Shown: positions 1-64,000 of the stretch, piece after piece | How the letters are laid out: each line of letters begins with the position of its first letter | How positions within the stretch are numbered: position 1 is the first letter of the stretch | From: Hirudinaria manillensis | Lineage: Eukaryota > Annelida > Clitellata > Hirudinida > Hirudinidae | NCBI GenBank assembly: GCA_034509925.1 | Contig: CM067532.1 | Span: forward strand, 4,544,142-4,608,141 | Reading direction: 5' to 3' | DNA length: 64,000 nt | The notes under the pieces: generated by a model | The model's database searches: none | Told to the model about the DNA's origin: nothing | Seen by the model: only the letters and a program-made list of their open reading frames with translations | Made by a program: the position numbers and the translations under genes

Positions 1-880
1 TTGTTGTTGTTGTAAAAGACAAAACGATGGTTTTAAACATTTTTTATTCTTCAAATACAAAGTTCAACTAAAAGTGAATTTCTGGACGATTCTTTCATGT
101 TGCTAAAACAACAACAACAACATCAACGACGACGACAAATGTTCGTCAGCTACGCGTGCATCAATGTTGTTGTACGCAGTAAAAAAAAGTTCAACGTTGT
201 TGCTAAATGCATCTCATGCTTCATTCACTCATTAAGTGAAGTCATCATCATCATCACAATTATCGTCATTGTCATAAACATCACCATCATCGTCGTCGTC
301 TTCATTATCATCACCACCACCACATTCATGGTCATCATCATCATCATAATCATCTTCTAAGTCAAAGTCAGCAGATGCGATGTAGCACGAGTAAATAAAT
401 ATTGTAATCGTTGTCGATGAGTCTTTATTTCGATTGTCAATCAAAAGCAAACAACAACGTTTGGATTACTCGAATGAGGATCGCCTTTGTACATTTAAAC
501 TGGCCATGAATGAAACTGCTGATTGAAGAATTCACAGAGAAAGGACGAAGACCATGCCGTGCCGTGCCAGGTGCTGTACCAGATGAGGATTCCAATATCA
601 ACACTGTTAACCGGCATACATTGCATACACATACATCTTTTCAACCACATCCAGCAAAATCTTTTCAATCAATCAACAAAAAAAAGTTCATCAATAACTG
701 ACAACCTACGACTATTATCGTCGTCATCATCATCATCGTCGTCGTCAGAGCCATCATCGTAACCGTCCAAATGAACCGAATTCATGTAGTACAGCGACGC
801 CGTGAAATTCCGCAGTCGACGACCGAATTTGACCCCCGCTGTATGTGTGTGTGTGTGTGTGTGCGTGCGTGTGTGTGACG
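1..880. repeat. Low-complexity DNA: imperfect CAT/CTG-type triplets and a GT run
   Basis: The stretch holds imperfect CAT/ATC triplets at about 240-360, ATC/GTC triplets at 715-757 and a (GT)n run at about 843-880. Open frames across these parts are low-complexity (poly-Ile/Val, Asp or Ser) and I do not treat them as genes. If the minus-strand exon at 881-1339 is terminal, this stretch would be its 3' untranslated region; AATAAA occurs on the minus strand at 424-429. Confidence 0.6.
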
Positions 881-1339
881 TCACAAGATGGCGGTCACTA
901 GGACGCCATTTTGTTCCTCCTGCTCCTCTCTTAGGTGAGCTTCCATGGCACGCGAGGCCCTGTTGTCATGGTGACCGTGGCGTCTCGGAACGGTGCTGAA
1001 GGTGCTCGGAATGCCCGAGAAGTTGTCGGCAGGAGTTGTCGGTTTCGAGGAGATGGAGGAGGTTCTCTTGGGGACTGGTCTAGGATTCTGCTTGCAGTAG
1101 TAGGGCGGAGGGGGCTTCGGAGGATAGGTTGGGTTGACCGATGTCCCCCCCTGCTGCTGTTGTTGGCCGATGTTGGAAACAGTCCGATTGTGACGTATGG
1201 TGCAGTAGGGCTGATCGAGCACCTGACGAGTTACCAGGTCGTTCCAAGCGGGCGGCTCCAGAGAGGAGGAAGAAGAAGAAGGGAGGAGATGGCGAGGGGA
1301 TGGACGGAGAATTCCCTTCAAAGCTTTTGTTTCACTCTG
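881..1339 (-). CDS. Terminal exon of an unidentified proline/serine-rich protein
   Basis: The reading frame stays open from a strong acceptor (pyrimidine run, then TTCATTCCACAG, ending at 1340) to a TGA at 881-883, giving 152 residues in phase 0. It is clearly more GC-rich than its surroundings. Visible features are a Ser run near residue 25, a Gln run before a Pro-rich PPPPYY stretch, basic Pro/Ser sequence, and an acidic end rich in Glu and Gln. The composition suggests a disordered tail. The PPxY-like stretch could bind WW domains, but that is inference. I do not recognise the protein, and upstream exons were not found. Calling it the last exon rests on the stop codon and acceptor only. 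Confidence 0.5.
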   Translation of the reverse strand, partial: QSETKALKGILRPSPRHLLPSSSSSSLEPPAWNDLVTRQVLDQPYCTIRHNRTVSNIGQQQQQGGTSVNPTYPPKPPPPYYCKQNPRPVPKRTSSISSKPTTPADNFSGIPSTFSTVPRRHGHHDNRASRAMEAHLREEQEEQNGVLVTAIL

Positions 1340-2189
1340 CTGTGGAATGAATAAAAAAAAACTTGAACGGTTTCGTGTTTTCCTAAGCTGGAAATTGTCC
1401 TTAACAGACATTTTAATAAGGAAGAGAGATATAGAAAGAGAGAGAGCGAGAGAATCATTTTTTTTTCCTGAAACAGTGGGTGGAGGAATATTTAAAATTT
1501 AATTTGGATATTTACTCACATTTTCCGGGGCATCCCCGTTAAATTTCTCTTCCTGCTCTAAGATCTAGTTCTCTACCAAACTATTCCATATCTGCCGCTG
1601 CGAACTTCCAATACTAGGAATTGATATCATTAAAGTGTTATCATAATCAAATCAAAACTGTATTTTAAAATGAAAACATACAAAATTTCGATCATCCGAG
1701 CAGGAAACATCCTGTGAACAATGTTTCCTAAATATAAGTTTTCCAATTTCAATGAACGTGCCGATGGATTTTTGCTGATAGAATTAAGACATACATATGA
1801 CACGTACGTGACATATATGATAAATAAATTAGCCCCAACGCCTCTTTAACACTGAGATGGTCTTGACATAATCGTTAGATGCCGGTTTTGCACGAATAAA
1901 GGCTAATTCTATCTGACAGCAGGCTGAAAATCCTCTTCAAAACGTCACTTACTGTAAATCTCTTATTCTTTTCTAAATCATGCCAGTAATACAGAAACCC
2001 ATCAAAGTTAAAATTTTATTTTGTCTCAAGAACTTTCTGACCTCCATAATTTGTCTCCATATTCGGCCACGGTTTAAGGAAAATTCAACGCCCGTATGTT
2101 CATTGCGTTAGCATTGAACTTATCACGTGATGCGTTCGATAAATGCAGAATTAAAGGTTTTTTTTACTTTGGATGACTCCAAAACTATT
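1340..2189. other. Non-coding; old copy of the repeat-unit sequence
   Basis: No gene is visible. From about 1462 the sequence matches 7388-7920 and the equivalent places in the 9.1 kb units, with scattered differences. Its TCATGCCAG/TAATAC stretch at about 1979-1992 preserves the site before the LINE insertion seen at 7927, 17097 and 26180. Confidence 0.6.
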
Positions 2190-2521
2190 GTAATAACCCG
2201 GGGTCCTCAAACTAATTATGGAAGGTCAGGTTTATTGAAAGTGTTCGGATGAAAGATGTACAATGCTTAATTGTCTAAGTCTTGAAATCTGCTATTTCTC
2301 TAACTCTCGCTCTGCTTTTCGAGATAAATCTATTTGTCGAGATTCATAACCAAAGACTCTGAATAGTACCAATTAATTAATTTTCAAATTATATTGCCAC
2401 TCAATTTAATTAATCACTAAATTAATTAATTTAATTAAATATAATTTTTTAAATTACTAAATTAATTAATCAGCAATATAATTTTAATTATTCTTCAATT
2501 ATCTGGATCCAGGGAACCAAC
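2190..2521 (+). mobile_element. MITE-like non-autonomous DNA element, copy 1
   Basis: This 332-bp AT-rich segment has no coding capacity. It is flanked by ACTATT at 2184-2189 and again at 2522-2527, a 6-bp target duplication. Related sequence at 4411, 9150 and 43203 lacks the insert. The ends start GTAATAACCCGGGG and finish CCAGGGAACCAAC, forming imperfect inverted termini (about 11 of 17 positions pair). The interior is dominated by ATTAATTAA-type sequence. A second copy lies inverted at 46511-46807 with its own 6-bp duplication. The superfamily is not determined. Confidence 0.65.
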
Positions 2522-3739
2522 ACTATTATGCAATTGTTATCTTGCATGAAATTAACTGCATGGAAATGAAAGTGATAATAATTACCAATTTAAGAATAAA
2601 TGTATATTTTTAAATAAATATTTATAAATAGGAAGATTTCGTAAATTTTAAGAGCGATGTTTATGGCGAGCTCTAGAGATTTTAACGATTGTTTGTTATT
2701 TTTTAGCGACCTCAACACTATTTCCTCCAGCAACAAGTGAGGACTTTCAAGAAAGTTGTTGATGTTGAAGTTTAAATGCACATTAATTTGTCACCAGTTT
2801 AAGTGCACATTAATTTGACACCAGTTTAATTTATAGTTACGTGTTTAATTGAAATAAATCAGTTTATTGATAACTTATGAAGGAGCTAATGTTTAACTAA
2901 TAACGATCTTTAATAAATTAATTCATTAAAAATTCAAAAATTGTTAATCGTTTTGGTTGTAAATCGAACTTTTTTCATTTCGGCAGATTTTAACCCATCA
3001 AGCAAGTTTTTGTTTTATTTTTATTGCCGTAAATTAGCAGAAGTAATAGATTTTTAATCATAAAACATTTGTAATTGCAATTTAATTACTTTAATTTCAA
3101 TTAACATTAATATAATATTACAATATAATTACATAACACGATTATAATTACCTGATTCTTTCTCATCATAAAAATTTCATAATTATATCATAATTAAGCA
3201 GTTAATGTTAAAAATGTATAAATTCATATTGTTAATTAATATTCTTTATAACTGTGTAATAAAGTATATAATTTTAAATGTCTTAGAAATTCTTCCGCAT
3301 ATACTTTAATACTGTAGCTCACTTAAATATTTAATGATGTACGAACTTCTGCCGATAATTTTCCCTTTGAGTCCCGTGGAATAAGAACTCATCGGTCATT
3401 CTTCGATTTCGTTTCGGGGGTATCACATCAGGATTTTTCTTGTAATATTCATCTGGAGTTCTCAAAACGTTTCTCGGGACAATTTCAAAATGTTGTAGCC
3501 CTTTGGAAATTGAATAATTTACATTCTTAACCCAATAATCTGACCCCTTTCATGCTAACCCAGTTTTCATTTTCCATGTTCTTATATGTAAATAAAATGT
3601 TTAATTTGTTATAATTGATGTTCTTACATGTGCTATGTGTTAAATAGATAATAAGATAAGTTGTGCCAATTTATTCGTAGAAACCATTAATTTATTGAAA
3701 TAATATTAATTGAATAATCTAATTAAATTAATAAAACAG
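2522..3739. other. Non-coding AT-rich repeat-unit sequence with a two-copy 27-bp repeat
   Basis: The sequence is homologous to 5930-7038 and 15110-16192, which lie between the signal-peptide exon and the domain exon in the units. Positions 2770-2823 carry two copies of the 27-bp repeat that is expanded at 9392. No signal-peptide exon is found upstream here, so the domain exon at 3740 lacks a visible first exon. Confidence 0.6.
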
Positions 3740-3967
3740 CACCCTGCATTTGGTTGCACAAATCCGACACCAATTCAAGAGATGGATTATCCACTACCTA
3801 TTTGAGTCTGGCTGAGTGTCAGACAAAGTGTTTGGAATTTAATTCTTGCAACTATGGACTTGATTGGGGTCCTAATAATGCCAATGGAAAGAGATGCTGG
3901 TTTTCCACAGGTAATGGGATTAGTCCGGCACCAGGAATGTCTCATTATTACAAGATCTGCGAAGAAA
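3740..3967 (+). CDS. PAN/Apple-like domain exon (orphan)
   Basis: The exon lies between an acceptor AAAACAG and a donor GTAAGA, is 228 nt long and has phase-1 borders. The frame is open and contains all six cysteines: CIW, ECQTKC, CNYGLDW, CWFS and a final C in KICEES. An SDTNS motif follows the first cysteine. It is a diverged relative of the exons at 16193, 25276 and 41144. No signal-peptide exon precedes it in the expected place, so it may be a relic or belong to a longer transcript. Confidence 0.55.
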
Positions 3968-5641
3968 GTAAGAAACTCACTTAATTTTTGATCCGTAACC
4001 ATTGCATTGCAAAAATCACACATGTCGGTCTTTCATAATAATGGAATGTTAAACACAATCAATCCTTCGGAAGACCTGGGTTCAGGCACGAATGAATGAA
4101 TCAATTTTTTTTTTCTGAGACAGTGGGTGGAGGAATATTTAAAATTTAATTTGAATAAAGGCTAATTCTATCTGACTACAGGCTGAAAATCCTCTTCAAA
4201 ACGTCACTTACAGTAAATCTCTTATTCTCAGTAATACTGACACCCATCAAAGTTAAATTTTTATTTTGTCTGAACAACTTTCTGACCTCCATAATTAGTC
4301 TCCATAATCGGCCACGGTTTACGGAAAATTCATCGCGTTAGCATTGAACTTATCACGTTATGAGTTCGACAAATGCAGAATTATAGTTTGTTTTACATTG
4401 GATGACGCCAAAACAATTATGCAATTATCTTGCATGAAATTAACAGCATGGAAATGAAAGTGATAATAAAAACCAATTTACGAATAAATGTATTTTTTTT
4501 ACAAATATCTATAAAAAGGAATATTTCGTAAATTTTAAGAGCGATGTTTCTGATCTAGAGATTTTATACCTATAGAGATTTTAACGATTGTTTGTTATTT
4601 TTTAGCGAACTTACCTCCATCTCCTTCAGCAACAAGTGAGGACTTTCAAGAAAGTTGTTCATGAGATTTCGTATGTGATAAACTATTACTACATTGCAGC
4701 AATTACATTGACTTGCAATTGGATAGCAAGCCTTCTATCGAACTTGTTAACAATAGTTGCCAATTTATGAATGTTTCACCAGCATTCTATGCTTTTATTG
4801 TTCACCTTTCATAAGGTCTGATTGGGTGTATAGGCTAGAAGGAAAAGAATTTGAATTGGATTAAAAATAGCCTTTATTTTCATTGTTAATCATAAGACAT
4901 TTGTAATTGTAATTTAATTTCTTTAATTTTAACATTAATATGATATTACAATATAATTACATAACACGAGTATAATAACCTGAATCTTTCTTTTCATAAA
5001 AATTTCATAATTACATCATAATTAAGCAGTTAATGTTAAAAATGTATAAATTCCTATTGTTAATTACTATACTTTATAACTGTGTAATAAAGTATATAAT
5101 TTTAAATGTCTTAAAAATTCTTCAGCATATACTTTAATAATGTAGCTCACTTAAAAATGTAATGATATAAGAAATTCTGCCGAAAAGTTTCCCTTTGGAA
5201 TAAGAATTCATCGGTCATTCTTCGATAGTTATGGGGGTAGCACATCAGGATTTCTCAAACGAATTTATGCGTGTTTTACATCAATTTTAACAATTTTTTC
5301 AAAGTTTTTTGAGAGTGTCTTTCATGGTTCTTGGGAGTATCGAAATCACGATTTATAATTTAAAATACAATAACACAACCTTTATATATGAAAATTGAGT
5401 ATTTTCAACTTTCAAATTGGATTACATGTTGCATATCACTTTTAAAACAAAAATCTGACGTGGCTAACAATGCTCCAAAAATAGAAATTAATTTCAGCCC
5501 ATTGACTTAAAAGATGGAGGAATGATCTGTTGCATTGCATGATTGCACTTGGGTGGAATTTTTAAACAAATAGATCCTAATATCAATTTCTTGATATTAA
5601 TTCTGCATGTATCTTTGCTAAACCTTAACGAGTTTGGAGCT
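3968..5641. other. Non-coding mosaic with a truncated domain exon at 4700
   Basis: Positions 4614-4722 match 43430-43529, the acceptor region and first 23 nt of the domain exon at 43507 (through the C-N-W start). The sequence then jumps to a segment related to 43010, so that exon copy is cut off and dead. The remainder repeats unit sequence and is AT-rich. An empty LINE site is visible near 4230. Confidence 0.55.
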
Positions 5642-5705
5642 ATGATATTCCCAGAAATTTCGACCTTATTTTTTGTTTTTGGGGTTGTTTCGGGACGATC
5701 ACCAA
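5642..5705 (+). CDS. Signal-peptide exon of a PAN-like gene, oldest copy
   Basis: The exon opens with ATG and encodes 21 codons plus one base: MIFPEISTLFFVFGVVSG, then a short polar stretch, followed by the donor GTAAGA. The hydrophobic core LFFVFGVV and small residues before the end fit a secretory signal. The phase-1 donor matches the phase-1 acceptor of the domain exon at 7039. It differs from the copies at 14809, 23893 and 41003 (Phe for Leu at residue 3, Arg for Gln near the end). Confidence 0.6.
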
Positions 5706-7038
5706 GTAAGATTTTATTTGTAAACTCACTTCAATTTATGGAAATAACATTAATTGATTAAACCAATTAAATTAATAAAAATGCACACTGCGTTTGGTTA
5801 TACAAATCCGTCTCACACGCATTCTATGCTTTTATTGTTCACCTTTCATAAGGTCTGATTGGGTTTTTAAGCTAGAAGGAAAAGCATTTGAATTGGATTA
5901 AAAATAGCCGTGATTTTCATTGAAAATTTAAAGCCTGTTTAGAGTTAAAATGTATTTTTTAAAATAAATATTTATCAATAGGAATATTTCGTAAATTTTA
6001 AGAGCGATGTTTATGGCGAGTTCTAGAGATTTTAACGATTGTTTGTTAATTTTTAGCGATTTCCAAGAAAGTTGTTGATGTTGAAGTTTAAGTGCACATT
6101 AATTTGACACCAATTTAATTTATAGTTACGTGATAAATTGAAATAAATAAGTTTATTGATAACTTATGAAGGAGCTAATGTTTAACTAATAACGATCTTT
6201 TAGAAATTAATTCATTAAAAACTCAAAAATTACGGATCGTTTGGAATATATATCGAACTTTTTTCGTTTCGGCAGATTTTAACTCATCAAGTAAGTTTTT
6301 GTTCTATTTTTATTGCCTTAAATTAGCAGAAGTAATAGATTTTAAATCATAAAACATTTGTAATTGTAATTTAATTTATTTAATTGTAATTAACATTAAT
6401 ATAATATTACAAAATAATTACATAACACGACTATAATAACCTGAATCTTTCTCATCATAACAATTTCATAATTATACCATAATTAAGCAGTTAATGTTAA
6501 AAATGTATAAATTCCTATTGTTAATTAATATTCTTTATAACTGTGTAATAAAGTATATAATGTCTTAGAAATTCTTCCGCATATACTTTAATACTGTAGC
6601 TCACTTAAAAATTTAATGATGTACGAACTTCTGCCGATAATTTTCCCCTTGAGTCCCGTGGAATAAGAATTCATCGGTCATTCTTCGATAGTTTTGGGGG
6701 TATCACATCAGGATTTCTCATGTCATATTCATCTGGAATTCTCAAAAAGTTACTCATGACAATTTCAAAATGTTGTAGCCCTTTGGAAATTTAATAATTT
6801 ACATTCTTAACCCAGTAATCTGACCACTTTCATGCTCACCCAGTTTTCATTTTCCATGTTCTTATATGTAAATAAAATGTTTCATTTGTTATAATTGATG
6901 TTCTTGCATGTGCTGTGTACTAAATAGATAATAAAATAATTCAGGGATCCAACAATATGTTGTGCCAATTTATTCGCAGAAACTATTAATTTATTGAAAT
7001 GAAATTAATTGATTAAACCAATTAAATTAATTAAACAG
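5706..7038 (+). other. Putative intron between signal and domain exons
   Basis: About 1.3 kb of AT-rich sequence separates the two exons. It holds one copy of the 27-bp repeat near 6090. Near 6943 a short AGGGATCCAAC piece equals one end of the MITE-like element and is absent from the related sequence at 3648. The equivalent intron in the copy at 41003 is only 77 bp, so most of this length is probably inserted or retained repeat DNA. Confidence 0.45.
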
Positions 7039-7271
7039 GACCGTGCGTTTGGTTGTACAAATCCAACACCAATACAAGAAATGGAATGTCCACTTCCTTT
7101 TTGAGTCTGGCTGACTGTCAGAAAAAATGTTTGGAATATAATTCTTGCAACTATGGACTTGATTGGGATCCAAATAATACCAATGGAATCAGTTGCTGGT
7201 TTTCCTCAGGTACTGCGAGTAGTTCGGAACCTGGAGTGTCTCATTATTTCCAAAACTCACTTAATTTTTGA
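7039..7271 (+). pseudogene. Damaged PAN-like domain exon lacking its last cysteine and donor
   Basis: The acceptor TTAAACAG and the first five cysteines (CVW, DCQKKC, CNYGLDW, CWFS) are intact. In the homologous exons the frame ends HYY...C followed by a GTAAGA donor. Here a short deletion after HYF removes the sixth cysteine and the donor, so the frame runs into former intron and stops at 7269-7271. Either this copy is non-functional or it became a shorter final exon. PAN domains normally pair the first and last cysteines, so loss of the last should destabilise the fold. Confidence 0.55.
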
Positions 7272-7926
7272 TCCGTAATCATTGCATTGAATCAATATCA
7301 CATGTCGGATATTCATAATAATGGAATGTTAAAAGCAATCAATCCTTCGGTAGATCTGGGTTGAGGCATGAATGAATGAATCAAATTTTTTTTTCTGAGA
7401 CAGTGGGCAGAGGAATATTTAAAATTTAATTTGGATATTTACTCACATTTTCCGGGGCCTCCCTGTTAAATTTCTCTTCCTGCTCTAAGATCTAGTTCTC
7501 TACCAAACTATTCCATATCTGCCACTGCGAACTTCCAATACTAGGAATTGATACCATTAAAGTGTTATCATAATCAAATCAAAACTGTATTTTAAAATGA
7601 AAACACACAAAATTTCGATTATCCGTGCAGGAAACATCCTGTGAACAATGTTTCCTAAATATAAGTTTTCCAATTTCAATGAACGTGCCGATGGATTTTT
7701 GCTCATAGAAATAAGACATACATATGATACTTACGTGACATATATGATAAACTCAATAAATAAGCCCCAACGCCTCTTTAACCCTGAGATGGTCTTGACA
7801 TAATCCTTAGATGCCGGTTTTGCACGAATAAAGGCTAATTCTATCTGACTGCAGGCTGAAAATCCTCTTCAAACCATCACGAAAGTACTTACAGTAAATC
7901 TCTTATTCTTTTCTAAATCATGCCAG
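7272..7926. other. Non-coding start of tandem unit 1
   Basis: From about 7310 the sequence is almost identical to 16480 onward and 25560 onward. No gene is visible. Confidence 0.6.
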
Positions 7927-8953
7927 TTTTTTTTACGGTTATGAATTCGTTTATTCAAAAACAAAATTTGAAATATACACAGATCATGCCCAAAAAAATC
8001 ACAAATTCATCAATGGTTTATCCCAAGGGAATTTAATTCCCGTCTAGGGGATAGGCTAATTCATATTGACAAAGTTGAAGGGGCGTATGAAAGGGTCTTT
8101 ACATAAATGATAAACTGAGATTTTGATGACAAAACTTCTAAACTTCTAAACACGATGGGAACAACGAACACCTGATAATGAGAGATGTAGAGGGAGGTGC
8201 TGTGACAGAAGACCAAGGATAACGAAAGGAATGATGAAGTGATGAGGAAATGTGCGGTTCAACAACTGGAGAGAATGTGTTTTTTTAAGAAGAGATTTAA
8301 ATAGAGAGGAACTGTTTAAAGAAGTAAGGGATAATGGCAGAGAAGAGAACAAAAATGGACCTTTACAACATATGGAGAATTTTTTGAAGGTGGTACGGGA
8401 AAATTCAGATCTAAATTGATTGGATGATCTAAGATTGTAAGAGTGGATATCTGAGGATTTGGAAAGCATATTACTAAAGGCAGAAGGCAGCAAGTTATGT
8501 TCATAATTATACATGAAGAGGCAAGTTTGGAATTTATTGATCTGATAAATATTCAACAAACCATTTGAAATGAAGAAGTCCTTTGTGTGAGCACGTGGAT
8601 GGAGGCGAAACATAATCCTGATTATTCTTTTTTGAAGAGTGAGTAGATGGGTGAGTTTAGAGGGATAGCTAGATGCCCAAGTTATATTACAATAGATGAG
8701 ATAGGGATAGATTAATGAATAGTACAGCATAGTAAGAATTTTTCTATCAACAAATGAACTGATTTTTGATATGACTCCAATGTTTTTTGAAATTTTGGTG
8801 GCAACATAATTGATGTGGAAAGACCAGTTTAATTTCTCATCGATAATAATGCCGAGGAATTTGGTGGACGTAACATGTTTAATCTGAAGGTTGTTGATGC
8901 TGGGTTGAATGATATGAGTTCTATCCTTGTTCTTTGAGCAAAACAGCATAAAG
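7927..8953 (-). mobile_element. 5'-truncated non-LTR retrotransposon (LINE), unit 1
   Basis: This 1.03 kb insert ends in an A-run on its minus-strand 3' end (7927-7934) and is absent from related sequence at about 1987 and 4230. It carries the last 267 codons of a reverse-transcriptase ORF (8146-8949). The part present runs from just after the catalytic core through the KFLGIIIDEKLNW motif and the thumb/C-terminal region. This C-terminal type is found in jockey/CR1/L2-like LINEs; I cannot pick the clade. No FADD box or endonuclease is present, so it cannot mobilise itself. Confidence 0.75.
8146..8949 (-). pseudogene. C-terminal fragment of LINE reverse transcriptase, unit 1
   Basis: The frame is open for 267 codons. 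Its TKFLG...DEKLNW segment, a YSLIYPYLIYC-type helix and an LQKRIIRIMF segment are standard for the region after the RT palm. The open frame continues to the insertion edge, so the first Met is internal to the original protein and not a real start. The frame is intact in all three units, which probably reflects recent duplication rather than selection. Confidence 0.7.
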
Positions 8954-9391
8954 TAATACTGACACCCATCAAAGTTAAATTTTTTTTTATATGAACAACT
9001 TTCTGACCTTCATAATTAGTCTCCATAATCGGCCACGGTTTACGGAAAATTCATCGCCCGTAAGTTCATCGCGTTAGCATTGAAATTATTACGTGATGCG
9101 TTCGACAAATGCAGAATTAAAGTTCAAAGCTTTTTACTTTGGATAACGCCAAAACTATTATACAATTGTCATTTTGCATGAAATTAACAGCATGGAAATG
9201 AAAATAATAATAAATTTAATTTACCAATTTAAGAATAAATGTATATTTTAAAATAAATATCTATAAATAGGAAGATTTCGTAAATATTAAGAGCGATATT
9301 TATGGCGAGCTCTAGAGATTTTAACGATTGTTTGTTATTTTTTAGCGACCAGCAACAAGTGAGGACTTTCGAGAAAGTTGTTGATATTGAA

Positions 9392-9634
9392 GTTTAAGTG
9401 CACATTAATTTGTCACCAGTTTAAGTGCACATTAATTTGTCACCAGTTTAATTGCACATTAATTTGTCACCAGTTTAAGTGCACATTAATTTGTCACCAG
9501 TTTAAGTGCACATTAATTTGTCACCAGTTTAATTGCACATTAATTTGTCACCAGTTTAAGTGCACATTAATTTGTCACCAGTTTAATTGCACATTAATTT
9601 GTCACCTGTTTAATTGCACATTAATTTGTCACCA
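9392..9634 (+). repeat. 27-bp minisatellite, 9 copies (unit 1)
   Basis: Nine tandem copies of a 27-bp unit with core GTGCACATTAATTTGTCAC differ mainly at one G/T site. Unit 2 has six copies and unit 3 has eight. A 27-bp period stays open in frame, but the predicted nonapeptide repeat has no start context or splice context, so I treat it as non-coding. Confidence 0.9.
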
Positions 9635-9761
9635 GTTTAACTTATAGTTACATGTTTAATTGAAACAAATCATTTTATTGATAACTTATTATTTTTAGCA
9701 AACTCAACACTATTTCCTCCAGCAACAAGTGAGGACTTTTAAGAAAGTTGTTGATATTGAA

Positions 9762-9842
9762 GTTTAAGTGCACATTAATTTGTCACCAGTTTAAGTGCAC
9801 ATTAATTTGTCACCACTTTAAGTGCACATTAATTTGTCACCA
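9762..9842 (+). repeat. Second 27-bp minisatellite block, 3 copies (unit 1)
   Basis: The same repeat occurs again 128 bp downstream, after a duplicated flank containing CAGCAACAAGTGAGGACTTT. Units 2 and 3 have three and two copies. Confidence 0.85.
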
Positions 9843-9894
9843 TTTTAATTTATAGTTACGTGTTTAATTGAAATAAATCAGTTTATTGATAACT

Positions 9895-10956
9895 TATGAA
9901 CTCACTTAATTTTTGATCCATGTCCACAACGATTATTACCACAACGAAGTTCCTTTGATCGTGTAGTTATTAACCTTTAGCCTTTTGTTTTAAATTCTTT
10001 TTGATTGAATTAATTCCTTCAACGTCAATGGTACTATTTTACAACGAATATTCAGTTGAGCAAATAATTTAACCGAGTGAGAACTTCAATTGTTAAGCAA
10101 TAGCACGCATTCTGCTGTAGTAAAACCTCTTGACTCGGAAATAAAACTGCAACTTATTTAGAAGTATTTTTTTCTTCATAGTGATTCATAAAATATGATT
10201 ACATAACAAGTTCTATGAAGGCGTTGGTCTGGAAAGGTTACGTGAAACTTGAAAACTCGATAATAAGTACCAAGATATTCTTTTGGGGAAGGGAAGGGGA
10301 TTATGAACCCACAAATCTCTTCATCGAAGGCTTAAACAATTTGGTATGATTAAGTGCTTCATATTGGCCTAAATTGGTCAATCAGGTAGCCATTTCCTGT
10401 AATTCTTAAAGTGTTAAATACATTTACTTCAGAAAAATTGTCGACTTTATAATTAATTAGATAATTGACTATCATTTCATCACCAGAAATTAAAGGTGTT
10501 ACTAATACTTGACTGCGGATTTAGATCAGGATGCATCACCAAACTTGAGATAATCAAGAAATATATACTTCAAAATTTTTAGGACTTTTGCTTATTTTTT
10601 GACCTGCAATCGACAGTATATGAGAAGTATATTATAATTATTTCAAAATCGCGATTGTATTTCATTTAAGAGAAATGTTTTTTAAGGCCTTGCCACATTT
10701 AAACTTGCTGCTTATAAGATTCCTTAACCATTTTTAAACATTCCTAACAAATGACCATCCTCCACATCCAGCTTTGAACAAAATGTAATTCACATTAGTA
10801 ATAAATTATTTAATTAAATTAGTTTAATTAAATTTTCAAAAGAATAAAATATAAAATGTAGAACAAACCTTGATAATTACATTACTAGCAAAAATACATA
10901 TGATGAGAATCAAGAATAAATGTTATTTAAAACATAGTACAACACTTTTAACTAAC
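9895..10956. other. Unit 1 junction region: fused pieces of the 45 kb and 48.7 kb loci
   Basis: Positions 9930-10560 match 45125-45760, including the end of a candidate small-peptide exon whose Gln codon is a TAG here. At about 10565 the match switches to 48675 onward. A copy of a 12-nt linker exon lies at 10760-10771, but its donor reads GA instead of GT. No intact gene is present. Confidence 0.6.
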
Positions 10957-12372
10957 TGTTGCAAGAGTAAGTGTAATGACCCACTCCATTAGTAGACGTG
11001 GTTGTGGCTGAACTTGAAAACCAGCATTGCGATCCAGTTCGGTTGTTAGGGTTAAAATCGAATCCAAATTTGCATGTGTTTGGGTTCTGTGCGCATGAAT
11101 CTTGACATTGTTGCAGAGTTGTTATTGACTGTTGAACATTTCCACCAGGACTGTTTGTATTGCTTGCTTTATTCCAAGAACAACCTGGTATTTTGCGATC
11201 ATGGAATGTTCTACTTTAGCAACAAAATAGGTGGTCAATTATATATTTGCATTTGATTGTAGAAGGTGATATAAAAATATCTATTTGTTTATCTTGATAT
11301 TAATGGCAAATGACCAACCTCCGATTCCAGCTTTGAATAAAAATTGTTTCCAAATGATAATCTACTGTTTAATACATTCAAGAGGCCAATTAACAAAAAC
11401 AAATTCAACTCACTAGTAACAGCTGAAAAGATAAAATATAAAATATGAAGAAAACATTAAAAAAATTATGTAACGAAATGGAAAAGGCATATGATAATAA
11501 TAAAAGATATGAATTATTTAAAACATAGTGCAACACTTTCAACTAACAGTTGCAAGAGTAAGTGTAATGATCCACTCCATTAGCAGAAGTGGTTGTGGCT
11601 GAACTTGAAAACCAGCATTGCGATCCAGTTGGGTTGTTAGGGTTAAAATCGAGTCCAAATTTGCATTTGTTTGGGTTCTGTTGGCACGAATCTTGACATT
11701 GTTGCAGAGTTGTTATTGACGGTTGAACAATTCCACCAGGACTGTTTGTATTGCTTGCTTTATTCCAAGAACAACCTGGTATTTAGCGATCATGGAATGT
11801 TCTACTTTAGCCACAAAATAGGTGGTCAATTATATATTTGCATTTGATCGTAGAAGGTGATATAAAAATATCTATTTGTTTATCTTGATATTAATGGCAA
11901 ATGACCAACCTCCTATTCCAGCTTTGAATAAAAATTATTTCCAAATGATAATCTACTGTTTAATACATTCATGAAGCTAATTAACAAAAACAAATTCAAC
12001 TCACTAGTAACAGCTGAAAAGATAAAATATAAAATATGAAGAAAACATTAAAAAATTATGTAACGAAATGGAAAAAGGCATATTGTAAGTATGATAATAA
12101 AAGATATGAATTATTTAAAACATAGTACAACACTTTCAACTAACAGTTGCTAGAGTAAGTATAATGATCCACTCCATTAGCAGAAGTGGTTGTTGCTGAG
12201 CTTGAAAACCAACATTGCGATCCAGTTGGGTTGTTAGGGTTAAAATCGAATCCAAATTTGCATGTGTTTGGGTTCTGTTGGCATGAATCTTGACATTGTT
12301 GAAGAGTTGTTATTGACTGTTGAACAATTCCACCAGGACTGATTGTATTGCTTTCTTTATTCCAAGAACAAC
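10957..12372 (-). CDS. Three PAN-like domain exons with linker exons, unit 1 (partial gene)
   Basis: The domain exons are 12145-12372, 11548-11775 and 10957-11184, each 228 nt with AG acceptors (CCAG) and GTTAGT donors in phase 1. Between them lie a 9-nt exon (12005-12013; 11414-11422) and a 12-nt exon (11910-11921; 11319-11330), exactly as in domains 9 to 13 of the 47-60 kb gene. The first exon in reading order has its sixth cysteine codon changed from TGC to AGC. No signal-peptide or terminal exon is seen in the unit, so this may be an untranscribed fragment or part of a longer transcript. The other two domains keep six cysteines. Confidence 0.55.
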
Positions 12373-14808
12373 CTGGTATATTTGCAATTGTGAAAAGTTC
12401 TATTTTAGCAACAAAATATATGTGGAATATATATTTGCATTTGACATTTTATTAAAAAATAAGTTTGAGTTCTTAAATGGACAAAATAATGGAGAAGATA
12501 ATGGGGGGAGACACATTTCGATTTTTTTGGGAAAAATGGGATTGAGTTTTCGATTGGAAAAGCCAGCAAAGTTTCAATAAGAGCCGGATTTAAGTTTGAT
12601 GGGACCCTAGGCTGGGGGCCATTGATGGTAATGGGGTCCCTTGCACATTTAGTTTCAAATTTTATATTGCATTTCCTTTTGTATTAAGTAATTGTTATTT
12701 ATTTATATGTTTTAGTTTATTCGGAACAAAATTCAATATAATATAATACAGAATAGAGGCAAAAACTTAACTAATAAGTTAACAAATAACTTAACGAAAA
12801 ATGACATTTAAAAATAATCTTGCGATAGGGATCAAAAATATAAAAATCATCATTTTTAACAATAATTATTATTTAATAATCGGTTACCTTCGGCTTATTA
12901 TTATCGGCTTATAATTCGGCACCGTTCTTAGTTCTTAATACCTGCTTACAATTTTTGTGTCACATTAGTTTTTGGCCCACAAGAGAGCATAACCATGGGC
13001 TTCCTATTTATGAATCCGACAATGTCCTTATTAATCTGATCTAATTCTTCGAGGATATTTATGATTGGATTGGTCATTGCGAGGCAGTGGATGTCAAGGC
13101 AAGTGTTTTTGGATGTTGACAAAGTTTTAGATGAGGTACCGTATTAAATACTTCAAAATAAAGCTAAGTGGAATTGAAGCCAAGCGAGGTCATATGAGAG
13201 CATTGTTTGGAATGAAGTTTATCCCCGTGCCAACATCTATTTTAAAATGCATTGGTATGCACATATCCTATTGAAAAATTATGAAATTTGGATATGAGAA
13301 ATAAAACTTAACTTCTGTGTTTTGATAGAGGGTCTGTTTCTGCAGGGGGTCTAAAAGGTCATTACCCTAGGCCCCCGCTTATGATTTAACTCACAAATGA
13401 ATTATTTCACAAATTATATTGACTCATAAATGAATATAAAAAATAGGAGCCGTAAATTTATCTATTTCAAAGTAAAACTGGAAACGTGGAATTACTGCTT
13501 GAGCTTTCAATTATTTAATCATTTCAAGTAAGCCTTAATCTGGACTAATCCGGCCCATGGTTCTCATCCATCCAGCTGTTATTTTCGAGTTGCTGCCCGG
13601 TCCACAAATCACGTCATTGCAAACGTTATTTAATCCTCACCTGGAACGATATCAATATTTAATTAATGTTTCTAGATCAGTATTTAAAGAGGATTTAAGT
13701 TTTTTCCGGTTTTTTAAATTTCAAATTTATTCATTTTTCTGGAAAAAAAACAAGAACGAATAAAAATGAAAAATCAGACCCTATTCCCAAGTTCTTGTAC
13801 TGATGGATTAGGGGAATCTACTTTCCTCGAAAGGGGCCCTGTGATGAGCAAAAGTATATTTGAATCATTGATGGAACCGGGTCTCCTTGCCAGGGGTCAA
13901 CGGGTCATCGGATCGGGTCGGGTCAATGTATCTGTTTGGCAACAACTTACTTAGATCCAACACGGAAGCAACCTCTTTATAACCATTTTTATTCGGACCA
14001 ATATTTATTTGTTAAGCAGGCAAAGGATGACATACAAGGCATACGCAACAGAATGTCCGTTTTATGCCCAATAAGCCAGCGGACCATCGAAAATTGTTGA
14101 AAAATTGACAGGCCATCAACACTCGGCCCGGATATTTCAAACTAGAAGTAATTTTGAAGAAACAATTTTTCTAGAGAAGAAATTTGTATGTTTTGAGTTG
14201 GCCATCCTGTTGCCCAGACTGGACCCTATTGAAAAATCAGGAGAATGTTGTCAAATGTAGTTTATAACAATGGAAAGCAGTTTCACTCAAAATAGTTGGA
14301 AAACGTCGCTAGAGGAGTCTGGAAAGAACGGGATAGTAATTTAATAAAAACTTTAAGAAAATCAACTAATGATGGTTTTAAAGTTATTGAAAATAGAAGA
14401 AATATTATTTCTTAACGAATCTCTAAACGAATTTATTCATGTTTTACATCAATTTTAACAATTTTTTCAAATTTTTTGAGGGTGTCTTTCGTGATTCTTG
14501 GGCGCATCGAAATCACGATTTAAAATTAAAAATTCCATAATACAACATTAATATATGAAAATTGAGTATTTTCAACTTTCAAATTGGATTACATGTCGCA
14601 TATCACTTTTAAAACAAAAATCTGACGTGGCTAACAATGCTCCAAAAATAGAAATTAATTTCAGCCCATTGACTTAAAAGATGGAGAGATGGTCTGTTGC
14701 ATTGCATGATTGCAATTGGGTTCAATTTTTAAACAAATAGATCCTAATATCAATTTCTTGATATTAAATCCGCATGTATCTTTGCTAAACCTTAACGAGT
14801 TTGGAGCT
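12373..14808. other. Unit 1 spacer without recognised genes
   Basis: The spacer contains the hAT-like candidate at 12581-13392 and then about 1.4 kb of unique-looking AT-rich DNA. Short open frames at 13557 and 13766 are repeated in unit 2 only because the whole unit is duplicated; neither resembles a known protein. Confidence 0.5.
12581..13392. mobile_element. Possible hAT-like DNA transposon relic, unit 1
   Basis: The left end reads GAGCCGGATTTAAG and is followed by GGGACCCTAGG. The right end, read on the other strand, is GAGTTAAATCATAAGC followed by GGGGGCCTAGGG. Both resemble the GGGCCGGATTTA...GGCCCTAGGC ends common in hAT/Charlie elements. A broken minus-strand frame crosses 13003-13110. 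No clear 8-bp duplication is visible, so this is only a candidate. Copies lie in units 2 (21665-22476) and 3 (from 30775). Confidence 0.3.
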
Positions 14809-14872
14809 ATGATACTTCCAGAAATTGCGACCTTATTTTTTGTTTTTGGGGTTGTTTCGGGACAATCACCAA
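14809..14872 (+). CDS. Signal-peptide exon of a PAN-like gene, unit 1/2 copy
   Basis: The exon runs from ATG to a GTAAGA donor, 21 codons plus one base, with core LFFVFGVVSG. It is identical in coding content to the exon at 23893 and close to those at 5642 and 41003. Its natural partner is the domain exon at 16193, with matching phase 1. Confidence 0.6.
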
Positions 14873-16192
14873 GTAAGAATTTATTCGTAGAAACTATTAA
14901 TTTATTGAAATAACATTAATTGATTAAACTAATTAAATTAATAAAAATGCACGCTGCGTTTGGTTATACAAATCCGTCCCACACGCATTCTATGCTTTTA
15001 TTGTTCACCTTTCATAAGGTCTGATTGGGTTTTTAAAAAGCAGGAAAGAGAAGGAAAAGCATTTGAATTGGATTAAAAATAGCCGTGATTTTCATTGAAA
15101 ATTTAACGCCTGTTTAGAGTTAAAATGTATTTTTTTAAATAAATATTTATCAATAGGAATATTTCGTAAATTTTAAGAGCGATGTTTATGGCGAGTTCTA
15201 GAGATTTTAACGATTGTTTGTTAATTTTTAGCGATTTCCAAGAAAGTTGTCGATGTTGAAGTTTAAGTGCACATTAATTTGACACCAATTTAATTTATAG
15301 TTACGTGATTAATTGAAATAAATAAGTTTATTGATAACTTATGAAGGAGCTAATATATAACTAATAACGACCTTTAAGAAATTAATTCATTAAATACTCA
15401 AAACTTACGGATCGTTTGGACTGTAGATCGAAATTTTTTCGTTTCGGCAGATTTTAACTCATCAAGTAATTTTTTGTTTTATTTGTATTGCCTTAAATTA
15501 GCAGAAGTAATAGATTTTAAATCATAAAACATTTGTAATTGTAATTTAATTTATTTAATTGTAATTAACATTCATATAATATTACAAAATAATTACATAA
15601 CACGACTATAATAACCTGAATCTTTCTCATCATAACAATTTCATAATTATACCATAATTAAGCAGTTAATGTTAAAAATGTATAAATTCCTATTGTTAAT
15701 TAATATTCTTCATAACTGTGTAATAAAGTATATAATTTTAAATGTCTTAGAAATTCTTCCGCATGTACTTTAATACTGTAGCTCACTTAAAAATTTAATG
15801 ATGTACGAACTTCTGCCGAAAAGTTTCCCTTTGGAATAAGAATTCATCGGTCATTCTTTGATAGTTTTGGGGGTATCACACCAGGATTTCTCATGTCATA
15901 TTCATCTGGAGTTCTCAAAAAGTTACTCGTGACAATTTCGAAATGTTGTAGCCCTTTGTAAATTGAATAATTTACATTCTTAACCCAATAATCTGACCAC
16001 TTTCATGCTCACCCAGTTTTCATTTTCCATGTTCTTATATGTAAATAAAATGTTTAATTTGTTATAATTGATGTTCTCACATGTGCTATCTGTTAAATAG
16101 ATAATAAGATAAGTTGTGCCAATTTATTCGTAGAAACTATTAATTTATTGAAATAATGTTAATTGATTAATCTAATTAAATTAATAAAACAG

Positions 16193-16417
16193 GACCCTGT
16201 ATTTGGTCGCACAAATCCGACACCAATTCACCAGGTGGAACATCCGCTCCCTATTCGAGTCTGGCTGAATGTCAGACCAAATGTTTGGAATATAATTCTT
16301 GCAACTATGGACTTGATTGGGATCCTGGTAATGAATGCAAAAGAAAGAGATGCTGGTTTTCCACAGGTACTGCGAGTAGTTCGGCACCAGGAGTGTCTCA
16401 TTATTACTGCGCTGAAA
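16193..16417 (+). CDS. PAN-like domain exon, intact copy
   Basis: The exon lies between AAAACAG and GTAAGA, 225 nt, with phase-1 borders and an open frame. Cysteines are CIW, ECQTKC, CNYGLDW, an extra one in NECKRKRCWFS, and a final YYCAES. The extra cysteine before CWFS gives seven in all. With the exon at 14809 it makes a minimal secreted single-domain protein of about 96 residues if the next intron leads to a stop. The true 3' end is not identified. Confidence 0.6.
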
Positions 16418-17096
16418 GTAAGAAACTCACTTAATTTTTGATCCGTAACCAATACATTGAATCAATAACACATGTCGGATATTCATAATAATGGAATGTT
16501 AAAAGCAATCAATCCTTCGGTAGATCTGGGTTGAGGCATGAATGAATGAATCAAATTTTTTTTTCTGAGACAGTGGGCAGAGGAATATTTAAAATTTAAT
16601 TTGGATATTTACTCACATTTTCCGGGGCCTCCCTGTTAAATTTCTCTTCCTGCTCTAAGATCTAGTTCTCTACCAAACTATTCCATATCTGCCACTGCGA
16701 ACTTCCAATACTAGGAATTGATACCATTAAAGTGTTATCATAATCAAATCAAAACTGTATTTTAAAATGAAAACACACAAAATTTCGATTATCCGTGCAG
16801 GAAACATCCTGTGAACAATGTTTCCTAAATATAAGTTTTCCAATTTCAATGAACGTGCCGATGGATTTTTGCTCATAGAAATAAGACATACATATGATAC
16901 TTACGTGACATATATGATAAACTCAATAAATAAGCCCCAACGCCTCTTTAACCCTGAGATGGTCTTGACATAATCCTTAGATGCCGGTTTTGCACGAATA
17001 AAGGCTAATTCTATCTGACTGCATGCTGAAAATCCTCTTCAAACCATCACGAAAGTACTTACAGTAAATCTCTTATTCTTTTCTAAATCATGCCAG

Positions 17097-18123
17097 TTTT
17101 TTTTACGGTTATGAATTCGTTTATTCAAAAACAAAATTTGAAATATACACAGATCATGCCCAAAAAAATCACAAATTCATCAATGGTTTATCCCAAGGGA
17201 ATTTAATTCCCGTCTAGGGGATAGGCTAATTCATATTGACAAAGTTGAAGGGGCGTATGAAAGGGTCTTTACATAAATGATAAACTGAGATTTTGATGAC
17301 AAAACTTCTAAACTTCTAAACACGATGGGAACAACGAACACCTGATAATGAGAGATGTAGAGGGAGGTGCTGTGACAGAAGACCAAGGATAACGAAAGGA
17401 ATGATGAAGTGATGAGGAAATGTGCGGTTCAACAACTGGAGAGAATGTGTTTTTTTAAGAAGAGATTTAAATAGAGAGGAACTGTTTAAAGAAGTAAGGG
17501 ATAATGGCAGAGAAGAGAACAAAAATGGACCTTTACAACATATGGAGAATTTTTTGAAGGTGGTACGGGAAAATTCAGATCTAAATTGATTGGATGATCT
17601 AAGATTGTAAGAGTGGATATCTGAGGATTTGGAAAGCATATTACTAAAGGCAGAAGGCAGCAAGTTATGTTCATAATTATACATGAAGAGGCAAGTTTGG
17701 AATTTATTGATCTGATAAATATTCAACAAACCATTTGAAATGAAGAAGTCCTTTGTGTGAGCACGTGGATGGAGGCGAAACATAATCCTGATTATTCTTT
17801 TTTGAAGAGTGAGTAGATGGGTGAGTTTAGAGGGATAGCTAGATGCCCAAGTTATATTACAATAGATGAGATAGGGATAGATTAATGAATAGTACAGCAT
17901 AGTAAGAATTTTTCTATCAACAAATGAACTGATTTTTGATATGACTCCAATGTTTTTTGAAATTTTGGTGGCAACATAATTGATGTGGAAAGACCAGTTT
18001 AATTTCTCATCGATAATAATGCCGAGGAATTTGGTGGACGTAACATGTTTAATCTGAAGGTTGTTGATGCTGGGTTGAATGATATGAGTTCTATCCTTGT
18101 TCTTTGAGCAAAACAGCATAAAG
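17097..18123 (-). mobile_element. 5'-truncated LINE, unit 2
   Basis: The same insertion as 7927-8953, at the same site and with the same ends, so it was present before the units duplicated. The 267-codon RT fragment is at 17316-18119. Confidence 0.75.
17316..18119 (-). pseudogene. C-terminal fragment of LINE reverse transcriptase, unit 2
   Basis: The translation is identical to the unit 1 fragment. It lacks the RT catalytic boxes and any endonuclease. Confidence 0.7.
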
Positions 18124-18561
18124 TAATACTGACACCCATCAAAGTTAAATTTTTTTTTATATGAACAACTTTCTGACCTTCATAATTAATCTCCATAATC
18201 GGCCACGGTTTACGGAAAATTCATCGCCCGTAAGTTCATCGCGTTAGCATTGAAATTATCACGTGATGCGTTCGACAAATGCAGAATTAAAGTTCAAAGC
18301 TTTTTACTTTGGATAACGCCAAAACTATTATACAATTGTCATTTTGCATGAAATTAACAGCATGGAAATGAAAATAATAATAAATTTAATTTACCAATTT
18401 AAGAATAAATGTATATTTTAAAATAAATATCTATAAATAGGAAGATTTCGTAAATATTAAGAGCGATATTTATGGCGAGCTCTAGAGATTTTAACGATTG
18501 TTTGTTATTTTTTAGCGACCAGCAACAAGTGAGGACTTTCGAGAAAGTTGTTGATATTGAA

Positions 18562-18723
18562 GTTTAAGTGCACATTAATTTGTCACCAGTTTAAGTGCAC
18601 ATTAATTTGTCACCAGTTTAATTGCACATTAATTTGTCACCAGTTTAAGTGCACATTAATTTGTCACCAGTTTAATTGCACATTAATTTGTCACCTGTTT
18701 AATTGCACATTAATTTGTCACCA
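18562..18723 (+). repeat. 27-bp minisatellite, 6 copies (unit 2)
   Basis: This is the shortest of the three main arrays. The pattern of G/T variants fits loss of internal copies relative to units 1 and 3. Confidence 0.9.
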
Positions 18724-18850
18724 GTTTAACTTATAGTTACATGTTTAATTGAAACAAATCATTTTATTGATAACTTATTATTTTTAGCAAACTCAACACT
18801 ATTTCCTCCAGCAACAAGTGAGGACTATTAAGAAAGTTGTTGATATTGAA

Positions 18851-18931
18851 GTTTAAGTGCACATTAATTTGTCACCAGTTTAAGTGCACATTAATTTGTC
18901 ACCACTTTAAGTGCACATTAATTTGTCACCA
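18851..18931 (+). repeat. Second 27-bp block, 3 copies (unit 2)
   Basis: Same arrangement as 9762-9842. Confidence 0.85.
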
Positions 18932-20041
18932 TTTTAATTTATAGTTACGTGTTTAATTGAAATAAATCAGTTTATTGATAACTTATGAACTCACTTAATT
19001 TTTGATCCATGTCCACAACGATTATTACCACAACGAAGTTCCTTTGATCGTGTAGTTATTAACCTTTAGCCTTTTGTTTTAAATTCTTTTTGATTGAATT
19101 CCTTCAACGTCAATGGTACTATTTTACAACGAATATTCAGTTGAGCAAATAATTTAACCGAGTGAGAACTTCAATTGTTAAGCAATAGCACGCATTCTGC
19201 TGTAGTAAAACCTCTTGACTCGGAAATAAAACTGCAACTTATTTAGAAGTATTTTTTTCTTCATAGTGATTCATAAAATATGATTACATAACAAGTTCTA
19301 TGAAGGCGTTGGTCTGGAAAGGTTACGTGAAACTTGAAAACTCGATAATAAGTACCAAGATATTCTTTTGGGGAAGGGAAGGGGATTATGAACCCACAAA
19401 TCTCTTCATCGAAGGCTTAAACAATTTGGTATGATTAAGTGCTTCATATTGGCCTAAATTGGTCAATCAGGTAGCCATTTCCTGCAATTCTCAAAGTGTT
19501 AAATACATTTACTTCAGAAAAATTGTCGACTTTATAATTAATTAGATAATTGACTATCATTTCATCACCAGAAATTAAAGGTGTTACTAATACTTGACTG
19601 CGGATTTAGATCAGGATGCATCACCAAACTTGAGATAATCAAGAAATATATACTTCAAAATTTTTATGACTTTTGCTTATTTTTTGACCTGCAATCGACA
19701 GTATATGAGAAGTATATTATAATTATTTCAAAATCGCGATTGTATTTCATTTAAGAGAAATGTTTTTTAAGGCCTTGCCACATTTAAACTTGCTGCTTAT
19801 AAGATTCCTTAACCATTTTTAAACATTCCTAACAAATGACCATCCTCCACATCCAGCTTTGAACAAAATGTAATTCACATTAGTAATAAATTATTTAATT
19901 AAATTAGTTTAATTAAATTTTCAAAAGAATAAAATATAAAATGTAGAACAAACCTTGATAATTACATTACTAGCAAAAATACATATGATGAGAATCAAGA
20001 ATAAATGTTATTTAAAACATAGTACAACACTTTTAACTAAC

Positions 20042-21456
20042 TGTTGCAAGAGTAAGTGTAATGACCCACTCCATTAGTAGACGTGGTTGTGGCTGAACTT
20101 GAAAACCAGCATTGCGATCCAGTTCGGTTGTTAGGGTTAAAATCGAATCCAAATTTGCATGTGTTTGGGTTCTGTGCGCATGAATCTTGACATTGTTGCA
20201 GAGTTGTTATTGACTGTTGAACATTTCCACCAGGACTGTTTGTATTGCTTGCTTTATTCCAAGAACAACCTGGTATTTTGCGATCATGGAATGTTCTACT
20301 TTAGCAACAAAATAGGTGGTCAATTATATATTTGCATTTGATTGTAGAAGGTGATATAAAAATATCTATTTGTTTATCTTGATATTAATGGCAAATGACC
20401 AACCTCCGATTCCAGCTTTGAATAAAAATTGTTTCCAAATGATAATCTACTGTTTAATACATTCAAGAGGCCAATTAACAAAAACAAATTCAACTCACTA
20501 GTAACAGCTGAAAAGATAAAATATAAAATATGAAGAAAACATTAAAAAAATTATGTAACGAAATGGAAAAGGCATATGATAATAATAAAAGATATGAATT
20601 ATTTAAAACATAGTGCAACACTTTCAACTAACAGTTGCAAGAGTAAGTGTAATGATCCACTCCATTAGCAGAAGTGGTTGTGGCTGAACTTGAAAACCAG
20701 CATTGCGATCCAGTTGGGTTGTTAGGGTTAAAATCGAGTCCAAATTTGCATTTGTTTGGGTTCTGTTGGCACGAATCTTGACATTGTTGCAGAGTTGTTA
20801 TTGACGGTTGAACAATTCCACCAGGACTGTTTGTATTGCTTGCTTTATTCCAAGAACAACCTGGTATTTAGCGATCATGGAATGTTCTACTTTAGCCACA
20901 AAATAGGTGGTCAATTATATATTTGCATTTGATCGTAGAAGGTGATATAAAAATATCTATTTGTTTATCTTGATATTAATGGCAAATGACCAACCTCCTA
21001 TTCCAGCTTTGAATAAAAATTATTTCCAAATGATAATCTACTGTTTAATACATTCATGAAGCTAATTAACAAAAACAAATTCAACTCACTAGTAACAGCT
21101 GAAAAGATAAAATATAAAATATGAAGAAAACATTAAAAAATTATGTAACGAAATGGAAAAAGGCATATTGTAAGTATGATAATAAAAGATATGAATTATT
21201 TAAAACATAGTACAACACTTTCAACTAACAGTTGCTAGAGTAAGTATAATGATCCACTCCATTAGCAGAAGTGGTTGTTGCTGAGCTTGAAAACCAACAT
21301 TGCGATCCAGTTGGTTGTTAGGGTTAAAATCGAATCCAAATTTGCATGTGTTTGGGTTCTGTTGGCATGAATCTTGACATTGTTGAAGAGTTGTTATTGA
21401 CTGTTGAACAATTCCACCAGGACTGATTGTATTGCTTTCTTTATTCCAAGAACAAC
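20042..21456 (-). pseudogene. Three PAN-like domain exons, unit 2, first one frameshifted
   Basis: The domain exons are 21230-21456, 20633-20860 and 20042-20269. Linker exons are 21090-21098, 20995-21006, 20499-20507 and 20404-20415. The 21230-21456 exon is 227 nt because one G is missing near 21312 (TTGG for TTGGG in units 1 and 3), which breaks the frame. It also carries the Cys-to-Ser change at the sixth cysteine. The other two exons are intact. If spliced together the set could not give a continuous protein. Confidence 0.55.
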
Positions 21457-21664
21457 CTGGTATATTTGCAATTGTGAAAAGTTCTATTTTAGCAACAAAA
21501 TATATGTGGAATATATATTTGCATTTGACATTTTATTAAAAAATAAGTTTGAGTTCTTAAATGGACAAAATAATGGAGAAGATAATGGGGGGAGACACAT
21601 TTCGATTTTTTTGGGAAAAATGGGATTGAGTTTTCGATTGGAAAAGCCAGCAAAGTTTCAATAA

Positions 21665-22476
21665 GAGCCGGATTTAAGTTTGATGGGACCCTAGGCTGGG
21701 GGCCATTGATGGTAATGGGGTCCCTTGCACATTTAGTTTCAAATTTTATATTGCATTTCCTTTTGTATTAAGTAATTGTTATTTATTTATATGTTTTAGT
21801 TTATTCGGAACAAAATTCAATATAATATAATACAGAATAGAGGCAAAAACTTAACTAATAAGTTAACAAATAACTTAACGAAAAATGACATTTAAAAATA
21901 ATCTTGCGATAGGGATCAAAAATATAAAAATCATCATTTTTAACAATAATTATTATTTAATAATCGGTTACCTTCGGCTTATTATTATCGGCTTATAATT
22001 CGGCACCGTTCTTAGTTCTTAATACCTGCTTACAATTTTTGTGTCACATTAGTTTTTGGCCCACAAGAGAGCATAACCATGGGCTTCCTATTTATGAATC
22101 CGACAATGTCCTTATTAATCTGATCTAATTCTTCGAGGATATTTATGATTGGATTGGTCATTGCGAGGCAGTGGATGTCAAGGCAAGTGTTTTTGGATGT
22201 TGACAAAGTTTTAGATGAGGTACCGTATTAAATACTTCAAAATAAAGCTAAGTGGAATTGAAGCCAAGCGAGGTCATATGAGAGCATTGTTTGGAATGAA
22301 GTTTATCCCCGTGCCAACATCTATTTTAAAATGCATTGGTATGCACATATCCTATTGAAAAATTATGAAATTTGGATATGAGAAATAAAACTTAACTTCT
22401 GTGTTTTGATAGAGGGTCTGTTTCTGCAGGGGGTCTAAAAGGTCATTACCCTAGGCCCCCGCTTATGATTTAACTC
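21665..22476. mobile_element. Possible hAT-like relic, unit 2
   Basis: Copy of the 12581-13392 candidate; same ends and the same reservations. Confidence 0.3.
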
Positions 22477-23892
22477 ACAAATGAATTATTTCACAAATTA
22501 TATTGACTCATAAATGAATATAAAAAATAGGAGCCGTAAATTTATCTATTTCAAAGTAAAACTGGAAACGTGGAATTACTGCTTGAGCTTTCAATTATTT
22601 AATCATTTCAAGTAAGCCTTAATCTGGACTAATCCGGCCCATGGTTCTCATCCATCCAGCTGTTATTTTCGAGTTGCTGCCCGGTCCACAAATCACGTCA
22701 TTGCAAACGTTATTTAATCCTCACCTGGAACGATATCAATATTTAATTAATGTTTCTAGATCAGTATTTAAAGAGGATTTAAGTTTTTTCCGGTTTTTTA
22801 AATTTCAAATTTATTCATTTTTCTGGAAAAAAAACAAGAACGAATAAAAATGAAAAATCAGACCCTATTCCCAAGTTCTTGTACTGATGGATTAGGGGAA
22901 TCTACTTTCCTCGAAAGGGGCCCTGTGATGAGCAAAAGTATATTTGAATCATTGATGGAACCGGGTCTCCTTGCCAGGGGTCAACGGGTCATCGGATCGG
23001 GTCGGGTCAATGTATCTGTTTGGCAACAACTTACTTAGATCCAACACGGAAGCAACCTCTTTATAACCATTTTTATTCGGACCAATATTTATTTGTTAAG
23101 CAGGCAAAGGATGACATACAAGGCATACGCAACAGAATGTCCGTTTTATGCCCAATAAGCCAGCGGACCATCGAAAATTGTTGAAAAATTGACAGGCCAT
23201 CAACACTCGGCCCGGATATTTCAAACTAGAAGTAATTTTGAAGAAACAATTTTTCTAGAGAAGAAATTTGTATGTTTTGAGTTGGCCATCCTGTTGCCCA
23301 GACTGGACCCTATTGAAAAATCAGGAGAATGTTGTCAAATGTAGTTTATAACAATGGAAAGCAGTTTCACTCAAAATAGTTGGAAAACGTCGCTAGAGGA
23401 GTCTGGAAAGAACGGGATAGTAATTTAATAAAAACTTTAAGAAAATCAACTAATGATGGTTTTAAAGTTATTGAAAATAGAAGAAATATTATTTCTTAAC
23501 GAATCTCTAAACGAATTTATTCATGTTTTACATCAATTTTAACAATTTTTTCAAATTTTTTGAGGGTGTCTTTCGTGATTCTTGGGCGCATCGAAATCAC
23601 GATTTAAAATTAAAAATTCCATAATACAACATTAATATATGAAAATTGAGTATTTTCAACTTTCAAATTGGATTACATGTCGCATATCACTTTTAAAACA
23701 AAAATCTGACGTGGCTAACAATGCTCCAAAAATAGAAATTAATTTCAGCCCATTGACTTAAAAGATGGAGAGATGGTCTGTTGCATTGCATGATTGCAAT
23801 TGGGTTCAATTTTTAAACAAATAGATCCTAATATCAATTTCTTGATATTAAATCCGCATGTATCTTTGCTAAACCTTAACGAGTTTGGAGCT

Positions 23893-23956
23893 ATGATACT
23901 TCCAGAAATTGCGACCTTATTTTTTGTTTTTGGGGTTGTTTCGGGACAATCACCAA
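23893..23956 (+). CDS. Signal-peptide exon, unit 2/3 copy
   Basis: ATG to GTAAGA donor, 64 nt, phase 1; core LFFVFGVVSG. It pairs with the domain exon at 25276. Confidence 0.6.
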
Positions 23957-25275
23957 GTAAGAATTTATTCGTAGAAACTATTAATTTATTGAAATAACAT
24001 TAATTGATTAAACTAATTAAATTAATAAAAATGCACGCTGCGTTTGGTTATACAAATCCGTCTCACACGCATTCTATGCTTTTATTGTTCACCTTTCATA
24101 AGGTCTGATTGGGTTTTTAAAAAGCAGGAAAGAGAAGGAAAAGCATTTGAATTGGATTAAAAATAGCCGTGATTTTCATTGAAAATTTAACGCCTGTTTA
24201 GAGTTAAAATGTATTTTTTAAAATAAATATTTATCAATAGGAACATTTCGTAAATTTTAAGAGCGATGTTTATGGCGAGTTCTAGAGATTTTAACGATTG
24301 TTTGTTAATTTTTAGCGATTTCCAAGAAAGTTGTCGATGTTGAAGTTTAAGTGCACATTAATTTGACACGAATTTAATTTATAGTTACGTGATTAATTGA
24401 AATAAATAAGTTTATTGATAACTTATGAAGGAGCTAATATATAACTAATAACGACCTTTAAGAAATTAATTCATTAAATACTCAAAAATTACGGATCGTT
24501 TGGAATGTATATCGAACTTTTTTCGTTTCGGCAGATTTTAACTCATCAAGTAATTTTTTGTTTTATTTGTATTGACTTAAATTAGCAGAAGTAATAGATT
24601 TTAAATCATAAACATTTGTAATTGTAATTTAATTTATTTAATTGTAATTAACATTCATATAATATTACAAAATAATTACATAACACGACTATAATAACCT
24701 GAATCTTTCTCATCATAACAATTTCATAATTATACCATAATTAAGCAGTTAATGTTAAAAATGTATAAATTCCTATTGTTAATTAATATTCTTCATAACT
24801 GTGTAATAAAGTATATAATTTTAAATGTCTTAGAAATTCTTCCGCATGTACTTTAATACTGTAGCTCACTTAAAAATTTAATGATGTACGAACTTCTGCC
24901 GAAAAGTTTCCCTTTGGAATAAGAATTCATCGGTCATTCTTTGATAGTTTTGGGGGTATCACACCAGGATTTCTCATGTCATATTCATCTGGAGTTCTCA
25001 AAAAGTTACTCGTGACAATTTCGAAATGTTGTAGCCCTTTGTAAATTGAATAATTTACATTCTTAACCCAATAATCTGACCACTTTCATGCTCACCCAGT
25101 TTTCATTTTCCATGTTCTTATATGTAAATAAAATGTTTAATTTGTTATAATTGATGTTCTCACATGTGCTATCTGTTAAATAGATAATAAGATAAGTTGT
25201 GCCAATTTATTCGTAGAAACTAATAATTTATTGAAATAATGTTAATTGATTAATCTAATTAAATTAATAAAACAG

Positions 25276-25500
25276 GACCCTGTATTTGGTCGCACAAATC
25301 CGACACCAATTCACCAGGTGGAACATCCGCACCCTATTCGAGTCTGGCTGAATGTCAGACCAAATGTTTGGAATATAATTCTTGCAACTATGGACTTGAT
25401 TGGGATCCTGGTAATGAATGCAAAAGAAAGAGATGCTGGTTTTCCACAGGTACTGCGAGTAGTTCGGCACCAGGAGTGTCTCATTATTACTGCGCTGAAA
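25276..25500 (+). CDS. PAN-like domain exon, intact copy
   Basis: 225 nt between AAAACAG and GTAAGA. It matches the exon at 16193 except for a C-to-A change in the APY segment that leaves the residue unchanged. All six expected cysteines and the extra one before CWFS are present. Confidence 0.6.
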
Positions 25501-26179
25501 GTAAGAAACTCACTTAATTTTTGATCCGTAACCAATACATTGAATCAATAACACATGTCGGATATTCATAATAATGGAATGTTAAAAACAATCAATCCTT
25601 CGGTAGATCTGGGTTGAGGCATGAATGAATGAATCAAATTTTTTTTTCTGAGACAGTGGGCAGAGGAATATTTAAAATTTAATTTGGATATTTACTCACA
25701 TTTTCCGGGGCCTCCCTGTTAAATTTCTCTTCCTGCTCTAAGATCTAGTTCTCTACCAAACTATTCCATATCTGCCACTGCGAACTTCCAATACTAGGAA
25801 TTGATACCATTAAAGTGTTATCATAATCAAATCAAAACTGTATTTTAAAATGAAAACACACAAAATTTCGATTATCCGTGCAGGAAACATCCTGTGAACA
25901 ATGTTTCCTAAATATAAGTTTTCCAATTTCAATGAACGTGCCGATGGATTTTTGCTCATAGAAATAAGACATACATATGATACTTACGTGACATATATGA
26001 TAAACTCAATAAATAAGCCCCAACGCCTCTTTAACCCTGAGATGGTCTTGACATAATCCTTAGATGCCGGTTTTGCACGAATAAAGGCTAATTCTATCTG
26101 ACTGCAGGCTGAAAATCCTCTTCAAACCATCACGAAAGTACTTACAGTAAATCTCTTATTCTTTTCTAAATCATGCCAG

Positions 26180-27206
26180 TTTTTTTTACGGTTATGAATT
26201 CGTTTATTCAAAAACAAAATTTGAAATATACACAGATCATGCCCAAAAAAATCACAAATTCATCAATGGTTTATCCCAAGGGAATTTAATTCCCGTCTAG
26301 GGGATAGGCTAATTCATATTGACAAAGTTGAAGGGGCGTATGAAAGGGTCTTTACATAAATGATAAACTGAGATTTTGATGACAAAACTTCTAAACTTCT
26401 AAACACGATGGGAACAACGAACACCTGATAATGAGAGATGTAGAGGGAGGTGCTGTGACAGAAGACCAAGGATAACGAAAGGAATGATGAAGTGATGAGG
26501 AAATGTGCGGTTCAACAACTGGAGAGAATGTGTTTTTTTAAGAAGAGATTTAAATAGAGAGGAACTGTTTAAAGAAGTAAGGGATAATGGCAGAGAAGAG
26601 AACAAAAATGGACCTTTACAACATATGGAGAATTTTTTGAAGGTGGTACGGGAAAATTCAGATCTAAATTGATTGGATGATCTAAGATTGTAAGAGTGGA
26701 TATCTGAGGATTTGGAAAGCATATTACTAAAGGCAGAAGGCAGCAAGTTATGTTCATAATTATACATGAAGAGGCAAGTTTGGAATTTATTGATCTGATA
26801 AATATTCAACAAACCATTTGAAATGAAGAAGTCCTTTGTGTGAGCACGTGGATGGAGGCGAAACATAATCCTGATTATTCTTTTTTGAAGAGTGAGTAGA
26901 TGGGTGAGTTTAGAGGGATAGCTAGATGCCCAAGTTATATTACAATAGATGAGATAGGGATAGATTAATGAATAGTACAGCATAGTAAGAATTTTTCTAT
27001 CAACAAATGAACTGATTTTTGATATGACTCCAATGTTTTTTGAAATTTTGGTGGCAACATAATTGATGTGGAAAGACCAGTTTAATTTCTCATCGATAAT
27101 AATGCCGAGGAATTTGGTGGACGTAACATGTTTAATCTGAAGGTTGTTGATGCTGGGTTGAATGATATGAGTTCTATCCTTGTTCTTTGAGCAAAACAGC
27201 ATAAAG
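26180..27206 (-). mobile_element. 5'-truncated LINE, unit 3
   Basis: Same insertion as in units 1 and 2; the RT fragment is at 26399-27202. Confidence 0.75.
26399..27202 (-). pseudogene. C-terminal fragment of LINE reverse transcriptase, unit 3
   Basis: Identical translation to the other two copies. Confidence 0.7.
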
Positions 27207-27644
27207 TAATACTGACACCCATCAAAGTTAAATTTTTTTTTATATGAACAACTTTCTGACCTTCATAATTAATCTCCATAATCGGCCACGGTTTACGGAA
27301 AATTCATCGCCCGTAAGTTCATCGCGTTAGCATTGAAATTATCACGTGATGCGTTCGACAAATGCAGAATTAAAGTTCAAAGCTTTTTACTTTGGATAAC
27401 GCCAAAACTATTATACAATTGTCATTTTGCATGAAATTAACAGCATGGAAATGAAAATAATAATAAATTTAATTTACCAATTTAAGAATAAATGTATATT
27501 TTAAAATAAATATCTATAAATAGGAAGATTTCGTAAATATTAAGAGCGATATTTATGGCGAGCTCTAGAGATTTTAACGATTGTTTGTTATTTTTTAGCG
27601 ACCAGCAACAAGTGAGGACTTTCGAGAAAGTTGTTGATATTGAA

Positions 27645-27860
27645 GTTTAAGTGCACATTAATTTGTCACCAGTTTAAGTGCACATTAATTTGTCACCAGT
27701 TTAATTGCACATTAATTTGTCACCAGTTTAAGTGCACATTAATTTGTCACCAGTTTAAGTGCACATTAATTTGTCACCAGTTTAATTGCACATTAATTTG
27801 TCACCAGTTTAATTGCACATTAATTTGTCACCAGTTTAATTGCACATTAATTTGTCACCA
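27645..27860 (+). repeat. 27-bp minisatellite, 8 copies (unit 3)
   Basis: Eight copies; the last three carry the T variant, a pattern different from units 1 and 2. Confidence 0.9.
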
Positions 27861-27987
27861 GTTTAACTTATAGTTACATGTTTAATTGAAACAAATCATT
27901 TTATTGATAACTTATTATTTTTAGCAAACTCAACACTATTTCCTCCAGCAACAAGTGAGGACTTTTAAGAAAGTTGTTGATATTGAA

Positions 27988-28041
27988 GTTTAAGTGCACA
28001 TTAATTTGTCACCACTTTAAGTGCACATTAATTTGTCACCA
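27988..28041 (+). repeat. Second 27-bp block, 2 copies (unit 3)
   Basis: One copy fewer than units 1 and 2. Confidence 0.85.
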
Positions 28042-29151
28042 TTTTAATTTATAGTTACGTGTTTAATTGAAATAAATCAGTTTATTGATAACTTATGAAC
28101 TCACTTAATTTTTGATCCATGTCCACAACGATTATTACCACAACGAAGTTCCTTTGATCGTGTAGTTATTAACCTTTAGCCTTTTGTTTTAAATTCTTTT
28201 TGATTGAATTCCTTCAACGTCAATGGTACTATTTTACAACGAATATTCAGTTGAGCAAATAATTTAACCGAGTGAGAACTTCAATTGTTAAGCAATAGCA
28301 CGCATTCTGCTGTAGTAAAACCTCTTGACTCGGAAATAAAACTGCAACTTATTTAGAAGTATTTTTTTCTTCATAGTGATTCATAAAATATGATTACATA
28401 ACAAGTTCTATGAAGGCGTTGGTCTGGAAAGGTTACGTGAAACTTGAAAACTCGATAATAAGTACCAAGATATTCTTTTGGGGAAGGGAAGGGGATTATG
28501 AACCCACAAATCTCTTCATCGAAGGCTTAAACAATTTGGTATGATTAAGTGCTTCATATTGGCCTAAATTGGTCAATCAGGTAGCCATTTCCTGCAATTC
28601 TCAAAGTGTTAAATACATTTACTTCAGAAAAATTGTCGACTTTATAATTAATTAGATAATTGACTATCATTTCATCACCAGAAATTAAAGGTGTTACTAA
28701 TACTTGACTGCGGATTTAGATCAGGATGCATCACCAAACTTGAGATAATCAAGAAATATATACTTCAAAATTTTTATGACTTTTGCTTATTTTTTGACCT
28801 GCAATCGACAGTATATGAGAAGTATATTATAATTATTTCAAAATCGCGATTGTATTTCATTTAAGAGAAATGTTTTTTAAGGCCTTGCCACATTTAAACT
28901 TGCTGCTTATAAGATTCCTTAACCATTTTTAAACATTCCTAACAAATGACCATCCTCCACATCCAGCTTTGAACAAAATGTAATTCACATTAGTAATAAA
29001 TTATTTAATTAAATTAGTTTAATTAAATTTTCAAAAGAATAAAATATAAAATGTAGAACAAACCTTGATAATTACATTACTAGCAAAAATACATATGATG
29101 AGAATCAAGAATAAATGTTATTTAAAACATAGTACAACACTTTTAACTAAC

Positions 29152-30567
29152 TGTTGCAAGAGTAAGTGTAATGACCCACTCCATTAGTAGACGTGGTTGT
29201 GGCTGAACTTGAAAACCAGCATTGCGATCCAGTTCGGTTGTTAGGGTTAAAATCGAATCCAAATTTGCATGTGTTTGGGTTCTGTGCGCATGAATCTTGA
29301 CATTGTTGCAGAGTTGTTATTGACTGTTGAACATTTCCACCAGGACTGTTTGTATTGCTTGCTTTATTCCAAGAACAACCTGGTATTTTGCGATCATGGA
29401 ATGTTCTACTTTAGCAACAAAATAGGTGGTCAATTATATATTTGCATTTGATTGTAGAAGGTGATATAAAAACATCTATTTGTTTATCTTGATATTAATG
29501 GCAAATGACCAACCTCCGATTCCAGCTTTGAATAAAAATTATTTCCAAATGATAATCTACTGTTTAATACATTCAAGAGGCCAATTAACAAAAACAAATT
29601 CAACTCACTAGTAACAGCTGAAAAGATAAAATATAAAATATGAAGAAAACATTAAAAAAATTATGTAACGAAATGGAAAAGGCATATGATAATAATAAAA
29701 GATATGAATTATTTAAAACATAGTGCAACACTTTCAACTAACAGTTGCAAGAGTAAGTGTAATGATCCACTCCATTAGCAGAAGTGGTTGTGGCTGAACT
29801 TGAAAACCAGCATTGCGATCCAGTTGGGTTGTTAGGGTTAAAATCGAGTCCAAATTTGCATTTGTTTGGGTTCTGTTGGCACGAATCTTGACATTGTTGC
29901 AGAGTTGTTATTGACGGTTGAACAATTCCACCAGGACTGTTTGTATTGCTTGCTTTATTCCAAGAACAACCTGGTATTTAGCGATCATGGAATGTTCTAC
30001 TTTAGCCACAAAATAGGTGGTCAATTATATATTTGCATTTGATCGTAGAAGGTGATATAAAAATATCTATTTGTTTATCTTGATATTAATGGCAAATGAC
30101 CAACCTCCTATTCCAGCTTTGAATAAAAATTATTTCCAAATGATAATCTACTGTTTAATACATTCATGAAGCTAATTAACAAAAACAAATTCAACTCACT
30201 AGTAACAGCTGAAAAGATAAAATATAAAATATGAAGAAAACATTAAAAAATTATGTAACGAAATGGAAAAAGGCATATTGTAAGTATGATAATAAAAGAT
30301 ATGAATTATTTAAAACATAGTACAACACTTTCAACTAACAGTTGCAAGAGTAAGTATAATGATCCACTCCATTAGCAGAAGTGGTTGTTGCTGAGCTTGA
30401 AAACCAGCATTGCGATCCAGTTGGGTAGTTAGGGTTAAAATCGAATCCAAATTTGCATGTGTTTGGGTTCTGTTGGCATGAATCTTGACATTGTTGAAGA
30501 GTTGTTATTGACTGTTGAACAATTCCACCAGGACTGATTGTATTGCTTTCTTTATTCCAAGAACAAC
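29152..30567 (-). CDS. Three PAN-like domain exons with linkers, unit 3, all intact
   Basis: Domain exons are 30340-30567, 29743-29970 and 29152-29379, each 228 nt. Linkers are 30200-30208, 30105-30116, 29609-29617 and 29514-29525. Unlike units 1 and 2, the first exon keeps its sixth cysteine (TGC) and the frame is continuous. This is the least decayed triplet and the best candidate for a still-functional copy. No signal-peptide or terminal exon is visible nearby on this strand. Confidence 0.55.
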
Positions 30568-30774
30568 CTGGTATATTTGCAATTGTGAAAAGTTCTATTT
30601 TAGCAACAAAATATATGTGGAATATATATTTGCATTTGACATTTTATTAAAAAATAAGTTTGAGTTCTTAAATGGACAAAATAATGGAGAAGATAATGGG
30701 GGGAGACACATTTCGATTTTTTTGGGAAAAATGGGATTGAGTTTTCGATTGGAAAAGCCAGCAAAGTTTCAATA

Positions 30775-31584
30775 AGAGCCGGATTTAAGTTTGATGGGAC
30801 CCTAGGCTGGGGGCCATTGATGGTAATGGGGTCCCTTGCACATTTAGTTTCAAATTTTATATTGCATTTCCTTTTGTATTAAGTAATTGTTATTTATTTA
30901 TATGTTTTAGTTTATTCGGAACAAAATTCAATATAATATAATACAGAATAGAGGCAAAAACTTAACTAATAAGTTAACAAATAACTTAACGAAAAATGAC
31001 ATTTAAAAATAATCTTGCGATAGGGATCAAAAATATAAAAATCATCATTTTTAACAATAATTATTATTTAATAATCGGTTACCTTCGGCTTATTATTATC
31101 GGCTTATAATTCGGCACCGTTCTTAGTTCTTAATACCTGCTTACAATTTTTGTGTCACATTAGTTTTTGGCCCACAAGAGAGCATAACCATGGGCTTCCT
31201 ATTTATGAATCCGACAATGTCCTTATTAATCTGATCTAATTCTTCGAGGATATTTATGATTGGATTGGTCATTGCGAGGCAGTGGATGTCAAGGCAAGTG
31301 TTTTTGGATGTTACCAAAGTTTTTGATGAGGTACCGTATAAAATACTTCAAAATAAATCTAAGTGCGTGGAATTGAAGCCAAGCGAGGTTACATGAGATC
31401 AATGTTTGGAATGAAGTTTATCCCCGTGCATAAATCTATTTTAAAATGCATTGGTACATCTCCTATTGAAGAATTATGAAATTTGAATATGAGAAATAAA
31501 ACTTAACTTCTGTGTTTTGATAGAGGGTCTGTTTCTGCAAGGGGTCTAAAAGGTCATTACCCTAGGCCCGCGCTTATGAATTAA
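30775..31584. mobile_element. Possible hAT-like relic, unit 3, partly diverged
   Basis: It follows the unit 1 and 2 copies until about 31300 and then diverges. Its right end has been replaced by the retroelement insertion that starts near 31585. Confidence 0.28.
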
Positions 31585-32523
31585 CTGCGTATTTTAACCA
31601 AATGCGGACTCTGTGACGGAACCGAGACATTGCATCATGTGCTCAGCAACTGCACATACGCCCTTGCCCATGGTCGGTATACGTGGCGACACAATCAGGT
31701 CCTTCGAGATATGTGTGAGGCCACCAAAGCAGCAGTAACCAGATTTACTTCCTGCGCTAGGGCTGCGCACACCTCTGTAGAAAGCGATGTAAAACGCCAA
31801 GAAAGGACATCCTTGCAGAGGCACATGATTGGACAGTCGCAGCCGACTTAGAAGGAATGAGGCACTATCCCCAGGTGCTGATTGAGAGTGGCAAGAGGCC
31901 GGATATGGTGTTGATGTCACCGTCGTCAGAAGCCATCATTTTGGTGGAGTTGACGGTCCCATAGGAGCGATATAGAATGCAATATAGCAATGCGCTGAAA
32001 GCGGAAAAGTACGTAGATGTGGCGGTAGACCTGGAAGCGAAAGGGTTCAATATTGACCTCGTCCCAATAGAAGTTGGCGCAAGGGGCGTAGTTGGCAAGT
32101 CGACGTACGCATTCCTCACTAAAATAGGCCTATATAGCCCAGAAAGAACGAAGACGATGAAAAAGATGTCTGAAGGGGCAGAGGCAGCTACGTTCTGGAT
32201 CTGGCAAATGAGAGGCAAGGAAACATCTTCGGATGCCACAGCGAAAGGACCGGGATATCCGGTCAGAATAGAACCACCGAAGTAATTCATCGCCCGAGAG
32301 TCGCGGAGCCGGTGACGGAAATGTCTGTTACCGTGCGCCGCTTGAAAGAAAATTTAAAGCCCAAGTCAATACTGTTGGGCGGCAGGGATGACGGAAAGAA
32401 GGCCATTGAGAGTCGTAAGGGCTAGGTGGCGCCGCTTCAGCGGGTGAGTGCAGCGACGAAAGAAGCCAACGATAGCTTTTAATAGTCGGAAAGCTCCGAG
32501 GAGGAGTTTCCAGCATCATCTAT
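31585..32523 (+). mobile_element. 3' fragment of a restriction-like-endonuclease retrotransposon
   Basis: About 940 bp interrupts sequence that is continuous in units 1 and 2 (13392; 22476). Frame 31585-31851 holds a zinc-knuckle C-x2-C-x7-H-x4-C (CGLC...HHVLSNC) and a GRYTWRHNQVL motif. After a frame change, RPDMVLMS and VELTVP resemble the PD...(D/E) core of the restriction-like endonuclease of R2/NeSL-type elements. A TAG at about 31962 interrupts this frame, and 31977-32285 continues to the protein's end. It is inactive: 5'-truncated, frameshifted and with a stop. Confidence 0.65.
31977..32285 (+). pseudogene. C-terminal part of the retrotransposon endonuclease ORF
   Basis: 102 codons remain open after the in-frame stop. 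The segment follows the VELTVP motif and contains a conserved-looking KAEKYVDVAVDLEAKG helix and a GVVGKSTY segment, as in the C-termini of such retroelements. Confidence 0.5.
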
Positions 32524-33560
<1,037 letters not shown>

Positions 33561-34070
33561 GTTTATGGTACGAGCACACGCCCCAAAGTGTGACGAATAT
33601 AAAAGATTACACCATTCTATGGGACTATGCAATTATCACGGACAGGAAAATATTGGCCAACAGACCTGACATTGTCATCCATGACAGGAGATCCAAGTCT
33701 TGCCTGCTAATCGATGTTTCAGTCCCGGATGATAAGAACATCGCGCTCAAAGAAGCTGAAAAAATTAGCAAATACAAGGACCTGGAGATTGAAATCAACC
33801 GGATGTGGAAAGTGAAGTCTAAAGTCGTTCCGGTAATTGTAGGAGCGCTCGGAACGCTAAGAAAAGACTTTACAAAGTATGTAGAGTTGATACCAGGACG
33901 ACCAAAGACTTCGGAGATTCAGAAGATCTCCTTACTGGGCACTGCCCACATTCTTCGGAAAGTTCTTGGATGAATTGCTGAGAGCACTGGTAGTGCTCAG
34001 CATTCATTCATCACCGGCTGTGAGACCGAGAAGAAGCAGGAAAAATGTGTATAATAATAATAATAATAAT
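33561..34070 (+). mobile_element. 3' fragment of an RLE retrotransposon ending in (TAA)7
   Basis: A frame open from about 33563 to TGA at 33971-33973 encodes WYEHTP, then NRPDIVIHD and LIDVSVPDD, the PD...D core of a restriction-like endonuclease. It ends with a PGRP...LLGTAHILRKVLG tail familiar from many invertebrate retroelement proteins. About 76 bp of 3' sequence follows, then seven TAA triplets at 34050-34070. Only the C-terminus survives. It lies between two TAA arrays. Confidence 0.65.
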
Positions 34071-36209
34071 GATTTGGAGGCTCCCGTCAGCTGCACTGAA
34101 GTAAAAATGGCTCTGCGAGGTCTTAAAGACGGTGCTCCCGGTCTGGATGGAGTGAAAAGGAAACACTTGGAAAACATCAGACCAATCGACTTTGCTGTGC
34201 ATATGTCCCTCTGGTTATTTACGGGCCTGCCACCATCTCCCTTCAAAGTTGGCGTCGTCAGCTTTATCCCAAAGGTGAGAGGAACAGCCGATCCAAGTGA
34301 ATTCAGACCAATCACTGTGAGTCCGCTCATGAGTCGCCTCTTCCATCGAGTGATCAACAAACGCATGTCAGTATATTGGCCACTATCATCGAGACAGAAG
34401 GCGTTCCAATCAGGCGACGGTTTGGCCGACAACATCTGGCTTGTAAAGGCTCTAGTCGCCCAAAGCAGACAAGACAGAAAGAAGCTGAACATGACATTTG
34501 TAGACGTGTCTAAGGCGTTCGATTCCGTTTCCCACGAATCGATCATCAGGGCAGCCTCACGATTCGGCGCACCACCCCTGTTAACAAGATATTTGTCGGA
34601 AATATACAGTAATTGTCAGGTGCACATCAGGATGGGAAAGGAGCTCAGCAGATCCATACAGGTCGGCAGGGGAGTAAGGCAAGGCGACCCCATGTCCCCG
34701 ATGTTATTCAACGCTGTCATTGACATGGTTGTCAGTGACATTGACAGATCAATTGGGGTTACGGGAGGAGGCAAATCCTCCGAAAAATGCAACTACATCG
34801 CCTTTGCAGACGACCTTCTTTTACTGTCCAGCACAGACGTTGGAATGAAAGTGATGTTGCGACAACTGGAGGTGTCGATGGCTAAAGTTGGACTCATCAT
34901 GAACGCATCCAAGTGTGCCTCGATGAGAACTGAGGTCATCACTCGTAAAAGACAATGGATCGTCAACCCAGAGCCATACCTGACACTGCAAGATAAGGAT
35001 ATCAGGGCACTCTCCATTGTTGACACCTATAAGTATTTAGGAGTTCGAATCGGACCTCGAATGCAATTTGCTTCGCTTGCAGATAAAATTCAAAAAGGCC
35101 TTCACTCGATTTCGCGGGCTCCGCTCGTGCCATGCCAGAGAGTGTATGTCCTAAGGACTCATCTTCTCCCTAGTCTTGTTCACTTCCTCACCTTCGAAGC
35201 GATCAGCCTCAAGTCCTTGAATTCTGCTGATGTCGCAATAAGGAGGTCTGTTCGAAAATGGCTCCGGCTGCCAAGAGACACCCCAAATGCATTCTTTCAT
35301 GCCCCGATCAGAACGGGAGGAATGGGAATCCTTCAACTGCGTCGATGGATTCCGGAAATTAGAATACGTAGAATGACAAAAGTTCTACAGCAGGCCAAAG
35401 AGAGCAACGACAACTTCCTGATGGATGTATTGCGCGAAAACACAATGATCGCCAGCGAAGTCAAAAGATTTGGGAGGCCAAAGGAAAAAGATGAGCCGAA
35501 CGTTCCTCGTGGACTATCAACCGCGAGGGAACTTTATAAAACGGTCGACGGACACGGGCTGATGAGATTCCCGGAAGCAATAGCCCCAAGTGAATGGCTG
35601 GTGGATGGCATCAACAGAATGTCATCCACCCAATACATAAGCTGTGTTAAAGTCCGCTCAGCAACACTTTTCAATAGATTGCGGGCTTCCAGAAAAACAC
35701 CCCTGTTCAACACAGCCTGCGCAGCCAGATGTGGGGAAATGGAATCTCTCGCCCACATTATCCAAAAGTGTCCGAGTACCGACGGGCCCCGCCATGCAAG
35801 GCACGACTGTATAGCGAAGATGCTTGAGACGGTCTTGACACAGATGGGGTACTCAACAACAAGAGAGCCTCGTATTCCAACCGTCAGCGGGACCAGAATC
35901 CCCGATCTTTGTGCCTGGAGCGATGAACGTTACATAATTTGTGACGTGGCCGTGGTGTCCGATAACGTGGACCTAGATAGAGTCCACCAAAGCAAGATAG
36001 ACAAATATAACACCACGGACATTCATCGCTGGATGAAGGCTAACAGCCCAAATCAGGGCAAGGGCAAAATGGAGGCGATTGCCACAGCCTACATAATCAA
36101 TTGGAGAGGAGCAATCGCCATGGAAACTTGGACCCCGTGGAAGAAGCTTGGCATATCTAAGCGGTTCTTAACGTGGACATCAATTAAGACTCTGATAGAA
36201 ACCCATTGA
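34071..36209 (+). CDS. Reverse transcriptase plus endonuclease of the truncated R4/Dong-like element
   Basis: About 710 codons are open. Numbering from an upstream in-frame ATG at 33966, the RT palm boxes are FVDVSKAFDSVSH near residue 178, GVRQGDPMSPMLF near 240 and FADDLLLLS near 279, followed by TYKYLGVRIG. A CCHC knuckle (C-x3-C-x7-H-x4-C) lies near 587, and an RLE core RIPDLCAW...ICDVAVV...SKIDKY near 645. The N-terminal DNA-binding part is missing. The TGA at 36207-36209 looks premature: IWRTF follows in frame, matching the KIWRA that is still coding in the next element. Confidence 0.75.
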   Translation, partial: DLEAPVSCTEVKMALRGLKDGAPGLDGVKRKHLENIRPIDFAVHMSLWLFTGLPPSPFKVGVVSFIPKVRGTADPSEFRPITVSPLMSRLFHRVINKRMSVYWPLSSRQKAFQSGDGLADNIWLVKALVAQSRQDRKKLNMTFVDVSKAFDSVSHESIIRAASRFGAPPLLTRYLSEIYSNCQVHIRMGKELSRSIQVGRGVRQGDPMSPMLFNAVIDMVVSDIDRSIGVTGGGKSSEKCNYIAFADDLLLLSSTDVGMKVMLRQLEVSMAKVGLIMNASKCASMRTEVITRKRQWIVNPEPYLTLQDKDIRALSIVDTYKYLGVRIGPRMQFASLADKIQKGLHSISRAPLVPCQRVYVLRTHLLPSLVHFLTFEAISLKSLNSADVAIRRSVRKWLRLPRDTPNAFFHAPIRTGGMGILQLRRWIPEIRIRRMTKVLQQAKESNDNFLMDVLRENTMIASEVKRFGRPKEKDEPNVPRGLSTARELYKTVDGHGLMRFPEAIAPSEWLVDGINRMSSTQYISCVKVRSATLFNRLRASRKTPLFNTACAARCGEMESLAHIIQKCPSTDGPRHARHDCIAKMLETVLTQMGYSTTREPRIPTVSGTRIPDLCAWSDERYIICDVAVVSDNVDLDRVHQSKIDKYNTTDIHRWMKANSPNQGKGKMEAIATAYIINWRGAIAMETWTPWKKLGISKRFLTWTSIKTLIETH

Positions 36210-36436
36210 ATATGGAGAACATTCAGAGCAAACGCTTGGAAAGCAAGGAAAAGAAGAAGGCCGAGAAGAACATTCATTAGATTGTACTTTATCTAATTTA
36301 TAATATTATATTTAGGCTACTGTTAACAGTCCATGGGTTTTCCCGGGCCCGTCTGAGGACTCTAAAATTAGCGATGAGGTTCACTGTTTGCGTGATGGTT
36401 TTACGGACGTAATCCGGGCTGAATAAAAGTTTTGAA

Positions 36437-36442
36437 AAATAA

Positions 36443-36484
<42 letters not shown>

Positions 36485-36512
36485 TAATAATAATAATAAT
36501 AATAACAATAAC

Positions 36513-36543
<31 letters not shown>
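36437..36543. repeat. (AAT/AAC)n tail between two retrotransposons
   Basis: About 35 triplets, mostly AAT with some AAC, form the tail of the upstream element and directly abut the 5' end of the next one. Confidence 0.95.
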
Positions 36544-36889
36544 GTGCGTCTCGAGCGAGTGGTCGTGCGGCTGTTTTTCACGAATTCTCGATAATTTTAC
36601 GGTTTTTGCGGCAGTTTTGCTTTTTTTTCTGACCATTTCGTGTCCCCTACATTCCGTTTAGGATTGTGAGACCATTCTCAAGTTCAAAGGGGAAAAACTG
36701 AAGTTGAACAGCGTAAATTTTTCTGTCGACGTCTTGCATTGTTCTTGACTCCACAACTTCAGGAAAACAGAAGAGAAAGAAGTCATTTTAAGCTTGTTTG
36801 CTTCCGAGTACGTCTGCTAGTCGATGTTTTTGTGAATTTTTGGATTTAATTCAACTTGAAGAATCGTCGGAAAGAACAAGAAGTAAACA

Positions 36890-39800
36890 ATGCAAACCCG
36901 CGCGCGCACCTTGTTGGCTCTCACAAAGGTGAAAGACTGTTCTGATCCTTCTGAGACTTCAGTGACTGTACAGCCAAAGTGCGAATATTGTAATGCGGAA
37001 TTCAAAACATCCAAAGGAGCAAGAATTCACGAAAGTCGCGTCCATCCAGTTCAGTGTCACGCAAAAAGGTCAGGAAAAAGCTACGGAAAATGTAGATGGG
37101 ATAAAGAGGAATCCCATGTGATGGCAATGTTGGAGATAGAACTGAAGCAACAAGGAGTTAGATTCATCAACATTGAACTCCACAAACATTTCCCTCACCG
37201 AACTTTGGCCTCCATTCGAGGACATAGAAGACAGACAGAATACAGAACTATTCTCCAACAATGCATCAGTAAAACCAGGTCCTCAGAAAATTTTCAGACG
37301 TCATTAGCCGAGAGTCCAACTGAGCTGACTGCGAGTAGAAATTCTGCTTGCGAAGAATCATATGAGGACGTTCACTAGGGACAATCAAAAGAACTGTGGA
37401 GGAATATGTCGAGAGCTGAAGCTGGACTTAATGACCAGGAAAGGAAAAGAATCAATATCGCCCTCTCCAGACACTTCCCGGATGTGAGTGTTAGGCGCAT
37501 AAAGAGAATCAGAAACAAGCCTGGTTACAAGAGCCTTCTAAGCAATGCCTTTCAGGATTCTGTGGCCTTGAGACAGACTGAAAACCAGATTTTAGGAATG
37601 CCGCCTACGAATGAGGAGAAAGAGAAAATAGTCAGCAACTCAATTGCAATAGACAATCAGTTAAAGTTGAAGCAATTTGTGATTGAAAGATACCAAATGA
37701 TCCATCTAGATGGTGAAGAGTTCTCCAACCTCATAAACGAGAAGCTCCCGAGAACAGAGAAAATCTCACTGATTAATAAGGAATATGAACAGTGGATCTC
37801 AACTCAAATTCCACAGAAGATCAATAGCAGTGAGCCCAACCAACCTGCCGATCGTGCTGAAAGTGGACACAGAAACAACAATCACGTCCAAAGCAAATCA
37901 GAAAACAAATGCAGAACTTTCCGGAAAACAAAAATCAGGGTGTCAAAAAAGGAACAGAAAAAGTTAGAACGACAGAAGTGCTATGCTAGTTTGCAAAAAC
38001 TTTTCCGAAAAAGTCCATCATCGGCAGCGCACTCGGTTTTGAAAGAAGAATATGAAGCCCAGACAGGCGCTTTCCCTGCGGGGTTGGCGGATTATTGGAG
38101 CGAGATCTTTGGGGAGACATCGGTGGAGGATGACAGGCCTGTGGTGACGATCAGAGACATCGCAACAGAAATGCAAGATCCGATCACCAAATGGGATGTA
38201 GAGATTGCATTCCGGGGACTAAAGGACAGCAGCCCTGGACAGGATGGCATTCGAAAAAGGCATCTTGCAAAACTCAGTTACGACGATCTCGCTGTTCACA
38301 TGTCTCTCTGGTTGCTAACAGGATTACCTCCCGCATCATTCAAATCGGGAATCGTCACATTCATTCCGAAGAATAAAGAGGCCTCGACTCCGAGCGACTA
38401 TCGACCTATCACTGTAGGTCCGATTATGGCGCGTCTCTTCCATCGTATCCTTGGAGGTAGAATGTTGGGGAATTGGCCCCTGTCATGGAGACAAAAAGCT
38501 TTCTGTCCGGGGGATGGCATTGCACAAAATCTCTTTCTCATCAAATCAATAATTCAAAAAAAGAAAGAACAAATCCAAAAACTTAACCTGACATTTGGCG
38601 ACGTCACCAAAGCTTTCGACTCAGTATCCCATAAATCTATCCTCTGGGCTGCTGCTAGACTCGGCACTCCACCTCTCCTCTTAAACTACCTGGCGGAGCT
38701 GTACAAAGAAAGTGAGGTTCACTTTAAAGCAGAGGGAGTACTTAGTAGAGGGGTACAGGTGAAAAGAGGAGTTCGTCAAGGAGACCCGATGTCCCCCAAC
38801 TTATTCAATGCGGTCATGGATATGATAACCAGCGAACTGGATCAATCAATTGGTGTCACGGCTGGCAGAAATTCAGCGATCAGATGCAATTATATTGCAT
38901 TCGCTGATGATCTGGTGGTGATGTCAACAACTGACATCGGAATGAAGAAGTTGATGGAGCAACTTGAAACTGCAATGGGCAGCGCAGGACTTAAGATCAA
39001 TCCAAACAAGTGCGTTACACTCAGAACGGAAACCCATTGCAAGGAAAAACACTGGATAATCAATCCTACGCCCTACATTAAATTTGAATCACAGGATATC
39101 AAAGCAATAGACGTCTCACAGACTTACAAATACCTGGGGATACAGATTGGAGTTCGAAAGCAGCCAGTGTCGATCGGTTATGAAATTCAAAAGTCTCTCA
39201 ACTCCATTTCAAAGGCACCAATTAAGCCTTGCCAACGCCTATATATTTTAAAAGTCCATCTGATACCAAGCCTCGTTCACAAACTTACCTTTGGCGAGGT
39301 CAACCTCGGTTCTCTGAGTTCCTCAGATACCGCGATTAGGAAAGCAACAAGACATTGGCTTCATCTTCCAAAGGATGTCCCAAAGCCATTTTACCATGCT
39401 CCCGTCAAATCCGGTGGTCTGGGAATACTCCCACTTAAACAATGGGTTCCCCGGCTCAGAATAAATAGATTGACAGATATCTTCTCTGAGACAGGTGGTC
39501 GTAAAGATGAATTCCTGTTGGATGTTCTTAGGAACAACACCCTGATCATGAGAGAATTCCGGAAATTTGGAACGTCGGAGGCAAAACAAGTAAAACTGGA
39601 TTGGAAAGTGGCGACCTCAGAGAGCCTATACAAAACTGTAGACGGTTATGGATTAAGATCATTCACCAGATGAATTGGAATGAGTGATTGGATTTCAGCA
39701 GCGGTTCCAAGAGTTCCATCTGGCCAATACATCAAATGCATAAAAGTCCGAGCGGCCGCCCTTCACTGCAGACTCCGAGCATCGAGATGGAATCCTCTGG

Positions 39801-40369
39801 CTTCAAGGAGATGCGGGGAGGGCTGCAATTCCTTCGAATCGCTGGGCCACATGATCCAGAGATGCCCGAGAACGGATGGCCCAAGGCATGAAAGACACAA
39901 CGCTGTCGTCAGGGAATTAGAACGGGAATTACGAAAAAGGGGTTATACTACGGTAATTGAGCCCCGTATTCCCACAGAAAAGGGACTCAAAATTCCTGAT
40001 TTGTGTGCCTGGACACGTGACCTCTACATAGTGACTGATGTTGCCGTGACATCTGATGATTATGATTTAGACAAGTGTCATGAGAGCAAGGTTTCAAAGT
40101 ACGACATTAAAGATGTTCATGATTGGATGTTGAGGAATGCCCCAGTCGGCGTCCAAAGAATGCTTCTGAGGGTTGGCGCCTGCGTTTGCAACTGGAGAGG
40201 AGTCATGAGTGCAGAATCATACAGATTCTGGAGAGAGTGCGGCGCTTCGAAGACGAGTTTAATGTACGTTGTGCTCTCGGTCCTCAGTCACAGTTACAAA
40301 ATCTGGAGGGCTCACAGGTGTCCACTTCCGAGGGCAATCGCACTTTCTCGGACTGCGAATTCTCAATGA
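36890..40369 (+). pseudogene. R4/Dong-like ORF: zinc finger, RT, CCHC, restriction-like endonuclease, two stops
   Basis: All three parts (36890-37378, 37406-39673, 39680-40369) lie in the same frame. They are separated only by TAG at 37376-37378 and TGA at 39671-39673. Part 1 has a C2H2 finger (C-x2-C-x12-H-x4-H) near residue 31 and a Myb-like W..EE segment. Part 2 has the RT boxes FGDVTKAFDSVSH, GVRQGDPMSPNLF and FADDLVVMS. Part 3 has C-x3-C...H-x4-C and the endonuclease core KIPDLCAW...VTDVAVT...SKVSKYD. About 1160 codons in total. Confidence 0.75.
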
Positions 40370-40537
40370 CATTGGCAGTTGACGTTACTCGGCGCGTTCG
40401 ATCGTGATTTCACCTTCTGACCGAATGTCCAGGGTGATCTCGGGCCCTAGTGCGGACACTAAACTTTGGAGAGGCCGTCGGAATATTGTTGTTTGTGTTT
40501 TGGGTGTGAGGCCGAGAAAATAAAAATAAAAAAAAAA

Positions 40538-40551
40538 ATAATAATAATAAT

Positions 40552-40587
<36 letters not shown>
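40538..40587. repeat. (AAT)n tail of the full-length element
   Basis: About 16 triplets follow an A-rich end (AAAATAAAAATAAAAA). The sequence after it rejoins older unit-type DNA by about 40735. Confidence 0.9.
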
Positions 40588-41002
40588 GTCGTTGTATAGC
40601 GCTGTGCGCGTGAACTACAAGGACGCTATCATTATTTTATTAGTTTCTTCTATGAATTGCCTTGAAATTATTTAAAAACATTTGAACTTTAATGCAGTTT
40701 AGCAAGTATAGGGTTTAGAAAGGAGCCTCCACAACATTTATATATAAAAATTCAGTATTTTCAACTTTCAAATTACATTATTTGTCACGCATCACTGCGA
40801 TTTTAAAGGAAAAATCCGACGTGGCTAACGATGCTCTAAAAATAGAAACTCATTTCAGCCCATTGAATTAAAAGCTGGAGGGATGATCTGTTGCATCGCA
40901 TGATTGCACTTGGGTGAAATTTTTAAACAAATAGATCCTAATATCAATTTCTTGATATTAATTCTGCATGTATCTTTGCTAAACCTTAATCAGTTTGGAG
41001 CT

Positions 41003-41377
41003 ATGATACTTCCAGAAATTTCGACCTTATTTTTTGTTTTTGGGGTTGTTTCGGGACAATCACCAAGTAAGATTTTATTTGTAGAAACTATTAATTTATT
41101 GAAATAACATTAATTGATTAAATTAATTAAATTAATAAAACAGCTCGGGCACCCTGCGTTTGGTTGTTAAAATCCGACACCAATACAAATGGTGGAACAT
41201 CCACTTCCTATTTGAATCTGGCTGACTGTCAGACAAAGTGTTTGGCAAATAATTCTTGCGCCTATGGACTTGATTGGGATCCTAATAATGCCAATGGAAT
41301 CAGATGCTGGTTTTCTACAGGTACTAACATTGGTTCGGCACCAGGAGTTTCTCATTATTACCAAAGCTGCGCGGGAA
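41003..41377 (+). CDS. Secreted PAN-like protein: signal exon plus first domain exon
   Basis: Exon 1 (41003-41066) encodes MILPEISTLFFVFGVVSG and a few polar residues. A 77-nt GT-AG intron follows (41067-41143). Exon 2 (41144-41377, 234 nt) encodes a complete domain with CVW, SDTNT.GG, DCQTKC, CAYGLDW, CWFS and a last cysteine in QSCAGS, then a GTAAGA donor. Both borders are phase 1. The short intron makes this the cleanest copy of the plus-strand family. The frame after the donor must continue in a further exon, most likely 43507-43755. Confidence 0.65.
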
Positions 41378-43506
41378 GTAAGAAACTCACTTAATTTTTT
41401 ATCCGCAACTATTGCATTGCAACAATTAAACATGTCGGTTTTTCATAATAATGGAATGTTAAACACAATCAATCTATCGAAAGATCTGGGTTGAGGCATG
41501 AAAGAAAGAATCAAATTTTTTGATCTGAGACAGTGGGTGGAGGACTATTTAAACTTTAAATTGGATATCTACTCACATTTTCCAAATCAAAACTGTATTT
41601 TAAAATGAAAACATACCAAATTTCGATCATCCGAGCAGGAAACATCCTGTGAACAATTTTTCCTAAATATAAGTTTTCCAATTTCAATGAAAGTGCCGAT
41701 GGATTTTGCACATAGAAATGTGAATAAATATGTCACATACGTAACATATATGTCACACCCTTAAATAAACCCTAACGCCTCCTTAACCCTGAGATGACAT
41801 AATCCTTAGATGCCGATGACAAAGTCATGCCAAAAATGTGGTCCGCTTAAAGATATGACCACCACTGTGTATTCTTCAACGTGCATATTCTCTCAATTTC
41901 ATCAGAATAGTATTTAAATCACTTTTAATAACAAGCGGATGATGCGCTCATTTGCAAAAAATATTTTTTTGTACACTTGACCTCCCCCTTTAGCTGAAAC
42001 TGGAATTGTATTTAAAGTAACCATCCAATTAATCAATTAATTACAATTAAATTTTTTTAATTTTTCCACTCGTAAATTTGTACATTTGTGTATTTATCCG
42101 ATCTTTTGAGTGTCTTTTGATATAGAAGACTTTGCCATTACTACCGCATGCGGGAGCGATTCCAATTCAGCTACTTGGGTGCAAATAGATCTGTGCTGAA
42201 AAATAAGTTGTGTCAATTTTTTTTTTGTGACAATATAATAACATTTGAATATGCAAACTATTTTATGAAAGTGTATTAGTTATCCTTAGAAATGCGCCGA
42301 CTTGCCGAGTTTGCATAAATCAATATTTTTTATTTATTTATTTTTATTTTTTAACTAGCCAGTGCCATCTCTAAATGTTGTTACATTGCCAAAAAAAATT
42401 GTAAAATTTATTATTGAAGACGTAGCAGGCGTTTACAAGTGGAAAAATAAATAATTTAATTTAAGTTTTTTGGGCCAGCCTAACATACATGTAAGCTTAA
42501 ATAAGGTATGTAATGTAAGGCATTCATTTTTCTTAAATTTATGAAGGTTTGTTATTACGAAAATTGAAGAATTGTGAAAGCTAGTATCTTTGATAAGCGT
42601 AGGTTCTGGAATACTTTGGCGGACGGGAACAAAATTTGGAGGAGAGAGAAAAATTTAACAACGGGAGGGACCATTATCGAACAAAATGCATGAAAATATT
42701 CAATTTACAGGTAGAACCTTCCCTCTATTCTGAAGAAGGCAATCTATCAGAATGTATGTTATCCATAAAATGTATCTGCTAAACCGAAATCCAGTACAAC
42801 TAAGGTGTTAGACCGTCTTAGATTATAGGCATCTGGTCTGAAAGCGGTCTACGTTTTGGTTTTTGTAAATTACATTTTAAGAGGTTGAACCGAAAGCTTT
42901 ACAGACAGTATCATATTACAACTTTAAAAACTACTTTTTGTCATAAATTCAGATGTTTAAATTTTACCCCTCAAAAATGCTTTCCAGCCGCTTTTCTTGT
43001 CATGTCAATGAGTCGCCTTCTATCGAACTTGTTAACAATAGTTACACAAGCATTCTATACTTTTATTGTACACCTATCATAAGGTCTCATTGGGTGTATA
43101 TGCTGAAGGAAATGCATTTGAATTGGATTAAAAATAGCCGTGATTTTCATTTAAAGTTAAACGATTGTTTAGAGTTAAAGTCCAACGCTTTTTACTTTGG
43201 ATGACGCCAAAATTAGTATGCAATTGTCATTTTGCTTGGCATTAAAGGCATGGAAATGAAAATAATAATAAATACCAATTTAAGAATTAATGTAATTTTT
43301 AAAATAAATATTTATAAATAGGAAGATTTCGTAAATTTTGAGAGCGATGTTTATGGCGAGCTCTAGAGATTTTAACGATTGTTTGTTATTTTAGGTGTAA
43401 CGACCGATTCTTTCTTCACCTTACCTCCATCTTTAACAACAAGTGAGGACTTTCAAGAAAGTTGTTGATGAGATTTCATATGTGATAAACTATTACTACA
43501 TTGCAG
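41378..43506 (+). other. Putative intron and spacer without recognised genes
   Basis: Up to about 41820 the sequence follows the older unit copies. 41850-42880 is AT-rich with no resemblance I can name. 42885-43440 resembles 4370-4680, upstream of the truncated exon there. Confidence 0.45.
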
Positions 43507-43755
43507 CAATTACATCGACTTGCAATTGGGTACTATCCAATAACACGAATACGAAAAATGGTAATCTAAAACCAGACGCTAATACGCTTGATGCTTGCAA
43601 GGAGAAGTGTCTTAGCCAACTTGATTGTGTATCTGGTCTCGGATTTGACTTCAATGCCAACAACCCAGAGGGTCAAAGATGTTATTTGTCAACGACCAAG
43701 ACTTTATATCCGACTACTGGAATCGTACACTACTCGCCGGAAAACACTTGTTCAA
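43507..43755 (+). CDS. Second domain exon of the plus-strand PAN-like gene
   Basis: Acceptor ACATTGCAG, 249 nt, phase 1, possible donor GTAACT. Cysteines are STCNW, DACKEKC, a DCVSGLGFDF variant, RCYLS and a final NTCSS; NNTNTKNG follows the first. CYL in place of CWF is shared with domain 3 of the minus-strand gene. The frame stays open past the donor to a TAA at 43821-43823, adding 22 mostly hydrophobic residues, so it could instead be the last exon. Confidence 0.6.
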
Positions 43756-44846
43756 GTAACTCTTTTAATAGTTTGTTTATATTGTTGGCGCACTCGAGAC
43801 AAGGGTTTATCCATTTAATTTAACTATCCAATCTTTTGAGCGCTTTACATATGTGCCTAGGAAACCCGAGCTCTATGGCGGAGCGGGGCTGGGAGATCAT
43901 TTCAAACATTAGCGACTGTTATTACTTTGAACCTTTATCGTTAGCGCTAGCCAATACTTTACTTCAGTACAACTATTAAGGCTTAATCATTTCGTGAACA
44001 TTGTCGCAAAAATATTTCTTTAAAGGTAATGAGGAATATTAAAAAAGCAAAGGAACTTAAACATTAGACAACTTTTAACATATCTACAATATCAGACTTT
44101 AAAAACATATGCTATATAAGGTACATAAACTTTCTTGCTATAACAATGACTAGGCGAGAAATTTAAATGAAAATATTACAAGGAGTAAGACGTACCTCAT
44201 AAGCATTTTATTTGGAATCAATTCTCAAATGACAAGACTTACTGAAATTATTTCAAGTTTAACCTCACGTGTTTAATTGAAATAAATCAATTTATTTATT
44301 TATAACTTATTAAGGAGCTAATTTTTACTAATAACGATCTTTAATAAATTAATTCATTAAAAACTCAATAATTACGAATATTTTTGAATGTAAATCGAGC
44401 TTTTTACGTTTCGGCAGATTTTAACTCATCAAGTAAGTTTTTGTTTTATTTTTATTGCCGTAAATTAGCAGAAGTAATATATTTTAAATCATAAAACATT
44501 TGTAATTGTAATTTAATTACTTTAATTGTAATTAACATTAATATAATATTACAATATAATTACATAACACGAGTATAATTACCTGATTTTTCTCTTCATA
44601 AAAATTTCATAATTATGCCATAATTAAGCAGTTAATGTTAAAAATGTATAAATTCCTATTGTTAATATTCTTTATAACTGTGTAATAAAGCATATAATTT
44701 TTAATGTCTTAGAAAATCTTGTTAAGTCTTTATTTAGGAAAGTTAAGATGCTATGACATAATTTGAATTGAATTAAAAAATGAAATTTTTTTCTATCGAG
44801 CTCATTATAAGGTGTGTTTACTAATAAAAGCCATTTAGATTGAATT
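43756..44846. other. Spacer; nothing recognised
   Basis: AT-rich. The part 44230-44720 repeats sequence found at 2830-3290 and 6120-6560. Confidence 0.45.
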
Positions 44847-45219
44847 ATGAAATTGGCAATTATTTTTATTTCACTGTCGAAGGTTCACCTGTGCAAATCT
44901 ACGAACCAGGTAAGATGATTGCTCTAATAGTTCATTCAGTTATTATGGATTCTCGCCACATAGATTTCTGCCATAAAATAATATTTACTATAATTTTATA
45001 TAAGTTAATATTCTCTACAATTATTTCAAGTTGTCTCCTAATAATGGGAAATTTTGTAGGCTCGCTGTTTATAATGGTGCTTCTACTCGTGGAGAGACTG
45101 TTTCAACTATGATGGTGACAAAAATAGGTCCACAACGATTATTACCACAACGAAGTTCCTTTGCTCGTGTAGTTATTAACCTTCAGCCTTTTGTTTTAAA
45201 TTCTTTTTTATTGAATTAA
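44847..45219 (+). CDS. Candidate small secreted peptide, two exons
   Basis: Exon 1 (44847-44909) encodes 21 residues starting MKLAIIFISLSKVHLC, a plausible signal sequence, and ends in phase 0 at a GTAAGA donor. A 121-nt intron ends in TTATTTCAAG at 45030. Exon 2 (45031-45219) continues in frame for 62 residues to TAA with one cysteine (KFCRLAVYN). Total about 83 residues. TATAAG lies 41 bp upstream of the ATG. The end of exon 2 is duplicated in the 9.1 kb units, where a Gln codon is TAG. I do not recognise the product and it could be chance. Confidence 0.35.
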
Positions 45220-46510
45220 TTCCTCCAGCGTCAATGGTACTATTTTACATTGAGTATTCAGTTGAGCAAATAATTTAACCGACTGAGAATTTCGAATGTT
45301 AAGCAATAGCATGCATTCTATTATAGTAAAGCCTCTTGACTTTGAAATAACTCTACAACTTTTGGAAGTATTTTTTCTTCATATTGATTCATAAAATGTG
45401 ATTGAATAATAAGTTCTACGAAGGCGTTGGTATGCAAAAAGTTCGTGAAACTTGAAAACTCGATAATAAGTACCGAGATATTCTTTGGAGGATGGGAAGG
45501 GGATTTTGAACTCATAAATCTCTTCATCGAAGGCTTAAACAATTTGGTATCATTAGTGCTTCAGATTGGCCTTAATTGGTTAATAAAAGGACTGTAATTC
45601 TCAAAGCAGAAAAATTCAGAAAAATAAATTTACTTCATGATTAATTAGATAATTGAATAGCATTTCATCACCAGAAATTAAAGGTGTTATTAATACTTGA
45701 CTACGGATAGATCAGGATGCGTCACTAAACTTGAGATAATCTGGAGTCAGGAAATATATGTCGTATACACAAAAATTGATTTTATAATCTGGTGGTAACT
45801 CCCGGCGATAACCTCCAAAGTCATGTTGTTGTGACGAATTTTTTCGCCATGTTTTTAAGTTTCTTTTAATGTAAGAGGGTAATAAGTGTTCGAAAATAGT
45901 GTTAACTCAAATAGAACAAAAAATTGATGTGTCCCTTTTTAATATTACTATAAATCTCGATTTCACGGGTGTTGCTAATTTCTCTTAAATTCAATTCGTT
46001 TGACAAATTTTTCCAGACCTCATTTTTATCGCCTCTTCCAGTTTTATAATATTTAGATATTGTTTACCCTTGCGGTATACCGTCTTGTAAAAGCCCCGAA
46101 ACACTTTTTATATGATTATCTCGATAAAAAAAATGCCTTTGTTTTATTTGATGTGAAAGTGAAGTTGTAATAAAGAAAGCCATTTGTGCGGCATTGAGTT
46201 ATAACATCTGCTTTAAAGGTTTGCTGTGAAGAATGACGTAATTGGAAATTATATTGATTTTGAATTTGTGAATGCCTTTTTTTGCTTCTATTTTATCCTT
46301 CTCCTTAATCACATGTTAAAAAGTTTACTTATCATTACAGAACTTCCTCAGAATTTTCTGCTAAGATACAAATCTCTTTGCCTTTCCCGTCGTGGCAATA
46401 ATGCCTGAAGCCTTGATGCCAATCTTCTTTTTATATAGAGAAATTATTCTTTAACAATCATAGCCAATAATTCACAAGTTCATTCTCCAACGAAAATCGC
46501 CATAAATACT
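45220..46510. other. Spacer; nothing recognised
   Basis: 45125-45760 is the source-like relative of 9930-10560 and its copies. The rest is AT-rich without a convincing frame. Confidence 0.45.
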
Positions 46511-46807
46511 GTTGGATCCCTGGATCCAGATAATTGAAGAATAATTAAAATTATAATGCTGATTAATTAATTTAGTAATTAATTAAATTAAGTGGTGATA
46601 TAATTTGAGAATTAATTAATTGGTACTATTCAGACTCTTTGGTTGTGAACCTCGACAAATGGATTTATCTCGGAAAGCAGAGCGAGAGTAATAGAAACAG
46701 CAGATTCCGATTCTTAGACATTTGAGCATTGTACATCGTCCAAGCCATCTGACAACTTTCAATAAACCTGACCTTCTATAATTAGTTTGAGGACCCCGGG
46801 TTATTAC
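46511..46807 (-). mobile_element. MITE-like element, copy 2 (inverted)
   Basis: 297 bp, reverse complement of 2190-2521 with indels. It is flanked by AATACT at 46505-46510 and 46808-46813, an independent 6-bp target duplication. Ends: GTTGGATCCCTGG and GGGTTATTAC. Confidence 0.65.
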
Positions 46808-47026
46808 AATACTTTAATCACTCATTCATTCACCTATTTGATAATTTTCAATTAAAACATTGATTCAACCACTTTGGGCTTTTTCTGACTAATAGTAAAT
46901 AACGCGACTCAAAACAATTCCATAATGGTTTCATATATTTCAGATAATTGAAATTTCTCTAAAGCAAATTATTTTTCACAGTCGAGTAGAAATAAATTAT
47001 GTCCACAAATGGAAAATACCATAATG
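46808..47026. other. 3' flank of the large minus-strand gene
   Basis: AT-rich. I found no AATAAA on the minus strand within this stretch; AAATAA-type variants occur. The poly(A) site is undetermined. Confidence 0.4.
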
Positions 47027-47265
47027 TCAAGATGACACGCAAGTATAAGTAAAATGGGATGTACCAGGATAGGTGGTCGTGCTAGTACTTGCAGAGAACC
47101 AACATCTGTAGTCTGGAGCAGCCGTAGGATTGAAATCGATTCCAAATTTACACAGAGTAAATCTATATGTAATGCAGTTATTTCTGCACGAGTCAACTGT
47201 TGTATAGGATGGCTGAACAGCACCTCCAGGAGAGTTTGTGTTTGGCACCTCAGACCAAGTGCAAG
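47027..47265 (-). CDS. D16 terminal exon
   Basis: 239 nt including TGA. CTWSEVP, NTNSPGG, SCRNNC, CKFGIDF, CWFS, HFTYTC, then VSS and stop. The stop a few residues after the last cysteine and the lack of a phase-1 donor mark it as the 3' end. Two linker exons (47500-47511; 47367-47381) precede it. Confidence 0.6.
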
Positions 47266-50200
47266 CTGCAGATGGAGTAATTCGTATAATTTATCCAATT
47301 ACAGCAAAGAATTTCATTTCGTATACAAATTAGAGAAACAATTAAATGTATTAATTAATTCTTTACCTGCTGGTGGGGCAGCTGTTAAACATATTTTAAA
47401 TTAAACGTAATTAAATCAAATTAAAACGTATTGATAAAGTTTTAACGTTATTAAAATATTTATTCGATCACAAAAATGAATAATATCAAAATTTCTAACC
47501 AGTGGCTGCACCTGAAAATAATTACAAAAAAGTATGATTAATAAATTAATTATAAATTAATATATTAAATCGCAATAACTTGGGTGAATTTGAATTCTAA
47601 TATAAAAATATAAGCCCAAGTGTTTGTTTACTTGGAATGATATATAAATTAAAACAATCAAACGTAGAACAATATAGATAAAGCAAAATTTCAATCCAAT
47701 AATATTTTGAAATATAAATAAGGACTTGCCAGGACAAGTTAAATAGTAATGCTGTACACCAGGATAGGATCCAGTAATATTTGTTTGAGAGAACCAGCAC
47801 TGTGCTCCAACTGAATTACCAGGATTCCAATCAAACCCCAATTTGCAATCTGAGTCTTTTCGACGAAAGCACTCGTCTCTGCATTGATCTAAGGTCGTTA
47901 ATGACGGTTGTACAAGTCCTCCTTGGGTATTGGTGTCGTTCAAATTGGACCAAGTGCATCCTGTAGATGTTTATTTATGTATAAGAAAATTTTAACAACC
48001 AGTACGATGCGATGTAATATAATAACAATGAAAAACAAATGACAATTTTTGAAGTACTGGTTTTGGAAGAAATTTATGTTAATCTCACCTTGTGCACCTA
48101 AAATTTAAAAAAATTTAATTATTAATATACAAATACACAATATGCTTAAAAGCAACGGCATTTTTAATCAAATAAAATATTCAAACCTGTCGTAGTAAGA
48201 CCTGGAAAATTAAAATAAAAGAGTAAAAAATAGAAAAAACTCTTTGCTAAGTTGCAATTTTGACAGGGCAACCAAAATAAAAGAAAAGCTCGACAACTTA
48301 CCATTTGTTAAGCAATTGTAATGATCCACTCCATTAGCAGAAGTGGTTGTGGCTGAACTTGAAAACCAACATTGCGATCCAACTGGGTTGTTAGGGTTAA
48401 AATCGAATCCAAATTTGCATGTGTTTGGGTTCTGTTGGCATGAATCTTGACATTGTTGCAGAGTTGTTATTGACGGTTGAACAGTTCCACCAGGACTGTT
48501 TGTATTGCTTAATTTATTCCAGGTACAACCTGATATTTATACAAATGCGATAATAAAACTTTTCCGATAGCTCCACAAATGCCAATCAGCCAAATTGCAG
48601 ATATATAAAGGAAATGGGAAATTCAATTTCAAGTCGATAATGTGATAGAATTAACATCCGTGACAAATAACTTCAAAATTTCGGAACTTTTGCTAATTTT
48701 TGAGCTGCAATCTACAGTATATGAGAAGTATATTATAATTATTTCAAAATCGCGATTGTATTTCATTTAAGAGAAATGTTTTTTAAGGCCTCGCCACATT
48801 TAAATTTGCTGCTTATAAGATTCCTTAACCATTTTTAAACATTCCTAACAAATGACCAACCTCCACTTCCAGCTTTGAACAAAAAATTATTAATTAAATT
48901 AGTTTAATTAAATTTTCAAAAGAATAAAATATAAAATGTAGAACAAACCTTGATAATTACATTACTAGCAAAAATACATATGATGAGAATCAAGAATAAC
49001 AGTTATTTAAAACAACTAACTGTTGCAAGAGTAAGTATAATGATCCACTCCATTAGCAGACGTGGTTGTGGCTGAACTTGAAAACCAGCATTGCGATCCA
49101 GTTGGGTTGTTAGGGTTAAAATCGAATCCAAATTTGCATGTGTTTGGGTTCTGTGCGCATGAATCTTGACATTGTTGCAGAGTTGTTATTGACGGTTGAA
49201 CAATTCCACCAGGACTGTTGGTATTGCTCGCTTTATTCCAAGAACAACCTGGTATTTTGCGATCATGGAATGTTCTACTTTAGCAACAAAATAGGTGGTC
49301 AATTATATATTTGCATTTGATTGTAGAAGGTGATATAAAAATATCTATTTGTTTATCTTGATATTAATGGCAAATGACCAACCTCCGATTCCAGCTTTGA
49401 ATAAAAATTATTTCCAAATGATAATCTACTGTTTAATACATTCAAGAGGCCAATTAACAAAAACAAATTCAACTCACTAGTAACAGCTGAAAAGATAAAG
49501 TATAAAATATGAAGAAAACATTAAAAAATTATGTAACGAAATGGAAAAAGGCATATGATAATAATAAAAGATATGAATTATTTAAAACACAGTACAACAC
49601 TTTCAACTAACAGTTGCAAGAGTAAGTGTAATGATCCACTCCATTAGCAGAGGTGGTTGTGGCTGAACTTGAAAACCAGCATTGCGATCCAACTGGGTTG
49701 TTAGGGTTAAAATCGAATCCAAATTTGCATGTGTTTGGGTTTTGTTGGCATGAATCTTGACATTGTTGCAGAGTTGTTATTGACGGTTGAACAATTCCAC
49801 CAGGACTGTTTGTATTGCTCGATTTATTCCAAGAACAACCTGGTATTTTTGCAATTACGAAAAGTTATATTTTAGCAACAATATAGGTGGTCAAATATAT
49901 ATTTGCATTTGATTGAAAAAGGTGATTTATATATCGAAACATGTAAAATTCATCGTGACGTATATTAGTACTTAACTCATCTTTAGAGTATCCTGTTTGT
50001 CTTAAAATGATGTTAATGCATTTTAAGAAGTAATCTACCATTTGTAAATATTATAAATTCAGTAGAAAAATTATTTTATGTTCGAGTTGTTTGATCTTGT
50101 GTTTTTACGATTGTTGTCAAACACTTTTGGTTTAAATTGCAATCAGGCGGACTAGTCATGCTATGTTTGATGGATGGTGCAAAGGAGACTTGGTTGCGAC

Positions 50201-53200
50201 TGCATATATTGGTCGCTCTTGTGCTAGAGGGGCTTTTTGTCTTTCGGGAGTATTGTTGGTTCGGACATCATGTGTCATTTGGAATAATCTGCAATTTTCT
50301 TTCTGGCAAGTCAATCAATCAAAGTACCTTCTGGCACACGGAAAAAGTTCCGAGTGAACTCAAATCAATCTGTATCATCGACATAAGTATGGACACAAAT
50401 ATATAAGTGTATATAAAAGTACACACATATATATAGTACTGTTTGTTTATCTTGATATTAATGGCAAATGACCAACCTCCGATTCCAGCTTTAAATAAAA
50501 ATTATTTCCAAATGATAATCTACTGTTTAATATATTCAAGAGGCCAATTAACAAAAACAAATTCAACTCACTGGTAACAGCTGAAAAGATAAAATATAAA
50601 ATATGAAGAAAACATTAAAAAATTATGTAACGAAATGGAAAAAGGCATATGATAATAATAAAAGATATGAATTATTTAAAACATAGTGCAACACTTTCAA
50701 CTAACAATTGCAAGAGTAAGTGTAATGATCCACTCCATTAGCAGAAGTGGTTGTGGCTGAACTTGAAAACCAGCATTGCGATCCAACTGGGTTATTAGGG
50801 TTAAAATCGAATCCAAATTTGCATGTGTTTGGGTTCTGTTGGCATGAATCTTGACATTGTTGCAGAGTTGTTATTGACGGTTGAACAATTCCACCAGGAC
50901 TGTTTGTATTGCTCGCTTTATTCCAAGAACAACCTGGTATTTTGCGATCATGGAATGTTTTACTTTAGCAACAAAATAGGTGGTCAATTATATATTTGCA
51001 TTTGATCGTAGAAGGTGATGTAAAAATATCTATTTGTTATCTTGATATTAATGGCAAATGACCAACCTCCGATTCCAGCTTTGAATAAAAATTATTTCCA
51101 AATGATAATCTACTGTTTAATACATTCAAGAGGCCAATTAACAAAAACAAATTCAACTCACTAGTAACAGCTGAAAAGATAAAGTATGAAATATGAAGAA
51201 AACATTAAAAAATTATGTAACGAAATGGAAAATGGCATATGATAATAATAAAAGATATGAATTATTTAAAACACAGTACAACACTTTCAACTAACAGTTG
51301 CAAGAGTAAGTGTAATGATCCACTCCATTAGCAGAAGTGGTTGTGGCTGAACTTGAAAACCAGCATTGCGATCCAACTGGGTTGTTAGGGTTAAAATCGA
51401 ATCCAAATTTGCATGTGTTTGGGTTCTGTTGGCATGAATCTTGACATTGTTGCAGAGTTGTTATTGACGGTTGAACAATTCCACCAGGACTGTTTGTATT
51501 GCTTGCTTTATTCCAAGAACAACCTGATATGTTTGCAGTCATGATAAGTTCTACTTTGGACAACGAAATAAGTGGTCAGAAAGAAATCTGTATTAACAGT
51601 TCGTAAAAGCAATTTAAGATATAATCAATCACTCTATGTATAGCCCTGGTTATTGAACATGTCACATAGTCGTAAAATTTAAATTGTTATCAGTCCGCCA
51701 ATATGTAGGCCCATGTATGTAAGCTGACTTTATAATTTACAATCACTTGGACTTTGACAATATATATCAAAACATGATCACGGAAGCGATAAATGATGGA
51801 GAGCTGAAACTTTGAGGGAAAGAAGCGTGGAACCATATCCCTCACGCATCAATTAAAGTGGATAGACGAAAGGTAAGTGGAAACCCTGTCAATGTTTAGT
51901 TTAAAATTGACGTTGCCAAAGTGAATCAGAATTTGAAAAGTTCCAGAGTCAGACCCTTGGCTTATCGCCCAAACACCACTAAATTTGGCTGAAAAGAAAA
52001 CCGAGAATGAAATCGAAACAAAGAAATAAGTGAGAGGGTAAGAAATCGGTCTGAAGTGATTAACAATCCAAATTAGCATTGTCAGGCTCCAGAAATCCAA
52101 ATTTGTCTTTCAATGGTCAAACTGGTTCACGTATACAACATATGTACCATATGTTATTTTGCAATGATCTTCAATTTTCTTTCTGGTAAGTTAATTAATT
52201 AAATAACATTTTTTCCTCTATAGTAGAAAAAGTTACAAGCAAACTGAAATCAATTTTTAGTCTCAATGTAAGTATGGAAATAGACAACTATATATGAGGT
52301 ATAAATATAAACGTATCTATTTATCTAGACATTAATTGCAAATTCCAACCAACCTCCGCTTCCAGCTTTGAATAAAAATTATTTCACATTTATTGTTTAT
52401 TTAGTAAATATTGCTTAATAAATTAATGAGGCTAATCAACAAAAACAAATTCAACTCACTAGTAACAGCTGAAAAGATAAAACATAAAATATGAAGAAAA
52501 CATTAAAAAATTATGTAACGAAATGGAAAAAGGCATATGATAATATTAAAAGATATGAATTATTTAAAACATAGTACAACACTTTCAACTAACAGTTGCA
52601 AGAGTAAGTATAATGATCCACTCCATTAGCAGAAGTGGTTGTGGCTGAACTTGAAAACCAGCATTGCGATCCAACTGGGTTGTTAGGGTTAAAATCGAAT
52701 CCAAATTTGCATGTGTTTGGGTTCTGTGCGCATGAATCTTGACATTGTTGCAGAGTTGTTATTGACGGTTGAACAATTCCACCGGGACTGTTTGTATTGC
52801 TCACTTTATTCCATGCACAACCTCCAACTTAATATTAGGTTAAGTAACTTGTTTTTAGATTATAAAATTCGAATGTGATTGTGACTTGGAAAATAAGAAT
52901 AAATAAATCTTGGATATGATAAATGGTTAACATGATTAATTTCTACTTTATAGTTAATATAAATTATGATTTACATTAATTGCATTAACATATGAGTTTA
53001 AATTTAAAAACTATAATGGATCATAGTCAGAAAAATAATGTTATTAAAATTTCTAACCTCCACTGGCTATTTGTAAGAAAAAATAAGCAAATTACTTGAA
53101 GTGCATGGCTACTATAAACCAATCTAATAATAATTAATAATCACTACATTTATTCAATTGTTAAATCATAAATGTAACAGAATATTGTGTTTTTCTTCAG

Positions 53201-56200
53201 ATATTCACTTACGTGTGGATGTGATTCCTGCAACAAAATAAATTTTTAATAAAATTATAATTGGCAAGGAGAACCTCCAAAATATGCATAAATTTATACA
53301 ATATGTTAATTTAAATACATTCGATTTAATTAAATTTTGTTCTATGGGACACGTGACATATGTGTAATATGTGGAATATATTTTGAAAACTACCACTTGA
53401 TATAACATTCAAAAACTTACCAGGGTTATTACATACGTAAGTGTAATGATCCACTCCATTAGCAGAAGTGGTTGTTGCTGAACTTGAAAACCAGCATTGC
53501 GATCCAACTGGATTGTTAGGGTTAAAATCGAATCCAAATTTGCATGTGTTTTGGTTCTGCTGGCACGAATCTTGACATTGTTGCAGAGTTGTTATTGACG
53601 GTTGAACAATTCCACCGGGACTGTTTGTATTGCTCGCTTTATTCCAAGAACAACCTTCAAAAATTAATGGCAGTGTGGATGATGCCGATGATGAAAGAAG
53701 ACAATAACAAAAGCATTTATGTTTGACCGTACTTAAAAGTACGAATTAGACATTTATTGGAATAATGATTTATAAACATATTATTTATATTTTATATTGT
53801 ACATAATCGTATACATATGTATATGTGCTTTGATTAGGAAGCTCAAAACCGTTGACAACAGATCTGCCGCAAGGAGGCTAACATGCACACGAATATTATA
53901 ACTGAACTAAATTAATCTTGTAATATCCATCATTTCTTACTCATGCATATTAAATTCATTATTATTATAATTATTATTATATGGCAATTGATATCTTGTT
54001 CCCGTTTGTTATTGGCGAAATAGCGAAATATATAACTACATAAACAATGTATTTACATCTTTCTACCAGAAGAATGTAGTGCAAATTTATTGATCTCAAA
54101 TCAAATTATGGTGCGAAAGACTCATAATTTATATTTAAATATTTACCATACAAGTCATGTGAATAATAATAATGTGATGCAGAAATGTTAAAGGTTATAA
54201 ATGTCATTATTTTATGTTAGAATTAAAATGATTATTTTTTTAAATTTGGCTTATATTGATTCATGGCATCAATTACCTTGACAGACGAGGTTGAGATGAT
54301 TGATTCCAGGAGCCGAAGAAGTAGTATTTGCCTGCGAGATCCAGCATTGAGTTCCTACACTGGACGCCGTGTTCCAATCAATTCCATATTTGCAGCTGGT
54401 GTCCTTCTGTTGTTGGCAAAGATTCTTGCACTGATCGAGCGAAGTCACAGAATTCTGCAGTATCCCTCCAGGACTGTTTTGATCGGTTAACGTAATCCAC
54501 GAACAACCTTCATTTGTTAATTTATATTGAATTCGATTTAGATGAGACATTTTAGTTCAGTTACTTACCAGAACTTGGACCTGAAGGCATTGAAATTAAT
54601 AACAATTAATTATTAATATCTGATTTCAAGTAATTAACAGGAAATATACTGAAATATACTGAAAATAATTTTAAATACAAACCAGTGGTTGTGATTCCTG
54701 AAATTTTTGAAAAATTGGTAACAAAATTTGTAATAAAACATTTGAAAACTTTACAAATACTCACCGTTGCAATTGTAATTGTAGTGAGTAACTCCAGGAT
54801 TTGATGTTGTTGTCGCCGACGTGGAAAACCAACACTGCGAACCAGTTGCGGCGGTTGGATTCCAGTCAAAGCCGAACAAGCAGGTGGTTGTTCTTTGCTG
54901 GAGGCAGGAACTTTGACATTGCTCGAGAGTCGTAGGCGAACTCTGAACATTGCCGCCTGGACTGTTGGTATTAGCCAATGGCGTCCATACGCATCCTGAC
55001 CAATCAACTCAGATGATAGTAGCAGTTCTAATTCACAATTAACACATTAACCGCGATGTGTTGTAAAAACTATTTTTATTATTAGTTTCAATTTGTTTAG
55101 GTTTCACATTAGTTTATTCCGGTCTTCTTTATCTTTGATTTGAGGAGTTGGATAAATAATATCAGTCAAATTTTTGATATAAAAAGCAATTCTAGGATCT
55201 AAGAAAAGATTAAATTCTAAATGTAATGTCCTCACCTCCAGCTGCAAAAACAAATGCGGTTTATTATTAACTTTAAAATAAAAAAAAAACATGTTCTTTC
55301 CGACCATCGTTTTATTTGTGAAAGCGTTAACTACAATGAAGACGATTTATAATAACTTGATAATAACTTAATAAACAGGACACTCACACGGGTAAGTACT
55401 TAGCATCATAAATAGATTTTGTGGAATTAACCGTACCTCGGTAATGGAGGTTATTATCTTAGAAAGGAGTAACGGATTCTTAATATAATAATCACAACAA
55501 TCAGCTAATATCAGAAAATATCGCTTACCAGTCCCTCCGTTATCTAAAATGGAAAATATTTAAAATTTAGAGCTTGAATGTAATGTATGTCATGCTGTTA
55601 ATATAATAATGTTGATATATTTCTTTGCAAACGTTAGCCATTATGTATCTGCTCCTTATGTGTTTTAAAGTTAAACTTTTGCATGTTTTCATACTTAGTT
55701 AGCAGCTCTAAGATTTTGGGGAACAACAAAAGTTTGGTTACTGAGAGATCTTACAATGAGTCAATGAATCTTAACCACTGATATTTAGAATGCATCTGAG
55801 AATTCTTAAAAATGATTTAATATAATTTATTAATCATTCGAAATGAATAATAATTAATAAATAATAATTTCAATAACTTTTAATATATAATATATCGTAT
55901 TGAATACAAGTTAAGTGTTCAATTACTGTAATTGATTGTAATGATTGTAAAGATTACAACGCTTTCAGCGCGGAGAAACCATAATTTATTGTAAAACGAT
56001 TTTAATTCATGTGACAAGAAAATATTTTAGAATGACTTTCTGTTTCTCGATTGGACTGTAGTTGATGCCAATGCATTTATCTTTTGAGTGCCCATCGGGA
56101 TATCTACATTTGTTTTAAACCTCCACCCTATGGCGCTCCTAGCGGCATAGGGTAGGTATCGAACACGACACATGACAGTTGATGGTCAGGATGTTTCGAA

Positions 56201-59200
56201 GGACTTCATAGTATATTACAAAAATTAAAAAAAAAAGATCATGTTTCAGATGTTTAGGATGCGATGCGATCACTCGGAAGTATTGTTGTCTTGAAGGGAA
56301 AGGTTTCATGAGTTCATCACGCATCAGAGGAAAGAGGTCATTTAAGAAAATGGTAGGAAAGTTTCTAAAATACCGACAAACAATTTAATGGAGCATGGTA
56401 GATGGAGAACCATGAGGTAAAATGGTGTTCCAAAAGGAAATTTTTAAATTAATGAACTACACAAATTATCCACCTGAGCACACGTAGTTAAAATGCCTGA
56501 CTCCAACATAGGTGCCGAGAGAATTTGATGTCGAAAACCAACATTGTGTGCCAACAGCAGCATTTCCGTTCCAATCAAATCCAAACCGGCAAGTGGTAGC
56601 TTTTGAACTGAGGCACGTGTCTCTGCACTGTTCGTAAGTCGTTACGTAATTTTGCAGGGAACCACCGGGACTGTTGGTGTCACTCAAACCAACCCAAGAA
56701 CAATCTGGACCGGATTTTTAAGATTTTCAATCGCAGGAAAATTGTTTGTTGATCAGAAAGTAGGATTTCAGTCAAGTGGTGAAGAAAGCATAGGAGAACA
56801 TCGTGTCAAAAAGTGTTGCATTTTGTTACTTGTATTAGGAGGTTAAATAAAAGTTTCGAAAACTTGTGAGCATCATTTTGATTAACCGGTTGTTTAAGTT
56901 AATTTTAATTATCATAATTGTTATTGTGATTATTGTTTGTTTGGTTAGTTAGTTTTAAAAAAGTTAAATTTAAATTGGAAGTTCATTAAAAAAATGTCAA
57001 ATTAGTCACCGTAACGGTTAAAAATTAAAAACGGTTAAAATATAGTGCGATTAATTTTATTAACGGTTATTTAGCTAAATATCAAATCGCATCAACATCA
57101 AAACCAACGAACTTCACTTACCCGAACTGCACTGGGCATTGTAATGAGTGACTCCGGGATAAGATGCCGTGGTTTTCGACGTGGAAAACCAGCACCTCGA
57201 TCCTTGAGGCACGGTTGGATTCCAATCGAATCCAAACATGCATGAAGAATTCCTCAACTGGAGACAAGTGTCTCTGCATTGTTCGAACGTCGCCAACGTC
57301 GACTGGAGCGCCCCTCCAGGACTGTTGGTATCGTTCAATGCATTCCACGAACAGGAATAACCTGCTCATTTTAAATGTTTCAATGGTAGAATTTGAGATA
57401 ATTTCTGAACGGTTAAAACGGTACTTATTCAATTAACATTAATAACAAATATTAATTTAAAGAATAGAAATATTATTTACTTCCGGCCGGAGTTGATGTA
57501 ACGTACAAGGAGGTGGTGCCTGGCAGATTTATAATTCTCGAGTATAATATTTATAAGGTAAATGTAAGTGAAAACATTTTTGTAAATTTTAACCTCATAA
57601 AATAAAATAAACTGAAAATTTTCATTCTATAAAAATCTCACTGTTGCATTTGAGGCTAAAGTGAGTGATTGAAGATGCCCCTGAATTGAGAACCGACATG
57701 GTCGACAAATAGCATCTCGACCCTTCGGGGTTGGAGGGGTTCCAATCGAAGCCATTTCCCGAGCATTTGTCTGTGGAAGCGAGACAAGCAGCCTTGCAGT
57801 CCGCAAGGGTATTTGCTTGTTGAACTTGGTTACCATTTGGACTGTTGGTATTGGAAAGCTCGACCCAAGAACATCCTGAAGTTAATAATAATGTGTTTAA
57901 TAATTTGTATCGAATCCGAACCTTTCAGGAAGCGCTTTTTACGTCGAACTGACTGAACTTTAATGGGTTAAAGATAATCACATTCCATTCTCTACTTCAA
58001 TATAATATCATTTTCATCTAATAATTTTGTACTTACATCACTAAACAGATAATTGGCACTGTTTTATCATTCCATTTTGTTTATTTATTTATTCGATTTT
58101 ATGAAAAAAAAAATTTAAAACCTGCAGGAGCTTGTCCAGCTCCACTAGAATCTAGAACAAGATACATTCCGTTTGTTATTAATCACATTACAACCATTTA
58201 ATTCGACAAGAACTAATAAATTAGTCGTATTTTACTTTATTAACGTATTTAGAAATATAATTTCAAACAGCAAATTAATTACATTGAAAACCAAAAGTTA
58301 ATTAAACTTTCGCTAAAATAAGCATTAAAAACATAGTTACCTGTTGCCGGTCCTCCGGCTATAAAGAAACATTGATTAAATTATTAATTTTTAACGAATT
58401 CCATATAATTTTGGGATCGAAACGTCAAATATTTCAATTATTTCGAAACATTTTCACAGCAACACATTTCACAAAAAGTGACCTTTCAATGGCCATTACT
58501 TACAGCAAACGAGATGGTAATGAGTGACTCCGGGATATTTGTTGACTTGAATGTCATTTTGTGATTTCAAGGTGAACCAACATTTCTCTTCCGCTGCTGC
58601 CCCAGAGTTCCAATCGATGCCCGAACACCAACTCGTACTCATACAGCCATTTTGGCAGGTGTCCAGTTGAGTCAAGGACGGTTGTTTGACGCTTCCTTGG
58701 ATGTTGCTGTCAGGGTATTGGGTGTATTGCAGAGTGGAGGAGCATGCTGGAATTAAAGCAATGTTTTAATCGTTAATTCGATATTGGTATATTTAAGCCG
58801 TCATGTAATTCCTTGTCGTCCCTAGATGCATGAACATGGGTACAGAAGCGACAAAAAAAGGCCAACGAGAGCCTCGCAAAGGCGAGATGGAAACACTTCT
58901 AGTAGTTGCAAAGCAACCCAAAGAAGCCAATAAGAGCTTTCAAAATCGTTCCAGTCCCGGCAGTAACAGACGCTATAAGATGGCCATTGAGAGTCGCCCA
59001 CAGCCAAAGTGTGAATCTAGGGGGGAATAAACCGACAAGGATATCATGGATGCAGCCCAATCCCAGAAAAAGTAAGGGATTTCAAAGGACCGAAACATTC
59101 GGGGAACCTGAGGATCTCTGTCGATAAGCTTCGAGGCTCTTATTGGCTTCTTTCGACATGGATTCGTAACTTTTTTCGTACTCACTCTATCATTTTCACG

Positions 59201-60174
59201 GTTCGAAGTTGTGTGAGGAATTAATTTATAGTTTAGTTTGTTGAGATAAACAATTAAATGACGATAAACAAAATATCTGCAAACAAAATTAATTTTATAC
59301 CTGGCCTGGCAGTTGCTCCGCTGGGAAGTGTAGTCGTCGTCGAACCTTGTGTAGCAGGGGTTGTTTTAATAGCTGTAAAACAATAAGCTGTATAAATAAT
59401 TCATTTCCCATGAGCCATCAGATCCGACCATATGCTCGTAATTATGCAATGGACGTTTTTTCTATAACTCATAATTAAGAATAACATTTCCAGATAACTA
59501 AAGACTAACGAAGACACATTTACAAATTAATTTCTAAAGATCGTAAAAGTGGGACATACATGGACACGTGTAATGAGAGACTCCTTGTGCCACGGTGGTG
59601 ACACTAGTCCTGGAAATCCAGCACAAAGTTCCTGTGCCGCCAGTTGTGCTCCAGTCAAATCCGTAAAGACAGGCCGTGCTACTCTGCAGGCAGGCATTTT
59701 TACAGTCGTCCAAAGTCCTTGCTAACGGCATATCAGTCCCCCCGGGCGTGTTCGTATTTGGTTGTTCATTCCACTGAGAACAAACAGTGCCTGTGGGTCC
59801 AATGGGAGAGTTTTGCCAGTAAATTCCAACCATAAATATCCGTTGATGTTAATTGATTAATAAAAGCAATTCAAGAGCTTCTAGTTTTAATAAAATTAGC
59901 TTTGTTGGGCGCAAAAAGTAACATCGTTTAAAATTGATCCAAAGTGAGCCTTGTAAGATTGCCTTGTGCCTTGTTATTCCTCCCGACAACGAACTGATTT
60001 AGAAATTACTTTAAATCTCTATGTACATTTGTCTCTATGTTACTTACCCCCTTTTTCGCTTAATCAAAACGTTAAAAAACAAAATGAAGATTAAAATAAA
60101 TATAAAATCATTCGCTTACTTTGGGAATTGGCAGAAAGAAATAGCGAAACGAAAATGAAGCAGTGCCTTAACAT
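47027..60174 (-). CDS. Secreted protein with 16 PAN/Apple-like domains, about 40 coding exons
   Basis: Inferred exons in reading order. Signal 60120-60174. Domains (D) and linkers (L): D1 59560-59790; L 59301-59372; D2 58504-58746; L 58341-58358, 58122-58139; D3 57642-57875; L 57481-57519; D4 57122-57361; D5 56474-56704; L 55529-55543, 55236-55241; D6 54765-54995; L 54683-54697, 54569-54580; D7 54277-54507; D8 53421-53654; L 53213-53227, 53058-53066; D9 52594-52821; L 52460-52468, 52354-52365; D10 51296-51523; L 51162-51170, 51067-51078; D11 50706-50933; L 50572-50580, 50477-50488; D12 49612-49839; L 49478-49486, 49383-49394; D13 49021-49248; L 48861-48872; D14 48302-48529; L 48187-48201, 48089-48097; D15 47730-47960; L 47500-47511, 47367-47381; D16 47027-47265 with TGA. 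All introns are phase 1. The sum is 4134 nt, or 1377 residues. No transmembrane segment is visible. PAN domains bind proteins or glycans; the ligand here is unknown. The small linkers are inferred from splice signals alone. Confidence 0.65.
47730..47960 (-). CDS. D15 exon with a GC donor
   Basis: 231 nt. CTWSNLN, DTNTQGG, QCRDEC, CKLGFDW, CWFS, HYYLTC. The only in-frame phase-1 donor reads GCAAGT instead of GTAAGT, a GC-AG intron. Acceptor CATCTACAG. Confidence 0.6.
48302..52821 (-). CDS. D9-D14: homogenised run of near-identical domain exons
   Basis: Six 228-nt domain exons (52594-52821, 51296-51523, 50706-50933, 49612-49839, 49021-49248, 48302-48529) share CSWNK.SNTNSPGG, QCQDSC, CKFGFDFNPNN and CWFSSSATTT almost residue for residue. 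Between D9 and D13 each pair is separated by the same 9-nt then 12-nt linker exons. Introns are also near-identical, so the duplicated unit is a cassette (domain + 9 + 12) with its introns. D14 starts CTW and has a different end (HYNC), fused to another donor. About 0.5 kb of foreign sequence lies in the introns at 49920-50450 and 51560-52340. Confidence 0.65.
53421..53654 (-). CDS. D8 exon
   Basis: 234 nt. CSWNKAS, NTNSPGG, QCQDSC, CKFGFDF, CWFS, HYTYVC, then a short NNP end and donor GTAAGT. The body is nearly identical to D9-D14 but the end differs, so it is the edge of the homogenised block. Confidence 0.65.
54277..54507 (-). CDS. D7 exon
   Basis: 231 nt. CSWITLT, DQNSPGG, QCKNLC, CKYGIDW, CWIS, HLNLVC. 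Donor GTAATT. Preceded by 15-nt and 12-nt linkers at 54683-54697 and 54569-54580. Confidence 0.65.
54765..54995 (-). CDS. D6 exon
   Basis: 231 nt. CVWTPLA, NTNSPGG, QCQSSC, CLFGFDW, CWFS, HYNYNC. Acceptor GGTCAG, donor GTGAGT. Confidence 0.65.
55236..55543 (-). CDS. 15-nt and 6-nt linker exons (55529-55543; 55236-55241)
   Basis: The 15-nt exon lies between CATTTTAG and GTAAGC and gives Asn-Gly-Gly-Thr within split codons. The 6-nt exon lies between TTTTTGCAG and GTGAGG and adds two residues (Ala-Gly across the junctions). Both keep phase 1. An exon this small rests entirely on its splice signals. Confidence 0.45.
56474..56704 (-). CDS. D5 exon
   Basis: 231 nt. CSWVGL, DTNSPGG, QCRDTC, CRFGFDW, CWFS, HFNYVC. 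No linker exon was found between D4 and D5. Donor GTGGAT is weaker than the others. Confidence 0.65.
57122..57361 (-). CDS. D4 exon
   Basis: 240 nt. CSWNALN, DTNSPGG, QCRDTC, CMFGFDW, CWFS, HYNAQC. The acceptor GAGCAG is followed by a Tyr-Ser insertion before the first cysteine. Donor GTAAGT. Confidence 0.65.
57481..57519 (-). CDS. 39-nt linker exon
   Basis: Between CTGCCAG and GTAAAT, phase 1. It encodes TTSLYVTSTPAG, again Thr/Ser/Pro-rich. Confidence 0.5.
57642..57875 (-). CDS. D3 exon
   Basis: 234 nt. CSWVEL, SNTNSPNG, DCKAAC, KCSGNGFDW, RCYLS, HFSLKC. CYL and the inserted Gly-Asn before GFDW resemble the plus-strand exon at 43507. Confidence 0.65.
58122..58358 (-). CDS. Two 18-nt linker exons (58341-58358; 58122-58139)
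   Basis: The first lies between TTTATAG and GTAACT and gives GGPATG. The second lies between GTGGAG and GTTTTA and gives GQAPAG. Both are phase 1, in frame, and of similar Gly/Pro/Ala character. Confidence 0.5.
58504..58746 (-). CDS. D2 exon, divergent domain
   Basis: 243 nt, the longest domain exon. Cysteines: CSSTLQY, TCQNGC, WCSGIDW, CWFT, HLVC. The usual NTNSPGG is SNIQGS here, and the first C-x-W is lost (CSS). Donor GTAAGT. Confidence 0.6.
58822..59180. repeat. GC-richer intronic insert, possible SINE or retroelement tail
   Basis: The stretch sits in the intron between D1 and D2 and differs in composition from its flanks. The motif GAAGCCAAT(A)AGAGC occurs forward near 58922 and inverted near 59130. 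A related AAGAAGCCAACGATAGC occurs at 32460 near the 3' end of the retroelement at 31585-32523. GGCCATTGAGAGTCG is also shared (58981; 32401). A short element borrowing that retroelement's 3' tail would explain this. Confidence 0.4.
59301..59372 (-). CDS. 72-nt Thr/Pro/Ser linker exon
   Basis: Between TTTTACAG and GTATAA, phase 1 on both sides. It encodes 24 residues rich in Thr, Pro, Ser and Ala, including TTTTLPSGATA. This resembles an O-glycosylated mucin-like hinge between D1 and D2. It is the longest of the linker exons. Confidence 0.6.
59560..59790 (-). CDS. D1 exon of the 16-domain gene
   Basis: 231 nt. VCSQW start, PNTNTPGG, DCKNAC, CLYGFDW, CWIS, HYTC end. Here the last cysteine directly follows HYT. 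Acceptor CCCACAG, donor GTATGT. Confidence 0.65.
60120..60174 (-). CDS. Exon 1: signal peptide
   Basis: Encodes MLRHCFIFVSLFLSANSQ plus one base, then the donor GTAAGC. The hydrophobic core FIFVSLFL and small residues SAN before the expected cut fit a secretory signal. The start is supported by the TATA box 51 bp upstream and by the phase-1 donor that fits D1. Confidence 0.65.
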
Positions 60175-60224
60175 GGCGATTTTACCGCTAAGAGAAGCCA
60201 AAGAATTTTTTATGTCCGTTAGAA

Positions 60225-60230
60225 TTTATA
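60225..60230 (-). promoter_or_regulatory. TATA box of the 16-domain gene
   Basis: TATAAA on the minus strand ends 50 bp before the ATG at 60174. This would place transcription start near 60200 and leave a leader of about 25 nt. Confidence 0.45.
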
Positions 60231-63200
60231 CGGTTGATTTGGATCGTTCTTTCAACCCAAAGCCGTTCAAGCATGAAGTGCGTGACAATAAATACTAAAA
60301 ATAGCATTTCTACCGAAGGGTCTGTAACAGACTTCAGTAAAAGTATTCTCTCTAAGAATTACTTTTAATTTCCTCGAAGCAATACCGATCTGAAAAACAA
60401 ATCAAGAATTCCTTTTGAGACAACAAAATTATAGCGAAATCTTTTTCTTTTTGTGCGATTCCAGCCGATTTAGCAAGAATCAACAGAGGCGAACCTCGCA
60501 TATCTCAAATTATTCACGAACCAAAACAACAGGTTACCAAATTTGAAATTCCAAACTTCTAGACAAACACATCTTTGGAAAAATTTTGGTGATCGAAGAT
60601 GGTTGATCGGTTGTGGTCGGTTGAGGTGGCATTGTGTGCGTTCACGCCCAGTTGTTCGAGACTTGAAAAGTTAAAAGTAAATAATAAGGAAGTTCGAGCT
60701 GACGAATCACCACAACACGAGACAGACTTGTTTACTTCAGTGAGAGTGAATCTATTGCTTCGAAATCTGAAGTTACGTAACCATCTTCGTTGATGAAGAA
60801 ATGTTTTCAAATTAATTGGGTGCACCGGATAGCAGGTTTAACTGGTGGCCGGATTTTGGTCATCTTCCGGATATCTGTCTGTCGACGGATCCGGATAGGA
60901 TGTCAGATCTAAGCTATCGAAAGTGTTTAGTTTTTTTTTTTAGAAATCGAAAATTCATCACCGGAACCACTCGGCAGTCGGATATCAGGTACATCCCGTC
61001 AAATTCACATCCACAACTTAAAAATATAATTTCATTGCTTTAATTCACCTGAGAACAACGATGGTGTTGAAAAATATTTGTGAATTTTATTTCGTCATGA
61101 CGAAAACATAAAACAAATTTTATTAACAAAATGGATCGACATTCAGTATAAATCTATAAATAATTTGGTCATGTAATGCTTGTTATGTAATGCACAATGC
61201 AAGAATTAAAAGCTCATTAATAAATTTATTATATTTATATCGTCATTTTAAGTAACAAGTAATTTTCCATATTCAATTATGGCCACATCGTGTTTCGAAG
61301 GTATTCTTATTACTGTGAGGTTTACTTTTAATTCTTAAGATATTTATCTCACTACATGTGACATTATCTAAATATTTACGGCTTTCGTGTTTAATAAAAA
61401 TAACAAGTTTGAAACCTTAACGTACGTTGTTAGCTTTACAAGTAGCAAATCGAGGCGGTTTTTTTTCTGTTACTTTATCTTGCATTCTGAACGTTAACTT
61501 GTCTCACCTGCTACATCACCTAATTGACCTGCATGTAATTTAGCTGACAATTCATACGCACGTTTGCGGCAAGGATTTCTATTGAAAAGCAATGAAAAGA
61601 TTTCTCAGATCTTGCGACATTGATTTAGATAATTCTTGTATTCGTTCAGCAGACTATGGAACACCATTGACGCCATATTTAATTTACTTTCTAACACTCG
61701 CGCAATTCATTATTTCCTTTGAGAGTTCAAATTTTCAAGAATTCAAGTATAACTCGATACAAGGATAAGCTGTTAGGGGATTGTTTCAAATTTCCACGTA
61801 CATTAATCTATCATAGTTGGTGATGTTATTAAAAACTCCTGATTCGTACCCCTTATTTTAGTATCGAGGCAATCTGAAAGAATGCTTTTTATCATCTTCT
61901 CTTTTGAAATACTTTGACATCAATAACGTCAGTTATTTTATAACATCGTATCATTTCTGCAACTTTTTATAAGAACAAATATTTGTAATTTCTTGACCTT
62001 TAAAATCATGTTCGATGTTTTATGAACCCGTTGAACATTCCAATCATTTCTTTGAGGCGTGACTTGAGACGATGTTACCTTAAGTGTTCGTGGCCTCTTT
62101 CGTTGCATCTTTTCGTCATCTAAGGTCTCAGATATGCACGATTGTAGCTATTTTTGTCTCAGGAAGAAATGATTTACTGATTGAAATTCCATGTTCAAAT
62201 GATTTGCCTTAAGAAGTTATTCACGAGAAATCGAATCTCGTGTCCAATTTCTCAAAAAGTAAGCAACAGTCACTTCTACAGAGAGAGAGAATATGAATGA
62301 CTTTCTCACTTAATGCCAAACTGAAATTAGAATCAAGGATTTTGGGGTTTTACATTGAAATGCTTCAAATAATAAATCTCATTAACGTAATTAATGAGTT
62401 AATTAATTTTAACTTAAACGCGATTTATTAGAACGCAGTTGGTGGTGAGTACATGAATTTAATAATAAGTCGTTGGTATTGAAATTCAACGCTTTCGGTG
62501 GCTTCCTGGCTTACAGGCAGATGTTCATTCAAGCGATGAATGATCTTGACTTAATCACAGGCCATTGTAAAGAATGTCAGCACCAAGGCAGCATGGTATT
62601 TAACATATTGAAGGTTACCTTAAATCACGTTTGTTAAAAGAATTATTTTAAAACATTTAAAACATTCTTCTAATCTAAACCTAACATCATATAAAGCTTT
62701 TAATTTAACTTATTTATTTATTTAAAAATAAACAAACTATTAATTTATTTATTCTAGTCATTTTAACACATTTATTTGTGTGAATTAAGCATGGAGAACA
62801 AAGCGAAACAAAATCATTCGCACGAATAACAATTGGGTAAAAGTACAGCCTATTGGGCCTATTTGTTGTTAAAATATTTCTTGAAATCAAACCGTTGAAG
62901 AATGAATTGACAACCTCAAGTGGTAATTATTGGTCTTCAAATTCCACAATTAATTTCGAAAATTAATATTTGACGACGATGGTTCACTGAACGTTGATGT
63001 CGTGACATTTTGGGCTTTCACGTTAGAAATAATATTACGTCATCAATTTTTAAAGGATAGTTTCCTTATAACTTTATAACATGTCTTCATGAAATGTTCA
63101 GCAAATTAGCACCTTTTTTAGTGTAGCAATCGCTACTTTCACTTCAGCAAAATTCATTTCAGTTTCAGTTATACTTGTAAATTACGCAGCCAAGAGAAAT

Positions 63201-64000
63201 TTAGCTTTGAAATAATATTAATTACTGATTTGTCTAAAAATGTTGTTAAAATGATGAAACAAAAAATACCCATAAGAGATGTTGAAATTCAAATTTTGTC
63301 ATATAGACTTCTAGGAACAGAATCATCTCTCATCAGATCTGACCCATTCGATTGGCTTCACGAGGAGAATATTCATGTTAGCAAATTATATTTTAATGTC
63401 TATAATGAGGTTCTTAAATTATAAATTTAGCTAAAGTTTGATATGAAAAGACAAACTCCGGAGTTGAATGACTGGCGCATGGAAAGACTTTGGAGTCAAA
63501 GGGAACCATGACTGGATGAGTATGATAGTCTCAGGTGAAAGAATTTAACTGGGTCAGACGTGGCAGGACTTTATTTAAGAATAAGGTCTCGTTTTGGAAT
63601 TAAATCAAAGGTATTACGTATTAGAATTAACCAATCAAATCTGATGGTTTTGGAGCAATGTTTTAAATAACTATACCATCAAGTACAATGTAATTTGTTT
63701 CGTCAAATGATTATTTTGTTTGTCTCTTTTGGTGAAATATTTATTTTTTAGCAATTTATTGAATTAATCATTTGTTAAAACTTGTTAAGCAGAATATTTG
63801 CTGTTATAGTAAAACAAATATTAATGAAATAAAAAAAAAAACTGATCCAAAATGTCCCCCAGAATATCTCCATTTCCAAATATATTTCGGAGATCTTTAG
63901 CACGTAAAAGTGAGGTTTAAAGAAGCGAAATCAAGCTCTTGGGAACATGTCTTAAAAAATATTGAATTTCATTCTTTCTCAATTTGTCGGCAGTTCTTCT
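60231..64000. other. Non-coding 5' flank; no gene recognised
   Basis: AT-rich sequence without repeats from the rest of the window. Short open frames (for example 63230-63424 plus, 60559-60825 minus) resemble nothing I know and lack splice or promoter context. Confidence 0.5.

Follow-up and report, generated by a model that had tools for sequence, protein, structure and literature searches.

The gene on the minus strand of contig C7 of Hirudinaria manillensis, from position 60174 to position 47027 of the window (the whole 64,000-nucleotide stretch of DNA that was analysed; C7:4591168-4604315), probably encodes, judging from its sequence, a secreted, multivalent extracellular binder of 16 PAN domains, the linkers of which would come from phase 1-1 microexons of their own. 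The exon model has 40 exons, as many as in the initial annotation: a first exon that resembles a signal peptide, 16 that each encode a PAN domain and 23 that encode linkers; the assembled coding sequence of this hand-curated model spans 4146 nt (1381 aa), with the sole stop codon at the terminus and none internal. As sequence analysis, the exon observation of the initial annotation is confirmed; the overall interpretation offered there is partly supported.

Exons and domains of the gene

Exon 1 (60120-60174), found in the model and in the leader scan, consists of an ATG and signal-peptide-like sequence (MLRHCFIFVSLFLSANSQ) with a phase-1 donor. It codes for a hydrophobic leader of 18 residues, a putative signal peptide, in agreement with the secretion postulated in the initial annotation. 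The 16 PAN exons were found by an iterated HMM seeded with six of them, and their borders were set by hand at AG and GT (or GC) close to the conserved cysteines. PAN exons 1 (59560-59790), 3 (57642-57875), 4 (57122-57361), 5 (56474-56704), 6 (54765-54995), 7 (54277-54507), 9 (52594-52821), 14 (48302-48529) and 16 (47027-47265, including the TGA stop) are defined by the HMM and the curated model, to which AlphaFold is added for PAN exon 2 (58504-58746) and pN/pS for the recent copies, PAN exons 10 (51296-51523), 11 (50706-50933), 12 (49612-49839) and 13 (49021-49248); PAN exon 8 (53421-53654) is defined by the profile, AlphaFold and the curated model, and PAN exon 15 (47730-47960) by the curated model. 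All these exons are on the minus strand. Each of the 16 starts in phase 1, with two bases of the split codon after the AG, and each of the 15 that have a donor ends in phase 1, one base into a codon, the donor being GC in PAN exon 15 and GT in the other 14; PAN exon 16 ends in TGA. All 15 PAN exons with two internal borders are flanked by phase-1 introns on both sides and so qualify as class 1-1 modules.

The 39 introns of the model (61-930 nt; 38 GT-AG and one GC-AG) are all in phase 1. Glycine is encoded by the split codon at 17 of the 39 junctions, as predicted by Patthy's account of class 1-1 modules, so far as it is given in the available part of the source (PMC8001218). The 23 curated linker exons are phase 1-1 as well and range from 6 to 72 nt, every length being a multiple of 3. 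The propositions that each PAN domain is one exon with phase-1 borders, that the internal exons are multiples of three and that the 40-exon model has no stop at any junction accordingly hold for the HMM-derived, hand-delimited exons.

On the evidence of profiles and predicted structures, the repeated domains of the gene are PAN domains. PAN8 passes the curated cut-off of PF00024 (PAN_1; 23.4 versus 21.4 bits), and 13 of 22 PAN exons match PAN_1 at E-values up to 1; three of the four domains first scanned (PAN1, PAN6 and PAN16) fail to match PAN_1 even at E-values as high as 1, and none of the 22 exons matches NCBIfam at E up to 0.1. The WSC profile, also proposed initially, is absent from the seven Pfam families matched by these 22 exons at E up to 1. 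Four cysteines (C1, C26, C30 and C53) are invariant in the 22 exons, and C37 is present in at least 90% of them. The AlphaFold models of two of the 16 domains, PAN8 (pLDDT 93.3) and PAN2, show the PAN fold that had been anticipated, with pLDDT of about 93, and their top PDB matches are PAN/apple structures; plasminogen, HGF, factor XI and leech anti-platelet protein (LAPP) are among the matches. LAPP is the best match of PAN2 and ties with plasminogen as the best match of PAN8, at Foldseek E-values that all exceed 0.001 for both models, and lectins, growth factors and a fungal oxidase also occur among the PDB neighbours.

Identity to PAN8 amounts to 89-97% in PAN9-PAN14, compared with 35-65% in the nine remaining domains. 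For the 21 pairs within PAN8-14, measured over their first 70 codons, mean pS is 0.107 and mean pN is 0.022 (ratio 0.20), and four intron stretches among these units are 89.5-99.2% identical. The identity of exons and introns directly supports recent copying of whole units, that is, a PAN exon with its linker exons, introns included, and given the low pN/pS the copies seem to be kept under purifying selection. Of the gain, loss or skipping of exons envisaged in the initial annotation, gain is thus borne out. Mutually exclusive splicing of PAN8-14, in the manner of Dscam, was considered and set aside because a choice among near-identical, conserved copies would add little variety.

A scan of the minus strand from 61500 to 47000 gave two leader candidates, at 60174 and, less hydrophobic, at 54741, under a loose criterion that also returned 19 candidates on the plus strand of the same interval, 13 of them in stretches antisense to PAN exons. 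A single gene, as originally claimed, appears to be the simpler reading: the model has one good leader, the better candidate at 60174, and one terminal stop, the frame is kept across all 16 domains, and pN/pS is low among the copies. A split of the interval into at least two genes (PAN1-5 and PAN6-16, for instance), or an array that has partly decayed, is quite unlikely, although the donor of PAN5 is the weakest in the training set and is separated by 1478 bases from the next PAN exon, related three-PAN fragments, one with a broken frame, are found at 10.9-30.6 kb, and there is the second leader candidate, though located beyond PAN6. When two types of polyadenylation-like signals were sought from 47026 to 46400, a single ATTAAA was found, at 46818.

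Support for the linker microexons

Taken as a class, the linker exons are supported by statistics. Splice-site weights for the linker search were trained on the PAN exons and the leader only, and the chain score was computed without three of the recent copies, which leaves 13 of the 16 intervals that separate the leader from PAN1 or one PAN exon from the next. In these 13 intervals, the highest-scoring chain of in-frame microexons with an open frame reaches 121.8, above all 100 dinucleotide shuffles (36.6 ± 11.6, maximum 75.2) and all 300 length-matched samples of neighbouring DNA (57.2 ± 16.8, maximum 111.7), the G+C content of the latter being 0.354 versus 0.293 in the introns. Chains of lengths with remainder 1 and remainder 2 score 75.3 and 41.5, respectively, in the same intervals, and those on the opposite strand score 40.6, 61.6 and 61.9. 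The gap persists at stricter cut-offs: at a threshold of 9, the real introns reach 52.4, the shuffles 6.3 and the neighbouring DNA 12.4. A chain-free count of candidates scoring at least 10, recent copies included, gives 18, 7 and 6 by length class, compared with 7, 5 and 8 on the other strand.

Individual linkers are less well supported than the class: despite the strong chain scores, 8 of the 23 are not reproduced exactly, and a conservation test was negative. The unaided chain recovered 15 curated linkers exactly, all of them, like the others, on the minus strand: the 39-nt exon at 57481-57519, the 6-nt exon at 55236-55241, three 15-nt exons (ITTT, 54683-54697; ITST, 53213-53227; LTTT, 48187-48201), the 12-nt exons encoding PSS (54569-54580), GSG (52354-52365) and GIG (51067-51078, 50477-50488 and 49383-49394), and the 9-nt exons encoding VT (52460-52468, 51162-51170, 50572-50580 and 49478-49486) and AQ (48089-48097). 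Four more share one splice site with the chain: the Thr-rich 72-nt exon at 59301-59372 (same acceptor, other donor), the 18-nt exon at 58341-58358 and the 15-nt exon at 55529-55543 (same donor, other acceptor), and the 12-nt AAT exon at 47500-47511, for which the chain found the donor only and the chain-free count both sites. The four absent from the chain come from hand reading, namely the 30-nt exon at 58122-58151, the 9-nt SG exon at 53058-53066, the 15-nt APPA exon at 47367-47381 and the 12-nt GSG exon at 48861-48872, which lies in a block that aligns to the GSG/GIG exons of other units. The chain also yielded 10 extra candidates that were omitted from the curated model, and the hand picking of in-frame linkers is partly circular. 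In the test of conservation between introns, the best local alignment included a microexon on both sides for 9 of 45 intron pairs, where 8.67 would be expected; fortuitous alignments of AT-rich sequence may mask microexon conservation between old introns.

The alternative, that the PAN exons splice directly together and that the linker candidates merely reflect AG...GT pairs arising by chance where introns are AT-rich, is unlikely given that the in-frame chains outscore every one of the 100 shuffles and of the 300 native samples. The reading frame is no discriminator here because all PAN exons are phase 1-1 and their direct joining would also be in frame, and both the negative conservation test and the eight linkers that depend to some degree on hand reading are in keeping with unused linkers. 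Composition points the other way, 82 of the 103 curated linker residues being T, G, A, S or P, although the hand choice may favour such residues. Linker exons with good sites are also present in a 6-PAN paralogue (see below), in which the in-frame score of 34.2 is closely approached by the other length classes (20.9 and 26.1). In total, the linkers account for 378 of the 4146 coding nt (~9%).

Possible functions and comparison with known systems

PAN domains bind proteins or glycans. In the mechanism that we favour, the linkers would be spliced from their own 6-72-nt phase 1-1 exons, as the statistics support, and the 16 PAN domains, carried on flexible Thr/Gly-rich linkers like beads on a string, would form a long multivalent binder in which each domain binds a protein or a glycan and the copies confer avidity. 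With domains and linkers alike built as phase 1-1 modules, the binder could vary in valency as well as in spacing: the number of domains as well as the length of the linkers would be alterable without frameshift, by duplication, loss or skipping. Binding as such, and a part in blood feeding if there is one, are inferred from this architecture.

PAN domains are widely used in adhesion, which lends some weight to a secretion that has no tie to blood feeding and serves structure or defence, as mucus, cocoon, matrix or gut lectin. Thr-rich linkers would suit O-glycosylated spacers and near-identical repeated domains a structural polymer, and this function appears possible, if not likely. Less probable is a salivary protein of the LAPP/saratin type that acts against haemostasis by blocking the contact between collagen and platelets and that has become multivalent through duplication of its domain. 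LAPP (PDB 1i8n) is, like the sixteen-PAN protein, a leech protein with the PAN fold, secreted as the latter is predicted to be. However, LAPP and saratin are single small domains, compared with 16 in this gene, and sequence similarity to them is not significant: neither was found at E up to 1, saratin reached E 0.7 in another search, and a search with the single PAN2 domain returned antibody heavy chains only, with neither LAPP nor saratin at E up to 10. A common fold proves no function, and the structural neighbours span lectins, growth factors and a fungal oxidase. LAPP itself binds collagen, according to the part of the source available (PMC7191736).

Single PAN domains of the gene also match the microneme structures 2ll3, 1hky and 4a5v. 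The apicomplexan proteins TgMIC4 and EtMIC5 are, like the predicted leech protein, secreted arrays of tandem PAN/apple domains, with six and eleven apple domains, respectively, that is, fewer than 16; they come from organisms unrelated to the leech, and we know of no phase-1 microexon linkers in either. PAN arrays and phase 1-1 modularity are already known, and what appears unusual is the use of symmetric microexons as linkers. Among the matches listed in the literature searched, so far as the texts were accessible, there is no gene with PAN linkers derived from symmetric microexons and no description of the sixteen-PAN gene. The initial annotation had called the tandem array with its exon logic unusual, which applies to the microexon linkers and does not apply to the phase-1-bounded extracellular domains, these being ordinary in animals according to the accessible part of PMC8001218. 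In that part, symmetric class 1-1 modules are the rule for shuffled extracellular proteins of animals (PMC8001218), in which, as in the PAN exons, an extracellular domain occupies a symmetric phase-1 exon; in the sixteen-PAN gene the linkers, too, seem to be separate symmetric modules.

Two other systems with small symmetric or one-phase exons invite comparison. According to the available part of the source, the schistosome micro-exon genes (MEGs) contain symmetric exons as short as 6 bp and no longer than 36 bp, and they appear to vary by alternative splicing (PMC5825161). Symmetric microexons and proteins of a secreted type (a predicted one in the leech) are common to both, and a locus in which microexons are skipped to vary the linkers, generating diversity by splicing as MEGs apparently do, would account for symmetric 6-72-nt exons in such a protein. 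This reading is rather doubtful: short symmetric exons make up ~80% of the coding sequence of MEGs, by the same partial source (PMC5825161), versus ~9% here (378 of 4146 bases), so that the gene does not consist mostly of such exons; unlike MEGs, it has folded domains on ordinary exons; and its recent domain copies are conserved, not diversified. The internal exons of the aphid bicycle genes are likewise numerous, small and of one phase, and follow an N-terminal secretion signal, as far as can be gathered from the part of the source available (PMC9168663). These two features are shared with the leech gene, but the bicycle exons are phase 2, in contrast to phase 1 in all 39 introns here, and the domains here are PAN.

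A bolder generalization of the favoured model, though not a likely one, is that in a leech PAN family the linkers have become independent, symmetric phase-1 microexons, which would make domain number and linker length separately adjustable without loss of frame, and that leeches tune the reach and valency of secreted binders by splicing and unit duplication, a counterpart of MEGs in a blood-feeding annelid. Should the linkers prove real, they would fall under the exon-shuffling rule that holds for extracellular modules, and the very recent unit duplications would open module gain to study in living populations. The host appears to be a medicinal leech with studied anticoagulants, and a platelet inhibitor from leech is among the closest solved structures.

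Genomic surroundings

The genome of H. manillensis comprises 13 chromosomes and, in addition, 9 small scaffolds (148.59 Mb together) and a mitochondrion of 15,581 bp, as stated in the available part of its description (PMC10671345); 23 contigs with a total of 148.43 Mb were searched here. With PAN8 as the query, at least 40 matches were obtained, all those listed being on C7 (4.522-4.677 Mb) and 16 of them belonging to the sixteen-PAN gene, which is thus part of a cluster of PAN exons; PF00024 matches at least 53 places on several contigs. The 6-PAN paralogue (L021, 4280-7919), located on the same contig at higher coordinates, ~70 kb from the sixteen-PAN gene, looks complete: it has a leader exon and linker exons of its own and ends in a stop. 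A second PAN subfamily is found on the plus strand of the window (3745-7253, 14809-16410, 23893-25493 and 41003-43736), with near-identical 64-nt signal-peptide-like exons at 5642, 14809, 23893 and 41003, upstream of plus-strand PAN exons.

Between 5253 and 31586, the window contains three tandem copies of ~9.1 kb that share ~97% identity, and every copy carries a fragment of three PAN exons on its minus strand. These fragments are 93-95% identical to part of the PAN8-14 array, and the frame of the second one is broken; for the first, the sole upstream leader-type candidate (15633-15570, with two overlapping starts) is ~3 kb away. By their sequence, the fragments look non-functional. Each copy also includes, on the minus strand, an open frame of 287 aa (8146-9009, 17316-18179 and 26399-27262) that has at least 138 matches genome-wide and looks like a remnant of a retrotransposon reverse transcriptase; it matches nothing in Pfam at E-values up to 0.01, its one weak match, at E 0.38, being unrelated. 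A 27-base minisatellite of 2 to 9 units is present once per copy (9391-9848, 18561-18937 and 27644-28047).

Two reverse-transcriptase frames (RVT_1) are located on the plus strand at 33338-40369, near AAT-repeat tracts at 33373, 36438 and 40519, and together these probably represent non-LTR retrotransposons; the window reaches its highest G+C in this region, with values of 0.488 and 0.464 when measured per 2 kb. Elsewhere in the genome, the Hirudin profile has four matches on C4 (E 5.8e-6 to 0.0092), three of them above the cut-off. A second full-length COX1-like copy on C9 (3026446-3027786), with a profile score equal to that of the mitochondrial contig, is likely to be a recent nuclear mitochondrial insertion or an assembly artefact. 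In the part of the mitochondrial contig examined, the recognised protein genes are on one strand, as are 17 of 19 tRNA calls, and the gene order presumably follows the annelid pattern.
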